A stretch of DNA of 64,000 bases, from contig QQUA01000016.1 in the NCBI GenBank assembly GCA_008501825.1, positions 62,001-126,000 on the forward strand. The letters are read 5' to 3'. The notes below the pieces were generated by a model that saw only the letters and a program-made list of their open reading frames with translations, was not told the origin of the DNA and ran no database searches. This DNA is from Planctomycetota bacterium. GTDB lineage: Bacteria > Planctomycetota > UBA1135. Positions 1 to 64,000 of this stretch are shown here, piece by piece; within the stretch, counting starts at the first letter, position 1, and each line of letters begins with the position of its first letter. The translations under genes and the position numbers were made by a program.

Positions 1-78
1 ATCGGCAGTGGCTTCGCTCATGACAAGGCTTAGTTTCCAGGTACGGGGGGGACAAGGGCCCAGGCGGAAGGCTGGGTT

Positions 79-1179
79 TCAGGCATCGCAATTCGGATCC
101 AACACCACTTTGTGGGCTTCACCTCGATCCAGCAGTTGAATGCCCTCTTCGAAACCCTGAAGCGGCATGCGGTGGGTGACGATGTGCTCCACGTCCAAAC
201 CGCGTTCCAGCAGGCCCAGCATTTCCGCCCAGGTGGAAAACATGCGGCGACCGACCACGCCTTTCAAAGTCAGCCCTTTGAAAATGACCTGGTCGCTGAA
301 GTCGCGCAACTCCAAGTGCTGGCCGGAAGGAATCCCGAGCATCATCATCTTGCCGCCGGGGTAAAGCATCTCCAAACCGAAGTTGATGGCCGGCGGAGCG
401 CCGCTCATTTCCAACACCACGTCCACGCCGCCGCGGGTTTGATCCCGAATCTTGGTGGCCAAGGCTTGCGGATCTTCTTCTGCCGGATTGTGGACGTAAA
501 TCGGCGTATTGCCTTTGCACTGCGAGGCCCATTGACGGGCTCGCTGCAGATGTCCGGGAGAGATTTCGGTGATGGTCAGGGACGAGGCGCCTTCAAATTC
601 CACCACCGCCGCCGCCATCGCCCCGATGGCTCCATACCCGCTGACCAGGACGTGTTTGCCGGCCACTGAGTTGGCCGCCTGTACGGTGTGAACGGCGTTG
701 CCCAAGGCATCCAGAAAAGCTCCGATGTGGGGCGGCACGATTTCCGGATCCAGGCGTACCAGATTGCCCACCGGAACCACCACCCACTCGGCGAAACTGC
801 CATTCCGACTCAGACCGGCAATTTGGGTGTTTTCGCAAACGTGGAAGTTGGACGCCTGGCAGGCCCGGCAGCGCCCGCAGACGATGTGCATTTCCGCGGA
901 AACATACTCCCCCACCTTCCAATTCCGGACCCCTTCGCCGAGAGCATCGATGTGGCCGCAAAATTCGTGGCCGATGATGACCGGCGGCTTGGTGGTGCCG
1001 GCGATGGAAGCGTCCCAGTGGAATATGTGCCGGTCGGTTCCGCAAATGGCGGTTCGGGCAACCTTGATCCGAACCCAGCCGGGTGTTGGCTGGGGTACCG
1101 GAGCGTTTTCCAGGAAAACAGCGGCGCCCGGTTCCGGCCGGGCCATTTGGATGGCGCGCAAAGGGTTTTCTCCTGCCAA
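79..1179 (-). CDS. tdh: Zinc-dependent alcohol dehydrogenase family, L-threonine 3-dehydrogenase-like
   Basis: GHEFCGHIDALG zinc-site region, CGRCRACQASNFHVCEN structural zinc cysteines, VSGYGAIGAMAAAV Rossmann motif; TDH-like length. Confidence 0.8.
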   Translation of the reverse strand: MAGENPLRAIQMARPEPGAAVFLENAPVPQPTPGWVRIKVARTAICGTDRHIFHWDASIAGTTKPPVIIGHEFCGHIDALGEGVRNWKVGEYVSAEMHIVCGRCRACQASNFHVCENTQIAGLSRNGSFAEWVVVPVGNLVRLDPEIVPPHIGAFLDALGNAVHTVQAANSVAGKHVLVSGYGAIGAMAAAVVEFEGASSLTITEISPGHLQRARQWASQCKGNTPIYVHNPAEEDPQALATKIRDQTRGGVDVVLEMSGAPPAINFGLEMLYPGGKMMMLGIPSGQHLELRDFSDQVIFKGLTLKGVVGRRMFSTWAEMLGLLERGLDVEHIVTHRMPLQGFEEGIQLLDRGEAHKVVLDPNCDA

Positions 1180-1263
1180 CGTGGACGGCTGAAATTCTAG
1201 CAGGCCCCCGTCGATCTCCGTCGGTCCCAGCCGGCTCCAATCGGGTCCAGCCGCCGGCCGGAT

Positions 1264-2403
1264 TCAATCTCGAAAAGCGTGGGCTAGAAAAACCGGCTCT
1301 TTTCCGGCTCCCACGGCCAATGCCCCGCCAAGCGCCAGACCACTGACCATCATGGAACTGCCCCCCCAGGAAACCATGGGCAAAGGCAGGCCGGTGGTCG
1401 GCCAAACTCCTAGGGTTACCCCGACGTTCAAGACTAAATGGGTTCCGAAATGAAGCCCCACCCCGGCGATGGCGTAACGGGTGAAAGGATCGCGGTAGCG
1501 AAGGGAACCGAACAAGGCGGCGAAGCCCAAGCTGGCGTACAACAGCAGAAAGCCGGTCGCTCCGAAAAATCCGAATTCTTCGGCCACCACGGGAAATACG
1601 AAATCATTGTGGCGTTCCGGCAGGCGATCCAAACGATTTTCCGGTCCTTGTCCCCATCCGAAACCGTGAAGGCGCCCGCTGCCTACCGCCAACTTGGAAT
1701 GCCAAAGGTGATAACCGGCGTCACTTTTTTCTTCCTGAGTGAGTTGATCCTGCCGCAGCCAAATGTCGACTCGCTGGCGCTGGTAGTCCTTTAAGGTCCA
1801 CCAACCGATCGGCGCCACGAACAGCGGAAGCAACAGACACCAGCGCAGAACTCGCCAAGGCGTTCCAGCGATGTAGGCCAAGCCGAAAAACAAGGGCACG
1901 AAAGACAAAGCGGTTCCCAAATCCGGCTGGGCCAAAATCAAAAGCGCGGGACCGAAAGTCAAAAACCCCGGGAAAAACAGATCGGAAAGGCGAGAAGGTT
2001 TCGGCCGCTCTCCGAACCATCGAGCCAAAACCAAAATCAAGGCGATTTTGGTGAATTCACTCGGTTGTAATTTGAATCCGCCGAACAAATCGATCCAGCG
2101 CCGGGCATTGTTGGTAGCTCGCCCTAAAAACAACACCCCGAACAAAGCGATCAGACAAAGAAAGTAAAGGCCGAAGGCGTGACGGTGCCAGAGCCGGCTC
2201 GGTACTGACGCCGCCAAGATGCAACCGGCCACCGCAGCCGCCACTCGGATCAAATGCCCGTCTGGAAATTGATCCAGGCCTTCGACGCTCCATTGCACGG
2301 CGGTCCCCGCCGCCAAGATGGCTGCCGCAAGGATCAGCAAAGGCCATTCGGTTCGACGCAGGAAGCGATAGATGCGCAAATAAGCCGGAACCCGAGTTCT
2401 CAC
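1264..2403 (-). CDS. rodA: Rod shape-determining protein RodA (SEDS family)
   Basis: Polytopic; GWGQGPENRLDRLPERHNDFVFPVVAEEFGF and PTTGLPLPMVSWGGSSMM SEDS signatures; overlaps PBP2 gene by 4 bp. Confidence 0.93.
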   Translation of the reverse strand: MRTRVPAYLRIYRFLRRTEWPLLILAAAILAAGTAVQWSVEGLDQFPDGHLIRVAAAVAGCILAASVPSRLWHRHAFGLYFLCLIALFGVLFLGRATNNARRWIDLFGGFKLQPSEFTKIALILVLARWFGERPKPSRLSDLFFPGFLTFGPALLILAQPDLGTALSFVPLFFGLAYIAGTPWRVLRWCLLLPLFVAPIGWWTLKDYQRQRVDIWLRQDQLTQEEKSDAGYHLWHSKLAVGSGRLHGFGWGQGPENRLDRLPERHNDFVFPVVAEEFGFFGATGFLLLYASLGFAALFGSLRYRDPFTRYAIAGVGLHFGTHLVLNVGVTLGVWPTTGLPLPMVSWGGSSMMVSGLALGGALAVGAGKEPVFLAHAFRD

Positions 2404-5120
2404 TGAGACGGTTCCTCCGGGGCTGGCGGCGGCGGCAACTGCCCTTGATAGGAAGCCATCGCCGGAGACTTCAGGAACTCATAAAGGACCAGAGAAGCAA
2501 TGTCTCCTCCGTGCAAGCCGGAATTCTCGCACAAGATCGCGGCGGAAAACCGGGGTTCATAATGGGGCCAATAAGCCGCAAACCAACCGTGGACCCGAAA
2601 TCGGGGATCTTCCGAATTGCCGCCGACTTGAGCCGTCCCGGTTTTGCCGGCAACGAAAAATTCGGCCAAAGGAAACTGGGCGTCATAAGCGGTACCGTGA
2701 AACGGATGCTCCACCACGCCGCGCATCGCCTGGTTCAACAGATCTCTCATCCAATCGGGATAGGCCGGGCTTTGGAAATCGGCGGCGAAATCGGTATCGC
2801 CGGCGGCCAGGACCAAACGGGGCCGCCATAACTTTCCGGTTCCGAGCCAACCGAAAAAGCGAGCCATTTGCAACGGACTGGCTTGGACGTAGGCTTGCCC
2901 GATAGACAGGTGCAACGGAGAAAGGCTGTGCCGGGCGAATTGCGGTTCAGTCAGGAAGTTGGCTCCCCGCTCCAACCCGGCGTTGGGTCCACCAAACTGC
3001 CAGCTCCCTTCTTCGCCGACGGTTTGGGTCAAACGCAAGCCGGTTGGTTCTCCAAATCCAAGTTGTTGCGAACGCCGGTAAAGGGCTTCATATCCGAGCT
3101 CCTCTCCTAATTTGTAAAAATAAACGTTGCACGACCGCATGATCGCCTCTTCCATGGCCACGTCCAAATGGCCGGCGCGGCGGTCACAATACAGACCGCG
3201 CTTGCCGTTTTTCGGTTGGTAGTAACCGAGACATTCCCGCATCCGATGCCATTGGGTCCGGTCCTGACTCAAAGCCTCTACCGCCACCACCAATTTGAAA
3301 GTGGAGCCAGGATAGGGAGCCTGAGGGCCGAGATAATGTCCTCCCAAAGCCCGCTGCCGCAAAGGACCTCCAGGTTGGCGAATCTCGTCATAGCGTTGGC
3401 GAAAATCATCCACCGTAAAACTGGGGGAAGTGGCGGCCACCAACAAAGAACCGTCTTGCAAATCGATTAAGGCAAAACCGCAACGGGGCTGAAGCAATCC
3501 TTCAGGCACGGCCAAGCGGGCTAATTTGGGATCCAACTGCGCCCGGCGGCGAGCATGTTGGTAGCCCTGAACAATGGCCATTTCGGCGGCCCTTTGCAAT
3601 TCAGCGTCCAATCCCAACTGGACGTCGCGGCCGTGGCGGGGAGCTTGAAATTCCAATTCCTTGGGAGTGGCGTTCTCTTCGCCGGCTTCCAACACTTCCA
3701 AGTAGCCGCGCTGGCCGCGCAAGACTTCCTCGAAACTGATCTCCACTCCACTTCGCCCGCGGGTCTCGCCAGGTCGCAAGACCATGCGAAACAATTGATC
3801 TCGCAGGCGACGGAACCGCTCCTCTTCTTGAGGGGTTCGTTCCAAAATGCCGCGCAACTCCTGATAGGCTTCGCGCAAATCCAAATATTCCCGCAAATCC
3901 TCGCTACTGGCCGAACGGACCATTCCGACCAAATGAGGAGCCACCGAAGCTGGATAATCTCGAATCGGATTTTCTTCGGTGTACAAGCCCGGAAAGGCTT
4001 CCGGATTCTGGGTCAACAAATCCACTAAATCGAAGGGGATGTTTTTGGCCAGCCGAATCACTCGATTGCGATGCACCTCCAGCATCAAGCGGCGGCGGAC
4101 TCCGGCGAGGTGCTCCGGCACCACCATTTCCACCTGCCGCAAAAGCGCGCCCGATTCCAATATTTGGCGTTGGATGATGTCGGAAGTTTCCGTTCCATCG
4201 CCTTCCTGCTCCAAATCCGGCAATCGACCCAACAGGCGTCGGGCCAGTTCCGCTCGCGAAGCCTGATCGTCCCGCAAACCCCAGGACCGGCTCAACTGGG
4301 TCAAGAAAACCTGGCGCTCTTGTTCGGCTTCCAGAAGTTCATTCGGCGACAAACTTTCCTGCTCCGGTTTTCGCAGCAAAAGATAAACCTCATAGGCGGT
4401 CAAAGCCATCGCTCTACCGGCGGCCATCCGCAACGCTTTCAAGCGAATCAGCCGCTCCAAACCCTGGCGCTCTTGTTCCAAAGCAGCGAAGAAAGACGGC
4501 CTAGTCAAATTTTCCAGCCCGTAGCCTTGCCAAAAAGCCTGAGCCAACCAAGGTCGTAAACGACTTTCCGCTTCCCGGGCGGCTTTCAACCGTTGAGTGA
4601 AATGCTGCTGCGCCGCCGGATGGAAATCGGCCAATCTTCCGCTTCCTGATTCAATCCACTCCAATAAGGCGTCGGTGGATGGCATGCCGAACAATCGGCG
4701 CAGATAAAACACCAAATCCCGACGGCTGCGCGACGGCAATACCCGCAGTTGGCTGGGTCGCCACTGCAACATGCCTTCGGCCATTTTTTCCGCGTGTTGA
4801 AAACATCCGTCCAAGCCATAGGGCGTTTGCCCCAAGAGGGCATAAGCTTCCAAAAGTTGGCCGGCGACGTGACCGCGCCGAAAGGAACGATATTCGAACA
4901 TCAAATCATAGGAGCGGCGATCCCGGGCCAATACACGCCCCTGGCGATCCAAGATCCGCCCGCGATGGAAAGGAATCGCCCGTTTGTGCAGGCGGGAACG
5001 GCGAGCTTCTTCTTGCCAACTTTCTCCCTGCACGATTTGCATTTGCGCCAAGCGCAGCACCAGCAAGACCAACAACATGGCCATGACCGCGGCAAGGTGC
5101 AGAATGCGCAAAGTTCTCAT
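2400..5120 (-). CDS. mrdA: Penicillin-binding protein 2 (transpeptidase), unusually long
   Basis: Start MRTLRILHLAAVMAM at 5120 inside the longer track ORF; GSTFK (SxxK), SCN (SxN), KTGTAQ (KTG) motifs; between mreD and rodA. Confidence 0.9.
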   Translation of the reverse strand: MRTLRILHLAAVMAMLLVLLVLRLAQMQIVQGESWQEEARRSRLHKRAIPFHRGRILDRQGRVLARDRRSYDLMFEYRSFRRGHVAGQLLEAYALLGQTPYGLDGCFQHAEKMAEGMLQWRPSQLRVLPSRSRRDLVFYLRRLFGMPSTDALLEWIESGSGRLADFHPAAQQHFTQRLKAAREAESRLRPWLAQAFWQGYGLENLTRPSFFAALEQERQGLERLIRLKALRMAAGRAMALTAYEVYLLLRKPEQESLSPNELLEAEQERQVFLTQLSRSWGLRDDQASRAELARRLLGRLPDLEQEGDGTETSDIIQRQILESGALLRQVEMVVPEHLAGVRRRLMLEVHRNRVIRLAKNIPFDLVDLLTQNPEAFPGLYTEENPIRDYPASVAPHLVGMVRSASSEDLREYLDLREAYQELRGILERTPQEEERFRRLRDQLFRMVLRPGETRGRSGVEISFEEVLRGQRGYLEVLEAGEENATPKELEFQAPRHGRDVQLGLDAELQRAAEMAIVQGYQHARRRAQLDPKLARLAVPEGLLQPRCGFALIDLQDGSLLVAATSPSFTVDDFRQRYDEIRQPGGPLRQRALGGHYLGPQAPYPGSTFKLVVAVEALSQDRTQWHRMRECLGYYQPKNGKRGLYCDRRAGHLDVAMEEAIMRSCNVYFYKLGEELGYEALYRRSQQLGFGEPTGLRLTQTVGEEGSWQFGGPNAGLERGANFLTEPQFARHSLSPLHLSIGQAYVQASPLQMARFFGWLGTGKLWRPRLVLAAGDTDFAADFQSPAYPDWMRDLLNQAMRGVVEHPFHGTAYDAQFPLAEFFVAGKTGTAQVGGNSEDPRFRVHGWFAAYWPHYEPRFSAAILCENSGLHGGDIASLVLYEFLKSPAMASYQGQLPPPPAPEEPSQ

Positions 5121-5614
5121 CGATCCTCTCCGGAACGGGATCGTCGCCCGGGCCAAGCCGTCGGGCGCTGGGCCACCGCCCACAACATCCCCACGATGAT
5201 GACCTGCACGGTTCCTGGAATCCAGGACAAGTCTTCCTCCATCAATTGAGCCTGGCGTTGGTCGAATAAAACCAGTGGCAAAGCGGCGGCCGCCCCTACC
5301 AGGAAACGAGCGGAAAAGCGCGCCTCCACCAGCAATCTTTGCAGTCGAATACGCAAACCCAGCGCCATACCCAATCCCGCCCAAGTCGCAAAAGGAGATA
5401 CGGCCGAAACCGAAGCTCGCAAAACTCCCAAGACCCCGATCATGAACAGGGGCCGGCCCAAACTCAGACCGGTGGGATCGGGAATCATCCATAAAAACAG
5501 CAACAACCAAGGATCCGGTAGCCACCAGCCCCCCGGCAAACCGCGCAAGGCCGGGGCCAGGATGGTCAGCAAAACCGCGACCGGAATCAGCAGCCGCAAG
5601 CGGGGCAGCTTCAC
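5117..5614 (-). CDS. mreD: Rod shape-determining protein MreD-like membrane protein
   Basis: GTG start at 5614 (V/MKLPRLRLLIPVAVLL), hydrophobic 165 aa, position between mreC and mrdA with 4-bp overlaps. Confidence 0.75.
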   Translation of the reverse strand: MKLPRLRLLIPVAVLLTILAPALRGLPGGWWLPDPWLLLFLWMIPDPTGLSLGRPLFMIGVLGVLRASVSAVSPFATWAGLGMALGLRIRLQRLLVEARFSARFLVGAAAALPLVLFDQRQAQLMEEDLSWIPGTVQVIIVGMLWAVAQRPTAWPGRRSRSGEDR

Positions 5615-6840
5615 TGCTGCACCTCCAAAGGCGGCGCCTGCAAGCCGGCCAGTTCCAAGACCTCCTTGGATCCAAGCCTCGGCTCTTCTCCAGGCATGCC
5701 CAAGGCCAGGCCACGAGGCACTCCGGCTCCTCCCCGGGTGTAGAGCGGCAGCCCGGAAGAAGGGCTCCACGCCGCCCTGGCCTCCCGCCAACTCAGGATT
5801 TCTTTCTGATCGGAGTCCACCGCCACGGCCCGATCCCGCCACGCCTGGGGTTCGGCCAGACGGACCCAGGCCAGAGTGCCTCGCCGAGCTCGAACCCGGC
5901 CGAGCACCCGGCCGTCTCCAAGGAGCACCGCAGCCGGTCCGGCGGCCGCACCTCGCACCACTCGCCAGCGACGGCCAAGAACGGGGTCCAGGGTCAAGAC
6001 CGGCTTCGCCGCCGTCCGCCACAGCCGGGGTTCGGCCACGGTTTCCTCGCCAATGGCGCCGGCGGCGACGAAAACCCGCCCTTCGGCCCCTGCCGGCCAT
6101 TCCGCCTGCACCACCCAGTCGGCCTGCCCCCGGCGCGGATCTCCCCGCTGGTCCAGGGTGCCCAGGCGCAAATCCAAATCGGTCAAAGGCAGAGGATCTC
6201 CCTGTCGCGGCCGCCAAAAAGCCGTCCAACCCTTTTCCGGAACCGCCTCCGGTTGAATCCAGCGGACCAAGGGTGCCCCGGCGCGGCCCATCCCGGTGGT
6301 CACCGCCCGAAAACCCTTCCCTGGTGTTTGCAACCAGGCTCCAGTTCGGGCATCGGCGGCGGTCCACAATTCCACCACGGCTTGGTGTTCCTCCACTCGG
6401 AGCAACCGCCCCAGCCAATGACCCCCGAAAACCACGGGTTGATCCACCGCCAGGGCGAAGTCGCGGCCAGCCGCCAACCGCAATTGGCCGCGTTGGAGCT
6501 GGGTTTCTTGAACCGGGACTTCCAGCCATTGCAAGCCCGGCAGATCCGGCGGACGGCCGAGTTCGCGCTCCAAAAGCAGCAGAGCAGAGTCGGAGGCGGC
6601 CGCAGAAGTCGCTTCGGTCGGCTCCGGTTCAGGAGCTTGGGCCCAGGCGCTCAGGCGGCCGGACAGCGGGGCCAAAACTGAAGCCACCGGTTCGACGAAG
6701 CGGCCGGCCAAAGATTCCAACCAAGGACTGGGCCAGCAGGCTTGGAATCCCAAGAAGAACAAACCGGCGCCACTGACGAAAACCCGAGAAAGATAAGCGA
6801 CTCCGGGAATCCGCAGGGGAAACACCGTAATTGGTGGCAT
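5611..6840 (-). CDS. mreC: Rod shape-determining protein MreC
   Basis: N-terminal TM then beta-rich domain; directly downstream of mreB and upstream of mreD. Confidence 0.8.
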   Translation of the reverse strand: MPPITVFPLRIPGVAYLSRVFVSGAGLFFLGFQACWPSPWLESLAGRFVEPVASVLAPLSGRLSAWAQAPEPEPTEATSAAASDSALLLLERELGRPPDLPGLQWLEVPVQETQLQRGQLRLAAGRDFALAVDQPVVFGGHWLGRLLRVEEHQAVVELWTAADARTGAWLQTPGKGFRAVTTGMGRAGAPLVRWIQPEAVPEKGWTAFWRPRQGDPLPLTDLDLRLGTLDQRGDPRRGQADWVVQAEWPAGAEGRVFVAAGAIGEETVAEPRLWRTAAKPVLTLDPVLGRRWRVVRGAAAGPAAVLLGDGRVLGRVRARRGTLAWVRLAEPQAWRDRAVAVDSDQKEILSWREARAAWSPSSGLPLYTRGGAGVPRGLALGMPGEEPRLGSKEVLELAGLQAPPLEVQQ

Positions 6841-7904
6841 CAGCCTACGGCGTCATCTCCCTCCGAAAGGAAGGAGGCGTAGAGATCCAAATCGTCTAGG
6901 AAACGTGCCGTACCGCGGGCTACGGCCGTAAGGGGATCTTCTCCCACTTGTGCCGGAAGTCCGGTGCTTTCGGTCACGAAATCGGCCAAACCCGGAAGCA
7001 GAGCCCCGCCTCCGACCAAGGTGATTCCGGATTCGATCAAATCCGCCCCGATTTCCGGGGGAGCGGCTTCCAGGGCATCCAGAACCGCCCGGATGATTTG
7101 GCGTAGTGGATCCTGCAAAGCTTCGCGAATCTCTTCGCTGCTGATGGTGCCCTTCCGAGGCATCAAATTCAACGTATCGCGGCCGGCCACCTCCATGGTT
7201 TTCTCCTCCTCAAAGGGCATGGCCGAGCCGACGCGCTTTTTAATGTCCTCGGCCATTTGCGGGCCGATTTGCAAATTGTGGTGCTTGCGCAAGTACTGAA
7301 TGATGGCCTCGTCGGCGTCGTCTCCGGCGCATTTCACCGAATTCACCACCACGGAGCCGCCCAAAGCCAAAATCGCCACCTCGGTGGTGCCACCTCCGAT
7401 GTCGACCACCATGGAGCCTTCCGACTCGGTAATCGGCAAACCCACGCCCAAACCAGCGGCCATCGGTTCATCGACCAAATACACCCGCCGGGCTCCGGCA
7501 CGTTCCGCCGAGTTGATCACCGCCCGTCTCTCCACCGTGGTAATTCCCGAGGGAACGGAAATCACGACTCTCGGTTTGACCCAGGAGCGACCTTGGTGGG
7601 CTTTGCGAAGGAAATAGCGCAGCAGCTTTTCAGTGATTTCGAAATCGGCAATCACTCCGCCTTTCAAAGGACGGACGGCTTCAATGTTGTTGGGGGTTTT
7701 GCCCAACATTCGATAGGCCTCGTTACCTACCCCCATCCCGTCCAGGATGACCTCATTGGTCCCTTTGTAAACGGCCACCACAGAGGGCTCATCAATCATG
7801 ATGCCCCGTTCTCGGGAAGCTACCAAAGTATTGGCAGTCCCAAGGTCGATGCCGAGGTCTTCGGAAAAGGAAAACCTAGAAACTAGCCAGTCCAACCAAC
7901 GCAA
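6840..7904 (-). CDS. mreB: Rod shape-determining protein MreB (actin-like)
   Basis: LGIDLGTANTLV, VVISVPSGITTVERRAV, VDIGGGTTEVAILALGG, LVGGGALLPGL. Confidence 0.97.
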   Translation of the reverse strand: MRWLDWLVSRFSFSEDLGIDLGTANTLVASRERGIMIDEPSVVAVYKGTNEVILDGMGVGNEAYRMLGKTPNNIEAVRPLKGGVIADFEITEKLLRYFLRKAHQGRSWVKPRVVISVPSGITTVERRAVINSAERAGARRVYLVDEPMAAGLGVGLPITESEGSMVVDIGGGTTEVAILALGGSVVVNSVKCAGDDADEAIIQYLRKHHNLQIGPQMAEDIKKRVGSAMPFEEEKTMEVAGRDTLNLMPRKGTISSEEIREALQDPLRQIIRAVLDALEAAPPEIGADLIESGITLVGGGALLPGLADFVTESTGLPAQVGEDPLTAVARGTARFLDDLDLYASFLSEGDDAVG

Positions 7905-7991
7905 GGGAATGTTTCCGGCCTTCGCCGAGAGCGGCGTCGAGGCAAGGGGAGTATAGCCACCGAGCGATAGGAATTCCCAGGCCCAAATATG

Positions 7992-8022
7992 AAAAAGCGG
8001 AGCCGATCTTACGACCGGCTCC
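7992..8022 (-). terminator. Rho-independent terminator
   Basis: On minus strand GGAGCCG-gtcgtaagat-CGGCTCC followed by GC then TTTTT, downstream of the 8061-8312 stop and before mreB. Confidence 0.8.
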
Positions 8023-8060
8023 GAATTCCCCAGGCTTTGCCTGAGAAAAGGACTGCTCGA

Positions 8061-8312
8061 TTATTCGGAAGTTCCCGAGTAGCTTCCGGAGAAAAACCAG
8101 CCTCCACCGTAATGGCTGCCGTTTTCGTAATCCACTAACAGCAAGCCAACGATCAACATGATGGTGGTGAACAAAGCGGCGGCGGATTCCACCGGCATGC
8201 CCGGCTTTTGTTCGGCGCCGTCAGCGGCCGGCTTGGCGGGTTTGGCGGCACGAGCCGGCTTGGCGGGTTTGGCGGGCTTGCGACTGGCCTTTTTTCTACG
8301 CTTGGCTGCCAT
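8061..8312 (-). CDS. Small Lys/Pro/Ala-rich basic protein with one TM segment
   Basis: KPAKPAKPARAAKPAKPA tail then LFTTIMLIVGLLLVDY; followed by terminator. Confidence 0.65.
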   Translation of the reverse strand: MAAKRRKKASRKPAKPAKPARAAKPAKPAADGAEQKPGMPVESAAALFTTIMLIVGLLLVDYENGSHYGGGWFFSGSYSGTSE

Positions 8313-8360
8313 GACGAGTGCTTAAGGGCTTGGCGTGGGGGGAGCCGGTGTGTCGGCCGA

Positions 8361-9218
8361 TCAGACGCGGGTGGAAATCAGGTCGCCCTGAACGATTTGG
8401 CCTTCGCCTTCGAGGGTAACTCGAGCGGCGGCACTGTTTTCGTTCACGTGCTCGACCCGGATTTGACCTTTGTAAAGGCCGCCGTTGAACACGTCGAAAG
8501 TAAAGCCGACCCGAACGCCGTCAGATTTGCCCCGGTTGATGATCACGATCGGGGTGCCGTCGGCGTAGGACGAACTCAACACCAAGCCATCCATGTCGGG
8601 CTGGGGCTGAGACAACTTGCCGAAATCGATGCTGTATTCCCGAGCGGCCATCGCCAGCAAGGCTTCCTTCTGATCCAAGTTGTCCTGGACCCGGTTGAGC
8701 TGAGCTTCCAGCTCGCGGACTTGTCCTTCGGCCTGATTCTGGCCATCTTCGGCTTCGGACTGGGCGGCGAACGCGGCGTCGCGCTCATCCAAAGCGTTAT
8801 CCCGCTCTTCCCGAAGTTGCTGAACGGTGTTGTTCAAGCTTTCATTGCGGGACTGTTCGGTCCGGAAAACTTGCTCCAGCGAGTTGATCTTCTGGCTCAG
8901 GCTCTCCAACCGACCGTTTTGGTCGTCGTTTTGGCGCCTGGCATCGGTCAATTCTTGGAGGCGGGTGGCGTTGTCGGCCTTCAGGCTGGTGATCTCCCCA
9001 TCCTTACGAACCAAATCGTCGCTCAGCCGCCCGACTTCAGCCTGCAAATCAGCCTTTTCGGTGTTCAGCGTCGCTTCCAATTCGGTTTTGGCCTGTTGCT
9101 CGTCCTCGAACTTCTTCCGGTACTCCTGGCTGGTACCGATGAGACTCGCCGACGCCCCGACGAACAGGGCAGAGAGGACAAGGTTGACAACAATGAAGGT
9201 TTTTCCGAGCGAACTCAT
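8361..9218 (-). CDS. Membrane-anchored coiled-coil protein, unknown function
   Basis: N-terminal TM, long heptad-rich region, C-terminal small beta domain (IVIINRGKSDGVRVGFTFDVFNGGLYKGQIRVEHV). Confidence 0.75.
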   Translation of the reverse strand: MSSLGKTFIVVNLVLSALFVGASASLIGTSQEYRKKFEDEQQAKTELEATLNTEKADLQAEVGRLSDDLVRKDGEITSLKADNATRLQELTDARRQNDDQNGRLESLSQKINSLEQVFRTEQSRNESLNNTVQQLREERDNALDERDAAFAAQSEAEDGQNQAEGQVRELEAQLNRVQDNLDQKEALLAMAAREYSIDFGKLSQPQPDMDGLVLSSSYADGTPIVIINRGKSDGVRVGFTFDVFNGGLYKGQIRVEHVNENSAAARVTLEGEGQIVQGDLISTRV

Positions 9219-9333
9219 CCCGTTTTCCTAGAGCAGTCCGGGTTGGTTGGGGGGATCATGACGCCGACCGGGCGCCGGCCCACTTTAGGCAGGCTGCACG
9301 TCCCGGTTTCACGGCAATTCGGGAAAGCAAACG

Positions 9334-10971
9334 TTAGCCACGGCCTGGCGGGGGGTCAAGGTGCCGGCGGCCAAGTATTCTGGCGGCCAGAGCCAGAATC
9401 AGGGCCAGCCAGGCCAGGGCGGGGCGCAGGCGCCAACCTCCCATCAGGTAGAGGCTTTGGGTGTCACCGGCCACCCGCTCCAAATCGACCGCCAGCCAAC
9501 CGGCTTGCCCCCGGGGCAGAGAGGCTTTCACCTCACCCCTAGGGTCCATCCAAAGGGTGTGACCGTCATTGGTCACCCGGAACACTCCGCGGCCGCTTTC
9601 CGCCACCCGGTAGCGGGTCGCCGCCAGCATCTGGTCCATTTCGGTGCCAATCCCGTACCAGGCCTCGTTGGACAGCACCAGGAAGGCTTCCGCACCTCGC
9701 TGAGCCTGGAGGCGGAACGGCTTTTCGTACACGTTTTCCCAGCAGATGGCCACCCCCACCTGCCAGGGCGGGCGCTCGGGGTGGCGCAAATCCGGCAGTT
9801 CCATCGGCCCCAACACTGGGGACGGCAGGAAGGTCGGCAGCAAGCCGAAATGACGGTAGATCCAAAGGGCGAAAGGCTTGGAACCCGGCAACCGGCCCTG
9901 AAAGGGAAGGCTCTCGCCAAAGGGCACCATCACGGTTTTCGGCAAATTGGCAACCAAGCGGCCGCCAGAACCAAAAGCCAGGGTTTCCGAGGTTCGCACG
10001 CTCTCGGTTTCTTCCGGCAGCTTCGAATCCACGCCTTGATAAAAGTGAGCTCCGGTCAGGAAATAAGCCTTCGGTCCCACGAAATGCAACAAGCGGCCGA
10101 TGAAAATCCGTTGGAAATCGATCACGCTGGCGGCAGGTTTTTCCTCCAAACCGGGTCCACGGCGGCTCGGCCGGCGCAGCCATCCCTGAGCATCTTCCGG
10201 CATCACCGGGTAGGGAAACATGGTCTCCGCCCAAACCAGGAGGTCCGGTTGCACCCCCATTTCCAAGGCCTTGGCCACCTGTACCAAATTGGCCTCGGTG
10301 ACGTCCTCGACCAGCAAGACGTCGTTTTTCTCTAAGACGTCCAAATTGGGTTGAATGCCCAAAACCCGAAGGGGCCGGCCGCCTTCGGCGGGAGCCGGCG
10401 AGAAGGCGGCCAAAACCGCCAGAATGGCGGTAGCCAAAGGCAACAGCCAAGCGGCTCGCCAGCGGCGGTGGACCAAGGCCAGGGGCCAAGCTCCCCAGGC
10501 CAACACCAACAAATCCAGGCCGGGCCCGCCAATGACCTGAGCCAAGGCGAAAGCCCAATCGTAGTCCGCCAAGCCCAAAGCCGGAGAAGCTACCGGCACC
10601 CCTCCCATCGGCATGTGACTGCGGAAATACTCCCCTGCCGCCAGGGCCAAGACTCCGGATTCCATGGCCGGCAGCAAGCGGCGTAGCTGCCGGTACAAGA
10701 AAGCTTCGCCGATCCACCAGAGAGCGAGAAAGGGCGCCGGCCCCAAAGGCAGCAGAGGATGGATGTTAGCCAAATAGCTAAAGGCCAGAATCCACCAAAG
10801 CAAGCCGCCGAGGCCGTCACTCCACCAGCGCCCGCCCTGCTCCCAATGGTGGATTCTCGGCAACGCGTAAGCGAACGCCAGCGGCCCCCAAATCCAACCG
10901 GGCAAACTGCAAGCGCGGATCACTGCGGCGAACAGCGGCAGCCAGAGCAAGAATCGAGGCGCAGGCTTCAA
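9334..10971 (-). CDS. lnt: Apolipoprotein N-acyltransferase-like
   Basis: Polytopic N-terminus plus nitrilase domain: WAETMFPYP, VMVPFGESLPF, VAICWENVYEKPFR. Confidence 0.85.
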   Translation of the reverse strand: MKPAPRFLLWLPLFAAVIRACSLPGWIWGPLAFAYALPRIHHWEQGGRWWSDGLGGLLWWILAFSYLANIHPLLPLGPAPFLALWWIGEAFLYRQLRRLLPAMESGVLALAAGEYFRSHMPMGGVPVASPALGLADYDWAFALAQVIGGPGLDLLVLAWGAWPLALVHRRWRAAWLLPLATAILAVLAAFSPAPAEGGRPLRVLGIQPNLDVLEKNDVLLVEDVTEANLVQVAKALEMGVQPDLLVWAETMFPYPVMPEDAQGWLRRPSRRGPGLEEKPAASVIDFQRIFIGRLLHFVGPKAYFLTGAHFYQGVDSKLPEETESVRTSETLAFGSGGRLVANLPKTVMVPFGESLPFQGRLPGSKPFALWIYRHFGLLPTFLPSPVLGPMELPDLRHPERPPWQVGVAICWENVYEKPFRLQAQRGAEAFLVLSNEAWYGIGTEMDQMLAATRYRVAESGRGVFRVTNDGHTLWMDPRGEVKASLPRGQAGWLAVDLERVAGDTQSLYLMGGWRLRPALAWLALILALAARILGRRHLDPPPGRG

Positions 10972-12221
10972 AGCCGGAGGAATCGGACGGCTTCGCCCTC
11001 TTCAACTTGGGTGTGGGCCGGTAGCGACAGCAGGGCATCGCAGCCGGCCAGACTGGTCCAATCGCCGGACCCGGTCTGTGGTCGCGGGTGAACCCGGCAT
11101 CGGCCGTCGTCGGAAACGCTCAAATCGGCAGGCAGGAAGCGCTCCCGGGCCTTGGTTCGGGCGGTCCCGCCGGCGATGCCGATCTCCAGCGGCCGCGGCA
11201 CCGCCGGCTGGGCCCCGGCCAGACGCTGGACCAGTGGGGCACCGAACAGTTCCAAAATGACGAAGGAAGACATCGGATTTCCGGGCAGGCCGAGGACCCA
11301 GCGGCCGTCCCGCTCTCCGGCCCACACCGGCTTCCCGGGTTGGACCCGGACTCCGTGGAACAGCTTGCGCAGCCCGATTTGCTCGAATACCTGGGGCAAA
11401 TGGTCTTTTTCCCCCATGCTGACGCCGCCGATGGTGATGACCAGATCGGAGGCTTCGAGAGCCGCCTCCATCACCAAACGGAGCTCCTCCGGCTCGTCCC
11501 GGACCCTGCGGGTGGCGATCACCTCCGCCCCGGCTCGCTCCATTTGCAGCGCCGCTCCAAGGCGGTTGGAATCGCGCACCTGGTGGTCTTGGGGCTGTTT
11601 TCGCCAGGAAACCACTTCATCCCCGGTGGAAAGGACCGCCACTTTGGGCTTCGCTCCCACTCGGATGGGATCGTGACCGCAGCCGGCGGCGGCCACCACG
11701 TCGGTCAGACTCAAAAGACGGCCGGCCGGCAGCAACAAACGACCTCGGTCCCCCATTTCTCCGGCGGGACGAACGTGCTGGCCGGCTTTCACCTCGGCAT
11801 CCAGGTAAAGCCGTTGGCCTTGATCGGAATCCGGCGAAGTTTCCACCCGGGTCAGTTCCACCGGCACCACGGCGTCGGCTCCCGGCGGAATGGTGCCTCC
11901 GGTCATTACCGCCACCGCCTCCCCATCGCCCACCGGCGGCACCTGGGAAGTTCCTGCGTAGACCGTGCCGCGGATCCGCCGGCTTTGCCGGCCGTCGCCG
12001 GAGCGAACCGCATAACCGTCCATGGCGGAACGGGCTACCGGCGGCTCCAGGCGGTCCAGGACCACGGCTTCCGCCGTCACCCGGCCGCTGGCTTGGCGGA
12101 GCGGGCAAAGCTGGGGCGGCCGAGAAAGGGGCTGGGCTTGCTCCATCAGAAGGCCGATGGCCTCCGGATAATCCAGCAAAGGCCGGCCCCGGTGTTGTCG
12201 TTCGCAGACGTCGCTGCTCAT
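10968..12221 (-). CDS. moeA: Molybdopterin molybdenumtransferase MoeA
   Basis: ARSAMDGYAVRSGD, GTIPPGADAVVPVE, STGDEVVSW, ITIGGVSMGEKDHL, GLPGNPMSSFV; start MSSDVCERQ at 12221. Confidence 0.92.
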   Translation of the reverse strand: MSSDVCERQHRGRPLLDYPEAIGLLMEQAQPLSRPPQLCPLRQASGRVTAEAVVLDRLEPPVARSAMDGYAVRSGDGRQSRRIRGTVYAGTSQVPPVGDGEAVAVMTGGTIPPGADAVVPVELTRVETSPDSDQGQRLYLDAEVKAGQHVRPAGEMGDRGRLLLPAGRLLSLTDVVAAAGCGHDPIRVGAKPKVAVLSTGDEVVSWRKQPQDHQVRDSNRLGAALQMERAGAEVIATRRVRDEPEELRLVMEAALEASDLVITIGGVSMGEKDHLPQVFEQIGLRKLFHGVRVQPGKPVWAGERDGRWVLGLPGNPMSSFVILELFGAPLVQRLAGAQPAVPRPLEIGIAGGTARTKARERFLPADLSVSDDGRCRVHPRPQTGSGDWTSLAGCDALLSLPAHTQVEEGEAVRFLRL

Positions 12222-12313
12222 GGCCCCATATATTGTCGGCGAGAAAGCCATAATAGAAGGGGCCTTCCGGCCGTAATGCCAGCGCATCCCGCGCCACCCC
12301 CACTTTCCTTCGC

Positions 12314-13549
12314 ATGAAATTCGCCCGCCTGGCCAATGGCCTCGGCATCCTCCTCCTGCTCGGCAGTCTGTGGACCGCCGCTTGCTCGGTAGAGGGTCGA
12401 GCCGCCTCCGGCCAAGAATCGGAAACCGCCAATGCCTCGGCCGACTCCCCGGAAGCCCCGCAGGAGGCGACCTTGGTCCGGGTGCAAAACGTTCTCGTAG
12501 CCCCAATGGAACTGAAGCTGGAGGCCACCGCCAACATCGAGTCCCTGGACAGCGTGGACGTGGTGGCGGAACGAGCCGAGCCAGTGCTGGAAATCCTGGT
12601 GGAAGAAGGCGACCGAGTTCGTCCAGGACAGGTCTTGGCCCGGCTTCGTAGCAGTTTGGCCAGTCTCAGCCTGCAAGAGGCCGTGGTTCGGGTTTCCGAA
12701 GCCAGCGATGAATTGGCTCGAGTGCAGCGAGACCATGACCGCAACTTGAAACTGGCCAAGGAAGGTCAAACTTCTTTGATCAGCGAACGGGAGGTGGAAA
12801 CTTCGGCTCAAGCCTTGCTGGCGGCAAAAACCAGGGTGGAGTCGGCCAAACTCAGTCGCGATCTGGCCGCCGTGGATTTGGAACGTTGCACGCTTACGGC
12901 CCCGATTGCCGGGACGGTGACCGCGCGAGACATTTCCTTGGGCGACATGACCACCATGGGTGCCCGGGTATTTCAAATCGTCGATTTGCATCACCCCAAA
13001 GCCATTTTCTACCGGCCGCAGCGGGAACTGAGTTTGCTGCAAGTGGGACAAAAACTCAGCGCCACCAGCGAAGCCTTTCCGGGAGTCTTGTTGCACGGGG
13101 AGATTGAACGGATTTCCCCGATCGTGGATACCCAAAGCGGCACCATCAAAGTCACCGCCGCTATTGATCCAAGCGCCGCCGAACCTCCTTTGGATTTACT
13201 TCCGGTGGGAATCTTGGTGCGACTGGAGTTGGTGCTGGACCGGCATGAGGAAGCGTTGCTGATTCCGAAACGGGCTTTGCTCTACGAAGGCCAAAAGGTT
13301 CTTTGTTACGTTGCCCGGGATGGAGTGGCCAAACGCATCGAGGTGATTCCGGGATTCGAAGATCCGGAATATTTGGAATGTTTGCCGGCCGCCGGCCTCT
13401 TGGCCACCGATCAAGTCGTCGTGGTGGGCGCCGATCGTTTGGCGGACGGGGATCTTTTGGAAATCCTGCAAGACCAGCCGGAAGACGAAGAACCCGCCCC
13501 AGGGGAAACCGACACCGCCGCAGCAACCACCAGCGCCACGACCGATTAA
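12314..13549 (+). CDS. RND efflux periplasmic adaptor (HlyD/MFP family), lipoprotein-like
   Basis: Lipobox-like LWTAACS; VDVVAERAEPVLEILVEEGDRVRPGQVLARL lipoyl motif; TAPIAGTVTARDISLGDMT; upstream of two RND permeases. Confidence 0.9.
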   Translation: MKFARLANGLGILLLLGSLWTAACSVEGRAASGQESETANASADSPEAPQEATLVRVQNVLVAPMELKLEATANIESLDSVDVVAERAEPVLEILVEEGDRVRPGQVLARLRSSLASLSLQEAVVRVSEASDELARVQRDHDRNLKLAKEGQTSLISEREVETSAQALLAAKTRVESAKLSRDLAAVDLERCTLTAPIAGTVTARDISLGDMTTMGARVFQIVDLHHPKAIFYRPQRELSLLQVGQKLSATSEAFPGVLLHGEIERISPIVDTQSGTIKVTAAIDPSAAEPPLDLLPVGILVRLELVLDRHEEALLIPKRALLYEGQKVLCYVARDGVAKRIEVIPGFEDPEYLECLPAAGLLATDQVVVVGADRLADGDLLEILQDQPEDEEPAPGETDTAAATTSATTD

Positions 13550-13559
13550 GGAGGAAATC

Positions 13560-16500
13560 ATGGCTCCTCCCGAAACTCCCGCCGCCGGTAAAGGCGGTTT
13601 GCTGGCTCTTGGCGTTACCCGACCGGTCGGCATGCTCATGGTCGTTCTGGCCGGAGTGGTGTTCGGCTTGGTTTCTCTCAGCAAGTTGCCGGTCGATCTC
13701 CTTCCGGCCATTGATTATCCCTCTTTGACGGTGCGAACCATCTATGAAGGCGCCGCCCCGGAAGACGTGGAAGAAAGAGTTACCGACCGCCTGGAAGACG
13801 TGTTGTCTACGGTGCGTGGTTTGGTGCGGATGAAAAGTTCTTCCCGGGCCGAGGTCTCGGAAATATTGATGGAATTCGAATGGGGTTCCAACTTGCCGCT
13901 ATTGGTACAGGACGTCCGGGAACGTTTGGACCGGGTCTTTTTGCCACAAGGTGTCGACCGGCCCTTGATTTTGCGCTATGACCCGAGTCTGGATCCGATT
14001 TTGCGAATCGCTTTATCCGGCGGCGACAATCTGGTGCGTTTGCGCGACATCGCCGAATTGGAAATCGAACGCGAATTGGAAGGCCTGCCGGGAGTGGCGG
14101 CAGTCAAGGTCCGAGGCGGTTTAGAAGATGAAATTCAAGTTCGCCTGGATCCGCAGCGGCTGGCGGCTTTTCGGATCAGCGGCCAAACCGTACGTCAGCG
14201 TTTGACCGAAGAAAACCTCAACGTCCCAGGAGGCAAGCTGGAAGAAGGCGCGGTGGAATACGTCGTCCGCACCTTGAATGAGTTCACCAGTTTGGAAGAA
14301 ATCCGGGAAATGCCGGTGATGGTTCGGGACGAAAAAACCATCAAGTTGCGCGACCTGGCCGCCGTGGAAATGACGCACAAAGACCGGGACGTCATCTTGC
14401 GGGTGGCCGGACAAGAAGCCGTGGAGATCGACATATTCCGGGAAGCGGGTGCCAACATCGTGGAAGTGGCCCAAGCCGTCCGGGACAAGGTTTTCGGCAC
14501 CGCACAGCAACAGGCTTTTTGGCGCCAGGAAGCCCTTCGACGGGCTCGAGCCGACCAACAAAAAGCGGAACCAGAGCCAGCCTCAGCAGAAGACGAATCA
14601 AAGGCGACGAAGGAAGGAGATGGTAAATCCCAAGGGCGCCAGCGACAGGCCATGGCGATGCGCCAGCGCATGGGTGATTTCATCGCCCATCAACTGCCTT
14701 CCGATTTGAAATTAACTCTGCTCAGCGACCAATCGGAATTCGTTCGCGGAGCCATCGGTGAAGTTCGGGAAGCTGGTTTGGCCGGCGGCTTGCTGGCCAT
14801 CATGGTTTGCTTTTTATTCCTCAGGCGCTTGGCCGCGACCTTCATCATCGGCATATCCATTCCGGTTTCGATCATGGCCACTTTCGGCCCGATGTATTTA
14901 TCCGACGTCACCCTCAACGTGATGTCCTTAGGCGGATTGGCCCTGGGTATTGGCATGCTGGTGGACAACACCATCGTGGTGTTGGAATCCATCACTCGTT
15001 GCCGGGAAGAAGGCGATCCGCCGATCCAGGCCGCGATTCGAGGAGTTCGCGAAGTGGGCACCGCGGTGACCGCTTCCACTTTGACCACCATCGCAGTCTT
15101 CGCCCCCATCGTCTTCGTCGAAGGCCTGGCCGGTCAAACTTTCGGTGATCAATCTCTCACCGTGGTTTCTTCTTTGTTGATTTCCTTGGCGGTGGCCTTG
15201 TTTTTCATCCCCGGCCTTGCCGCACGCCTGCAGTTCAGTCAACAGGAATCCCAAAGCACCGGCCAGAGACTGAAACGGGAATTGGCCGGTTTGTTCCCGC
15301 ATCTCCGGCGCCCGAAAAGTTTTTTCCACGGAATCCGCTGGCCCCGGCGCTGGTGGCTTTGGTTGATTCTGAGCTTGGTCGCCGCAGCCGCAGGCTCCAT
15401 GTTGAGTATGCAGGGGCAAATGCTCCTGAAAGGCAATCCGGACCCGATCGATTTGAAAGAAGGCTTGAAGGAAAAAGCGGTCGCCATGATGTTTGCCGGC
15501 ACGGTTTTGTTCCTCCCCATCCTTTGGCTATTAGGAGGTCCGCTGCTGCTGATTCTGAGTCGCCTGGTAGTGGATTTGGTCGGTCTGGTCAGTTTCTTAC
15601 TGCGAGCATTGCTGAGCCTACCTTTGGCCGCTCTTGGTGTGATTCTTTGGCTGCCGGGTTTATTGGTCAGCGGTTTACAAAACGTCTTGGAGAAACTGTA
15701 CCCGCCGTTTCTCAAAGCCGCGCTTCACGCTCCGGTCGTGGTTTTGGCCTTGGTGGCCTTACTCGCATGGCAGGCTTACCAAACGTCCACCCGATTAGGG
15801 AAGGAGTTGCTGCCGGAAGTCCTGCAAGGAGAAATCACCGCCGAATGCTTCTTCCCCGCCGGCTACCCGTTGGAAGAAAGCGACCGCTTGGCCAGGCAAT
15901 TGGAAGAAAAGATTCGAGCACTTGAAGGAGTAAAGGAAACCGTCGTGGTCTCCGGTGCCGATCGCGAAACCATTTCGCAAGAAGAAGACGGGCCTCATAC
16001 CACTCGCATCACTTTGCGCTTGCAAGAAGGCCCGAAAGCCCGAGCCGTGGAAGCCAAGGTGGAGCGGCAGCTTCGCCAACTTCTGGAACGGGAACCGGCC
16101 TTGGCGCGCTACAACCTGCGGCGGCCGACTTTATTGGCCTTGAACGCCCCCCTGGAAATTGAAGTGCTGGAAGACGATCTGCAGGAATTGGCTCGGGTCA
16201 GCCGTCAGGTCGAAGGTGCGGTTCGAGACATTCCCGGTTTGGTGGACTTGCGATCCTCGGTTAGGCGCGGCAATCCTGAAGTTCGGATTACATTCGACCG
16301 GGAGAAATTGGCCGAACACGGATTGGAGTTGGCGGCGGTGGCCAACCGCATGCGCATGGCGGTGGAAGGGGAAGTTTCTTCCACCTACCCCACGGCAGAG
16401 GAAAGACTGGACATTCGCGTTCGAGCCGATTTCGCCCGCCTGCGTCACGTCGAGGAGTTGTTGGAATTGCCGGCCAATCCGGAAGCGGAAAGGCCGTTGC

Positions 16501-17270
16501 CGTTGGGAGCGGTTTGCAGCCTCACCATTGCCGACGGCCCCAGCGAAATCCGCCACATCGGCGGTCGTCGCGCTGCAGTGTTGACCGCTTCCATGGACGG
16601 TTTCGATCTGGGGGGCTTGAGCGAAGCTTTGGCGGAACGGTTGGCCTCGGTGCCGAAATCAGCCACCACCACTCTTGAAGTTTCCGGCCAAAAAGAGGAA
16701 ATGGATAAAGCGCTGGGTTCGCTCGGCTTCGCCTTGGCTTTGGCGGTATTCCTGGTCTACGCCGTCATGGCGGCCCAGTTCGAATCCCTGGTCCAACCCT
16801 TTCTAATCATGTTTTCGGTGCCGCTGGCGGCGGTTGGCGCCATCTTTGCCTTGCAAGCCAGCCAAACCCCCATTTCGGTGGTGGCTCTTTTGGGCGCGGT
16901 GGTTCTTGCCGGAATCGTGGTCAACAACGCCATTGTTTTGGTCGACCGAATCAACCGCAATCGCCAAAACGGCATGGGCTTGGATCAAGCGATTCTGGAG
17001 GCCGGCCGAGCTCGATTGCGTCCCATCTTGATGACCACGGTGACTACGGTGTTGGGCATGTTGCCGTTGACCGGTTGGTTGGCGGACGTCCCCGGCCTCG
17101 GCGGCATTGGCGCTGCGGAAGGCACCGAATTACGGGCACCGATGGCTTTGGTGGTCATTACCGGTTTGATTTCTTCCACCCTGCTGACCCTGATCGTTAT
17201 CCCGGTGGGTTACCGTTTGCTCGCCCTACTCAGCCGACAGGAGTTCCAAGGTGAACACAAAGCTTCCTGA
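13560..17270 (+). CDS. RND efflux permease (AcrB/HAE1 family) with extra central hydrophobic segment
   Basis: GVTRPVGMLMVVLAGVVFGLVSLSKLPVDLLPAIDYPSL; TM4-like GGLALGIGMLVDNTIVVLESI; VVLAGIVVNNAIVLVDRINR. Confidence 0.93.
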   Translation: MAPPETPAAGKGGLLALGVTRPVGMLMVVLAGVVFGLVSLSKLPVDLLPAIDYPSLTVRTIYEGAAPEDVEERVTDRLEDVLSTVRGLVRMKSSSRAEVSEILMEFEWGSNLPLLVQDVRERLDRVFLPQGVDRPLILRYDPSLDPILRIALSGGDNLVRLRDIAELEIERELEGLPGVAAVKVRGGLEDEIQVRLDPQRLAAFRISGQTVRQRLTEENLNVPGGKLEEGAVEYVVRTLNEFTSLEEIREMPVMVRDEKTIKLRDLAAVEMTHKDRDVILRVAGQEAVEIDIFREAGANIVEVAQAVRDKVFGTAQQQAFWRQEALRRARADQQKAEPEPASAEDESKATKEGDGKSQGRQRQAMAMRQRMGDFIAHQLPSDLKLTLLSDQSEFVRGAIGEVREAGLAGGLLAIMVCFLFLRRLAATFIIGISIPVSIMATFGPMYLSDVTLNVMSLGGLALGIGMLVDNTIVVLESITRCREEGDPPIQAAIRGVREVGTAVTASTLTTIAVFAPIVFVEGLAGQTFGDQSLTVVSSLLISLAVALFFIPGLAARLQFSQQESQSTGQRLKRELAGLFPHLRRPKSFFHGIRWPRRWWLWLILSLVAAAAGSMLSMQGQMLLKGNPDPIDLKEGLKEKAVAMMFAGTVLFLPILWLLGGPLLLILSRLVVDLVGLVSFLLRALLSLPLAALGVILWLPGLLVSGLQNVLEKLYPPFLKAALHAPVVVLALVALLAWQAYQTSTRLGKELLPEVLQGEITAECFFPAGYPLEESDRLARQLEEKIRALEGVKETVVVSGADRETISQEEDGPHTTRITLRLQEGPKARAVEAKVERQLRQLLEREPALARYNLRRPTLLALNAPLEIEVLEDDLQELARVSRQVEGAVRDIPGLVDLRSSVRRGNPEVRITFDREKLAEHGLELAAVANRMRMAVEGEVSSTYPTAEERLDIRVRADFARLRHVEELLELPANPEAERPLPLGAVCSLTIADGPSEIRHIGGRRAAVLTASMDGFDLGGLSEALAERLASVPKSATTTLEVSGQKEEMDKALGSLGFALALAVFLVYAVMAAQFESLVQPFLIMFSVPLAAVGAIFALQASQTPISVVALLGAVVLAGIVVNNAIVLVDRINRNRQNGMGLDQAILEAGRARLRPILMTTVTTVLGMLPLTGWLADVPGLGGIGAAEGTELRAPMALVVITGLISSTLLTLIVIPVGYRLLALLSRQEFQGEHKAS

Positions 17271-20200
17271 AGACGATTCGGTCACCGTTGGCTTTTTTCG
17301 CCGCCTGTTGAGTCGGCCGATCACCGTTTTAATGGTGGTGTTGGCGATGATAGGCACCAGCTTGATCGCCGCCATGCGGATTCCGATCGAGATGATGCCT
17401 TCCGGTTTCGCCGACGGCTCCATCGTGGTGGTAGTTCCCTGGGCTGGAGCCAATCCCAATGAAGTCGAACAACGGATCGTAAAACCGCTGGAAGAAGAAT
17501 TGGGAACTCTGACCGGGGTCAGCCATATGCACGCCGTTTCCAGCGAGGGCATGGGTCGGGTCATTCTGCAATTTCCCGGCACTTTCGATATGGACGAAGC
17601 TTACGCCGAGGTGGCGGACCGGGTCGAACGGGTTCGGCCGAAGCTTCCCCGAGAAGCGGATCGGGTCACCATGCGGCGCTGGACCGCCGCCGACACCCCG
17701 GTGCTTTGGTGCGGAGTGCTTTACCCCGGCGAAATTCGCGATCGGGCTCAAGAAATCTTTTCCGAAGTTTTGCAGCCCCGGTTGGAAGCGATCGACGGCG
17801 TCGCCGCGGTCAACATGAACGGCCTGGAACCTCGTTCGGTACGCATTCTGCTGGATGAAGAACAAGTCAAATCCAATCGGGTCGATATAGGCGCTTTGGT
17901 CAGGCGCTTGCAAAGCGACAATATTTCCGCACCGGTCGGCGATTTGGACGAGGCCGGTTCCCGTTACATCGTTCGCATCGACGGCCGTTTTCAATCCCTG
18001 GAAGAAATCGAGGACTTTCCGGTGCGACCCGGGTTGCGGCTGGGGGAAATCGGACGGGTCATTCAGGTTCGCAGCGCTCCCGATGATTTCTTTCGAGTCA
18101 ACGGACGCTACGGCCTGGGCGTCAGCATCAACAAAGAGACTTCGGCCAATACTTTTGAAGTTTGTCAGCGCTTGACCGAAGTCATTGAAAAAGATTTGCC
18201 GGCCGATCCTGTGCTCGGCCAATTCGAATATTCAGTGTTCTGGAACGAAGGAGAAACGGTCGAAACCTCGCTGCGCAATCTGATCGAAGATGCGGTGATC
18301 GGCGGCGCCATCGCCTGCGCGGTCCTGATGCTGTTTCTGCGCCGATTGCGCTTCACCATGCTGATCGCTCTCAGCATCCCCTTCTCGGTTTTGGCCACCT
18401 TGATCTGGCTGTATTTCAGCGGCGATAGCTTCAATTTGTTCTCGATGATGGGCATCACCATTTCCATCGGCATGTTGGTCGACAACTCGGTGGTCATCGT
18501 CGAAAGCATCTTCCAGCGGCGGGAGCAGGGACAAGATTTGCAAACCGCCTGCACCAAGGGTCCGGCGGACATGGTTTTGGCGGTGGTTACCGCCACCCTG
18601 ACGACGGTGGTGGTGTTTTTGCCGTTGATCTTCATGTCGGAAGACCGCAACGCTCGAGTGTTCACCACTTCCATTGGAGTCCCGCTATGCGTCGCGCTCA
18701 TGTCCGCCTTGGTGTTGGCCATCATCATCGTGCCGGTGGCCAGTCGATACCTGATTCGTGGCGGTCATCGGCGTCGAGCCGGAGGTCAGTCCAAGAGGCG
18801 GCGCCCGCTCTTGCCGTGGTTGGACGGGATGAAAAACAGCATGCCGCGTTTGGTGGCTTGGAGTTTGAACCATCGTTTCGCCGCCGCCACCCTGGCTCTG
18901 GCATTCTTATTCTCCGGCCAACTGGCCAGCGCCGGCAATCAATTCGACCCGACTTCGCTCAGCGGCTTTGGCGGGCAACTGACGGTGCAATTCGAATTCT
19001 CTTCCAATACCGACCTTTATCAGGCGGAGGAGGAAGTCCTCCAAATGGAAGAGACCTTGATGGGCCCGTTGCGGCAAGAAATCGGCAATCCCGATATCGG
19101 CGTGGCCTTCAACCGCAACGGAGGTGAAATCTATTTGTGGCACGAAACCGACGTGGCTTTGGAGGAAAGGGAAGCCATTTTCGCCAGCCTGGAACAAAAG
19201 CTCCCGAAGTCAGCTCGAACCGAGTTCAAATTCGAAGGCAGCTTCTCCAAACAGAACGTCAAGGATGAAGAATGGTTGCGGATCCAAATCGAAGGCCCGG
19301 AAAGCCAGCGAGTCCAAGCCATCGCCGCCCAAGTTCGGGAATTGGCCCGCCAGGTGCCGGAGTTCGAAGAGATCGCCGAAGATCAACAAGCAGCCCGAGA
19401 GATTCTGGTCAACCTCGATCGGGAACGGATGCAGCAGGTAGGCACCTCCAGCGTGCAAGTCCTCGGCATCATCGAATGGGCTTTGCGGGGCACCATGATT
19501 TCCCGCTTCGAAACCGCCAGAGGCGACGTTCCGATCATTATGGAATTCGATGAGGAAGAAAATCCGGATCGAAATCGCCTGCAAGAACTGGCGGTGGCCT
19601 GGTTCGGAAGCGGGGCGGAATTGCCGCTTTCCAACTTCGCCCTATTCGAACATCGGCGAAGCCCGGATTCGATCTACCGCAAAGATGGACAAACTATGGA
19701 AGTGGTCGGGATCAAGCCGGAGGGCAAGAACCTGCAACGCAACGCCGCCATGTTGAACCAAATTATGAATCAGGTGGAGATGCCGGAGGGATATCGCTGG
19801 AATCAAGAAGGCGGCTGGACCGGATTCCAGGAAGACATGAAGGAACTGCAGCAAGCGTTCACCTTAGCCGTGGTTCTGGTTTTCTTTTTGATGGGTTTAC
19901 TGTTCGAATCCCTCATCTTGCCGTTTTCGGTACTCATCACCATCGCCTTTGCCGTGGTTGGAGCCCAGTGGGCTTTCCGCCTCACCGGGCAGCCGGTGGA
20001 TTTGGTCGGGATGATCGGCATGATCGTGCTTGCCGGCGTGGTGGTGAACAATGGCATCGTGCTGGTAGACCGCATATTGCGCCTGCAAGGTCAGGGGCTG
20101 AATCGTGCCGAGGCCGTGGTCCAGGGAGTCCGAGACCGAATTCGACCGGTGCTGATGACGGCGGCGACCACCATTACCGGCCTGTTGCCGATCGCCCTGA

Positions 20201-20463
20201 GTGAACCCCAAGGCAATTCTTTCTCCTTCAAGAGCTTGGCGATCGGAGTTTCCGGAGGTTTGGCGATCACCACCTTCTTCACCTTGTGGGTGGTCCCCCT
20301 GCTTTACACCCTGCTGGAAGATCTCGGCAACATCCTGTCACGAGAAGTGGGTCAACGGCTGCTGGGACGCTATCCCCATAAAAACCCCAAGCCTACGCCT
20401 GCCGCCACCGCCATGCCCGGTACCCAGGCCCGGGCGGCACCGGATCTTCACGACCTCGGTTAA
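17251..20463 (+). CDS. RND efflux permease (AcrB/HAE1 family), second copy
   Basis: ISIGMLVDNSVVIVESI; IVLAGVVVNNGIVLVDRI; overlaps previous gene by 20 bp. Confidence 0.93.
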   Translation: MNTKLPEDDSVTVGFFRRLLSRPITVLMVVLAMIGTSLIAAMRIPIEMMPSGFADGSIVVVVPWAGANPNEVEQRIVKPLEEELGTLTGVSHMHAVSSEGMGRVILQFPGTFDMDEAYAEVADRVERVRPKLPREADRVTMRRWTAADTPVLWCGVLYPGEIRDRAQEIFSEVLQPRLEAIDGVAAVNMNGLEPRSVRILLDEEQVKSNRVDIGALVRRLQSDNISAPVGDLDEAGSRYIVRIDGRFQSLEEIEDFPVRPGLRLGEIGRVIQVRSAPDDFFRVNGRYGLGVSINKETSANTFEVCQRLTEVIEKDLPADPVLGQFEYSVFWNEGETVETSLRNLIEDAVIGGAIACAVLMLFLRRLRFTMLIALSIPFSVLATLIWLYFSGDSFNLFSMMGITISIGMLVDNSVVIVESIFQRREQGQDLQTACTKGPADMVLAVVTATLTTVVVFLPLIFMSEDRNARVFTTSIGVPLCVALMSALVLAIIIVPVASRYLIRGGHRRRAGGQSKRRRPLLPWLDGMKNSMPRLVAWSLNHRFAAATLALAFLFSGQLASAGNQFDPTSLSGFGGQLTVQFEFSSNTDLYQAEEEVLQMEETLMGPLRQEIGNPDIGVAFNRNGGEIYLWHETDVALEEREAIFASLEQKLPKSARTEFKFEGSFSKQNVKDEEWLRIQIEGPESQRVQAIAAQVRELARQVPEFEEIAEDQQAAREILVNLDRERMQQVGTSSVQVLGIIEWALRGTMISRFETARGDVPIIMEFDEEENPDRNRLQELAVAWFGSGAELPLSNFALFEHRRSPDSIYRKDGQTMEVVGIKPEGKNLQRNAAMLNQIMNQVEMPEGYRWNQEGGWTGFQEDMKELQQAFTLAVVLVFFLMGLLFESLILPFSVLITIAFAVVGAQWAFRLTGQPVDLVGMIGMIVLAGVVVNNGIVLVDRILRLQGQGLNRAEAVVQGVRDRIRPVLMTAATTITGLLPIALSEPQGNSFSFKSLAIGVSGGLAITTFFTLWVVPLLYTLLEDLGNILSREVGQRLLGRYPHKNPKPTPAATAMPGTQARAAPDLHDLG

Positions 20464-20541
20464 TTCGGAATTCCGAACTTTTCGGACAAACGGTTGCTCC
20501 CGAAGCGGGAAATGGCGACAATTCCCGGCCAAGAGAGCGCG

Positions 20542-21075
20542 ATGACGACGATCCTTGAAGGAAATTTACAAGGCAAAGGCCGCCGCGTCGCCGTAGCGGT
20601 GGCGAATTTCAACCAAGACATCACTGACTCCCTGTTACAAGGGTGTCTGCGCCGCCTGCTGGCCGCCGGGGTGATTGAACAAGATATTTGCGTAGCGCGG
20701 GTACCCGGCTCCTTTGAGCTTCCTCTATGTTGCGAACGTTTGGCTCAAACCGGCAAGTACGATGCTGTCATTGCCCTGGGTGCCGTGATTCGAGGAGATA
20801 CCCCTCATTTCGATTTCGTCTCCCAAGGCTGCACCGATGGATTGTTAAGAGTTTCCTTGAAGTACTCGCTTCCCGTAATTTTCGGGGTATTGACCACCGA
20901 CACTTTGGAACAAGCCTGGCACCGGGCGGCTCCGGATACCGATACCCCCAGTTCCGCCTTACCCAGTTCCGCCTTAGATGGAGAGCGGCAGGAAAAGTCC
21001 ACGCCCCGTTCCAACAAAGGAGCCGAATCTGCCGAAGTGGCTCTCCATATGGCATCCTTGCTTGAGGCAATCTGA
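20542..21075 (+). CDS. ribH: 6,7-dimethyl-8-ribityllumazine synthase
   Basis: VAVAVANFNQDIT, VPGSFELPL, ALGAVIRGDTPHFDFV, PVIFGVLTTDTLEQA. Confidence 0.95.
   Translation: MTTILEGNLQGKGRRVAVAVANFNQDITDSLLQGCLRRLLAAGVIEQDICVARVPGSFELPLCCERLAQTGKYDAVIALGAVIRGDTPHFDFVSQGCTDGLLRVSLKYSLPVIFGVLTTDTLEQAWHRAAPDTDTPSSALPSSALDGERQEKSTPRSNKGAESAEVALHMASLLEAI
20947..20976 (+). repeat. Perfect 15-bp tandem duplication inside ribH
   Basis: CCCAGTTCCGCCTTA repeated twice back to back, encoding PSSALPSSAL. Confidence 0.95.
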
Positions 21076-21692
21076 TGGCCGCACCCATTCGCCGCCGAAC
21101 ACGGGCTCGAGAATTGGCTTTGCAATTCTTGTACACCGTGGAATTACGAGGAGAAGAAGCCTTACCGGAGGCCGCTGCGTTTATCCGCCATCACACCCGG
21201 CGAGGTCAAGACCCGAAAGGGCAATCCGAAATCGCCGATTATGCTCACGCATTGGTCGACGGCGTCTACGAACACACCAACTTATTGAATTCCTGGATTG
21301 AAACGATTGCCCAAAATTGGCGATTGGATCGCATGGCCCACATTGATCGCAACGTGTTGAGGTTGGCGATATTTGAATTACTGTTTCAAACCGACGTGCC
21401 ATTTAAGGTGGTGATCAATGAGGCCATCGACATCGCCAAACGGTTTTCCACCGCCCAATCCGGCTCCTTTGTAAACGGTATTTTGGATCGAGCCCGAGTT
21501 CTAATCCAGGAAAGCCGGGAACGAGGAGAAGAACCGCCGAAACCCATTCGCCTGAGTTTGCCCCGGTCTAACTCCGACGCCCAAACCCAGGCGGAAGACG
21601 ACTTGCCGGCCCCGGTTCCCAGGCCCCGAAAAGGATCTCGGCCGATGCCGCCGAGGCCTTCCTCATCCGATCCGAAATCGGCACAGAGCTGA
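21075..21692 (+). CDS. nusB: Transcription antitermination factor NusB
   Basis: RRRTRARELALQFLYTVEL; IDRNVLRLAIFELLF; KVVINEAIDIAKRFST; GSFVNGILDR. Confidence 0.93.
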   Translation: MAAPIRRRTRARELALQFLYTVELRGEEALPEAAAFIRHHTRRGQDPKGQSEIADYAHALVDGVYEHTNLLNSWIETIAQNWRLDRMAHIDRNVLRLAIFELLFQTDVPFKVVINEAIDIAKRFSTAQSGSFVNGILDRARVLIQESRERGEEPPKPIRLSLPRSNSDAQTQAEDDLPAPVPRPRKGSRPMPPRPSSSDPKSAQS

Positions 21693-21693
21693 C

Positions 21694-22614
21694 ATGGTGC
21701 TTGGCAAATTTCGTAAGGGGCTGGAACGGACTCGAAACCGGATTTCCCAAGCCTTAAAGCGCTTGGCCGGTGACCAGTCGGCGGAAATCTCCTTGGAAGC
21801 CCTGGAGGAAATCCTTTACACCGCCGATGTCGGCCCCCTCGCCGGGGAATTATTGGAAGAGGTTGAAAAGAAATACAAGAAGGGCGATTTTTCCGGCACT
21901 GGAGAAATGCCTCAGTTTCTACGCCAGCGTCTTAGCGGCTTGGTCCAAGGTCCCGATGATCAGGCGAAGCCCCTGAGCCGAGCCGACAAGGGCCCCAGCG
22001 TCATTCTCATCGTCGGCGTCAACGGCAGCGGAAAAACAACCAGCGTGGCTAAATTGGTTCATTGGTATCAAAGCCACGGATGCCAAGTCCTGGTAGCCGC
22101 CGGCGACACTTTCCGAGCCGCAGCGGTGGAGCAACTGACCATTTGGTGCCAGCGCCTGAACACCGAACTCATCCGAGCCCCCCACGGCGCCGATCCGGCG
22201 GCGGTGGCTCATGATGCGGCGGAAGCGGCCCTGGCGAGAAAAGCCGACGTCTTGATCGTCGATACCGCCGGGCGGCTGCACACGCAGAAAAATTTGATGC
22301 AAGAGCTGGAAAAAGTGAGCCGGGTCATCAGTCGAAAGATTGATGGAGCCCCTCACGAAATCCTGCTGGTGCTGGACGCCACCACCGGCCAAAACGCGGT
22401 GCAACAAGCCCGCCGGTTCCAGGAATGCGTTCCGGTCAGCGGCCTGATTCTGGCCAAATTGGACGGCACCGCCAAAGGCGGCGCGGTTTTGTCCGTGGGC
22501 CGCGAACTCAAGCTACCGGTCAAATTCGTTGGCCTTGGCGAGCAATTGGACGATTTCGAGGTGTTCAACCCGCAGGAATTCGTCGACGCCCTGCTCGAAC
22601 CTCAAGAAGCTTGA
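21694..22614 (+). CDS. ftsY: Signal recognition particle receptor FtsY
   Basis: GVNGSGKTTSVAKL, AAGDTFRAAAVEQL, DVLIVDTAGRLHTQKNLM, LAKLDGTAKGGAVLSV. Confidence 0.96.
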   Translation: MVLGKFRKGLERTRNRISQALKRLAGDQSAEISLEALEEILYTADVGPLAGELLEEVEKKYKKGDFSGTGEMPQFLRQRLSGLVQGPDDQAKPLSRADKGPSVILIVGVNGSGKTTSVAKLVHWYQSHGCQVLVAAGDTFRAAAVEQLTIWCQRLNTELIRAPHGADPAAVAHDAAEAALARKADVLIVDTAGRLHTQKNLMQELEKVSRVISRKIDGAPHEILLVLDATTGQNAVQQARRFQECVPVSGLILAKLDGTAKGGAVLSVGRELKLPVKFVGLGEQLDDFEVFNPQEFVDALLEPQEA

Positions 22615-24608
22615 TGGTGACCCACACCGGTTCTCCAGCCCGGGGCCTTTCCCTGCTGGCCTGGTGGACCGCCCTGGCCCTTTGGCTTCCCCTTTTCTGG
22701 TGGCATGAACAGGCGGCCAGCGACACCCGTTGGGACGCTGCTTTGCTGGCCCTGGCCGTCGGCCCGTTGGCTTTGGCTGCCTTGGTTTTCCGCCGGCCCT
22801 TGTCTTGGCCCCGCGGCTTGACCCCGCTGCTGCTGGCCTGGCTCTGGTCCGCGGCCACCTGGGCTTGGATTCGACCGGATCCGGAGATCCACCGGTGGTT
22901 GGACTCCTTTCCCCCGCCTTGGCCGGCATGGATCGATCGCAGCGAGTGGTTGGCCTTGATCGGTTTGTGGCTTGTTTGCGCCAGCGCCGAGCCGAAGAAA
23001 TCCCTGAAGATCGGCTTGATTGGCCTTGGCCTGGCTTCTGCTTACGGCCTGCTCCAGGTTTTCGGCTTGGACCCTTTGAGTTGGCGACCGGAAATCCAAG
23101 CGCCGCCGACAGCACCTTTTGCCAATACCAACGTGGCCGCGGAAGTCTTGGTTCCTGGGCTCCTGGCCGCCACCGTGGTTTTCGGAATCGACTCGAAGCC
23201 GAAAAGAACGATTGGACTTTTGCCGATCGGTTTTTATTCAGGCCACCTTGGAGTTCAGGCGGCCCGAATCAGCTTTCCGGTCGGCCTCGGACTTCTCCTA
23301 TGGCAACGCCGAATACCTCGCTCCGCAGCTCTGGCTTTGATCTTGGCTTTTGCCGCCGGAGAAGCCGGACACTGGGCCCTTCGCCCGGCTTGGACTCGAG
23401 CGGAAAGCCTGGACCAAGCTCTTTCCGATTCGAAACCCGAGGAGGAGGAAGCCTTTCGATCGGTCAAAGTCCGCTGGTGGATCCATCAGGCAGGTTTCCA
23501 ACAACTCGTTCAGCGTCCCCTCGGGATTGGCCTTGGCCGCTTTGAAAGCGATTATCCCTTTTGGCGACCGCAAGAGGAATTGCGTCTTTCCAGCGCGAAT
23601 TATCGAGACAAAGCCGTGCCTCGCCCGCGAACCCCTCATGATGAGTTCCTGCTTTGGGCTTTGGAAGGAGGTTGGATCGCGCTGCTGCTCATCGCTCTTG
23701 CGGTCTGGCGAATCGCTGGAAATCCGACCCGCAATCGAAGCTATGACCCCGCCTTGCTGGCTCTTTTGATTCACGCCTTGGTTCGTTCCCCGTGGAGCGA
23801 CAATCCAGTCGCTTTGGGTCTTACCGCCTTTTTGTTGGCCCAGCCGGCCACCAATGCGGAGCCGGTCCAAACCCAAAGCCGCCGCGGCGCCTGGATCTTG
23901 ACTTTGGGCTTAATGTTGCTGTTGGTGCCGGCCGGATGGCTGCGAGCTCGAGTGGAGTGGGATAAAAACCGAACTTTGTCCACTTTGGTCTCGGCTGCAG
24001 AATCGGGCCGTCCTTTGACCGCTTTTGAAACTCCAGCTTGGCCGGCATGGGACAAAGTCACCTGGTCTCTTTATCAAACCGTTTTGCGACAAGCGGGAGC
24101 TCCTTTCGAACAGCAACGGGAAGCCTTGCAACAAATTCTTACTTGGGATCCTGGCAACCTGCGGGGACTCACGGGCTCCTTTTTGGTTGAAATGTTGGAT
24201 CCCAATGGGGATGAGGCCACAGGCCTGGAAATGTTGAAGCGAGCTGAGGCCTTGGCCCCGGCCTATCCTGCGGTCCGCGAGGCTCGCAGCCTCTACTTGG
24301 AACACTTGGCCAAGTTGAGTCGGGAACAAGCCTCACAAGCCTTAACCGCTGGGCGTGAAGCCGTTCGTCGCCGATACTTCACCGCTCATTTGTTGCAAGC
24401 TCTGGCTCATATCCGAAGAGGATTGGAACCAGAGTGTCGCCAAGCTCTTCAAGAAGCCAGTCCTTTGGCTGGAAATCAGCGAGCGAAGGTTGAACGGGTT
24501 TTGAGACAAGATCCGATTTTGGAGTCTTGGGTGGAGGCATTGGTTCGGGAGCTGCTTCCTGGGTCCGATCGCATCCTCCCGAAACTGGCCCAGAGTATTG
24601 GAGGTTAA
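22614..24608 (+). CDS. O-antigen ligase/polymerase-like polytopic membrane protein with C-terminal repeat region
   Basis: Start MVTHTGSPARG overlapping the ftsY stop; many TMs; GIGLGRFESDYPFW...PRTPHDEFLLWALEGGW typical of Wzy/WaaL ligase family. Confidence 0.75.
   Translation: MVTHTGSPARGLSLLAWWTALALWLPLFWWHEQAASDTRWDAALLALAVGPLALAALVFRRPLSWPRGLTPLLLAWLWSAATWAWIRPDPEIHRWLDSFPPPWPAWIDRSEWLALIGLWLVCASAEPKKSLKIGLIGLGLASAYGLLQVFGLDPLSWRPEIQAPPTAPFANTNVAAEVLVPGLLAATVVFGIDSKPKRTIGLLPIGFYSGHLGVQAARISFPVGLGLLLWQRRIPRSAALALILAFAAGEAGHWALRPAWTRAESLDQALSDSKPEEEEAFRSVKVRWWIHQAGFQQLVQRPLGIGLGRFESDYPFWRPQEELRLSSANYRDKAVPRPRTPHDEFLLWALEGGWIALLLIALAVWRIAGNPTRNRSYDPALLALLIHALVRSPWSDNPVALGLTAFLLAQPATNAEPVQTQSRRGAWILTLGLMLLLVPAGWLRARVEWDKNRTLSTLVSAAESGRPLTAFETPAWPAWDKVTWSLYQTVLRQAGAPFEQQREALQQILTWDPGNLRGLTGSFLVEMLDPNGDEATGLEMLKRAEALAPAYPAVREARSLYLEHLAKLSREQASQALTAGREAVRRRYFTAHLLQALAHIRRGLEPECRQALQEASPLAGNQRAKVERVLRQDPILESWVEALVRELLPGSDRILPKLAQSIGG
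24582..24607 (+). repeat. IS left terminal inverted repeat
   Basis: 25/26 match to reverse complement of right end. Confidence 0.9.
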
Positions 24609-24674
24609 GCCGAAAAAATCGGCGTAACCTCAGGCCGATCTAGCCGTCTTCCAGGCGTACCCGCAGTTTTTTCG

Positions 24675-25685
24675 GTGCGCCTCATGACCGCTTTTCAGCC
24701 CTCCCATTGCCCCTGGCCCCGGTGCCCGAGCCGGCACGACAAAGCCAGCCCGCACATCCAGCGCCGCGGCTTCTTCCGGACCCGCCACCATCCCAAGGTG
24801 CAGCGCTTTTTGTGCCTGGTTTGCAAGCGCTCCTTTTCCACCCAGACCTTTCGCCTCGACTATCGCCTGCGCTATCCCGATCTGCATCTGAAAGTGTTTT
24901 GGGAAAACGTCAGCAAGGTCACGCTGCGCCAAAGCGGCCGCAAACTGAAGGTGGACCGAAAAACCATCGCCCACCGCTTGCATCTGCTTGGCGTTCACGC
25001 CGAAGCCTTCCACACCGACAAACTTCGGCAACCGACAGGGGCCGGCTTTCAAGGGCCTTTCCAATTGGACGAACTGGAGACTTTCGAGTCCGATCGGCGT
25101 TTACAGCCCTTGACCGTGCCGGTTTTGATCCATAGGCGGAACTACTTCGTGGTCCATCTCGACGCTGGCACCTTGCCTTGTCGTGGCAAGCTGACGCCGA
25201 GATATCGGCAAAAGAAGCAAGCTCGGGAGAAGTTGTTCGGCAAGCGGCGCTCCGAATCCCGCAAGCTGGTGACCCGCTGCTTCGAGATCCTGCAGCGGGC
25301 GCTGCCACCGGAGGTAGCCTTGGAGTTGCAGTCGGACCGCAAGCAGCTCTACGGCTCGGTCCTGGCCAAGGTGTTCGAGGGCGAGCGGCCGTATCGCTGG
25401 CGGCGGGAGTCGTCGAAGACCCGCCGCGACAACCGCAATTTGCTGTTTCCGATCAACCACACCTTGGCGCAGATGCGGGATTCGATCTCGCGTCTGGTGC
25501 GGCGCAATTGGGGGGTGTCGAAGCAGTGCGCTTGGCTGCGCCGGCACCTTTGGGTGTGGCTGATATGGCGCAATTACGTGCGGCCGGTGACGGTGAAGCC
25601 GAAGGTGCCGACTCCGGCCCAGATCGCCGGAGTCTGCAGCAAGCCGCTAACGGCTGAAGATGTCTTTACTTGGAGGATTTTTTAA
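24675..25685 (+). CDS. IS transposase with N-terminal zinc finger
   Basis: CPWPRCPSRHDK...QRFLCLVCKRSFST zinc-binding N-terminus, HTH-like region, FQLDELETFESDRRLQPLTVPVLIHRRNYFVVHLDAGTLP DDE-like core; flanked by the inverted repeats. Confidence 0.85.
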   Translation: MRLMTAFQPSHCPWPRCPSRHDKASPHIQRRGFFRTRHHPKVQRFLCLVCKRSFSTQTFRLDYRLRYPDLHLKVFWENVSKVTLRQSGRKLKVDRKTIAHRLHLLGVHAEAFHTDKLRQPTGAGFQGPFQLDELETFESDRRLQPLTVPVLIHRRNYFVVHLDAGTLPCRGKLTPRYRQKKQAREKLFGKRRSESRKLVTRCFEILQRALPPEVALELQSDRKQLYGSVLAKVFEGERPYRWRRESSKTRRDNRNLLFPINHTLAQMRDSISRLVRRNWGVSKQCAWLRRHLWVWLIWRNYVRPVTVKPKVPTPAQIAGVCSKPLTAEDVFTWRIF

Positions 25686-25691
25686 GCCCCA

Positions 25692-25717
25692 AACCTCCAA
25701 TACTTTGGGCCAGTTTC
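25692..25717 (-). repeat. IS right terminal inverted repeat
   Basis: 25/26 match to reverse complement of left end. Confidence 0.9.
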
Positions 25718-25721
25718 AGTT

Positions 25722-27569
25722 TTAGGGGTTTGAGGTGGCCTCCGCCTCCTCCTCGTCTCCCCCACCATCTTCGCCATCCGGCTCAGTAAGGAAAAATGGT
25801 TTGACTTGGTAAGCCGTAGACAAGCCTTGGAATGAAAGTTCCTCCCTCAGCTTATTGGAAGCGGCGGTGCGGCCATAGGACTGGGCAATGGTCAACTCGC
25901 TCGGCCAGATTTTTTCCTTATCCACCGGGCGCCGGCTTTCCAGACGAACCACCAACCAACTTTGACTTTGCGGATGTTGGAAGGGCCCCAGGATTTGGCC
26001 ATCTTCCAAGTCCCCCAAGTTCTGCCCAACCTGTCCGCGCAAGAATGGAATCACTTGTTGATCGGTGGAAAATTTCGGATCCGCAGGGCGAGGGCGGCGA
26101 CCGATCCAGTCGACCAAATTCAAGCTTTGCTCCGCTTGCGTGGCTTGCTCTTGGAAAGCTTCCATTTCCAGGACCACGGGATCCTCTTCGGCAGCTCCTT
26201 CCTCTCGAGGCAAACCGTCAACGAAAGCTTCGGCGCCTTCTTCCGCCAGTTCGGCCTGACGTTTCTCACGCCAATAATCCACCACCGAATCCCGGACCTC
26301 AGCCAATTCCGGAAGGGTGCGTTCCTGAATCTGTTTCGGCCGCACCAAATAGGCCAGATCTTCACCAAGGATGGGTAAGGTCAACCATTCATCGACAGTA
26401 CCCCGGACAACCTGTTCTAAGCGAGGGCTGCCAAGCCGCGGGAAGTCCTGAAGTTGAGACAAAACGACCATTTCCTCGGCCAGAATTCGTTCCAAACCCC
26501 GCTCATCGGCGAAAGCTTGAAGGTCTTCCACTCCATCCAACTCCTCCGCCAAACTTTCCATCAGTTGATAAAGGCGGTAATCCCTGGCAAGACGCTCTTC
26601 ACCAATCTGCTCCCGGCTCATCGGACTTCCATCTTCCTGCCGGTAGGAAGTAAATCGCTGAATTCGGAAAAAGCCATCCAAATCGTCTTCGGTCGGCTCC
26701 AATTCAGGAGCCCAACTTTGCACAGCTTCGGTTTCCAAAGCTTCGGCGCTTAAAGCCAAGGCTTCGAAGCTGGCGGCTTCCTCGTTCTCCAGATCCCTTC
26801 TCTGCTGAGGACTTAAACCTTCATCGAAGAAAGTCTGCAATTCCTCTTCACTGGGTTCCAAAGCAGCGGCAGCATCGACAAAATCTTCGCCCTTCCACTG
26901 TAGATAGTGGAATCGGATTTCTTCGTTCTCTTCCGCCCAAGCTTCCAAAGCTTGTTGGGTGGTACTGACGGCAGAGGAAGCCAACAATTCCCGGACCACT
27001 TCTACCCGCAAGCATTCTCGCAACAGGCGCTCATAGCCGGTCCGGCTGCGTTGCCGCAAGCGAGCCAAGTATTCGTCGTAGGTGGTCACTCGCATGAACT
27101 GCATTTGCAATTGGATTTGCTGCCGAATGCGTTCATCGGTGATGCCGATTTCGAGCTCATCGGCCAATTCCCGGAGTACGGCATAACTCAGGATGGATTC
27201 CTCATTCAGCTCCCGGTCGGCCAATCCACTGAATAAAACCGTAGATTCCACCGAAGCCCAATTTCGAGCCGTCAGCCAATCCTCGCCGGAAATCGTGACC
27301 TCATCACCATCGGGCACCACCATGGTGGCTTGATCCTGAGGGCCGGCTCCAACCAGACTGGCGAAAGCGGACATCATGGGCCCGGTGACCGAAAAGATCA
27401 CCAGACAGAAGATGGCGACTCCGATTAACAGGATTCGCTTGCGCTTACCCATCTTGGCGGAGGGTTGAGAGGAAGCGCCCTCGGGTTCAGGCGCGGTGGC
27501 CCGAGCCGGTTTGTGCTGATGCGAGGGCTTTTTCTTGGCTTTACTACTCATGGCGGCAGTGCCTGGCAA
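25722..27569 (-). CDS. PpiD/SurA-like membrane-anchored peptidyl-prolyl isomerase/chaperone
   Basis: N-terminal TM (KRKRILLIGVAIFCLVIFSV), helical SurA_N-like region, FLRGQVGQNLGDLEDGQILGPFQHPQSQSWLVVRLESRRP rotamase-like end. Confidence 0.7.
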   Translation of the reverse strand: MPGTAAMSSKAKKKPSHQHKPARATAPEPEGASSQPSAKMGKRKRILLIGVAIFCLVIFSVTGPMMSAFASLVGAGPQDQATMVVPDGDEVTISGEDWLTARNWASVESTVLFSGLADRELNEESILSYAVLRELADELEIGITDERIRQQIQLQMQFMRVTTYDEYLARLRQRSRTGYERLLRECLRVEVVRELLASSAVSTTQQALEAWAEENEEIRFHYLQWKGEDFVDAAAALEPSEEELQTFFDEGLSPQQRRDLENEEAASFEALALSAEALETEAVQSWAPELEPTEDDLDGFFRIQRFTSYRQEDGSPMSREQIGEERLARDYRLYQLMESLAEELDGVEDLQAFADERGLERILAEEMVVLSQLQDFPRLGSPRLEQVVRGTVDEWLTLPILGEDLAYLVRPKQIQERTLPELAEVRDSVVDYWREKRQAELAEEGAEAFVDGLPREEGAAEEDPVVLEMEAFQEQATQAEQSLNLVDWIGRRPRPADPKFSTDQQVIPFLRGQVGQNLGDLEDGQILGPFQHPQSQSWLVVRLESRRPVDKEKIWPSELTIAQSYGRTAASNKLREELSFQGLSTAYQVKPFFLTEPDGEDGGGDEEEAEATSNP

Positions 27570-27624
27570 AATGGAGCGGAGAGTCTACCCGACCGGGGGA
27601 TTCCCGCCTACTCCAGACCCAGGA

Positions 27625-28401
27625 CTAGCTTTGGTTCGAAGGGGACGGACCGGGAGAAGGGGCAGCTTCCCGGTGGTCCTTGGATTCGACGGCTTCGGCC
27701 GGTTCCAGATCGGCCTGTTCCGGGCTTGTGGAGGCAGGGGTCTGAAGTCCGTCTTTCGGCGAATTCCCCTTGGTATCCCCAGTTTTCTTCCCCGGCGGCG
27801 GAGCCTCCGCGGGAAAAGCCAGCCGGCCGGCTTCCGGAAGATCTTTCAAATCGCGGAGACCGAACTGGTTCAAAAACTCTTTGGTGGTGCCGTACAGAAA
27901 CGGCCTTCCCGGCAGATCCGCCCGCCCGAGGATGCGAATGAACCGAAGGTCCAAAAGATGGCGCAGATGGGCGGAACTATTGGCGCCGCGAATGGCGTCC
28001 ATGTCCGCTTTCAGCACCGGCTGCCGGTAAGCCACCAGAGCCAGGACTTCCATGCCCGCCGGACCCAATCGATCCTGGGGAATCTTCCGCCGTACCGGCT
28101 CGAGGGCCTCGGCCACGTCGTCGCTGGTCAACAGCCGCCAACCGGAACCAAGCTTCTTCAAGCTAAGGGGAAGATTGCGCGCTTCGATCCATTCCGCCAA
28201 GGCTTCCAAGTGTTGGCGAGGGCTGGCCGATTCATCCGCGGTGGATCCGGCCGCCTGAGATTCCCCTTCCTTGGGAGAGCCGGCCTTGGTCCCTCGTTTT
28301 TGATCCGCGGGATAGAGGACCTCCCGGATCCGGTCCAGGCCAACCGCCTCTGGAGAGGCGAACAAGAGGGCAAACAGGACCCGAAGCTTCTCCTCGGGAA
28401 T
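27625..28401 (-). CDS. scpB: Segregation and condensation protein B (start codon uncertain)
   Basis: LRVLFALLFASPEAVGLDRIREVL, GPAGMEVLALVAYRQPVLKADMDAIRGANSS, RADLPGRPFLYGTTKEFLNQFGL; the track ORF runs to 28659 but overlaps the upstream gene. Confidence 0.88.
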   Translation of the reverse strand: MPEEKLRVLFALLFASPEAVGLDRIREVLYPADQKRGTKAGSPKEGESQAAGSTADESASPRQHLEALAEWIEARNLPLSLKKLGSGWRLLTSDDVAEALEPVRRKIPQDRLGPAGMEVLALVAYRQPVLKADMDAIRGANSSAHLRHLLDLRFIRILGRADLPGRPFLYGTTKEFLNQFGLRDLKDLPEAGRLAFPAEAPPPGKKTGDTKGNSPKDGLQTPASTSPEQADLEPAEAVESKDHREAAPSPGPSPSNQS

Positions 28402-28408
28402 TCGAGAC

Positions 28409-29347
28409 TTATTCAGGTTTCGGGACGACAAAGGCCTGTGCCGGCGGAAGAAGACTGGGAAGCCGTTCTTGGGCAGTATAGCGGCGAACCATCTCCTCAA
28501 ACCAGGTCCTGGCTTCCAAGGGAGTGATCGCCTGGCGGCGAAGTTGCTCCAGCAACACCACGGCAGGAGCCGGCCGGTTTTCCGGCGGCAGCCGGCTCTC
28601 CAAGCGCACCACCCGCCAAAGTTGGTCGCCTTCGAATTGAAACGGCCCGACCACGGCACCGGCTTTGGCCGACTTCAGTTTCGAGCGCAAGGGTTCGGGA
28701 AGGTAGACCGCCACCGGAGGGAAACTGGAATCGCCCTTGGGCCCAGGGTCCATGGATTCTCGAGCCAACATGCGCGGATCGGCGCCCTTGCGCAAGCGCC
28801 GAGCCCATTGCTCCGCCTGCTGAGGATCCGCTCCGATCAGCATGTGGAATTGGTATCGGCCGGCGGCCATGGCGTCCGCCCGCAACACGATCTGATAGAG
28901 CTGGTTGTCGCCTAAATGACGCCTCAGCACCGCTTCGACCTGAGACCAATTGCGACCGTATCGCCCTTGGGCCCAATCTTCCAATTCTTGATCCTCGGCC
29001 AAGCCTGCTCGGATGCCGTTCACCGATTGAGCCACGGCAGTGTCCAACTCATCGGGATCCACTTGATAACCCATCCGCTCCGCTTCCAAGCGGGCGAATT
29101 CACCACGCAATAGGCTCCGCACCATGGCCCGACTTTCGTCGGGAAACATAAAGACGGTCTCGGCGGTAAAAGCCCGAGCATCCATGGCCCGACCATCCAA
29201 CATGATTTCGGACAAAAGCGCCGGATGCCCGCGCCAAGGGAAAGCCACCTCGGTTCGGGAGGATGGCCCGCCACAGGCCAGAGCCCCAAGGGCCAAAGCC
29301 AATGCCAGCGGAACCGGCTTGCCGGACCAGCAGGAAGTCACCACCAA
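28409..29347 (-). CDS. Parvulin-like peptidyl-prolyl isomerase lipoprotein
   Basis: Lipobox-like ALGALACGG; PGPKGDSSFPPVAVYLPEPLRSKLKSAKAGAVVGPFQFEGDQLWRVVRLESR. Confidence 0.7.
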   Translation of the reverse strand: MVVTSCWSGKPVPLALALALGALACGGPSSRTEVAFPWRGHPALLSEIMLDGRAMDARAFTAETVFMFPDESRAMVRSLLRGEFARLEAERMGYQVDPDELDTAVAQSVNGIRAGLAEDQELEDWAQGRYGRNWSQVEAVLRRHLGDNQLYQIVLRADAMAAGRYQFHMLIGADPQQAEQWARRLRKGADPRMLARESMDPGPKGDSSFPPVAVYLPEPLRSKLKSAKAGAVVGPFQFEGDQLWRVVRLESRLPPENRPAPAVVLLEQLRRQAITPLEARTWFEEMVRRYTAQERLPSLLPPAQAFVVPKPE

Positions 29348-29350
29348 TCG

Positions 29351-30883
29351 CTAGTAGAAGTACACCGCCCGCCGTTTGCTCACGCCTTGGCAGGTTGGAC
29401 ATTTGTGGCGCTTTTCTTTGGCCCCTTCGGCACCGACTTCGGTGACCCGAATCACTCCGGTTCCACCGCAGGTGATGCAGTTATCAAACCGCGCCCGGTG
29501 CAATTTGTAGTCACCGGAAAATTCGGCGTAGTAGGCCAGCAGGAATTGAAAGCGCTCCGTGGCGGTGGCTTTACGCCACCAGTCTTCCGGCGAATATTCT
29601 TCATCTCCAGAAGCTTTGCGGCGTGCACGATCGAGGTTTTCCAAATACCTGCGAGTCCGTTCTTCCAGCTCCCGTTGTTCCGGAGACTTGCCGTCATCGA
29701 TTTGTTCTTCTTCCACCTCCAAGCCGGCCAAGGCCTTGTCTTCACCCAAGATCCAGGTGCCGTCGCCATAGGTGGCTTGAAGGCGCCGAGGAGTATGCTG
29801 GAAACGATTTCCCCATAAGGAGTCCAACTCTTCAGGAGAAACGTCGTCTTTCATGGATTTCAAATCATCCAATAGTTTTTCCCGAACTTTGCTGGGAGCT
29901 TCCGTTTCCGCCCAGCTCATCAAGCTGTCCATGGTGACGTTGGACTCATAAGACTTGCGCTTGACCACCCCGACTACCCGCTTGAACCATTGACTGACCA
30001 AGTGGCGTTCCATGGCCGCCTTGCGCTCTTCTTCGAAACGGTCCTGCAACTCCAAGAATTCTCCGCGCAAACCGGCTTGCGGGAATTGGCCTTCGAAGGC
30101 ATCCAATTTCTCCAAAGCGGTGGTGAAGCGACCTCGGTGCATCAACTGGCGGATCTCGGTCAAGGCCGCCGCCTCTTCCCGATGGGCCATGGTCTGTTCC
30201 AACTCGTCCAAGGCGACCTCAACCCGACTCGCCAAGGCTTGATCCCCTTCGGCTTCTGCGGCTTCCGACGCCGCCTGGAGGTGTTGTTGCGCCTGTTCCA
30301 AGGCATAGACACTGCGCAATTCTTGGGCGAATTCATAATGCCGCAAACCGGAATCCAAATTTACTTCCAGCAGGCGCTCGTCGTAGAACTGCTCCGGGGT
30401 CAAAATTTGATCGGCGGGCACCACCACCGGTTCCGGAGGAGCCGCCAGCATCCTTAAAGCCACCTTGGTGGTGTTCTCCCGAATTCTCAGTTCAAGAAAC
30501 TGGGCGTCCTTGCGCAACACACGCCCGACCAATTGGCCGCCGTTTTTCAGCATCAGCAAGTCGGCGGTCACCGTCGGGATGCCGCTTTGCTGGCGATAAC
30601 CGAAACTGGTTTTCAGGCGCTGCCCTTCACCGGGAAACAAGTCGTTCCAACTCAAGGCGTAGCGACCTCCGTGACGGCTGGAAACCAATACCAAGCCGTC
30701 CAGATCGTGTTCCACGATGTTTCCGACCAACAAGCGGCCGTCGCGGAGGCGAACGATTTCGTTCTCCCCAGGAAGATCTTGAGCCGCACTCCAGGGAGCG
30801 GCCGCGGCCAGAACCGTAAACAACAGGAGGAGGAGGGATCGCATGGCTTTCTTGCTTGACATGGCGGGAGACAGCCGGCTCAT
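29351..30883 (-). CDS. Secreted protein with C-terminal DnaJ-type CxxCxG zinc motif
   Basis: Signal peptide; C-terminus CITCGGTGVI...HKCPTCQG. Confidence 0.65.
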   Translation of the reverse strand: MSRLSPAMSSKKAMRSLLLLLFTVLAAAAPWSAAQDLPGENEIVRLRDGRLLVGNIVEHDLDGLVLVSSRHGGRYALSWNDLFPGEGQRLKTSFGYRQQSGIPTVTADLLMLKNGGQLVGRVLRKDAQFLELRIRENTTKVALRMLAAPPEPVVVPADQILTPEQFYDERLLEVNLDSGLRHYEFAQELRSVYALEQAQQHLQAASEAAEAEGDQALASRVEVALDELEQTMAHREEAAALTEIRQLMHRGRFTTALEKLDAFEGQFPQAGLRGEFLELQDRFEEERKAAMERHLVSQWFKRVVGVVKRKSYESNVTMDSLMSWAETEAPSKVREKLLDDLKSMKDDVSPEELDSLWGNRFQHTPRRLQATYGDGTWILGEDKALAGLEVEEEQIDDGKSPEQRELEERTRRYLENLDRARRKASGDEEYSPEDWWRKATATERFQFLLAYYAEFSGDYKLHRARFDNCITCGGTGVIRVTEVGAEGAKEKRHKCPTCQGVSKRRAVYFY

Positions 30884-31290
30884 GAGTCTAAACGGCGACT
30901 CATGGGCACCTGTTTGGCTAAAAGAAAACTGAGCCGCGCCACCGGCCGCTCAGGATTGGAGCGATAAAAGCGCAGGCGTGCCCGGGGCAGGCCATCGGCT
31001 CTCTTGGGGTTTTCCACGATCAAGTCGTATTTGTAGTCCGGGGCTCCTGGCACCGGTTGGGCCAGGAATTCCTGCAACCGGGTGGTGCCGCCTCCGGAAT
31101 CCAGCATCCAAGCTTCGTCGAGAAGCTTTTGCACCAGGGGTTCGACGTGTGGGGCCAATTCGGCATGGGCCCGGGCGGTGTTTTCCATGCCACCGCCAAA
31201 CTGAAACAAACCTAGGAGAGCCGTGACCCCGACCAGGAACAAGCCCATGGCCAGGAGCACTTCAATCAAGGAAAAACCGGACCGGTTCAT
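30880..31290 (-). CDS. Prepilin-type pseudopilin (GspI-like)
   Basis: MNRSGFSLIEVLLAMGLFLVGVTALLGLF prepilin signal; start at 31290 inside longer track ORF. Confidence 0.8.
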   Translation of the reverse strand: MNRSGFSLIEVLLAMGLFLVGVTALLGLFQFGGGMENTARAHAELAPHVEPLVQKLLDEAWMLDSGGGTTRLQEFLAQPVPGAPDYKYDLIVENPKRADGLPRARLRFYRSNPERPVARLSFLLAKQVPMSRRLDS

Positions 31291-32210
31291 GGAGCCCACC
31301 TCCTTCCTTCGGCCACCACCCAAGCTTCTCCAGCATAGCTCTTGGGAAGCAAAACCGGCGCCCGAGCGGGGTGAGCTTCGAAACTGGTATCCCTCAGCCC
31401 GCGCTCGGCAATGGACAAAGTCGGCGGGGTTCCGCTGACCCGCATCCATTCTTTCTCCACCAAGGCGAATTCCGGAATCTTGAAGGGGAGTTGTCCGCGC
31501 AAACGCATGCGGTTGCCCGCAGCCTCTAAATCTTCGTCCAAGCGTGGAGGTCGATTGCGGGCCGATCCCGCCACCCGTTCCAGGCGTAGGCGAACCTTGG
31601 CCGGCAGGTCGCGGACCGGATCGGGAGGAATTTTCCATTCCTCATGCCACTGCCCTTGGCTATCCAGAGCCGCGAATTCGGCCCAAGCCACTCCGTCTAA
31701 AACCACTAGACCGGCACCCTCTCGAGCCCTTCGTTCCACCAAGCGATCGCTGCTTAGAAAAGACTCGGACGGATTCTCCAATTGAGTCAGGCGCATCAAG
31801 CGGCAAAGCCGGCTGTTGGCAGGATCCTCCGGCACCAGCATCCAGACGATTTCCACGGCGTGTCGAGCTTCCGGATCTTGATCCAGGGCCGCCCCGCCGT
31901 GGGCCAAAAAACGCATTCGGGGCAGATACCAAGCTTGTTGCGCTTCGCCGGCGGGAACCGCCTCCCAGAAATCGACTTCAAATCGGCCGCGAGCTCCGTT
32001 GTGCAAAGCCCGCAAATCGGTACGCAACTTCTGCAAGGTCGAACTGAACACCAAATCGCCATGGCCACGGCGTTCCCCGTTCTGCCACAAGCCCATGACC
32101 GAATTCAAAATACCGGCGACGAACAGTCCGAGCATGGCGAATAGACCGAGAGCCAACAACACCTCGATGAGGGTCATGCCGGAGCGGTTATTACGACCAG
32201 CGGTTTTCAT
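31287..32210 (-). CDS. Prepilin-type pseudopilin (GspJ-like)
   Basis: RSGMTLIEVLLALGLFAMLGLFVAGIL; 4-bp overlaps with both neighbours. Confidence 0.8.
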   Translation of the reverse strand: MKTAGRNNRSGMTLIEVLLALGLFAMLGLFVAGILNSVMGLWQNGERRGHGDLVFSSTLQKLRTDLRALHNGARGRFEVDFWEAVPAGEAQQAWYLPRMRFLAHGGAALDQDPEARHAVEIVWMLVPEDPANSRLCRLMRLTQLENPSESFLSSDRLVERRAREGAGLVVLDGVAWAEFAALDSQGQWHEEWKIPPDPVRDLPAKVRLRLERVAGSARNRPPRLDEDLEAAGNRMRLRGQLPFKIPEFALVEKEWMRVSGTPPTLSIAERGLRDTSFEAHPARAPVLLPKSYAGEAWVVAEGRRWAP

Positions 32211-35200
32211 TCCACCACCTCGGCCCAGCGTTGAATCCGGGGTTCGGCCAGATAGTCAATCATCAGGTTGCGAAAGCGAGGAGCGGTGGTCCAGCCGAGA
32301 GAACTGAAATTGACCGGATCGAAAGCCCCGACGTCCCAATCGAAACTAATTCGAAGATCCAATCGATCGGAAGCCAAATCCAGCGGATGGAGTCCCCCAC
32401 CCTGGGCTTTGCCTTCTTCCAACAACACCACTCCCGGAGTTCCGGGAACGTCTTCAAAACTGGCTTGGCCGCTACGCAACCACAGCCGGACTTTATGAGA
32501 AGCATCGGGTAATTCCGCTTCGTATTGAAGGCCCCGCCAATAAGCCTGGGGTTCGTCCAGCCCGATTTGCAGCCAGGCGGCTGCCGGACTGCTACTCGCT
32601 GCGACGTAACGGTCCTGCCAGCGGCAGGGAAAACTGTAGACCAAAGTGCCTTGGCCGTGATCGGCGGCCACGGTGCCGAATCGGCCTCGCAAAATGCCGT
32701 CGCCGCGATCTTCCTCTTCACCCGGCAGACTCCGGTGGCGCGGCATCATCAGTTCTTGGTTCTGCCCTTTGTGACTGGTGTGAATCAACTCCTGATCGAT
32801 CAACAAGAGGCTTTCCGGCGGGAACGGGGATCCATCCTCGACGATCAAAGTCGCTTCGCCTGGAGTCACGTTGTTGGTCAAGACCGAAACCGGCCGGCCA
32901 TCGACCACGTACACATGAGCGCCTTGGGCATGACCGCGGGCTTCCGTTCCGTGCAAGCCGCGACCTCCCGGAGCAATTTCAATCTCTCCGGTTCCGGGAT
33001 TGAAGCCGCTGTATGCGATGCGCTCGCCATCGATATCCAGCAATCCGCTTTCGGGGAAGTTCGCGAACCAGCCTCCGGCTTGGGTGGAAAGGCGGCGCCG
33101 GCCGTCCAAAACCAAAGCGTATTGATGCAGGAAAATAGAACGAGGTTCGGTGGCTTCCAAATCCTGATCCAACATCCAAGCTCCACGAGCCAAAGCATTG
33201 TTGGCCGGCCCCATTCCGGCCACCGTATGCAAACTAACCTCGTCAACCATGCCGTTGAAGGAAGTCCCGCCGGAAACGCTGCCGCCGACGTTAAGAGTAT
33301 CCAAACGGACCGGCCGTTCCCCGCTGGGAAACTTCACCAGTCGTTCCATGGTTCGGATGTCGGTGTTCGGAGCGTTCAAGTTCTGACCGCCGACCCAACC
33401 CAAAAATGGCAAACCCGGGTCTTCATAAAAGGCCACGTAAAAACGGCCGTTCTCGGTTCTCGGACTGAGACGGCTGGGCTTGGCCCATTGCACCGTGAAC
33501 CAGTTCGGCGGCAAACTTCCTTGAGGTTGCATCACCGCCACACGATCCTTGCGGCCGACGAATCCGGTGGAGGAATCCAAATTGCGTAAGGTCTTGAACA
33601 CCGGCACCAAGCGAGTTCCGCTTTGCTGGGCGTGATCATAAGTTCCCATGACTCCTCGGAAACCGTAAGCCCGGCGAATGGTTTCGATGGTGTCGGGCCG
33701 GTCGTCCACCGGCTCGCCGATGGTCCGGGCAAACACGAAAGCATCTTCCGTTTCCTGCAATAGCGGCGGGGTGAGGGCATACAAACCGCCACCGGCCCGG
33801 CCTCCAGGCCGGCCGCCGGAACCAATGTTGCCGCCACCGGGATTGCCGCCGTCTCCAGGGCCGCCAGGCTCTTCTGGCACGTCGGCTCGAACTTCACTCA
33901 GATAGGCACTGACTGCATTCTGAAGAGCGCCCCAATCATCGCGCACGAACATTCCGTTGATGATGCTGTCATAGCGCACCCATTCGGTTAAGCCGGCATC
34001 GGCGTCCGAAGTCAGTTGCACGAACTGGGAAAAGTTGTCGTCTCCAGGAAGATAAGTGACGTCACTGATCCCCGATCCTTTCACTGAAATCGGAATGATG
34101 TAGACGTAACTGTCGGGTAATTCCTGCAAGGGAGTATCGTCGCGATAGACGAAACTTTCCCACTCGGTGACGAAGGATCGAGCTTCACTATAAGCCCAAT
34201 CGGGAGGCCCGTCTTCGCCGCTCAACAGCGGCAACTGAATGTTCCTTTGAATTAGATTCAAGGTGGTTCCGGAGCGGGATGAATACTCGACCACTTCCAT
34301 ACCGGAAATCAAACAATTGTCGCCGGTACGCAAACCGTCCCGACCCCAATACACCCACTGCACCATGAGGGCGTAACCGCCGTTTTCCTGGAAAGCCTCG
34401 GCGTAATAAGGATCGCCTTCCGCTTGCGGGATCGGCCCGAGCTCAATCTCACCGAGATAGCCACAGGTGATGCCCATGCCGATTTGGAAACTGCGACCGC
34501 TGAGCGGGCTGACGATTTCAATCGGATCCTGGCCGTTGACGACTTGGGCCAAAGACCAAGGGCCGACGTTGCCGGTTAAACGACCGCCGCCGATAGGAAT
34601 CCCATCCTCGTCGATGATCGCACTGTAACCGTAAAGCTCCACCCCGGAACCGGCGGGGTGGTAGGTATCCAGAGAGTTCACCGCTACGTCCGAATCTTCC
34701 CGGGCGGCGCGGCCGCCCAAATACCCGTCCGGACCAGCAATCCGTTGAGTGATGAAAGTGTTTGCGGTTTTCGACGAATACTCGATGACTTCTTGTCCCA
34801 CCCGCAAAACGCCGCGGTTGGGAAAGCCCTCGGTGGATTCCACCACCAGGACGTCGTCGGGAGAACCGGCGGCGTAAGCGCTCAAGGGCGCCGTCAACTC
34901 GGTGTATCCAAGGACTTCACCCCGGGGAACGCCGTCCACCGCCACCTGAAAACCCCGAGCGGAAATCCCGCGGAGCAAAGTGGAAAGATGGAACCATCGA
35001 TCTTCCAAATCGTATTCCGCCGGATCCACCCGCACTTCCAGGGCTTCTTCCAAATTGTCTTCGTCAAAGGGATCCTGGCCGGCGTTGTCATAGGCTCGAA
35101 TGACCAAGCGCCCTTGTTCGATGGCGGCGAATACCCGCTCTTTGTCCACCTCCGGACCGCTTAAGTCGAATAAAAAGCCGTCCTGCAAGCCGTCGTGCAA

Positions 35201-37198
35201 GCGATACCAAGCTTGGTAATGCAAGGGCTCGTTGGAACTGTACACCCCCTGGGTAGAAGATGCAGCGGTCACGATGTTCCAATCGAACAGCGGGGTTTGC
35301 CACGAGCCCCGTTCGGCAACGTCGTAACCCAAAGGACTGGCTTCAAAATCAAAATGCTCGGTGCGGCCTAAAGTCCCTTGCACGAAGTTGTCCAATTCCC
35401 GAGCCGGAATCGGAATCACCGAAGACTCTTCCGTTTCCTTGGAAGCGACCTGAAGGCCGGTGGTATCCACCGTTCCGGCGCGAAGACTCAAACCATTGGG
35501 GTGATCGTGCTGCCCTCCCAAGCTACCGACGTTGCGAGGCAGGGTGGTGACCCCTTGGGCCCCGCGGCCATAGCGCACCGCATCTTCGAAGTTTTCTTGA
35601 TGGTGCCATAGCTGCAACAAAGGACCGTCCGGCGCCACCCGAAGGTCTTGAACCACCGAAGCTCGGGACCGGGTTCGTCCTAGAGGAGAACGCACCGCGG
35701 CGTTGACCCGTTGCAGATAACGATTGCCGCTGGCGTAACCGAAGGGAACCGTGCTTTGAGCCAAGCTGCCGTGATTGGGATCCAGGCTGTTCAGATAAAT
35801 CAACCACGCTTCCAGATCCGAAAGCGTGCCGTCGTCCATCATCGGCCTTAAAACCCGGATCCAAAGATCTTCCGGACCTTGCAAAGGCCGCTGTTCCACG
35901 ATGGCCGAAGCTACGTCCCGAGCTTGCCGGGGGTGAATCCAACTGGACGAAAAGCGTCCTTGAATCGGTTGTCGGGTAAAGATGGGAGGTCCGGTGCGCC
36001 AACGCAAACCGGTCAGCATGGCTTCCAGGATTTCCAATCGGCAGGCGTTGACGTCCACCGGTTCCCGCAACAAAGGATGCACCCTGGTTTCCAGGATCGG
36101 GAAATTCGGCAACATGGTGAACACCGAAAGCCGGCCGGATTTCGCCAAGGCTCCCCGGCCCATGTCGCGATTGCCGGGGTTGCTGGCGAACACCATGGCA
36201 TAAAGCGGATTCTCCTGATCGACGTCAAAACAAAGAATGGTGCCGGGAGAAGCCACCAAACCGTCGGAAACCGGGGCTCGCCAGGCTCGATCCGGATCGA
36301 TGGGACGATCGATCAACACCGCCGGTCCCCAAGCGTCGCCGCCGTAGGTCCCGACGTCGAACCAGCAAAGGTCTTGCAGATAGCGACGATCCTCTTCCGC
36401 TAACAAATCTCCACCCAGAACCGCCTGATCCAATAAGTCGGACAACACCTCCGGAGGCCGGTATTCACCGTCGGGAATCCTGGCCAAAGCCAAGTTGTAA
36501 ACCCGGCGATCGATCACCGCCAAACCTTGAGGCAACTCTTGCCCGTCGGCTCCGGGAAGGATCAATCCGGTAAAGGCATTGGCGGTCTTCCCGGTGTATT
36601 GAATGAAGATCTCGGGAAAGCCGCCGTCGGTGGGAATGCTGTATCCCATAATCCGCAAGAATCCCTGGTCGGGAAAACCGGCGGTGGAAGTCACCGGCAA
36701 TTCTTCCGCCGGCAAGGCCACGTCCTCCCGCAAATAACAGGGATGCAACAAGTTTTGCAATAGAAGCGGCGGCGCGCTTCCCAGCGAAACCCGGGCTTGG
36801 GCGTTTTCTACCTCCACTCCCCAGGATTGAGCGATGTTCTTCCAATCCTCGCCGAGGGCTTGAGGCAAAGGACCCAGGGTAGTGGGATCCCATTCCTCCG
36901 GACCGTCGTATCGAGGGCTCGGATCCATCGCCGGATGGGATCCGGCCTGATGAAAAATGGAAGCCTGGGTGGCGGACTGAACCGCCACTTGCACTGCAGC
37001 TTGGTCGAAGGCTTCCTGAGACGCCTCCGAACGCAACCGGCTGGTCAACAGAAACGGTACGCCCAGGGAAAACAACAACGCAACGGCCAGCAGCACCACC
37101 AACAGCGCGGAACCGTTTTCGGCCAGGGAGCGGGAAAGGGTGGACAAAGCCGGGCGCTCCGAGGGAGCCGGCGTGAGTGGGCGCAGCTTGGATTTCAA
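32207..37198 (-). CDS. Giant GspK-like protein (1663 aa) with LamG-like and internal beta-repeat segments
   Basis: N-terminal NGSALLVVLLAVALLFSLGVPFLLTSRLRSEAS GspK-type anchor; location among minor pseudopilins; GMVDEVSLH and WFHLSTLLRG LamG-like segments. Confidence 0.7.
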   Translation of the reverse strand: MKSKLRPLTPAPSERPALSTLSRSLAENGSALLVVLLAVALLFSLGVPFLLTSRLRSEASQEAFDQAAVQVAVQSATQASIFHQAGSHPAMDPSPRYDGPEEWDPTTLGPLPQALGEDWKNIAQSWGVEVENAQARVSLGSAPPLLLQNLLHPCYLREDVALPAEELPVTSTAGFPDQGFLRIMGYSIPTDGGFPEIFIQYTGKTANAFTGLILPGADGQELPQGLAVIDRRVYNLALARIPDGEYRPPEVLSDLLDQAVLGGDLLAEEDRRYLQDLCWFDVGTYGGDAWGPAVLIDRPIDPDRAWRAPVSDGLVASPGTILCFDVDQENPLYAMVFASNPGNRDMGRGALAKSGRLSVFTMLPNFPILETRVHPLLREPVDVNACRLEILEAMLTGLRWRTGPPIFTRQPIQGRFSSSWIHPRQARDVASAIVEQRPLQGPEDLWIRVLRPMMDDGTLSDLEAWLIYLNSLDPNHGSLAQSTVPFGYASGNRYLQRVNAAVRSPLGRTRSRASVVQDLRVAPDGPLLQLWHHQENFEDAVRYGRGAQGVTTLPRNVGSLGGQHDHPNGLSLRAGTVDTTGLQVASKETEESSVIPIPARELDNFVQGTLGRTEHFDFEASPLGYDVAERGSWQTPLFDWNIVTAASSTQGVYSSNEPLHYQAWYRLHDGLQDGFLFDLSGPEVDKERVFAAIEQGRLVIRAYDNAGQDPFDEDNLEEALEVRVDPAEYDLEDRWFHLSTLLRGISARGFQVAVDGVPRGEVLGYTELTAPLSAYAAGSPDDVLVVESTEGFPNRGVLRVGQEVIEYSSKTANTFITQRIAGPDGYLGGRAAREDSDVAVNSLDTYHPAGSGVELYGYSAIIDEDGIPIGGGRLTGNVGPWSLAQVVNGQDPIEIVSPLSGRSFQIGMGITCGYLGEIELGPIPQAEGDPYYAEAFQENGGYALMVQWVYWGRDGLRTGDNCLISGMEVVEYSSRSGTTLNLIQRNIQLPLLSGEDGPPDWAYSEARSFVTEWESFVYRDDTPLQELPDSYVYIIPISVKGSGISDVTYLPGDDNFSQFVQLTSDADAGLTEWVRYDSIINGMFVRDDWGALQNAVSAYLSEVRADVPEEPGGPGDGGNPGGGNIGSGGRPGGRAGGGLYALTPPLLQETEDAFVFARTIGEPVDDRPDTIETIRRAYGFRGVMGTYDHAQQSGTRLVPVFKTLRNLDSSTGFVGRKDRVAVMQPQGSLPPNWFTVQWAKPSRLSPRTENGRFYVAFYEDPGLPFLGWVGGQNLNAPNTDIRTMERLVKFPSGERPVRLDTLNVGGSVSGGTSFNGMVDEVSLHTVAGMGPANNALARGAWMLDQDLEATEPRSIFLHQYALVLDGRRRLSTQAGGWFANFPESGLLDIDGERIAYSGFNPGTGEIEIAPGGRGLHGTEARGHAQGAHVYVVDGRPVSVLTNNVTPGEATLIVEDGSPFPPESLLLIDQELIHTSHKGQNQELMMPRHRSLPGEEEDRGDGILRGRFGTVAADHGQGTLVYSFPCRWQDRYVAASSSPAAAWLQIGLDEPQAYWRGLQYEAELPDASHKVRLWLRSGQASFEDVPGTPGVVLLEEGKAQGGGLHPLDLASDRLDLRISFDWDVGAFDPVNFSSLGWTTAPRFRNLMIDYLAEPRIQRWAEVVE

Positions 37199-38223
37199 GG
37201 ACCGTCCTCCGATTCGCGAGCGTATTCTTCAGCGAACCGCCCGATGGTGAAGGAAGTCACGACTTCCCCGTTTTCCAGAATCTCTACCGGAATAGGAGCC
37301 GGATGCCTTTGGGTATCCAACATCCCAAAGCGGTCAAACCAAATTTGGAAGGGCTGGACGTCCACCAGCAATTCCTCCTGTAAAGGAGGACCGGGTTCCC
37401 GGGTCCGGCCCCAAAGAACCAGCTCATCGATTCGGCCGCGAAAGCGACCTTCAGGATCACCCAGTTCCAAAAAGCCTTTGGGTTCAGCCAAAGGGCCTTC
37501 GTAGGCGGCTTCGGCCACGGCTCGGCCGTTTACCCAGATTTGCAAGCGACCGGCTGCGGCCCGGAAACGAAAGTGCTGCCATCTCTCCGGCAGCAACACC
37601 GCCGCCGGACTGTCCAGAAGCAAACTGGTTGCGTCTTGGTCCTGCCCTAAATGGAGCCTTAAGCGAACGCTGCCGTCTTGCCGCCGGCTCAATTCCAAAA
37701 AGTCTTCCCAACGGGCCAATTGGCAGGCCACTCCATCTCGGCTGTAAAGATGGACTTCCATGTCCACCCCGTATGGAGTGCGAATCTGCCCGCCGCGGCC
37801 TTCCACCACCACGGTCCCGCCATCGCTCAAGTCCAAGGCTTCGCCGAAGCGGCCGGCACCGCCCAACTCCGCTGGAGGAATCAATTGCAAACCCTGCCGG
37901 CGTTGACTCTCCTGCTCGAAAGTCGCTTCCAAGATCGGTCGATAGACGAACCGTGAAAAACCGCCGGGATCGGAAAAGTCTTCATTGGGAAGACTCAATT
38001 CCAGCATCACCGGGTGCCCGCTGGCTCGAGCCCGATCCCGGCTGCTTTCCAAAAAAGCCAACAAGGTGTCCTGAAATCCCCGGGCACCGGGGTCCATGCG
38101 CTGAATCGCCAAGCCGCCGACCCCCAACAGAATGCCGATCAGCACCATGACCAGCAACAGTTCCACGAAAGTGAATCCGGCGGGATTCACCCTTCGCCAA
38201 GCATTGCAGGAACCGGTTTTCAA
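37195..38223 (-). CDS. GspH-like pseudopilin fused to concanavalin/LamG-like domain
   Basis: NPAGFTFVELLLVMVLIGILLGVGGLAI prepilin signal; WQHFRFRAAAGRLQIWVNGRAVAEAAY...FRGRIDELVLWGR LamG signature. Confidence 0.8.
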   Translation of the reverse strand: MKTGSCNAWRRVNPAGFTFVELLLVMVLIGILLGVGGLAIQRMDPGARGFQDTLLAFLESSRDRARASGHPVMLELSLPNEDFSDPGGFSRFVYRPILEATFEQESQRRQGLQLIPPAELGGAGRFGEALDLSDGGTVVVEGRGGQIRTPYGVDMEVHLYSRDGVACQLARWEDFLELSRRQDGSVRLRLHLGQDQDATSLLLDSPAAVLLPERWQHFRFRAAAGRLQIWVNGRAVAEAAYEGPLAEPKGFLELGDPEGRFRGRIDELVLWGRTREPGPPLQEELLVDVQPFQIWFDRFGMLDTQRHPAPIPVEILENGEVVTSFTIGRFAEEYARESEDGP

Positions 38224-38286
38224 GGTCGTTTCAGTTTTCGATTCATGGCGGTCCCGGTGAGGACCGCCCTCGGATGGGCACGGAGG

Positions 38287-38904
38287 TCAGGATCCTTGGA
38301 AGTGAGTCAAGTCGTCTTCGGTTCCGAACAAGCCATCTTCACCCGCCGAAATCAATTGGTAAGCGTCGGGTTCTTGCCAATTCCCGGTCCGCTCGTGGCG
38401 TTGGGCCTTGGCTTGTTGTTCTTCCCAAACTTCATCGATCCCCGCTTGCACGGTATGAGTCTCGTCATAGTGCAGGGATTCCATGTAAAGAATGGGATTG
38501 CCCCAGGCATCGCCGAACTCGAACAGTTCCTTACTGCCTAGGGAGCTGGTGGCTTTTTGACTGAAATCCTGATCGGTGTTCACCAACCAATCTTGCTTCG
38601 GACGAGTCCCGGTCATGCGCTCATCGAACAAGGCCACCACCAGAGCTTCACAAGGGGCATTGACGCCGTTGGAATTCAAACCTCGGGGAAGGCGGTCGTT
38701 GGGAAACTCCCCCATTTGCTGGCGGTATTGCAACACTAAGTTGGACAGCTCCAGCAAACGAGTTTTGGTTTTCTTTTCCGAAGCCTTGCCGAAGAGATCT
38801 CCACCGGTCACCAGGAAGAAACTCATCAGGATGGCGATGATGAAAAGGACCACCAAGATTTCGAGCAAGGTGAATCCGGAACCGGGACGGCGGACTTGCA
38901 TCAT
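38287..38904 (-). CDS. GspG-like major pseudopilin
   Basis: GSGFTLLEILVVLFIIAILMSFFLVTGGDLFGKASEKKTKTRLLELSNLVLQYRQQMGEFP; FGDAWGNPILY. Confidence 0.82.
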   Translation of the reverse strand: MMQVRRPGSGFTLLEILVVLFIIAILMSFFLVTGGDLFGKASEKKTKTRLLELSNLVLQYRQQMGEFPNDRLPRGLNSNGVNAPCEALVVALFDERMTGTRPKQDWLVNTDQDFSQKATSSLGSKELFEFGDAWGNPILYMESLHYDETHTVQAGIDEVWEEQQAKAQRHERTGNWQEPDAYQLISAGEDGLFGTEDDLTHFQGS

Positions 38905-41579
38905 GGTTGCGCGAACACCAATTCAACCCGCTCGACGGCGACGTCTACCGCAACGGCTTGGCGGGTTCTGGCAAAAGCCCCCATGGTCAATTCCCCGGAG
39001 GCGGTTTTCAAAACGGTCACCTTGTCTTGGAACAACTGGCGACCGTTCGCGGTCACGGTCAAAACCGGCGGTTCCTGCTCACGGTCCAAATCAAACTGAA
39101 CCGAAAGCGGCGTGCCGGCCGCGACCCGAAGAGAACTTCGCTCGTGACCGATCTCGCGAGCGGATTGCCTGGATTGCCACCAAACGGCTCCATCTCGATC
39201 CCGATAAACGTGGAAGAACCAAGTGGCTCGCCCGGCCCGGTTCTCCAGCGAAAGGTACAAACCGGCGTCACCGCGATGATCGCTGCCGGCGGAGATTTCG
39301 CCATGGAAAGCCTGGAAGGTCAAAGCCCTCTGGCGCCGGAAAACCCGGGTTTCCCCTTCCTCCCGATGACGCCCGAGGATTTGCAATCGACCGTTTCGAA
39401 TCGCCGGCTCCACCCCAAGCCTGGCTTGACTTTGGGGATCCCATTCCGGGCGGAACAAGGTGCCTTCAAATTCGTCGGTCCAAAGACGCAGTTTGTCATG
39501 ACCGGCCACCCGGTCCGACCAAAGTTGGGCGTAGGCGTATTGAGTATGGGTCGGCTCCGCCCGCAACATGTCCATCAACTCGCCGAATTCGGCGATGCAA
39601 GTGTCCAGGTCTCCTTCCCGGTAAGCGGCCCAGGCCAAGGCATTGCGAGCTTCATGCAAATCCGGCTGCAAAGCCAGCGCGTCCCGCAACGAAGCTCGGG
39701 CGTCTTCGACCCTTTGTAGGCTCAGAAGATTGATGCCGCGGCGCAGCGCCAATTCGGGAATTTGCGGCGCTTCGACGATGGCTCGGCGCAAAGCAACTTC
39801 GGCCCGATCCAAACGACCTTCGCCGTGCAACAGCCATCCCAATTCGGCCAGAGCGGCGGCGCAACGAGGCCATCCTCCAATCAGGTACCGGAGATCGGTC
39901 CGAGCGGTGGCGGTGTTGCCGTCCTGGCGAGCCCGCCGAGCCCGCAGATAACGGGCATAAGGCCACTCCGGATCCAATTCCAAAGCGGCGTTCAAACTTT
40001 CGGAAGCCTGGTCTTCCTGGCCCATGACCTCAAACCAAAACGCCAAAGCGGAAAGAGCCGGAGCCGCATCCAATTTATCCGCCCTGGAAGCTGCCCGAAG
40101 ATCGCGGACGACTTCGGCAGCCGGTTCTCCATTGGCGGCGGCACAGATTCCTCGCAAGTAAAGCAAATTCGGCTGGGCTCCCAAAGCTTCCACCGCTTCC
40201 ACCGAACTTGCGTAGGCCTCGGCGAACCGCCCGGCCAAATAATCGGTGGCGATCAGGCCGGCCCGGGCTTCAACTTCCGACAGGGCTCCGCTTTGAGCCG
40301 CATTCAAGGCGTCTTGAAAGGCCCGTTTCGCTTCCGGCCATTGTCCTTGTTGCAAATGAGCCTGGCCTAAAGCCACGAAGTTGCGAATCGCTTCGGGGTG
40401 ATTGCGAGAACTCTGAAAACCGGAAGCCTTGCGCAGCCAAGGAAGCGCTTCTTCGGCCAGCCCTTGTTGCAGCAACAACAAACCCAGTTCCAGAGGAGCG
40501 GCCGGATCGGAGTCGGGCAAATCAGCGGCTTCCCGCAAAATGTTCTCGGCCGGTTCTTCCAGTTGGAAAATTCGCAGAACCCGGGCCATGCCCACTCGTG
40601 GAGCGCCTCGAGTGGCGAATTTTCCGGCAGGCACTTCCACCGGCAGTTGGGGGCGGATTTCCCCGGACGGCAAATCAACGCCGGCCAAGCCGGCATACAA
40701 GGCAAAGGCCTGATCGTAGCGGAAGGTCCGTTCCCAAACGCTTCCCAAACTCAACCAGCTCTTTAAATCTTCCCCGGCCAAGCGGATCCCTTCCAAAGCC
40801 AATTGTTCGGCGTGTTGGAAAGCGACCGGTTCGCGAACGCCTTGATCCAACAACCAGCGAATCAACTGGCGCCGATCCAAAACCGCTCCGGCACTGGGGT
40901 CCAGCGCCCGAACCCGCAACTCGATGTCGTTGCGCAAAGTTTTGGCAAAACTAAAGCCGGTGTATTGATCGCCTTCGAAAACTACCGGTTGTCCCCGGTC
41001 GGTTCCGGTTCGAGGATCGACTTGTTGAAAGGTCAGGGGTTCGCCGGGCCGTTTGTCCCAGCGATCCTCGTCCAAAATCCGACCCCACAAGACCAGGAAA
41101 GTGGTTCGCTGAATGGAGTCGTACAAATTGGCGTAATCTTCATCGCCGTCTTGAGCATCGCCATCCTCCAAGGCCTCGCCGCCGTTTTCTTCCACCGCTC
41201 CTTGGTCCAAGGCGTCCATTTCCACCAAATCTTCCAAATCTCCAGGAGGAGCCTTGGGATGAGCCAGCAAATTCCGACTCCAATAATCGGGACCGCTGTC
41301 GGGCAACGGCGGCGGCAGCAACGCCGGAAGGACCGAAAGGTCGGGAAAGGGAAGTTCCAAGGCCGGAAGCGGCACCACGTCGCGAGGTTGGCGGAACGGA
41401 TCCCGACCTCCCCCATCCGCGGCTAAATCATGAACCGGGTCGACCGGCCCTAAATCGGCCAATTCCAGCGGCAATTGAGTGACTCGCGATTTCCGAATCG
41501 GATCCGGATTCAATTTTGACCAAATCAAAAGCGCCAAAATAGCGGCGACGCCGATGAGCAGGATTTGTTCGCGCTTCAC
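38901..41579 (-). CDS. Membrane-anchored TPR protein with C-terminal concanavalin-like domain
   Basis: N-terminal TM; multiple TPR-like repeats (ALELDPEWPYARYLRARRARQDGN...); C-terminal beta-rich FRPEWDP...GDAGLYLSLENRAGRATWFFHVYRD. Confidence 0.72.
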   Translation of the reverse strand: MKREQILLIGVAAILALLIWSKLNPDPIRKSRVTQLPLELADLGPVDPVHDLAADGGGRDPFRQPRDVVPLPALELPFPDLSVLPALLPPPLPDSGPDYWSRNLLAHPKAPPGDLEDLVEMDALDQGAVEENGGEALEDGDAQDGDEDYANLYDSIQRTTFLVLWGRILDEDRWDKRPGEPLTFQQVDPRTGTDRGQPVVFEGDQYTGFSFAKTLRNDIELRVRALDPSAGAVLDRRQLIRWLLDQGVREPVAFQHAEQLALEGIRLAGEDLKSWLSLGSVWERTFRYDQAFALYAGLAGVDLPSGEIRPQLPVEVPAGKFATRGAPRVGMARVLRIFQLEEPAENILREAADLPDSDPAAPLELGLLLLQQGLAEEALPWLRKASGFQSSRNHPEAIRNFVALGQAHLQQGQWPEAKRAFQDALNAAQSGALSEVEARAGLIATDYLAGRFAEAYASSVEAVEALGAQPNLLYLRGICAAANGEPAAEVVRDLRAASRADKLDAAPALSALAFWFEVMGQEDQASESLNAALELDPEWPYARYLRARRARQDGNTATARTDLRYLIGGWPRCAAALAELGWLLHGEGRLDRAEVALRRAIVEAPQIPELALRRGINLLSLQRVEDARASLRDALALQPDLHEARNALAWAAYREGDLDTCIAEFGELMDMLRAEPTHTQYAYAQLWSDRVAGHDKLRLWTDEFEGTLFRPEWDPQSQARLGVEPAIRNGRLQILGRHREEGETRVFRRQRALTFQAFHGEISAGSDHRGDAGLYLSLENRAGRATWFFHVYRDRDGAVWWQSRQSAREIGHERSSLRVAAGTPLSVQFDLDREQEPPVLTVTANGRQLFQDKVTVLKTASGELTMGAFARTRQAVAVDVAVERVELVFAQP

Positions 41580-42343
41580 AGCTCTTCCTCCAACTGGGGC
41601 ATGCCGCCGGCGGCCAATTGCACGTAGACTCGCCGAGCTCGTCCTCGTTTATCCGGCGGAGTCACCGAAAGTTGGTCCAACCCCAGAGGCGGTTGGTGTT
41701 GCAGCAAAGCTTGGACGAAAGTGTGCACCTTTTCATCGGGCAGATGCACTTCCAGACTGACTGGAGTCAAATCCAACACCGAATCTCCCAATCCACGAAT
41801 TCGCTTCGGTGCCCGAGTGGAGATTTCCATGTCGTCGACTTTTTCCGCACCCGAGGCCACCGCAAGTCGCACCACCTGTTCGACCACCGCCAAACCGCGC
41901 AATACCTTTTGAATCTTTTGCGGCTCGTTGGGGGAAGTCGGCGGCAGGCCCAAAGATTCATCCACTTCCACGTTTTGACGCAAAGCCCAAGGAATCAAAT
42001 CCTCTCGGACGTCACCGCTCAACTGAATGTAATGCTGGCGCCAAGATTGCCCTTCTTCCGGTTGATAGGCTTCCGGAAGCACCGGCAGGGTTCGGCCGAC
42101 CAAGTTGCCGGCACGGTCGTCCAACTCATTCAAACGCTGCCGCAATTCAGTGACCGAGGAAGATCCGTACCACTTGGAGCTGCGCAGGATTTTGTTTTGG
42201 GATTGAATGCTGCTTTTGCCGCGTTTGTGGCGGCTACCGACGGTGGATCCGAGAATCGCTTCGGCGATGAGAAACAGCACCAAACCGGCCGCGATTCCCA
42301 TCAGGAAGCGGCGGTGAGTTTGCCAGAAGGCGTCGAAGTTCAT
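41576..42343 (-). CDS. GspM/PilO-like inner-membrane assembly protein
   Basis: N-terminal TM, helical region, small alpha/beta end (VSLEVHLPDEKVHTFVQALLQHQPPLGLDQLSV). Confidence 0.55.
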   Translation of the reverse strand: MNFDAFWQTHRRFLMGIAAGLVLFLIAEAILGSTVGSRHKRGKSSIQSQNKILRSSKWYGSSSVTELRQRLNELDDRAGNLVGRTLPVLPEAYQPEEGQSWRQHYIQLSGDVREDLIPWALRQNVEVDESLGLPPTSPNEPQKIQKVLRGLAVVEQVVRLAVASGAEKVDDMEISTRAPKRIRGLGDSVLDLTPVSLEVHLPDEKVHTFVQALLQHQPPLGLDQLSVTPPDKRGRARRVYVQLAAGGMPQLEEEL

Positions 42344-42389
42344 GCTGGAGGGCTGGGCTTAGGCGTGGCTTGCGGTTGGAGAAAACAAA

Positions 42390-44045
42390 CTATTCATCCT
42401 CGTATTCCTCATCGGAATCGGGATCGGCTTGCACCAATAGCTGAGCGGAAATGGACCACTCCAAATCCCGCCCTCGAGGTTTGGCGGTTTCCCGAATGGA
42501 ATCCTCGCCGCGAGGCAGTTGCGATTTCAGGTCGGCGACAAAGCGATTGAACACCGTCCGGGCCGGCCGGGATGCATCTTGGCCACGGCCGCCGACGGTG
42601 ACCACCGGAACGCTGACGCCGGCCAAGCCCCAGTCTTTTCCTTCCTGCAATTCCACGGCGAAGCTTTCTACCCAAAGGTTGTCGGGCAAAGCCGCCAACA
42701 GGGTTTCGTACATTTCCCAAGCACTTTGTTGTAAGGCGCGCCGGGTTTGCAGTTCTTGCACGATGCCGGTTTTGCGTTGCACTTCTTCCAGCAACCCTCG
42801 AGCCTCGGCGTCGGCCTTGCTGGCTTTATCCACCTGAATGCGCAACCGGCGGGCGTCGGCCGCCAAGTCGGTGGCTTGGCTCGAAGTCACGAAGAAGTCG
42901 AAGGCCAGGAAAGCGATGACCAAGGCGGCGGCAATCACGGCGAAAATGCCGCGCTCTTGGAATTCGCGGCGCTTGCGAGCCGCCTTGGGCAGGATTTCCA
43001 AGGCGTAGAGATCGGCATCGGCCGCCGACAAAGCCAACCCCAAGGCCACGGAAGCGGCAGGGCCGTCTTCTTCCAATGGGTCGGCCTGCTCCGGCGGCAA
43101 AGCGGACAGGTCCACCATTTCGACTGGATTCCAGACCGAAACGGGAACCCGCATTCTTTCCTGAAAGAATTCGGTAATGCCCTTGGCCTTGGCCCCGCCA
43201 CCGGTAAGCAAAACTCGATCCAGGCTCAAGTCCTGCAATCGAGCTTGGGCTTTGCAAAGGGTCACCACGCTGCTGAGCAAAGTGGGCAAGGGATCGTAAA
43301 ACGGCAATACCGGCCGAGTCACCCGATCCGGATCGGTTTCCAGGCGCTGGCCGATGCCGCCACGCAGATCCATGTGTTTGTGGATCAAGCTCTGGGCCCG
43401 TTGCGGCGAAACTCCCAAGCGCTGGCCGAGACTGGCATCTCGTTTATCCAAGCCAGTGGTCACCGAACGGGCGAAGTACAAATCGGTGCCGCGGACCAAA
43501 CAGAGATCCAAGGTGGTCGCTCCAACGTTGGCCAGCAAGGTGACGGAGGCTTCATGGTCCCCCAAGGCCAAGTAGGCGTTGTAAAGAGCGATCGCGTTGG
43601 GAGTGAAGCCCTGGACCGGCAGTTTGTCCAATAGGCCCATCCATTCTTCCAACAAATCCTCTCGCACCAAGCCAAGCAGGATGGTGTCGTCTTCATCCAG
43701 TTCCTTGGGAACCGGCAAAAGATTAAAGGAGGTTGCCAGCGGAGAACCGGAACGGGATTCCAATTCTCGAACTTCGAAATCCATCAACCGTTCCAAACGC
43801 CAGTCTTCCACCGGTGGAACCGGCAGATAGCGCATCATCAAATCGGAACCGGTCAAGCCCACCCTGGCCGGCGTCGGCTTTTTGCTTAGGCGCCCAAAAG
43901 CTCCGCCGGCCGCTTCCATCGGCGCTTCGCCACCTTCCACGGTTTCGGAGTAATAGCGCTGCAGGCTGATCTCGCCCTTTTTGTTGCGCAATTGCGCCAG
44001 CCGCACCTTGTGATGGCCGGCATCCAATCCGGTGCCCAAGCTCAT
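42390..44045 (-). CDS. PilM/GspL-like actin-fold protein fused to PilN-like TM domain
   Basis: LGTGLDAGHHKVRLAQL, LLANVGATTLDLCLVRG, DRVLLTGGGAKAKGITEFF; TM segment GIFAVIAAALVIAFLAFDFF then PilN-like periplasmic part. Confidence 0.75.
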   Translation of the reverse strand: MSLGTGLDAGHHKVRLAQLRNKKGEISLQRYYSETVEGGEAPMEAAGGAFGRLSKKPTPARVGLTGSDLMMRYLPVPPVEDWRLERLMDFEVRELESRSGSPLATSFNLLPVPKELDEDDTILLGLVREDLLEEWMGLLDKLPVQGFTPNAIALYNAYLALGDHEASVTLLANVGATTLDLCLVRGTDLYFARSVTTGLDKRDASLGQRLGVSPQRAQSLIHKHMDLRGGIGQRLETDPDRVTRPVLPFYDPLPTLLSSVVTLCKAQARLQDLSLDRVLLTGGGAKAKGITEFFQERMRVPVSVWNPVEMVDLSALPPEQADPLEEDGPAASVALGLALSAADADLYALEILPKAARKRREFQERGIFAVIAAALVIAFLAFDFFVTSSQATDLAADARRLRIQVDKASKADAEARGLLEEVQRKTGIVQELQTRRALQQSAWEMYETLLAALPDNLWVESFAVELQEGKDWGLAGVSVPVVTVGGRGQDASRPARTVFNRFVADLKSQLPRGEDSIRETAKPRGRDLEWSISAQLLVQADPDSDEEYEDE

Positions 44046-45862
44046 GACCTTTCCTCCAAGAAAGCCGCCAACAAGGGATAAGCCTTCGCCAGCGCCGCTT
44101 GCAAAGACTGCAAATAGGCGCCTTGTTGGTCCCGGCGACTGGCTTCCACCTGCTCCGCGTTTTGATTGAGCAACTCGGCGACTTCCAACGCTGCCGGTTC
44201 AATGTCGGTTTGGGGGTACGAAGCCGCCAAACTCCTGGCCGCCTTTTCCACCCGGCGCATGTCCAAAACCGATTCCAGGAACAAAGCTTCGCTCATCTCC
44301 ACTTGCAGGTCTTTGAGCCGTTGCCGTCCTTCCACCATGATCTGGCGCCGGAAGTCCAAAGCCTTTTCCACTTCCTCTTCCTTCAAAGGCCAATCCCGCA
44401 ACAAATCGGAAGTGGCTTGAAGCAAAGTGGCGTGATCTCCGCTTCGGGCGGCGGATTCAATTCTCAAAGCCAACGTCGCCGCTTGTTCCAAAGCGTGATT
44501 CAAATTCCAACGCAGGTGCAATTGGCCAAGGTCACTAAGCCGGACGCTGCGGTCGGCACCCCGGACCCGCAAGGTGGAATCTCCTCGCAATTCCAAGCGC
44601 AAACCTTGACCGCCCAACAGCAAGCCCGGAGAATTTTCCACTTGCAAGCCGGGAGAAGGAACCGAAGGCCCGCCTTCACCCAACACCAAAAACGGACCGG
44701 ATGCAATCATGGCTTCCGAGGCTTGGACTTCCAACCAAGCCTGATCCCCGCCTTGGTTTTGGAAACTCAAACCGTCTTCACCGGCTTGCCAGGTGGCGCC
44801 GAAGCCCCGGACTTCCACCAACCATTGATCGCGCAATTGATAGCGGAGGTTGCCGCCGAATTGGACCGTCCGGCGACTGCCGCTGGAATTTTCTTGGGGC
44901 TTGGCTTCGCTCTCCACCACCTTGAGGCTCTGAAGGCTGCCTTCGCCCTCGAACCACAAACGCAGTTGAAACCAATCGGCTTGTTCGGGCAGGGCCAACA
45001 CCGCCGGCCCGGAGCCCAAGGGTTCCGAACACCAAGTGCCCAAAGCTTGTTCCTGATCGTCCTGACCCCAGGAAACGGCGGCCACGGCTTGCAAATCGCC
45101 TTGGACTTGGGCGCTGAACTCCAAACCCGACTCTTCCATGGGAAAGGAAGGAGCCAAACTGGCTTGTTGCCGGTTCCCTTTACCCACCACCAAGCAATTG
45201 CCGGAAAAACTCAGGCCGGAGGAAAGGCTCCAAAGCGCTTGGCTGTCTTCGCTGAAGGCGCCGTGGTTGTCAATCAGGTCCGCCACCTGAGTCACCGGCC
45301 CGCCGGCGGCGGAGGGAGAGGTTCCAGCCGTGGTTTCGGGCGCCTCTTCCTTATTTAAAAACCACCAAGTCCCGCCGGCGGCGGCTCCCACCACGATCAC
45401 CAAAAGGGCGATCATGCCTAGGCCGCTCCGTCGCTTGCCGGACATGGCTTCTTGCACGGCCCGGGCGTGGATGGCGGCGTCTTCGCTACCGGCACCGGCG
45501 AGCTGGGGTTCGGCCGCGGCGGTCGGGTCGCCAGCTCCCCCGGAAGAATCTTCGTCCAAAAGGACGATGTCCTCCTCGGCCAGGAGCTTGACTTTGAGGT
45601 TGCCGAGGCGCAGTTCGCTGCCGGAAAACCATTCGCCTTCAGTCACCTTCATTCCGCCGGCCCAAGTGCCGTTGGTGGAACCGAGGTCCTTGAAGCGAAC
45701 GCTTCCCTGGTCAGTGATTTGCAGCTCCAGGTGACGCCCGGAGACAGTATCCGCTTGAATGCGGAGGTCGGCGGAAGGGTGGCGACCGCAAACGTGGCGG
45801 CCGGGGCCAAGTTCGGCCACGCGGCCGGCCTCTGGGCCGCCGAGGATTTGGATTCGGACCAT
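44042..45862 (-). CDS. FHA-domain protein with one TM segment
   Basis: VAELGPGRHVCGRHPSADLRIQADTVSGRHLELQI...FKDLGSTNGTW; start MVRIQILGG at 45862. Confidence 0.85.
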   Translation of the reverse strand: MVRIQILGGPEAGRVAELGPGRHVCGRHPSADLRIQADTVSGRHLELQITDQGSVRFKDLGSTNGTWAGGMKVTEGEWFSGSELRLGNLKVKLLAEEDIVLLDEDSSGGAGDPTAAAEPQLAGAGSEDAAIHARAVQEAMSGKRRSGLGMIALLVIVVGAAAGGTWWFLNKEEAPETTAGTSPSAAGGPVTQVADLIDNHGAFSEDSQALWSLSSGLSFSGNCLVVGKGNRQQASLAPSFPMEESGLEFSAQVQGDLQAVAAVSWGQDDQEQALGTWCSEPLGSGPAVLALPEQADWFQLRLWFEGEGSLQSLKVVESEAKPQENSSGSRRTVQFGGNLRYQLRDQWLVEVRGFGATWQAGEDGLSFQNQGGDQAWLEVQASEAMIASGPFLVLGEGGPSVPSPGLQVENSPGLLLGGQGLRLELRGDSTLRVRGADRSVRLSDLGQLHLRWNLNHALEQAATLALRIESAARSGDHATLLQATSDLLRDWPLKEEEVEKALDFRRQIMVEGRQRLKDLQVEMSEALFLESVLDMRRVEKAARSLAASYPQTDIEPAALEVAELLNQNAEQVEASRRDQQGAYLQSLQAALAKAYPLLAAFLEERS

Positions 45863-45989
45863 GCGTGCAGGAGGGTTCTGCAAACGATGCTGAACGTGGA
45901 TGAAGTCTAAGGAGCCGCATCCAGCCCGGCAACGCGGAGACCCCACATCCCATCCGGCCTGCGCACGGGTCCCCCAAACGGAAGCGGCG

Positions 45990-47402
45990 CTAAGCCGCCG
46001 TCCCAGGGGGAAGGAGCAAGGCGAGGAGGTACAGGGGGAGGACCAAGACCCAAAGGGCGATGGCCCAGCCGAAGATAGTTCGAGCCCGGGTCTTAGTTAC
46101 TGAGAGAAGCGGCAGCGCCCAGAAAGGTTGGAGCAAATTGGTCCATTCATCCCCGTAAGCGGTAGCCAGGACCGCCGCCGCCGGGCTTTCGCCCAGGCGT
46201 TCCGCCCCGGCCAGGACCACCGGACCTTGCAAAGCCCATTGCCCGCCGCCGGAAGGGACCACCAAATTGACCAAGCCAGCGACGGCGAAACAGCCGCAAC
46301 GATAGACCGGGCCCAACCAGGCCGTCCCACCGGCAAGCTTTTCGGTCGCGGAGGCCGCGGCATGGGCCAGATCGGTCACCAAGCCACTTTCTTGCAGCAC
46401 TCCCATGGCGGCGAAATACAACGGAAACTGCAACAAAATGCCGGCGCTCTGGCCGGCTCCCCGCCGAAAGGCTCGGCTCAACGAATTCCAGTCGGGATGA
46501 AGAGCGATGCCCATGGTCAGAAAAAGGAACAGGACGGCGTTGAGATCGACGCCCCCATGGCCACGAAACCAGGCCGGTAGCAGCACCAGGCCCCAAACCG
46601 CAGGCAGCCAGAGCAGCCAAGCCCGCCGGGTCCAGCGGTGGAAGGTCGATGGCGCCGCAGCCTCGCCTTCGGACTCGGTGGTTTTGCAGTCGGATGAGGG
46701 GGCTTGGGCTGGGAGAAGCTCCTGATCGAAGTCGGGAATCGGTTGAGGTCCTGCCCGGTGGGCCATCCGCCCTAACAACCAGGGAAGGATCAGGAGCAAA
46801 GCCAGGGAAAGCCCGAGGTTGTTCCAGGAAAAGATGGTTTGGGATATCGGAATCGCGCCCACCAGCTCGGCTTGCGGGTGATCCGCCTGAGCCACCAGCA
46901 ACGGAGCGCTGCCGGAAAGGCCGCCGTGCCAGAGCAGGAATCCGCCATAGGCGGCGGCGACCACCAGGCCAAAGGGCAAGGCTTGTTGGCGGCGCCGGGC
47001 TTCGCGGCCGATTTCCCTGGCCAGGAAAGCGCCCCCCATCAACCCCAAGCCCCAATGCAGCCAGCTCAACAAGGCGGCAGTGAAAGCGGTCAAACGCACC
47101 GCCCCGGCCGGGCTTTGCCAGCAACCGGCCAGGCGGCGGATGCCTTGGGCGACCCAGGGTGCCTCGACCAAAACCGAGCCGGTGGCCAGCATGAAGGCCA
47201 TTTGAAAGGCGAAAGCCAGCCAGCGCGGGGCCCAAAGTCCCTGATACCAAGCCTCCGCCAAGCCCCCGACGGCGCTCCACTCTCCAAGCGCCATCCAGGC
47301 GACCGCCAGCACCACCAAGTTCAAGGCAGCCGCCAAAACCAGAGGTTCCGGGACCCAACGTTCCGCCCACCGAGCGCAACTCGCTCCAAAGCTTTGCAAC
47401 AT
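45990..47402 (-). CDS. atoE: Short-chain fatty acid transporter (AtoE family)
   Basis: ~12 TM; WLHWGLGLMGGAFLAREIGR, YGGFLLWHGGLSGSAPL, VNLVVPSGGGQWALQGP. Confidence 0.85.
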   Translation of the reverse strand: MLQSFGASCARWAERWVPEPLVLAAALNLVVLAVAWMALGEWSAVGGLAEAWYQGLWAPRWLAFAFQMAFMLATGSVLVEAPWVAQGIRRLAGCWQSPAGAVRLTAFTAALLSWLHWGLGLMGGAFLAREIGREARRRQQALPFGLVVAAAYGGFLLWHGGLSGSAPLLVAQADHPQAELVGAIPISQTIFSWNNLGLSLALLLILPWLLGRMAHRAGPQPIPDFDQELLPAQAPSSDCKTTESEGEAAAPSTFHRWTRRAWLLWLPAVWGLVLLPAWFRGHGGVDLNAVLFLFLTMGIALHPDWNSLSRAFRRGAGQSAGILLQFPLYFAAMGVLQESGLVTDLAHAAASATEKLAGGTAWLGPVYRCGCFAVAGLVNLVVPSGGGQWALQGPVVLAGAERLGESPAAAVLATAYGDEWTNLLQPFWALPLLSVTKTRARTIFGWAIALWVLVLPLYLLALLLPPGTAA

Positions 47403-47477
47403 GATCCTGTACCCAGGATCCTAGCCCGGAGGATGGAAAGGGTGAATGCCGGCTCCGCCGGGTCACTGGGGTTTCCG

Positions 47478-48662
47478 TCACCTGGGCTTCCAGGAATAAG
47501 GCACTCGATAGGCGCGATAGACCCGATGGTCGAAGCCAAGGCCGACCGGCACGTTGTAGGGCGACATGTATTCCCAAACAACGTTCCCAGCCGGATCCAC
47601 CTCGAACAGCCGCCCTTTTACCGCCGAACAAATCAAGGTGTTGCCGTTGGGAAGACGTTGCGCCCCGCCCATATAACTGGACCAGAAACGGTGGTCTTCT
47701 TGGTACGACCAGACGATGTTTCCGGTGGACGGATCAATTTCGATCACCCTGGAGTGGTTCGGAGATTGGTGTTGGTGGGCGTAGCCGAAACCGGCTCCAT
47801 TGTCGAAAACCAAGATGTTTCCGGCGCCCGGAAAGCCCGGCTCGATCATGTGGGGCCAGTGCTGGCCATGAGTGAGATGACTCTCATCCGCTCCCAATCG
47901 CCACAGGATGGTGCCACTGGATCGGTCAAGAACCAGGATGGTATTGAGGTTGCGGAAGCCAACGATCAAGTTGCCTTCGGCAAAGGCTGTATGTGTATGG
48001 TCGTTCGAAGGAATCTCGTCTACCGAGTTGATGTGGGCCCAATCGCCGGCGTCTCTGGCAATGATGTCCTTTTGCGCTTGCGACAAGCCTAACTCATCGA
48101 AATGCCTCCAGGCTTCCCAGACCCAAACCACGGAACCGTTCGGCGCCACCTCGATCAGGAAATCGTCGATGATCGTTTTCGAAGAAATGGATGGAACGAC
48201 GATCTCCTGGGACCCCATCAACATGGTATTGCCATTGGTCAGTCGTTCGCTGTCATGATGCAGAACGGTGGTTTGAGGAACCTCCGGAGGAAGGGACCAT
48301 GTCCACAACACGTTGCCGTCGAAATCCAGTTCGCCAATCGTTCGGGCGAAGTAATAGATTCCCGGCCCCGTGCCGGTGTAAGCCAAAATGGATCCTGATT
48401 CCAGCGGATCGACGGTGTGAAGAGAAAAACCCGCAACGGGACTTTCCCAGCTATGGACCTCCGTGCCTTCCATGTCGATCATGACAACCCTGGAGGGAAT
48501 CTCCATGGTGGTAAAGATGGTGTAGCCATCGTAAGTGGACCCTTGCTGCCAAACGGTCGTGCCCTTCGGATAAACCGACTGAGCTTGTAATCCGGCAATG
48601 AAGACCAAAGATGCAAGGCTAGCGAGAAGAGAGCGCCACATGAGTGAACACGTTGAGTTCAA
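47478..48662 (-). CDS. Aryl-sulfate sulfotransferase-like secreted beta-propeller protein
   Basis: Signal peptide; DHTHTAFAEGNLIVGFRNLNTILVLDRSSGTILWRLG; HGQHWPHMIEPG; FDNGAG; HSRVIEIDPSTGNIVWSY. Confidence 0.75.
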   Translation of the reverse strand: MNSTCSLMWRSLLASLASLVFIAGLQAQSVYPKGTTVWQQGSTYDGYTIFTTMEIPSRVVMIDMEGTEVHSWESPVAGFSLHTVDPLESGSILAYTGTGPGIYYFARTIGELDFDGNVLWTWSLPPEVPQTTVLHHDSERLTNGNTMLMGSQEIVVPSISSKTIIDDFLIEVAPNGSVVWVWEAWRHFDELGLSQAQKDIIARDAGDWAHINSVDEIPSNDHTHTAFAEGNLIVGFRNLNTILVLDRSSGTILWRLGADESHLTHGQHWPHMIEPGFPGAGNILVFDNGAGFGYAHQHQSPNHSRVIEIDPSTGNIVWSYQEDHRFWSSYMGGAQRLPNGNTLICSAVKGRLFEVDPAGNVVWEYMSPYNVPVGLGFDHRVYRAYRVPYSWKPR

Positions 48663-49127
48663 GTTAACGATTTTGGATGCAGTCTTTAACCTCGGCAGTG
48701 CTCATGCACCGCTCGGGTTTCCTTTGGCATAGTCCTGCAAAAGCTCTAACGGAAAGTTAGTCTTTCCTTTTTGGTGAGGTCATCGCTCCACTTTCCGATA
48801 GAGGCGGACCTGCCATTTATTCCTAAAGTGGGAGTCTGTCTCTTTAGTTGGTTTCGATTTTTGTCATGAATTTAAAGAAGCGATGGTCAGCAATCGAGGT
48901 GAAGAACTGAGTCGGCCGAAACAAAGAAGTAGCATTCATTTCTTCATGGCAGTGCTCCAACGTGGGGAACGAATGCATTCCTCCCCTGATTGAAGTGGTC
49001 CCGCCAAGCCGCACCGGGTCAGAAAATTGTCGAAAAACCGGAGGCTATTCCCCTGGTTTCCTTTATGTCCACCGAATCTTCACCTTAGATCGTTCAAATA
49101 TTTAGCGTTTTCCGGACGATTATCTGG

Positions 49128-49499
49128 GTGTCTCCTCCCTCGCCGGTCGTTTTGAAGAGGTCGGCTAAGAAAAATCAAAAAGTGAAAAGTCAGTCAAGTT
49201 ACCCATTCTTCCTCGTGTTTCGACGAGACAATTACTCTTGCTTTCCCCTGGCCATTGACATTTCTGAGCAGGAAGCTTTATCCAGAGCCAACGAAAAAGC
49301 CAATCGAATCGGTTTCAACTTCGTGCTTGAAGTCCACCGAGTCCGCCTCTCCGAGGCTGAACCTGAAACGGATTCCCGAGAGTCGATCGTGGTTCGGGCC
49401 AGTCAGTTTCCCTTGCCTCAGGACATGCCCTTTGCCGTAGGCAGGGGGGAGCTACAAGGGGAGCCAACGAGAACTTCATCCCCCGCTTGGGAAAAATAA
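49128..49499 (+). CDS. Possible small protein, unknown
   Basis: Isolated ORF in a region with no other coding candidate; YPFFLVFRRDNYSCFPLAIDISEQEALSRANEKANRIGF is plausible. Confidence 0.3.
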   Translation: MSPPSPVVLKRSAKKNQKVKSQSSYPFFLVFRRDNYSCFPLAIDISEQEALSRANEKANRIGFNFVLEVHRVRLSEAEPETDSRESIVVRASQFPLPQDMPFAVGRGELQGEPTRTSSPAWEK

Positions 49500-49558
49500 G
49501 CTCCTTATCGAAAATCTTCCTATTCGTCTTTTCTAACCCGGATTCATCCGCGATTCAG

Positions 49559-49622
49559 GGAAGGACGTCCAACGGAACGGCGTTAATTGCCGAGTGGACC
49601 AAGCCCTCGGGGTCAAGGTCAC
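49559..49622 (-). pseudogene. Frameshifted remnant of an FG-GAP protein 3' end
   Basis: Strong match to 56111-56175 (minus: GTGACCTTGACCCC-GAGGGCTTGGTC...AACGCCGTTCCGTTGGACGTCCTTCC versus GTGACCTTGACCCCCGAGGGATTGGTC...AACGCCGTCCCATTGGACGTCCTTCC); one missing C breaks the frame. Confidence 0.8.
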
Positions 49623-49834
49623 CGTCGGCTGCACCGGCCTGGTATGCGATGGGTCGTGCGCCCAGCCATTGATCTCATCGAAAAACTCGTCACGTTCCAC
49701 CGGGGCTCCGCACGACCATTGCGAGACACCTTGCCTCGTCCGACGCGATCGCTACGCATTTCTACCGGACCGATCGTGCCAAGTGTCACTTGTCCGTTTC
49801 CGTTGAGCAGGTTGGCGATGCAGTCCAGCTTCAT
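49623..49834 (-). pseudogene. Degraded cassette gene fragment (begins MKLDCIANLLNGNGQVTLGTIGPVEM)
   Basis: Good start and coding-like N-terminus, then low-quality frame; a second frame (CVAIASDEARCLAMVV...FFDEINGW) looks coding, implying frameshift. Confidence 0.4.
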
Positions 49835-49853
49835 CAGGTGCTTCCTCCACCGG

Positions 49854-49901
49854 CATAGGGTCTCGCGCTTCAGCCGCGGGCGGTGGTGGCGCTAGTTGGC
49901 C
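49854..49901 (-). other. attC-like recombination site (degenerate)
   Basis: Minus strand GGCCAAC immediately after the 49903 stop, then GC-rich imperfect inverted repeat. Confidence 0.4.
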
Positions 49902-49902
49902 A

Positions 49903-50508
49903 TCACGTTTTGACGCTCTCCCAAACAGCCGCCAGGTACGCGATTTCACCTCGAAGTACGGCATCGAGGTCCGGAATCGGCACGGTCGGGGCAATGAGCT
50001 TTCCGTTTCTCACGTCCAAGACACACATCGTCGTTCCAGCGGGTGCCGACGCTCGAAGCGCCTTGTCCATTAAATGCGTAATCACATCCACACGTGGCTT
50101 CGATAGCTTATCCGCTTTGAAATACAGCTTGATGACGTGGGGCTTGCCATCAACTCTGAGGCCAAGCTCAGGATTGACGCGGATGGACACATCGCCTTCG
50201 GAGTAGGCCTCCCTAGGAGGAGCGAACCAGCTGAGTGGCTTCTTGCCCCACCACTTCTTGTAGCCCTTGATGGCGTCTGCGTAGTGCCCCTTCTTCTTCG
50301 CGTCGGTGATGTCACCGACATGCTTCGCCAACTGGCTTTTCGCGTCGCCGGCGGCATGACAGGAAACGATTCCTTCGCGAAGGCGCTTGTAGAAGTCGAA
50401 CGCCGGCTCGTACTCGGGCCGGAGCTTGAACCGCCTCACCTTCGTCAACTTCGAGGTTCCGCCTGCGGACGCGAAGTCAACGAAGTCCGTTAGCGAAAGC
50501 TCCGGCAT
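49903..50508 (-). CDS. Hypothetical cassette protein (201 aa)
   Basis: Full-length ORF between two attC-like sites; no recognised family. Confidence 0.7.
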   Translation of the reverse strand: MPELSLTDFVDFASAGGTSKLTKVRRFKLRPEYEPAFDFYKRLREGIVSCHAAGDAKSQLAKHVGDITDAKKKGHYADAIKGYKKWWGKKPLSWFAPPREAYSEGDVSIRVNPELGLRVDGKPHVIKLYFKADKLSKPRVDVITHLMDKALRASAPAGTTMCVLDVRNGKLIAPTVPIPDLDAVLRGEIAYLAAVWESVKT

Positions 50509-50527
50509 TGGGAACCTCCTTCTGCAT

Positions 50528-50590
50528 GGCCAACGCCATCGGTATTAGCGGCTGCGCGCAGCACCGTCCGCTGTATGCTGTTTTTAGGTG
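50528..50590 (-). other. attC-like recombination site
   Basis: Minus: AACAGCATACAGCGGACGGTGCTGCGCGCAGCCGCTAATACCGATGGCGTTGGCC; AGCGG/CCGCT arms, GTTGGCC core. Confidence 0.55.
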
Positions 50591-50647
50591 GCCGAAGAGG
50601 ACCTTGAGACATTTGAGTGTGCATTGAGTACGCCCCCGCACCGGCGG

Positions 50648-53104
50648 CTACTTAGGCTTGGTTTTGAGGTTGAAGTTGTATTCGGCGCAATTACAGCGCA
50701 GGGCTTCGGACGGCCCGCGCTTCGGCGTGACGTAGAGCCAGGACTCACAGGTCGCGCACCGAAAGCGCTCAAGGAAATCCCGGAATGCGGCCACAACGGG
50801 TTCGAAGTCCTTCTTCCCGAGATTGGCCCACTCGTTGTAGTGAACAGCCTTGTTGACGACCCACTGCTCCACATCGGCCACGCCCTTCAATTCTGACACG
50901 GCCTTCTTGTGACTGGCTGCGGCGCCTCGACTCTGGGCATCACCCCATGACTGAGCTGCATTGGCTGCCTCGCCCAACAACTTCTTCATGCGGGACATCA
51001 CGCTCGAGAGAAGCTCCCCTAGTTCGTAGTTCCCGTCGGTACGGAACTGGGGGCTTGCGCCTAGTAGGTCGGCAAGGTGGCGGGAGACACACTCCAGATG
51101 CCGGCGGAGCGCGCCGGCCGCAACCTCAACCTTGCCCTTGGCGAGTGCCTGATTGATCTCGACCCAGATGCCTTCGTTTGATTCGACTAGCGGACCCGTT
51201 TCGATGGTCCAGCTGTGGAAGGCGACGGAGGTTTTGGAAGTGACCAGACCCGCCGACCGCATCTGCTCGGCCCACACGCGGTCATGCGTCGTGATGATGA
51301 ACTGCGTGTCCGGGAAGTGCCTCTTGAGGAGCTTGCAGAATTCATGGCGGTGATCGGAATCAACGGACATCACAACGTCGTCGAGGAGTGCTAGGCTGAA
51401 ACGATCCCCAAAGAGGCGCTTCATAAGGGCGAGATACAGACAGACGCCCATGCCATCCTGGTGGCCCTCGCTGTGATAGGCGCCCGGGGGGAAGAGCCCG
51501 CGCTCGTAGAAGTTGACCGCGAGGTCAAGCTTGCTCTCGCTAGGCGTGAGCTTGGCAGTGAACTTGGTTTCGTCGTCACCGTTGAGTTCGCGGTAGTAGT
51601 TGCTGAAGTCGTCCTGCACCTCCTCGTAGAGCGTGTTCAGACTAGTCTCGAACACTGTGCAGTAGGTCTCGTAGGCGGCTTTTGCCGCTGCGGCGGCCGC
51701 TTTCGCGGCCTTCTCCTTGCGCTTGGCGTCACGGTAGTCGCCGAGCCGAGTCTGGGCGGTGGTCAGGAAGGTCTGGGCGGCGTGCGCGGCGCTCTGGTCG
51801 GGCTTGGCCTTGACTACCTCCGCGAGGCTCTCAAGGCTGGCCGACAGGGTCCCGGGCTCCCGGACCCAACCAACGGTGAGGCGGTCCTTGAGACCGGCCA
51901 GGCCATCGAAGCAGTCGAGCACGGGCTTCAGCTTGTCGAGGTCAGCTTTCCATTCAGCGAGGCCCTCTGCGAATGCCGATTGATCCACCGCGGCGGCGAG
52001 TTTCTGCACCGGAGCAATCAGCTTGGCGATGCGGATCACCTCGTCGGAGATGGCAGCACCGTTTTTCCTGAGCGACTCCTGAAGCTGTCTCGCCTCCTCT
52101 GACTTGGCGAGCTTAGTCTGCAGGTGGGCACGCAGGGATTCTTCGTCGTCCCATGCGATGTCGCAGAGCGGGCACTCGGGGCCTTCAACAAATTCGAGCC
52201 CCTTCTCGATGAAGCTCCGACGCTGCATTGCGGCAACGAGCGAAGGGTCAGCTTCGAGCTTGGCGAGGCCCGCGGAGATCTGGCCAGCCTCGGGCGCGCA
52301 GAGGCTGGCGAAGCCTCCAGCGGCATCGCTGAGCGCCTTCAGGTCGCGAAGCGCGGACTCCTTGTTGAAATCGGAGGCCTTAGCAGCATAGGAAAGGCCG
52401 GCGTCGAGTGCTGCCTCTGCCGTCAGGTCAGAAACCACGGGAAGGTCGAGGAGCTTCCGCCGCTGGTTGACGGCGGTGAGGAGTTGGTCGGCCGCGAGCG
52501 TCTCGATCTGAAGATGAAGGCGCAGCGCATCGGAGTTTGCCTTTACCTGGGTGGACGCCGTGCGAAACTTATCTTGCAGGCGGTTCTGTGCCGTTTTAAG
52601 GGCACTTCGGGTGTCGCCGATCTCGCCCAGCTTGAGCAACGTTTGGATCTCGGCGGAGCGCTTGCTCGGCTCGACCAAGATGAAGCGGATGATGTCGCGC
52701 CGGCTGAGGGTGATCTCCGGGTGGTCCGCAACCTCATTGAGCACGGCCCTAATGTCGTCGTCAGCTGGCTCGAACACCGGCTTCTTGGGCGACGTGAACT
52801 TTCGGGTGATGGTGGCCGACTTGTTCAGAGCGGGGATGTAGACGCGGAGCTTGACGAAGGCTGCGTCCGGGAACTTGGCCTTGTCGACGTGTGGGCCATG
52901 CTCAGCAACGGAAAGCCCCTTGGTGCCTATGCCTTCAAGGCGCCCAATCTGCCCTGTGAGGGCGAATTCGACCGCATCAATTACCGCGCTCTTGCCCGAG
53001 CCATTGGGACCGGAGATCGCGAAAGGCTTTCGCTGGAAATCGAGCTCGAGCTTCTGCGCGATGCCTCTCGCCCACTCGATATGGACCGATTCGAGCTGGA
53101 TCAC
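50648..53104 (-). CDS. Rad50/SMC-like ATPase with zinc-hook and C-terminal zinc-ribbon
   Basis: GTG start MIQLESVHIEWARG; Walker A GPNGSGKSA; CPLC hook mid-protein; LALLDDVVMSVDSDHRHEF Walker B/D-loop; C-terminal CATC...CNC. Confidence 0.88.
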   Translation of the reverse strand: MIQLESVHIEWARGIAQKLELDFQRKPFAISGPNGSGKSAVIDAVEFALTGQIGRLEGIGTKGLSVAEHGPHVDKAKFPDAAFVKLRVYIPALNKSATITRKFTSPKKPVFEPADDDIRAVLNEVADHPEITLSRRDIIRFILVEPSKRSAEIQTLLKLGEIGDTRSALKTAQNRLQDKFRTASTQVKANSDALRLHLQIETLAADQLLTAVNQRRKLLDLPVVSDLTAEAALDAGLSYAAKASDFNKESALRDLKALSDAAGGFASLCAPEAGQISAGLAKLEADPSLVAAMQRRSFIEKGLEFVEGPECPLCDIAWDDEESLRAHLQTKLAKSEEARQLQESLRKNGAAISDEVIRIAKLIAPVQKLAAAVDQSAFAEGLAEWKADLDKLKPVLDCFDGLAGLKDRLTVGWVREPGTLSASLESLAEVVKAKPDQSAAHAAQTFLTTAQTRLGDYRDAKRKEKAAKAAAAAAKAAYETYCTVFETSLNTLYEEVQDDFSNYYRELNGDDETKFTAKLTPSESKLDLAVNFYERGLFPPGAYHSEGHQDGMGVCLYLALMKRLFGDRFSLALLDDVVMSVDSDHRHEFCKLLKRHFPDTQFIITTHDRVWAEQMRSAGLVTSKTSVAFHSWTIETGPLVESNEGIWVEINQALAKGKVEVAAGALRRHLECVSRHLADLLGASPQFRTDGNYELGELLSSVMSRMKKLLGEAANAAQSWGDAQSRGAAASHKKAVSELKGVADVEQWVVNKAVHYNEWANLGKKDFEPVVAAFRDFLERFRCATCESWLYVTPKRGPSEALRCNCAEYNFNLKTKPK

Positions 53105-53277
53105 TTGCCCTCCCCGCCCGCCGGCGGCGAGAACACCCTCACTAGGTCGTCGGCTTTCAGATTCTTCTTAGCGGACAGCAGATCGCGCAACGCGTCGATC
53201 ATCTCGGGCGTGACGTCGGAGGATTCCTCGAGCTTCTCAAGGAAGGTGTCAGCAATCTCGTTCTGGAGCTTCGCCAT
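53101..53277 (-). CDS. 58-aa ORF overlapping the ATPase start (not in supplied track)
   Basis: Reverse complement reads MAKLQNEIADTFLEKLEESSDVTPEMIDALRDLLSAKKNLKADDLVRVFSPPAGGEGK*; stop TGA overlaps GTG start of the ATPase by 4 bp. Confidence 0.75.
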   Translation of the reverse strand: MAKLQNEIADTFLEKLEESSDVTPEMIDALRDLLSAKKNLKADDLVRVFSPPAGGEGK

Positions 53278-53298
53278 GCGGAATCCTCAAGCCTGCCC

Positions 53299-53352
53299 AT
53301 CTAACACCGTAAATCAGCGGGGCGGTATTCCGTGTACGCTGCATTTATCTGG
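53299..53352 (-). other. attC-like recombination site
   Basis: Minus: AGATAAATGCAGCGTACACGG...CCGCTGATTTACGGTGTTAGAT; AAATGCAGCG pairs AAAT-CAGCG with one extrahelical base; GTTAGAT core. Confidence 0.6.
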
Positions 53353-53363
53353 CTGGGGCTTCT

Positions 53364-54734
53364 CTATCCTTTCTGAAGGTTGCATAAACGATGCACGATC
53401 TGAGCATTCTCGGGAATCGTCTGTCCTCCACGCCAGTATTGTTCTGTGTGGTCAAGGGCAGCATCGTCAATTAAACGAATCTTCTGGTCACAGAGCGCGC
53501 ATGTCGGGTTCAATTCAAACATTTCACACTTAAGTTGTTGCGTGAATATACGCTTGCCATCATTGGGAACAGCATTGGAATCGAGGGCAGCTGACAAACG
53601 GCTGTACCATGTATCAAATGTGTAGCTCAATCGTGTTGATTCGCCGGTTGCTCGCCTGACACGGTCAACCCACTGTGCATCTTTATGGATGAGGTCGAGG
53701 TACTCTTCGTAGACCGCATCGGCAGACCTTGTGACTTGCCCTAAGTCATGATTTGCAAAAGAGGTTGATAAAACTTGAAAGATTGCGGCATTCGGGCGAG
53801 ATGCCCATTCTCCAGAACTCTTTGAGTTTAGTTTAGTAATTTCACTTTTCAAGCGGAATCCATGCTCGCCGAACACCGTGAGACAAGCCTTCATCGATTT
53901 TTCGAATACATTCCTGTATTCATCAATCTTGTCTGGACCTGCGTTCTTGTACGTGTCCAGGAACTCATTAAGGAACTTCTTCAATCCAGCTTGGCATTTG
54001 TGGTGTGTTCTCTCGTAGAAGGCTAAGAACCGGAGTACGAGGGCACGATCCTGCATCCGCTTCTCACAGTTCCTTTGCCGCAAACATTTTCTGAAATTTT
54101 CATTTGCCGCCAGTTCCTTAATGAGATCATTCAGTGAGCCACGATAGAGACAATTTCTGATTTCCATGTCGTTGAGCTTGACCCCACCAGTATTCAGCCG
54201 CTCAAAGACGATAAAATGGATGTCCGGACTCGCTGAACTCGAAAGCTCGAAAGATCGAAGAACGCAATCTTCCAACTTATTCTGGAATTTGTCCGGAAGT
54301 TCTTTGAAGCGTTTGCCGTTTAAGTCGGCCAATATGTCTAGCCGAGAAAGCTGGTAGTGATTGTCGAAGTAGTTGAATACGGACGTCAACCGCTGCAAAC
54401 CATCAATAACTTCGTATTTCCCTTCTTCTGTCTTGGCGAGGTAGATAACGGGAACCGGAATATCCAGAAGAAATGATTCGATAAGCTTGGCAGCGCGAAT
54501 CTTGTCCCACACGTAATTCCGTTGCCACTCAGGGTCGATGATTATCCTACCGGACTTGTGCCAACGATGGAGTTCTGAAAGGCTTCGATCCGCTTTGTCG
54601 AGGGTTATTTTCTGATCTTTCGATGCGTTCAACTCTCCTTCATCAAGAGAGTCCAGCACATCGTTATTGAAAGGCTGGTCTACCTGCTCTACGCGAGTGA
54701 GTTCATCCATCGTTAGCTCCTGTTCAATTATCAT
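53364..54734 (-). CDS. DUF262 (GmrSD N-like) protein with C-terminal HNH
   Basis: IIDPEWQRNYVWDKIRAAKLIESFLLDIPVPVIYLA, YEVIDGLQRLTSVFNYF, FERLNTGGVKLNDMEIRNCLY; C-terminus CALCDQKI...ALDHTEQYWRGGQTIPENAQIVHRLCN HNH. Confidence 0.88.
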   Translation of the reverse strand: MIIEQELTMDELTRVEQVDQPFNNDVLDSLDEGELNASKDQKITLDKADRSLSELHRWHKSGRIIIDPEWQRNYVWDKIRAAKLIESFLLDIPVPVIYLAKTEEGKYEVIDGLQRLTSVFNYFDNHYQLSRLDILADLNGKRFKELPDKFQNKLEDCVLRSFELSSSASPDIHFIVFERLNTGGVKLNDMEIRNCLYRGSLNDLIKELAANENFRKCLRQRNCEKRMQDRALVLRFLAFYERTHHKCQAGLKKFLNEFLDTYKNAGPDKIDEYRNVFEKSMKACLTVFGEHGFRLKSEITKLNSKSSGEWASRPNAAIFQVLSTSFANHDLGQVTRSADAVYEEYLDLIHKDAQWVDRVRRATGESTRLSYTFDTWYSRLSAALDSNAVPNDGKRIFTQQLKCEMFELNPTCALCDQKIRLIDDAALDHTEQYWRGGQTIPENAQIVHRLCNLQKG

Positions 54735-54746
54735 CCTAAACCTTAA

Positions 54747-54814
54747 GCCCCAACGTGTTTGCGGTTCAGGGGCGGGCCGCGCAGCGGGCCGTCCGCTGCA
54801 ACCGCTTGTTTGCC
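54747..54814 (-). other. attC recombination site (well formed)
   Basis: GCCCCAAC...GCGGTT-CAGGGGCGGGCC...GGGCCGTCCGCTGCAACCGC...GTTTGCC: arms pair with an extrahelical G, as in attC sites. Confidence 0.8.
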
Positions 54815-54815
54815 A

Positions 54816-55565
54816 TCAACACTTGAAGACCTTCCTCCTAAGGTGGCGTGCCATTCCAACGATGTCCGGATAGATGGAGTACTCATCCAGGTTCGCATGC
54901 TCAAGGAACTCTCGTGCCGCCACCTTGGCTTCTTTCTTGAGAACCACGCGCCTCACCACCTGTGGGCATTGGTCTTCCAGGGCCCTTGGGTTGTTACCGT
55001 GCACCGTGAAGACACCACGTTGGGCGAAGACGCGGTCCGTCTGCATTGGAGGGCTTGCCGCGATCGGGTGGTTCGGCGCGAATGGTTTCTTGTCCCAGTA
55101 GATCGCCCGGTAGTCAAAGCCCGAATCGTCTGGAATACTCTTAACCTCCGAGATCCCGCTAAGACCGTTCAAGCCCACTGGATCGAGAACGAAGAGAGCG
55201 GAGTCCTGCACTTGGTCGTAGTCGTTGTGAAGAATGAACGCGACTGCGATTCCGAGAACTTCTGACCAATCCAGCAGGCGAGTGGGTACCCAGTAGTGCT
55301 GCATGTCGAACAAGGTCTCCCAGTCGCTGTGCCTCCGATCAAAGAGCCGCGTGGCCATTCGCTTGAACTCAAGAAAGGCCTCTCTTTCGTGGGCAAGCCC
55401 ATCTATGCCACTTGGAAGCCGATAGAGCGTGGGCAGCAAACCCCACTCCTTGCCCGAGTGGCCGCGGTACCAGACTGTCTTGGGGTTTCCAAGCTCAGCT
55501 CGTGCCGAGCTTACGGCCTCCAGGAATTCACTCCAGAATTCACGCATCTCGCCCTCGTCTTGCAT
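54816..55565 (-). CDS. FRG-domain protein
   Basis: WYRGHSGKEWGLLPTLYR, MQHYWVPTRLLDWSEVLGIAVAFIL, RVFAQRGVFTVHG. Confidence 0.85.
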   Translation of the reverse strand: MQDEGEMREFWSEFLEAVSSARAELGNPKTVWYRGHSGKEWGLLPTLYRLPSGIDGLAHEREAFLEFKRMATRLFDRRHSDWETLFDMQHYWVPTRLLDWSEVLGIAVAFILHNDYDQVQDSALFVLDPVGLNGLSGISEVKSIPDDSGFDYRAIYWDKKPFAPNHPIAASPPMQTDRVFAQRGVFTVHGNNPRALEDQCPQVVRRVVLKKEAKVAAREFLEHANLDEYSIYPDIVGMARHLRRKVFKC

Positions 55566-55631
55566 GGCTAACTTGCATTGGACAGACCTGCATAAGTCGG
55601 GAAAGACAGCGTGCCGACCTGTCTATTGAGC
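55566..55631 (-). other. attC-like recombination site (degenerate)
   Basis: Minus: GCTCAATAGACAGGTCGG...CCGAC...GTCTGTCCAATGCAAGTTAGCC, directly upstream of the FRG start. Confidence 0.45.
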
Positions 55632-56107
55632 TTGTGCTCAGTCGCCAACCCGGAGTGGAACGCGGCTTGTCGCGGTGAGTTGCGACCAGATGAGAGCAGA
55701 CGCCGGCCCGTTTTAGGCAGATTTGTCCAACCAAGGGGCCCGAGTTCGGAGCGCCATGAGCCCGCGTCGGCTGAAGGCGGCAATATGTCCGTCCTTATCG
55801 GCCCTCCAGCAGGCGGTCCGGGCAATCTTTCTCCCTCGCCCAAGAGAGATGCTCCATCAAAGCCAGCCAACGAAACGCCCAGCACAGGCCGAGCCGCTTG
55901 TGCGTCAGTGATGGCGGACGTTGCCGCTGGGATGCGGACCTGCCTAAATCCGAGCATCATGGCTTTTGATCTCTTTAACAATACGCGTTCGGTAAAGAGT
56001 TTCGAAGCGCCCACGGTGGAGCCTTTCGATGGCGGTTCATGATACGAATTACGTGGGCCTAGCTCAATCATTCAATTGAGTTCAAAAACCTGAGCAGGTC
56101 ATGCGCC

Positions 56108-57802
56108 TTAAGGAAGGACGTCCAATGGGACGGCGTTGGATGCCAAGTTGACCAATCCCTCGGGGGTCAAGGTCACGGCGGAAAACCAAAACCGGCGTCC
56201 GACCAAACTGAGCAGGGTTTCGTACGGAAACGCGCACCAAGCAGTACCTCGGCCTTCCTCACCCAGCAGGCCGCTAAGCCTAAATGGACGCGGACCGGGA
56301 TAAAGGCGTCGGGTCTTGTCGGTCAAGGCGTCGAACACCAAAGGAACACAGGCCCCGCTGGTCACGATGGTGGGACGGCTGCCTGTTTCCGAACCCAATA
56401 AGGCAAAGACAGACCCGGCTTCCGTTGTGGGGAAGGTCAATTCAAAAACAGCGACTCTGGGTCCGGATGCGGATACGCTGAAACCGGATTCCACCATGGC
56501 CAAATAACCCAATTTCGGTCGCCAGATTTCTACCAAGCCGGTCGCCCCCTTGGACGGAAGGACTCCCTCCGGATCGCCGATCAAGAGTTCCGGATAGCCG
56601 TCACCGTCCCGATCCCCTGCCGGAGCCACGGACCGAAAACCCTTGGCACTGCGCGTCCAAATCGGCACCTGTGGCTTATAGCGGTTCGAACGGCTAAGCA
56701 TCTGCACGTTCCCCCCCGGAACAACCATTTCCCGAACACCGTCCCCATTAATGTCCGCTATCGTACAAACGGAACGAACGCTTCTTATCCCCATGCGGTC
56801 TCCACTAGCATCCACCCATGCCAAGTTGGATCCATCCATTCCGGAAATCACCTTAGCCGATCTAGAATAGGAAAAGAAACCACATCCTGTCAGAATATCC
56901 GGTACTCCATCATCGTTTCGATCTCCCGCGGCTGCTACGGAATGGCCAATTTCTTCCGCGTTCCAATTCCAATCCGTGCGGCCAGTTTTCATAAACAAAA
57001 CTCCTCCCGACGGTTGTCCGGAAAACACATAAACTCTTCCCCCGCGCAGTCCGAAAAAATTACCCGCCTCTGGGTGGCCGACCAAAATATCGTCATGACC
57101 ATCGCCGTCGAAATCTTCTATCGGCGCCACGCAACTGCCGAACCCGTTTTCGAAAAAGGGCGACGGTGGAGATTGCCACAATTCCAATAACAACTCGCCG
57201 TCAAAGCCGGAATAAACATAAACCCTGCCCTGATCGTTCTTGTGAGGTGCCGACACAATCCAGTCATCCACCTCATCCTGGTTTACGTCGCCGGCTCGGG
57301 CAACCGCCCACCCCAAATGACCGGAAGGACTGCTGCCATCCAGGCGCCACAGCATCTCGCCGGTGGCGCTGGAAAAGAGATAGACCGAACCGGTTTCCAG
57401 GTAACCGCCGGATGCAGTATCGAAAGGAGCTCCGACTAAAACGTCATCTAGGGCATCCTCATCGAAGTCGGCCACCACGGCGACGGAATAGCCGAAGCTG
57501 GAACCGGTTGTGTGCCCTTCCAGGACAAACAACTGGTCACAATCCACTCCGGAAAGTCCGTAGACCGCCCCCACTCCCGGGCGGCCGGCCACCGACCGTC
57601 CCGGAGCTCCGATCAAATAATCTTGAATGCCGTCTCCATCCATATCCCCGGAACTGGACATCGCCTCTCCAAACCGGTCCCCGGCGTCTTCGCCGTACAG
57701 AACCGGCCCGGCGACGCAGGTGCAATCTTGGCCAAAGGCCAAACCTGCCGCGGAAACCCAAATGGCCAAAATCAGAAAGACGGTTGCTGGGGACTTCATC
57801 AT
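56108..57802 (-). CDS. Secreted FG-GAP repeat (integrin alpha-like) protein
   Basis: Signal peptide; repeated DxDGDGxxD(I/V)LxG motifs: SGDMDGDGIQDYLIGAPG, FDEDALDDVLVGAPF, DFDGDGHDDILVGHPEAG. Confidence 0.88.
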   Translation of the reverse strand: MMKSPATVFLILAIWVSAAGLAFGQDCTCVAGPVLYGEDAGDRFGEAMSSSGDMDGDGIQDYLIGAPGRSVAGRPGVGAVYGLSGVDCDQLFVLEGHTTGSSFGYSVAVVADFDEDALDDVLVGAPFDTASGGYLETGSVYLFSSATGEMLWRLDGSSPSGHLGWAVARAGDVNQDEVDDWIVSAPHKNDQGRVYVYSGFDGELLLELWQSPPSPFFENGFGSCVAPIEDFDGDGHDDILVGHPEAGNFFGLRGGRVYVFSGQPSGGVLFMKTGRTDWNWNAEEIGHSVAAAGDRNDDGVPDILTGCGFFSYSRSAKVISGMDGSNLAWVDASGDRMGIRSVRSVCTIADINGDGVREMVVPGGNVQMLSRSNRYKPQVPIWTRSAKGFRSVAPAGDRDGDGYPELLIGDPEGVLPSKGATGLVEIWRPKLGYLAMVESGFSVSASGPRVAVFELTFPTTEAGSVFALLGSETGSRPTIVTSGACVPLVFDALTDKTRRLYPGPRPFRLSGLLGEEGRGTAWCAFPYETLLSLVGRRFWFSAVTLTPEGLVNLASNAVPLDVLP

Positions 57803-58019
57803 GCTTCATCACTCCTGCCCGGAGGGACTTTCCCTGAATTAGGTGTTTAATCCTCCGGCAGCACGGGCCAAGCCCAATCCTTCAGTGGAGTGCATGAACC
57901 TGAGTTGGTCAGAATTTTTCCAAGAAGGACCGAGAGCCCGTTCTTGGCCGCTTCCAACCGCCGCTCAACCTCGGGTCCGTCGAGGAAGTCCTAAGCCGGG
58001 AGACGCTCCTGGTCGAAGT

Positions 58020-59480
58020 TTAGTTTTGTTTCAAAAGGGCATCGCATCGGGCTCGCTGGCCAGCGAGCACTTCCGCGAACTTGGGGTCTTGGGCCAGGTT
58101 CTGGAATTCCTTCGGATCCTGCACCAAGTCAAAAAGCTGCTCATAGACCGGATCTTGTTCGAAGTAGCGCGCATAGACCCAGCGACGGCCTCGAATCCCC
58201 ACGCTCTTCGGGATGTCCGGGTGATGGAAGCGATGTTCAAAAAGGAAATCCTCTCTCCAAGAAGGCTCCTCTCCGCGAAGAAACGGCAGCAGGCTTCTTC
58301 CCTGGTAGCTTGGCGGCACTTCCAGACTCGCAATCTCCAAGATGGTTGGAGCCAAATCAAGATTGAGCACCATTTCCTGGCGATCGGTACCGCGAAGCTT
58401 CGGCGGCAAATTCGGATCAAAAAGCAAAAAAGGAACGCGGATGGACTCCTCATAGATGAGCCATTTCCCCGCCAATCCTCGCTCGCCCAAGAAATAGCCG
58501 TTGTCGCTGGTAAAAATGATCGTGGTTCGATCTTCAAGCCCGCGTTTTTTCAGTTCATCGACAACGGTTCCAATCGCCCGGTCCACACCGGAAATCATTC
58601 TCCAGTAATCCTTGGTTCGCTGGATTTGTTTTTGCCGCGAATCGAATCGCCAATGCCACCGCTTCCTGCCCAAAGATTTCTTAAGGAACTCCGGCAAAGC
58701 TTGAAAGCCGGTTTCAGCATCGGCCGGAGGCGGAGGATTCAGCTCGGCGAACAACGATTGAAGATCTTTCGGCGGCAAATATTGTTGTGGATGGGAATCC
58801 TCCGCATGAGGAGCCCAGAAGGAAACCATTAAACAAAAAGGACCTTCGCCATGGAGGAAGTCCAGGCTTGCTTTGGCGATTCGATCCGTCAAATGCGGTT
58901 TCCCTGGGATTAAATAAGGTTGGTTCATAGGAAGAAACAGATCGAAGAGTTTTCCCGTGGCGTCGTCAGCGAATTTCACTCCCCACTTGCCGACAAAGCC
59001 AGTGCGATAGCCGGCGCGGCGAAGGTGAGCAAAAAAAGTATCTTCCGCCAGGGCATGCCCCATGGGTGGCTTTCCGAAGGTAAAACCATGGCTCCCTTCC
59101 CTTCGCCCAGTCATCAAACTGGCCCGACTGGCGGCGCATATCGGAGTGGACACGAAGGCATTGGAGAATCGAATTCCGGCGCTGGCCAGAGCATCCATGT
59201 TCGGGGTTTGGAGCGTAGGGTGGCCGGCGCAGCCCATTTGATCGAAACGCTGATCATCGGTAAGAAAGATCAACAGATTGGGTCTGTCTTTAGTTTTGTT
59301 TTGGGTAGTTTCTTGGGTAGTGGATAGGCGACCGACGGCTGAGTCGGCGAATGCCGTGGCTTCCTCCTGGATAGGAGGCCACCCATCGTGGAAGCCCATT
59401 GGAAAGGAAGACGATTGCCCGGAGGAATCCGGAAGGAAAACCCCGGAAAAAAGGACCAGGCCGCACAGGCTCAACAGCAT
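58020..59480 (-). CDS. Sulfatase family protein
   Basis: RPNLLIFLTDDQRFDQMG; CAASRASLMTGR (C-x-A-x-R formylglycine motif); GFVGKWG; IIFTSDNGYFLGE. Confidence 0.93.
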   Translation of the reverse strand: MLLSLCGLVLFSGVFLPDSSGQSSSFPMGFHDGWPPIQEEATAFADSAVGRLSTTQETTQNKTKDRPNLLIFLTDDQRFDQMGCAGHPTLQTPNMDALASAGIRFSNAFVSTPICAASRASLMTGRREGSHGFTFGKPPMGHALAEDTFFAHLRRAGYRTGFVGKWGVKFADDATGKLFDLFLPMNQPYLIPGKPHLTDRIAKASLDFLHGEGPFCLMVSFWAPHAEDSHPQQYLPPKDLQSLFAELNPPPPADAETGFQALPEFLKKSLGRKRWHWRFDSRQKQIQRTKDYWRMISGVDRAIGTVVDELKKRGLEDRTTIIFTSDNGYFLGERGLAGKWLIYEESIRVPFLLFDPNLPPKLRGTDRQEMVLNLDLAPTILEIASLEVPPSYQGRSLLPFLRGEEPSWREDFLFEHRFHHPDIPKSVGIRGRRWVYARYFEQDPVYEQLFDLVQDPKEFQNLAQDPKFAEVLAGQRARCDALLKQN

Positions 59481-59561
59481 ATCCCGATGATAAAGAACCG
59501 TTTCCCGCGCCGGCCCTCCGTTCTGAACCGCGGCGGCGAACGAGACGGGCAGGATAACTCG

Positions 59562-60197
59562 CTACTTCGACAAGCGCCCAGGCGACCCGGACGCCACCCA
59601 CTCGCGTGTGAGCCGTAGCATGAGAGCACCGCTTTCCTCGCTGAAGATGAAGCCCTCGTTCGGATCTACCAGCTTCGCCAAGGCGTCCGGATGAGTCTCT
59701 CGTATCCACTTTCGCAGGGGCGCCATTCGTCGATTGAGCTCCGGGATGGAGTGGGCGGCCGGAGGCTTCCTCGTACTCGGCCCCTTGCGCACGACCAACC
59801 CGTCCCGAAACTCGAAACGAGGATAGTGGCGCAGTTCAGTCATCCCGACGGCCCGAATAATCTCACTCGTCTCCAGCATTTCGAAGGTCACGACGTTGCC
59901 CTCGACCTGGACGTTGCTGTATGTCAACTCAGTTCGCGCACCCGCGTCATACGCGTTGGGGCCCAAAGCCTTTGCCTTGCCCTCGAATGTTAACGGTCCG
60001 AGGTGCCACACAATGTCGTCTGAAGTAAGGGCCTCCAGCGTTGCCAGGTCGTGAGACGCACTCGCCTCTACATATCGATGGAAAAGATCGGCCACGCCGG
60101 ATTCGCCCGTAGCACAGGATCCCGCGAGGGGAAACGCTCCCACTCCGAACGCCAACATGGTCCGAAGAAGCGATGGCCGCAAAGCTTTCCTTTTCAT
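59562..60197 (-). CDS. SnoaL/NTF2-like lipoprotein
   Basis: Lipobox-like PLAGSC; FHRYVEASASHDLATLEALTSDDIVWHLGPLTFEGKAKA. Confidence 0.6.
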   Translation of the reverse strand: MKRKALRPSLLRTMLAFGVGAFPLAGSCATGESGVADLFHRYVEASASHDLATLEALTSDDIVWHLGPLTFEGKAKALGPNAYDAGARTELTYSNVQVEGNVVTFEMLETSEIIRAVGMTELRHYPRFEFRDGLVVRKGPSTRKPPAAHSIPELNRRMAPLRKWIRETHPDALAKLVDPNEGFIFSEESGALMLRLTREWVASGSPGRLSK

Positions 60198-60217
60198 TTT
60201 CCCAAGACCTCACGCCG

Positions 60218-60280
60218 GCCTAACCGGCCCTCGGCGATCAGCAGCAGCCGAAGGCGGCCCGCCGCATCGGCTTGTAATGC
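60218..60280 (-). other. attC-like recombination site
   Basis: Minus: GCATTACAAGCCGATGCGGCGGGCC...GCCGAGGGCCGGTTAGGC; perfect GTTAGGC core; shares AGCCGATGC with the 61118 site. Confidence 0.65.
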
Positions 60281-60298
60281 GACGTGACTCTGCGCCTC

Positions 60299-60580
60299 CT
60301 ATCCGCGCGGGAGATCATCGTTCCACACAACACCTTTCGCGCTGACTTCCAGCGCCGGTATTTGCCTAAGGATCTTCCGTGAGTCGGGGGATGTTTCCAC
60401 TTCGAGAATCTCATAGTTGCGCTCGCACGTTCTCCAGCTCGTGCATGGCGCTCGATTTGGTTCATCATCCCATGGCACTCCGGCAAGCCGCTCAAGCTCG
60501 ATGATGGCAGCTTCAAGAGTGGCGTGCTCACTGATCGGCTCAGCGTGGATCTCATCTTCGATGAAGTACCGGCGACTCAT
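60299..60580 (-). CDS. Hypothetical cassette protein (93 aa)
   Basis: MSRRYFIEDEIHAEPISEHATLEAAIIELERLAG; sits between two attC-like sites. Confidence 0.6.
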   Translation of the reverse strand: MSRRYFIEDEIHAEPISEHATLEAAIIELERLAGVPWDDEPNRAPCTSWRTCERNYEILEVETSPDSRKILRQIPALEVSAKGVVWNDDLPRG

Positions 60581-60589
60581 CACACCACC

Positions 60590-60648
60590 ACCTAACGTCA
60601 AAGCTGAGTGGCGCGCTGCAGCGCGTCCGCTCGAGCGCCTTGTTGGCC
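60590..60648 (-). other. attC recombination site (well formed)
   Basis: ACCTAAC...GCT-GAGTGG-CGCGCTG/CAGCGCGTCCGCTCGAGC...GTTGGCC: arms pair with extrahelical bases on one side. Confidence 0.8.
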
Positions 60649-61116
60649 GCGGGCTTTGAATAGAGCAAGCAGGCGCTTGGCATTGGACTGTGGCTCATGC
60701 TCATTCAGCCATGCTTCTAGTTCGCGCACCTTGCTCGGAGGGCTGTAGCCCACATAACAGCCACAACCGAAGAACCTGAAGTTGTGCTCAGCCAAGAACT
60801 GGATGATGGACCAAATTTCGTGATCCTTCTTTGGTGGCACCCTGAAGTCGTAACCCATTGGGCACATGGCTCTACCACAGTCAGGGCATGCCGAGACAGC
60901 AGCATAGTACTCATCGAGCATCTCCTGGTAGGTAGTGCCGTACTTCTGCTGCTTCTCACTGAGCAGTTTGCCAGCGGCTGTCTTTGCCAGATCACGGAAC
61001 TCGGCCTCGCGCTCCCTTTGGGCAAAGAAGTCCTCAACGCGAGTTTTCTTGAAACCCTTCCTGCAAATGAAGCAGACAAAGTGCGACTTGTAGCTAGAGT
61101 ATCCGTATCGGCACAT
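60598..61116 (-). CDS. Hypothetical cysteine-rich (zinc-ribbon-like) cassette protein
   Basis: CFIC, CPDCGRAMC, CGC motifs; ORF stop lies inside the attC site. Confidence 0.65.
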   Translation of the reverse strand: MCRYGYSSYKSHFVCFICRKGFKKTRVEDFFAQREREAEFRDLAKTAAGKLLSEKQQKYGTTYQEMLDEYYAAVSACPDCGRAMCPMGYDFRVPPKKDHEIWSIIQFLAEHNFRFFGCGCYVGYSPPSKVRELEAWLNEHEPQSNAKRLLALFKARGQQGARADALQRATQL

Positions 61117-61117
61117 G

Positions 61118-61197
61118 ATCAGATGGTTTTCAGGCTGAGTATAGCGGCCGACGCGACGGCGACGAAGCCGCTGGCCGTTTGCATCGGCTGGTTAGAC
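61118..61197 (-). other. attC-like recombination site
   Basis: Minus: GTCTAACCAGCCGATGCAAACGGCCAGCGGC...GCCGCTATACTCAGCCTG; R'' core perfect, distal core not clear. Confidence 0.55.
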
Positions 61198-61207
61198 AAC
61201 AGTAGCA

Positions 61208-61693
61208 TTACGGGCTTTTCCGATTCAACTGCTCCTGCATGCTGCGCATGTCCGGAAACACCCACTGTTCGGCGATCTTACCGTTGACAAGTCTATAGAC
61301 ACAGACCTCGGAAATCTCGACGGGGTTGTTGGTCGGCGGGTTTCCAAGGAACTCGCCTAGGTTCGTTCCACGTGATGTGAAGCGCGTGACAACTCGATCA
61401 CCTTCGGCAATCGTATCGTCGACCTCTTCGGTCCAGTCTGGGAAGGCCAGACGATGGGCCGTCACGCGAGCAAGCACTCCGGAATGGCCGTGAACAGTGC
61501 CTGAAGGAAAGTGGCCAACGAAATCCCGGGCGTAGATGTCACCGATCAAGTCGACGTTGCCCTTACTCCAAATCTCGGAATGTTGAATGTGGACTACTCT
61601 GATGTTCCTGGCTTTGTACGAGTCGCTGGAAGAGGCGCAACCAAACAACATCAGCAGCAGAGCCGGCGCCAGGAGAAGATAGCCGCTATTCAT
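61208..61693 (-). CDS. SnoaL-like ester cyclase-type lipoprotein
   Basis: Start MNSGYLLLAPALLLMLFGCASSS (lipobox) at 61693 inside longer track ORF; LIGDIYARDFVGHFPSGTVHGHSGV...HRLAFPDWTEEVDDTIAEGDRVVTRFTSRGTN. Confidence 0.78.
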   Translation of the reverse strand: MNSGYLLLAPALLLMLFGCASSSDSYKARNIRVVHIQHSEIWSKGNVDLIGDIYARDFVGHFPSGTVHGHSGVLARVTAHRLAFPDWTEEVDDTIAEGDRVVTRFTSRGTNLGEFLGNPPTNNPVEISEVCVYRLVNGKIAEQWVFPDMRSMQEQLNRKSP

Positions 61694-61708
61694 GTGATTG
61701 CCTTTGTT

Positions 61709-61740
61709 CGCCTGACGGGGCTGGCGTTCAGCCGCTAGGC
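61709..61740 (-). other. attC-like remnant
   Basis: CGCCTGAC...GCTAGGC short imperfect inverted repeat between two cassette ORFs. Confidence 0.3.
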
Positions 61741-62183
61741 TGTCCACCGTCGATTGGAGCGCGTGGTTCGGCTCCCATCTTCGCCAGCAGTGCGTCGACC
61801 CTGCTCGGCACGTCCGCATAGCAGTCAGAGTAGATGTCTCCGCGCTTGCGCAGGTGCACCAAGGCTCGATGGATGTCGCCGAGAGAGGGTCGGATGGCCT
61901 CGGCATCGTGTTCCAGCCGAACTTCGCAAACCCCGACGAAACCACTGATCATCTCTTCGTCGTTGCGTGAATCGTCCGACAGGAGGTAGTCGATCGCGGC
62001 GAGGACGTAGAAGCAGAAGGCGTGGCAGCCCATGTGCATCAGATCTTCGCACTTGTTGAGGCCGTCATCGGCGAACAACACGCGCGCCTCGTCGCGGCTC
62101 TTTCCCCCGAAGTTCTTCCAGGCGCACTCTTGATCCAAGTCCCCTGCAACAGGAACGACTTCCTCTCGTGTTGGTGTCTTCAT
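61728..62183 (-). CDS. Hypothetical cassette protein (151 aa)
   Basis: Full ORF starting ATG at 62183; GCHAFCFYVLAAIDYLLSDDSRND; flanked by attC-like repeats. Confidence 0.6.
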   Translation of the reverse strand: MKTPTREEVVPVAGDLDQECAWKNFGGKSRDEARVLFADDGLNKCEDLMHMGCHAFCFYVLAAIDYLLSDDSRNDEEMISGFVGVCEVRLEHDAEAIRPSLGDIHRALVHLRKRGDIYSDCYADVPSRVDALLAKMGAEPRAPIDGGQPSG

Positions 62184-62191
62184 CGTCTAAA

Positions 62192-62256
62192 GCTTAACTG
62201 GAATGCCGTTTTGCTGACGGCGCGAAGCGCCGATTTGCTGCAACGGCTGATGAAGC
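62192..62256 (-). other. attC-like recombination site
   Basis: Minus: GCTTCATCAGCCGTTGCAGCAAATCGGCGC...GGCATTCCAGTTAAGC; GTTAAGC core, long imperfect arms. Confidence 0.5.
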
Positions 62257-62424
62257 ACCCTCACCGCAGGCGCAATACATGTCAAGCCACAACTCCAACC
62301 CAAAGTTGCCCATCCTTTGTCATTGGTCCGGCCAGAACATTGGTGGCCTTGGAGGTTCCCTTGTCCCGCAGACCGAGACGTACTTTTACGGCTGAAAGCT
62401 CTTGTTAACCTACAACAACTAGTC

Positions 62425-63588
62425 TCACTGCAACCTTATTAATTGACTATCTGGATGAAACTCCTTCCAGGAGAACCAGTATTCGTCCGATATCGCGAGC
62501 GGTTCCAGATCCGCTTCTATCGGGCCACTCAGGTACTTGCCGCGAAGATCCCACCGCGTTCCACTGCCGCTATCCGCGAGCCTCGTGGCTCCACTGAAAA
62601 CCAAGTCGACCGCCTCCCCGGCAACGATACCCTTGAACGCATTTACCGTATCGCCCACGGCAACGAAGAAGGTGTTCAGTTCTTCATTCTTGACAATTCC
62701 CTGTTGGGTCAAATCGCTTTTGATATAGACAACCTGCGGCTCGGCGGCCGGGTCAAGGACTCCGATGACACGAGTTCTTGCCGGAAAGGAATCGTCTCGC
62801 TTCTCCGCAGGCAGTCCTGGTGTCGCTTCACTCGCCATGATCTTTTTCCAAATACCGGGAATGGGCAATTGAAACTCCCGAAAGTCTTCTTCCGTGACCC
62901 GGCACACCCTGGGCAGCGGTTCCAAGCGCTTAACCTCGCTCCACGGCAGGATCTGAAAAGGAATCATGGTCAGCGAGTACGGATGCAGTCGGCCGATGAG
63001 CGACTCGAAGGTGGCCTGCTGGAAGAAGGTCTTGGTGCGCCTGTCGGCCACGATCATGTTTGCATTCTTGAACGAACCCACGAACATTGGTCCGATATCG
63101 GTGACATCGAAGGGGATGATGCTGCGGCACATGGCGCAGTATGTGAGAGCAACGATGCGATCCCCGAACCGGTCATTGACGATGTGATGATGGACGACGT
63201 AGTCCAGCGGATAGGCCTTTGACTCGCCACCGTACTCGATAACCGCCAGTTGCATTTCCTCGGCAAGAGGCAGTTCTAGCGGGGCCTCCGCCATGGTCGG
63301 ATAATCGACCGCCGGAAACGCCGTTTCCTGATGCATCCGGTAGGCCAAGACTACGGCCAAACCCAGAAGCCCTAGCGGAACCGCTGATTCGGGTCTGAAT
63401 GAACCCGAATCGATTACGTACCGCGCCTCCCAAAGCAGCCCCACCCCCAGGAGCGACCAGACAAGCGGCTTGCGAATGAAGTAGTGGTAGTAGAGCCACT
63501 GAATGGGGAAAAGACTGATAAGGGCCATATAGATAGCCGCAGTTCCGACCAACACCGCGATGACGGCGAGTACAAACAGAAGGATCAC
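62425..63588 (-). CDS. DUF3179-domain membrane protein
   Basis: AYPLDYVVHHHIVNDRFGDRIVALTYCAMCRSIIPFD; SGTRWDLRGKYLSGP; GTG start. Confidence 0.82.
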   Translation of the reverse strand: MILLFVLAVIAVLVGTAAIYMALISLFPIQWLYYHYFIRKPLVWSLLGVGLLWEARYVIDSGSFRPESAVPLGLLGLAVVLAYRMHQETAFPAVDYPTMAEAPLELPLAEEMQLAVIEYGGESKAYPLDYVVHHHIVNDRFGDRIVALTYCAMCRSIIPFDVTDIGPMFVGSFKNANMIVADRRTKTFFQQATFESLIGRLHPYSLTMIPFQILPWSEVKRLEPLPRVCRVTEEDFREFQLPIPGIWKKIMASEATPGLPAEKRDDSFPARTRVIGVLDPAAEPQVVYIKSDLTQQGIVKNEELNTFFVAVGDTVNAFKGIVAGEAVDLVFSGATRLADSGSGTRWDLRGKYLSGPIEADLEPLAISDEYWFSWKEFHPDSQLIRLQ

Positions 63589-63604
63589 TCCGCGCTCCTC
63601 CGGT

Positions 63605-63639
63605 GGCTAACGGATATCCCGGTCAGCGGCTCGTTAGAT
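63605..63639 (-). other. attC-like site (short)
   Basis: Minus: ATCTAACG...CGTTAGCC between DUF3179 start and next ORF stop. Confidence 0.4.
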
Positions 63640-63646
63640 GGCATCC

Positions 63647-64000
63647 TCAACTCTGTCGGCGTTCGAGGCATCGAATGCCCTCAGTATAGTTCTTGTCTTT
63701 GTCGACTGCTGCCTGCAGACACTCGGTCGGATCACGGTCCTCGGCCGCAACTTCTTGCAGGAATTCTTCGTATGCCTTGATTGTGAACCGATCATCTGGA
63801 TCCAGGCTTATCGCCTTCTCGAAGTACCGTCTGGCTTCAGTGTCTCTGCCGTGACAAGCAAGCATCCGCGCATAGTCGCGGAGAGCCAAAACGGATTCCG
63901 AGTCGTGATCCAGCGCAGCCCGGAAGTTCTCTTCTGCGTCGCCATATCGGCTCCTGCGCCACAGGAACTCCTCAGCGTAAACGGCATGAACAAGGGCTAG
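63647..64000 (-). CDS. TPR-repeat protein, 5' end beyond the window
   Basis: Frame stays open to 64000 (LALVHAVYAEEFLWRRSRYGDAEENFRAALDHDSESVLALRDYARMLACHGRDTEARRYFEKAISLDPDD). Confidence 0.6.
   Translation of the reverse strand, partial: LALVHAVYAEEFLWRRSRYGDAEENFRAALDHDSESVLALRDYARMLACHGRDTEARRYFEKAISLDPDDRFTIKAYEEFLQEVAAEDRDPTECLQAAVDKDKNYTEGIRCLERRQS

Follow-up and report, generated by a model that had tools for sequence, protein, structure and literature searches.

The minus-strand gene at 32207..37198 of the window, the 64,000-nucleotide stretch of DNA analyzed here, encodes a GspK-like minor pseudopilin of 1,663 aa (hereafter, giant K), which on the basis of profile comparisons almost certainly belongs to the GspK superfamily. 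Its architecture consists, in order, of a GspK core with a module (M1) inserted, a laminin-G-like (LamG) domain (LG1), a second module (M2), a beta-rich region with a fifth module copy, a flexible linker, a probable second LamG domain (LG2), modules M3 and M4, and a final beta domain. We observed GspK homology in the core, the module content of the rest, conservation of the protein and of its operon, and the absence of Glu5. We moderately favor a reading in which giant K, as a giant modular superfamily member, caps a second, specialized T2SS/T4P-like filament and bears a ligand-binding, probably glycan-binding, head. Under this reading, a T2SS-type filament can have at its tip a subunit whose head is several times the size of the subunit itself, a trait that is stable and widespread in the phylum, phage baseplate modules are connected to bacterial filament tips, and planctomycetes have a concrete candidate gene for contact with polysaccharides or particles.

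Frame, length, and distribution of the giant gene

Inspection of the ORF confirmed the giant protein that an initial annotation had called from the letters of the window: 1,663 codons from a TTG start, uninterrupted by stops and conserved in relatives. Four-base overlaps join it to the pseudopilin genes on both sides: its start with the stop of the upstream one (TTGA), and its stop with the start of the downstream one (ATGA). Single frames of equal length and architecture recur across the order, including 18 genomes from its own family. In the finished chromosome CP036296.1, the homologue is a 1,795-aa frame with an ATG start. Because length and architecture recur in relatives, including a finished chromosome, the frame is neither a chance event nor an assembly error.

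Giant K is present in 58 of 61 genomes, a set made up of the window's own genome and the 60 closest to it, and its mature length ranges from 1,577 to 1,766 residues (median 1,699; 61 full-length relatives plus the window protein). The relatives that carry names are Planctomycetota. Across the phylum, sampled with 119 genomes, the giant K family alignment finds matches at E ≤ 1e-4 in 89 genomes from 81 of 104 genera, which is an upper bound because some of them match the modules only; the matching frames are mostly 1,300 to 2,300 aa long. Canonical GspKs, which the initial annotation had rightly described as a few hundred residues long, are common in the same 119 genomes at about 312 to 570 aa. 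This sample also contains a second class of frames longer than 1,000 aa, whose matches to the GspK model fall mostly within its first ~105 positions. For this gene, giant size is thus the norm within the clade, a point that the initial annotation missed, and is typical in most planctomycete lineages.

The host genome comprises 5.7 Mb in 26 contigs. It also encodes a GspK of 545 aa that adjoins a secretin, on the same contig at 19 to 21 kb, with the giant gene ~74 kb away. Similarly, CP036296.1 has a 568-codon GspK frame in addition to the giant, the two lying ~92 kb apart. Given that an ordinary GspK is kept in the same genome, giant K is a second, specialized GspK rather than a swollen copy of the sole one.

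Relationship of the core to GspK

The 1,663-aa window protein by itself matched nothing in Pfam or NCBIfam scans, N_methyl included. The GspK-type N-terminal anchor named in the initial annotation was nevertheless borne out by HMM comparisons that drew on the aligned family. In 12 of 20 aligned members NCBIfam T2SS_GspK gave a match (best 6.6e-11, in relative L024 over residues 6-116), and in 5 of 20 T2SSK gave a weak one, located at the motif (P)V(D/N)xNxAxxEVL. As a reference, we aligned 17 canonical planctomycete GspKs, an alignment that finds the GspK structures 5VTM (4e-33) and 3CI0 (3e-19), and compared it by hhalign with the giant K family alignment over the N-terminal 592 mature residues. 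The giant K N-terminus matched the canonical GspKs at 97.9% (E 5.8e-13) across the helix and first strand, and the helical region alone matched at 95.1% (E 3.3e-8) on the VNINTAP-EVL motif. These two stretches are separate and collinear. As negative controls, the giant K segments between and after them gave no match to canonical GspKs in hhalign, and the C-terminal 1,064 residues scored 0.1%. In CP036296.1, NF037980 finds both stretches in order within one frame of 1,808 codons. NF037980 scores are 10.1 bits for the window protein and 42.3 bits for the best scored relative, both far short of the curated threshold of 130 bits; therefore, we call giant K a divergent member of the GspK superfamily and not a T2SS equivalog.

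A PDB sequence search with the window protein and its profile gave chance matches only, and in a Foldseek search of the PDB with the N-terminal piece, GspK was absent from the best 50 matches and short beta-barrel matches appeared instead. The probable cause is that M1 interrupts the core, leading Foldseek to align different segments; the core assignment therefore rests on profile comparison and on the secondary structure of the model. We also considered Verru_Chthon cassette protein A (TIGR02600) as the family, which we left unproven, with weak matches in 3 of 20 members (best E 0.21). That protein belongs to a Verrucomicrobia cassette with several prepilin-like proteins.

The features of the core are all on the minus strand. 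The protein begins with a prepilin leader (residues 1-28, 37115..37198) and has a prepilin-like N-terminal anchor (...AEN/G29-SALLVVLLAVALLFSLGVPFLL), with cleavage expected after G29; the cleavage Gly is invariant in all 62 giant K sequences. The model, profile comparison, and alignment together place the GspK-type alpha-1 helix and first beta strand at residues 29-150 (36749..37114). The helix is unbroken over positions 2-59 of the AlphaFold model, and the first strand, EVENAQARVSL, is the equivalent of IxDExxKxNLN, with no Glu at +5. Module M1 (GFP..G.L.I..Y; residues 155-225, 36524..36736), recognized by profile comparison, lies inside the core. The GspK alpha-domain with its helix-hairpin-helix motif (PVDVNACRLEILEAML) occupies residues ~379-446 (35861..36064), the region of the second hhalign match and of the T2SSK matches in relatives. 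The core would end with the final pair of beta strands in the pilin sheet (residues ~493-520, 35639..35722), which we place by model secondary structure and position.

Mature position 5 is A, V, L, I, T, M, or S in all 62 sequences and never Glu or Asp. Glu5 is present in all of the G, H, I, and J neighbors. The literature identifies GspK-type tip subunits by their large size and missing Glu5 (PMC5207764).

The added head

Beyond the core, giant K adds ~1,140 residues. The initial annotation's claim of more than 1,000 added residues including LamG segments stands, given the length, the Laminin_G_3 matches in relatives, and the model; it missed the four to five phage-baseplate-type modules. Structure prediction, which it had suggested as a check, yielded confident AlphaFold models, built from 49-sequence alignments, for residues 29-620 (pLDDT 87.4, pTM 0.88) and 600-1663 (pLDDT 87.7, pTM 0.84), the latter disordered only at the Gly/Pro linker, about 1105-1150. 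This linker (residues 1106-1148, 33755..33883) had also been correctly noted, the stretch quoted for it falling at residues ~1109-1138, and it measures 15 to 80 aa in relatives.

LG1 (residues 612-775, 34874..35365) is supported by the model, by fold matches, and by Pfam, in which Laminin_G_3 is recognized at this position in aligned relatives (4e-6 and 2e-4). The C-terminal model has 25 fold matches at E ≤ 0.001, to LamG/jelly-roll structures that include laminin LG pairs and neurexin LNS domains, and single-domain fold matches to agrin LG reach a probability of 1.00 with a TM of 0.42-0.47 on target. A probable second LamG/jelly-roll domain, LG2 (...FNGMVDEVSLHT; residues 1151-1345, 33164..33748), appears in the model and in the LG-pair fold matches. 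Profile comparison of LG1 with LG2 gave 0.2%, or no recognizable homology; the assignment of LG2 comes from its fold matches and pattern of strands, without sequence support. The protein ends in a domain of long beta strands seen in the model (residues 1531-1663, 32210..32608).

The module motif GFPxxGxLxIgxExIxY occurs in four to five copies. Profile comparison delimits M2 (residues 776-865, 34604..34873), M3 (residues 1368-1446, 32861..33097), and M4 (residues 1447-1530, 32609..32860), and M1 to M4 are mutually homologous (94-98%, E 1e-7 to 2e-14). A degenerate fifth copy lies at residues ~960-1012 (34163..34321) of the beta-rich region 866-1105, which M1 matches at 90.4% (E 1.4e-6). Of 20 members, 19 match phage baseplate wedge and tail families, namely PHROG 708, 4406, and 2885, the last a baseplate wedge family that gave the best match (1.6e-12). 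The window protein's own PHROG match falls on M2 (1.3e-7), the module with the strongest match to baseplate and tail proteins. In addition, the C-terminal domain of the GTA tail protein Rcc01698 (PF23666) matches 8 of 20 members (best 4e-4). We rejected a phage or prophage origin of the gene, given that the modules alone are shared and that the gene belongs to a chromosomal operon that is itself conserved.

Operon, proposed filament, and known systems

We searched each window gene against 80 related loci and found a conserved block on one strand (minus in the window). It opens with an FHA-domain membrane protein (44042..45946), a PilM-like protein of the Amuc_1101 family with a PilN-like TM tail (42390..44045), a small membrane protein that position and topology mark as PilO/GspM-like (41576..42343), and a protein with an N-terminal TM and TPRs (38901..41579). 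A GspG-like pseudopilin (38287..38904) and a GspH-like minor pseudopilin with N_methyl, Glu5, and its own Laminin_G_3 domain (37195..38223) come next, then giant K, GspJ-like (31287..32210) and GspI/PilV-like (30880..31290) minor pseudopilins, both with Glu5, and an exported protein with a C-terminal CxxCxGxG zinc-finger-like motif (29351..30883). The block closes with a PPIC-type rotamase (28409..29347), ScpB (27625..28659), and a SurA/PPIC-type rotamase (25722..27569). The minor-pseudopilin context noted in the initial annotation is conserved, with G, H, J, and I encoded in the block together with giant K. Fast evolution of some genes and cut contigs lower the counts, but they are clear, per 80 loci, for the exported protein (70), G (61), H (56), the PilM-like protein (55), and FHA (51). 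The GspH-borne LamG is present in the window and in six relatives that were tested, in two of them weakly (E ~0.01). Genes for an SCFA transporter and an arylsulfotransferase upstream lie outside the conserved block in the 80-locus survey. No ATPase, platform protein, or secretin (GspD/E/F) was found among the Pfam-scanned genes at 25722-48662. The window genome has six T2SSE and six secretin places, all outside the block, and in CP036296.1 a T2SSE match is absent within 350 kb of the giant.

The initial annotation had suggested an elaborate pseudopilus tip or cargo-recognition head, and we likewise treat the function as an inference. On these data, giant K is probably part of an assembled filament and is likely to sit at the filament tip, a position that fits a GspK core that lacks Glu5 and is encoded with I and J. 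Prepilin peptidase would cleave the protein after G29, and its N-terminal helix would then pack with the GspJ-, GspI-, and GspH-like subunits from the neighboring genes; we propose that, without Glu5, giant K can only be the first, tip-most subunit. Its core would carry the head, with LamG domain(s), phage-baseplate-type beta modules, and flexible linker. We lean toward a head that binds an extracellular ligand, for which a glycan is the likeliest candidate given the fold: LamG has a ConA-like lectin fold, and the glycan-binding PilC of Streptococcus sanguinis carries such a module (PMC9934059). Binding, most likely to a polysaccharide or glycoconjugate, would occur at or beyond the outer membrane, presumably after passage through the secretin, with the LamG-bearing GspH beneath giant K supplying another binding site. 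Growth and retraction, powered by an ATPase, platform, and secretin encoded elsewhere, would move the ligand or hold the cell to it, presumably by pulling. The two PPIC foldases in the operon fit with a periplasmic client that is large and rich in beta structure.

So large a head may, however, fail to pass the secretin. Size favors staying inside the cell, and bulky GspK stalls at the secretin in published models (PMC5207764). Because pseudopilins G-H-I-J-K are T2SS-type, giant K could instead be the periplasmic cargo head of a true T2SS pseudopilus, one that never leaves the periplasm, its LamG and beta modules binding large folded exoproteins (e.g., carbohydrate-active enzymes) and pushing them through the secretin. 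We consider this unlikely, although credible, given that the separate ~550-aa GspK in the window genome and in the finished relative means that an ordinary T2SS needs no giant, and that LamG on GspH as well suggests repeated contact with glycans over protein cargo. An improbable alternative takes the block without assembly ATPase, platform protein, and secretin at face value: giant K would be an envelope-anchored adhesin or scaffold with a borrowed GspK anchor, outside any filament, and the other pseudopilins would be short membrane-anchored parts. Pilin-like proteins that do not polymerize can be retained in the membrane, but the conservation of G-H-K-J-I together with PilM and a PilO-like protein points to assembly. 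An artifact (a two-gene fusion, a mis-assembled MAG contig, or a chance frame), which a genome in 26 contigs and the many long overlapping frames in the window might suggest, is refuted because dozens of independent genomes, one finished chromosome among them, agree in the length of the protein and in the order of its modules.

If the glycan-binding filament is real, it may bear on planctomycete fibers that bind dextran and on the uptake of macromolecules into the enlarged periplasm (PMC5394234). We give a small chance to the broader idea that a planctomycete-wide second filament, with a multivalent, polysaccharide-gripping giant tip whose growth and retraction draw macromolecules to or into that periplasm, is the machine behind both the fibers and the uptake. 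This link is offered as a hypothesis, and the species described in that work are other planctomycetes.

In the open-licence literature, we found no paper pairing planctomycetes with a giant GspK, nor a pseudopilin with laminin G. Among known systems, phage baseplate wedge and tail proteins (PHROG 2885, 708, 4406, 1101) and the Rcc01698 C-terminal domain (PF23666) have the GFPxxGxLxIgxExIxY module in common with giant K, a pilin-type protein that repeats the module and has no other phage-like content. Verru_Chthon cassette protein A (TIGR02600) shares the prepilin-cassette context but matches only weakly. Like giant K, the initiator minor pilins CofB and TcpB are large and have beta-rich C-terminal domains, and they are very few per filament and located at the tip, as proposed for giant K (PMC5207764); however, they carry Glu5, and giant K is ~4 times their size. 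GspK/XcpX (NF037980; PF03934/PF21687; 3CI0, 5VTM) shares the prepilin anchor without Glu5, the first-strand motif, the helix-hairpin-helix alpha-domain inserted in the pilin sheet, and a locus with G, H, I, and J. Giant K differs from it in length (three to five times larger, at 1,663 aa versus ~310-570), in the beta module inside the core and the ~1,140 residues beyond, in scoring far under the curated cut-off, and in that the E, F, and D genes are not adjacent.

Modular pilins are a known strategy; the published survey counts GspK as modular, lists LamG (PF13385) among the common modules, and names an 860-residue protein as the most extreme example (PMC8179133). The modular-pilin criterion, a pilin module joined to domains that are not type-4-filament-specific, describes giant K with its LamG and phage-type modules. 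PilB and PilC of S. sanguinis likewise bear an unrelated functional module on a pilin module (PMC8179133, PMC9934059), and PilC, a pilin plus ConA-like lectin that binds glycans, is placed at the tip by modeling (PMC9934059). In contrast to these, giant K has a GspK-like carrier without the IPR012902/N_methyl motif used in the survey and about seven extra modules, and thus stretches the modular-pilin idea to GspK, beyond the largest example that the survey named.

Other proteins of the giant pseudopilin operon

The conserved block that encodes the giant GspK-like pseudopilin begins with an FHA-domain membrane protein (window 44042-45946, minus strand) that adjoins PilM, and this position at the head of the block, beside PilM, suggests that the filament is under phosphorylation control. 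The same operon holds a second lectin-fold modular pilin, a GspH-like subunit (37195-38223, minus strand) with its own Laminin_G_3 domain (match 3e-7). This domain was kept in six relatives tested, two of them weakly.

An exported protein (29351-30883, minus strand) bears a C-terminal, DnaJ-like CxxCxGxG zinc motif and recurs at 70 of the 80 related loci; it may serve specifically in assembling the giant GspK filament. Two PPIC-type foldases, one on each side of scpB (25722-27569 and 28409-29347, both minus strand), could both be folding factors that serve the giant beta-rich protein.

A possible transposase

On the plus strand, a 336-aa frame (24675-25685) with an N-terminal C-x4-C ... CxxC pattern looks, by eye, like an IS-type transposase; a Pfam search with this frame returned no match.

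Other GspK forms

Apart from the giant, the same genome encodes a GspK of 545 aa (contig C10, 8001-28000; positions 11134-14265 of that segment, minus strand), which contains a long acidic insert. Its gene lies next to that of a secretin, and the surrounding genes are housekeeping ones (PNPase, purA, uppS), not a full T2SS cluster. Further frames of >1000 aa with GspK N-termini occur in the phylum sample, for example in G061:C309 (genome:contig), and one of these, 1516 aa long, clears the curated GspK cut-off (130.6 bits, neighbors included); therefore, the giant form of GspK may have originated more than once.

Follow-up and report, generated by a model that had tools for sequence, protein, structure and literature searches.

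A predicted giant GspK-type pseudopilin of Planctomycetota carries repeated modules related to phage baseplate and tail proteins

In the HIJK tip complex, GspK forms the cap (PMC9934059). Pilins of modular design occur widely (PMC8179133); one of them, the minor pilin PilC of Streptococcus sanguinis, bears a ConA-like module that binds glycans, and PilC has been modelled at the pilus tip (PMC9934059). In this study, we analyzed a 64,000-nucleotide stretch of Planctomycetota DNA (the window) that encodes a giant GspK-like protein, and by computation we established its repeats, their homology, the operon around it and their conservation. Compared with GspK of type II secretion (PF03934; XcpX, PulK), the window protein has the same prepilin N-terminus without Glu at +5, the same VNxNxAxxExL motif of the alpha-domain and the same adjoining G, H, I and J genes. 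It is, however, about 5 times longer, it adds a LamG domain, a C-terminal beta domain and six phage-type modules, and its operon lacks the secretin and the ATPase. With PilB and PilC of S. sanguinis (PMC8179133, PMC9934059), it would share the grafting of domains on a minor pilin for tip display, and with PilC it shares a lectin module of the ConA/LamG type. PilB and PilC are far smaller, carry one or two grafted modules at the C-terminus only and have no phage-type repeats, whereas in the window system one module lies within the GspK part and a further one on GspJ. The domains grafted on the giant minor pseudopilin include LamG, recognized by profile and fold, and the phage-type modules. The protein extends a class, the modular pilins, that was already known; the literature we searched contained no paper on it, and neither Pfam nor NCBIfam annotates it in its own right.

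The gene begins with TTG, overlaps the upstream gene by 4 nt, and its stop overlaps the ATG of GspJ. Alignment of orthologs showed that G29 was present in 44 of the 44 that covered this site, that the family has the N-terminal pattern G|xALxxVL with G at -1 and A, V, I, T or L (never Glu) at +5 in the printed alignment, and that it carries a PVNxNxAxxExL motif. Pfam T2SSK (PF03934) was matched by 7 of 23 orthologs, with a best value of 2.6e-5 and one match above the curated cut-off; the window's own protein did not reach the T2SSK threshold in Pfam. Searched singly, the protein gave zero matches against Pfam and NCBIfam, and zero against the PDB by phmmer. AlphaFold models were built from the window sequence and orthologs for residues 22-625 (pLDDT 77.8) and 612-1663 (pLDDT 84.1). 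The N-terminal part showed a long N-terminal helix and further helices at model residues 402-451; Foldseek of this model against the PDB did not recover a GspK structure and returned nothing significant (best E 0.08). Because of the prepilin N-terminus, the VNxNxA motif, the T2SSK matches in orthologs and the conserved pseudopilin operon, we classify the protein, on sequence grounds, as a GspK-type minor pseudopilin, and the label "GspK-like" given in an earlier note on this DNA is borne out. The features of the locus are listed in the table.

Table. Predicted features of the giant protein and its operon, in window coordinates (residues are those of the protein concerned)
Feature	Coordinates	Strand	Basis
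GspI-like minor pseudopilin	30880..31290	-	Pfam/NCBIfam search and gene order
GspJ-like minor pseudopilin	31287..32210	-	Pfam/NCBIfam search and gene order
Seventh module copy, C-terminus of GspJ-like protein, residues 232-290	31341..31517	-	HMM and profile comparison
Giant GspK-type minor pseudopilin, 1663 aa	32207..37198	-	Frame 37198 to 32207
C-terminal beta-rich domain, residues 1535-1663	32210..32596	-	AlphaFold model
Module R6, residues 1440-1530, tandem to R5	32609..32881	-	Profiles, single-sequence alignment
Module R5, residues 1376-1438	32885..33073	-	Profiles, single-sequence alignment
Candidate late LamG strands, FNGMVDEVSLH, residues 1285-1330, after R4	33209..33346	-	Model/profile
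Module R4, residues 1052-1205, split by disordered insert	33584..34045	-	Ortholog profiles
Module R3, residues 945-1000, degenerate	34199..34366	-	Profiles, single-sequence alignment
Module R2, residues 776-854, strongest phage similarity of all copies	34637..34873	-	Profiles, PHROG
LamG/ConA-like jelly-roll body, residues 612-770	34889..35365	-	Profile and Foldseek
GspK alpha-domain signature PVDVNACRLEILEAM..., residues 376-440	35879..36073	-	T2SSK match in orthologs
Module R1, residues 160-236, within GspK part	36491..36721	-	Profiles, model, single-sequence alignment
Prepilin-type N-terminus and hydrophobic helix, residues 29-51, G|SALLVVLLAVALLFSL, no Glu at +5	37046..37114	-	Model and ortholog alignment
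GspH-like pseudopilin with C-terminal LamG domain	37195..38223	-	Pfam/NCBIfam search
GspG-like major pseudopilin	38287..38904	-	Pfam/NCBIfam search
TPR protein of operon	38901..41579	-	Operon comparison
PilN/PilO (GspM)-like protein	41576..42343	-	Named by position
PilM-like assembly-platform protein	42390..44045	-	Pfam search

The earlier note had described five degenerate repeats of about 45-60 aa between 32625 and 36676. All five quoted segments were located in the frame of the giant protein (residue 175 corresponds to 36676 and residue ~1524 to 32625), and the repeats and their positions were confirmed; there are six copies rather than five, R4 having been missed, and the modules are beta units of ~60-90 aa. 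In the window protein alone, the pairs R1-R2, R1-R5, R2-R3, R2-R6 and R5-R6 outscored all 500 shuffles (p<=0.002), R2-R5 outscored nearly all of them (p=0.008), and these six pairs also scored above all windows of the protein that lie outside the repeats; many of the other pairs failed to do so. We then compared repeat profiles from 45 orthologs with tiles along the whole giant protein. The results showed mutual scores of ~55-72 for R1, R2 and R6, of 33-50 for R5, and of 27-32 for R3 and R4 with whichever copy each matched best; non-repeat tiles peaked at 11.7-20.1, a background that each repeat profile exceeded only against other repeats. R4 was detectable at the profile level only, and both R3 and R4 are degenerate. 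A lack of self-similarity had been named beforehand as grounds for abandoning the repeats; the copies matched each other above both the shuffles and the profile background. By sequence comparison, the giant protein carries six related module copies, and a seventh lies on its GspJ-like neighbor.

In the AlphaFold models, strands lay at matching motif positions of the copies (LxV, GxLxI, ExIxY, xLxxV, then RGxxGT...HxxG and a last strand), as read from the DSSP listing without superposition; R3 and R4 displayed only part of this pattern. The insert that splits R4 corresponds to model residues 494-539 and had pLDDT<50. Distinct folds for each segment, the other outcome named in advance as counting against the repeats, did not occur, the strand order being similar across copies in the two models. 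For LamG, PF13385 was found in 6 of 26 orthologs, all below threshold (best 4.8e-5), residues 612-770 matched the LamG profile of the neighboring GspH with 95.3% probability, and Foldseek matched the C-terminal half of the giant protein to LamG structures. The Pfam LamG match in orthologs ended before the last strands, and R2-R4 may be nested inside the LamG domain. We did not adopt a clean split-LamG model, which was partly supported and left two candidate closing strands.

The gene order PilM-PilN/O-TPR-GspG-GspH(LamG)-K-J-I was kept in relatives of the order and across the phylum. The module HMM matched the C-terminus of GspJ-like proteins of relatives down to 1e-11, and the window's GspJ family matched R5 with 94.6% probability, the remainder of GspJ serving as background; the adjacent subunits K and J therefore share the module. 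No secretin or export ATPase gene was found in the operon, and several of each were present elsewhere in the genome. A further GspK candidate of smaller size (559 aa frame, E 0.003, G000:C10:19572-21395) lies on the same contig, near a secretin and outside the window. The pseudopilin operon held no phage tail genes and does not amount to a virion or prophage tail cluster. An operon protein conserved across the order (29351-30883, minus strand) has a C-terminal zinc motif of the DnaJ type, CXXCXGXG-like. Just downstream, two SurA-like proteins with PPIase domains are encoded on the minus strand at 28409-29347 and 25722-27569, possibly as chaperones for the beta-rich giant.

Orthologs of the giant protein were found in 60 of the 61 genomes searched, the window's own genome counted, and the named ortholog records were Planctomycetota MAGs, UBA1135 among them. 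The one genome of the 61 without the giant protein and without the module (G046, same order) is 85% complete, so that loss or missing sequence could account for it. Of the 201 Planctomycetota genomes sampled across the phylum, 144 contained the module, and most of the frames examined that carry it encode giant proteins within the same operon. Some of these have six clear copies, two of them in tandem where R3 and R4 would lie. R1, R2, R5 and R6 mostly matched the copy at the same position in distant phylum relatives; therefore, the multiplication of the module is probably older than these lineages and, judged from these matches, ancient. Two further arrangements were observed: locus L171 (G172:C116) has two side-by-side giant GspK-type paralogs with four module matches each, and locus L172 (G187:C88:45000-64900) has an open frame of >6600 aa (8478 aa in the module scan) with three module copies, for which no pseudopilin neighbors were found among those searched.

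We compared the modules with phage proteins. PHROG families of baseplate wedge, tail and virion structural proteins matched the modules down to 4.1e-8, and five of these families were each matched by 12-17 of 28 module sequences. The module HMM matched gp7-like proteins of cyanophages as well as a fibre of a staphylococcal phage, where the module sits between a carrageenase-like stretch and a beta-helix stretch; values for the five-protein set were 1e-11 to 1e-14. In the control, reversed sequences gave no match better than 0.16. The window's own R2 found cyanophage baseplate proteins (best E 4e-4), and R6 alone gave E 2 or worse by tblastn against phages, with all matches in cyanophage records and mostly to structural proteins. 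The likeness to virion and tail-fibre repeats suggested in the earlier note is thus upheld as homology to phage proteins, although most of the nearest ones belong to the baseplate wedge and tail and are not fibres. With the cyanophage gp7-like baseplate wedge (for example S-CRM01; phrog_2885, phrog_708), the window protein shares the small beta module FPxxGxLxIxxExIxY...RGxxGT...HxxG. Those proteins are large, with up to two clear copies, and unlike the window protein they belong to the baseplate of a contractile-tail virion and have no pilin part. The module end RGxxGTxxxxHxxG is also common to tail tip hubs of GTA and phages (PF23666 Rcc01698_C; JBD30 tip attachment protein J, 8rk3), with matches below threshold only and with the hub architecture absent from the giant protein. 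Convergence or low-complexity likeness instead of homology could be argued from the shortness of the module, the low global TM-scores with phage proteins, and the PDB and Pfam matches, which stayed below threshold. We consider it very improbable, as independent PHROG profiles of several structural families reached 1e-7 to 4e-8, the five families recurred across the module set, the module HMM matched phage proteins at the values given above, and the reversed control was empty. On these sequence comparisons, the homology of the modules to phage baseplate and tail modules is real. That the giant protein is itself a phage protein was also considered and rejected, an order-level alignment against viral contigs having yielded no whole-protein relative.

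Taken together, the protein is probably a giant modular GspK-type tip pseudopilin that displays LamG and phage-type modules, and it would work in the manner of PilB and PilC of S. sanguinis. Its N-terminal hydrophobic helix would insert it into a type IV filament (pseudopilus), whose tip it would cap together with its neighbors H, I and J; we infer the tip location from the GspK homology, and the assembly of a head is likewise inferred. About 1100 residues of beta-rich domains (LamG, the C-terminal beta domain and R2-R6) appear grafted on the GspK part. The phage-type modules would most likely dock and space the domains as rigid units, from which a large tip head is built up; the modules and LamG may touch an external ligand, be it a polysaccharide, a surface or cargo. 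The putative function is adhesion or substrate capture. Against this reading stand the Foldseek search without a GspK match, the failure of the window protein itself to reach T2SSK, the operon without secretin or export ATPase, and the smaller GspK candidate near a secretin; moreover, we identified no ligand-binding residues in the giant protein.

The protein might instead be mainly a type II secretion component, its bulky tip capturing or pushing exoproteins such as polysaccharidases rather than acting as a surface adhesin. The pseudopilin set G-H-I-J-K with GspK features, the downstream gene for a PPIase-domain protein that many relatives have and the tip function of GspK known from type II secretion (PMC9934059) fit such a role, which we regard as a genuine possibility without favoring it, since the operon has neither secretin nor ATPase, the smaller GspK candidate lies near a secretin elsewhere on the contig, and LamG with tail-type modules is typical of surface contact and less so of cargo gating. 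Purely structural beta spacers, with no ligand and with copy number setting only the size of the tip, are rather unlikely: phylum-wide, position-specific conservation suggests that each copy has its own job, and the LamG alongside suggests binding. Still, R3 and R4 are degenerate yet retained in aligned orthologs, other lineages have the tandem pair in their place, and the best-conserved residues (G, E, R, RGxxGT and H) resemble core or turn residues. A bolder reading, which we hold to be improbable, sees a phylum-wide tip made from the baseplate kit of contractile phages by ancient capture or shared ancestry, in which K and J together make up a head resembling a baseplate; this head would attach to prey, particles or polysaccharides and possibly act on them.

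As a probable modular tip pseudopilin, the giant protein would be a conserved tip protein, near-universal within one Planctomycetota order and widespread in the phylum. Through a common small module, it connects type IV filaments with the tail baseplates of phages, and it offers a concrete candidate for attachment or material uptake by poorly cultured Planctomycetota. The recurrence across much of the phylum suggests a large tip of ancient construction, with which the cell would touch or catch something in its surroundings.
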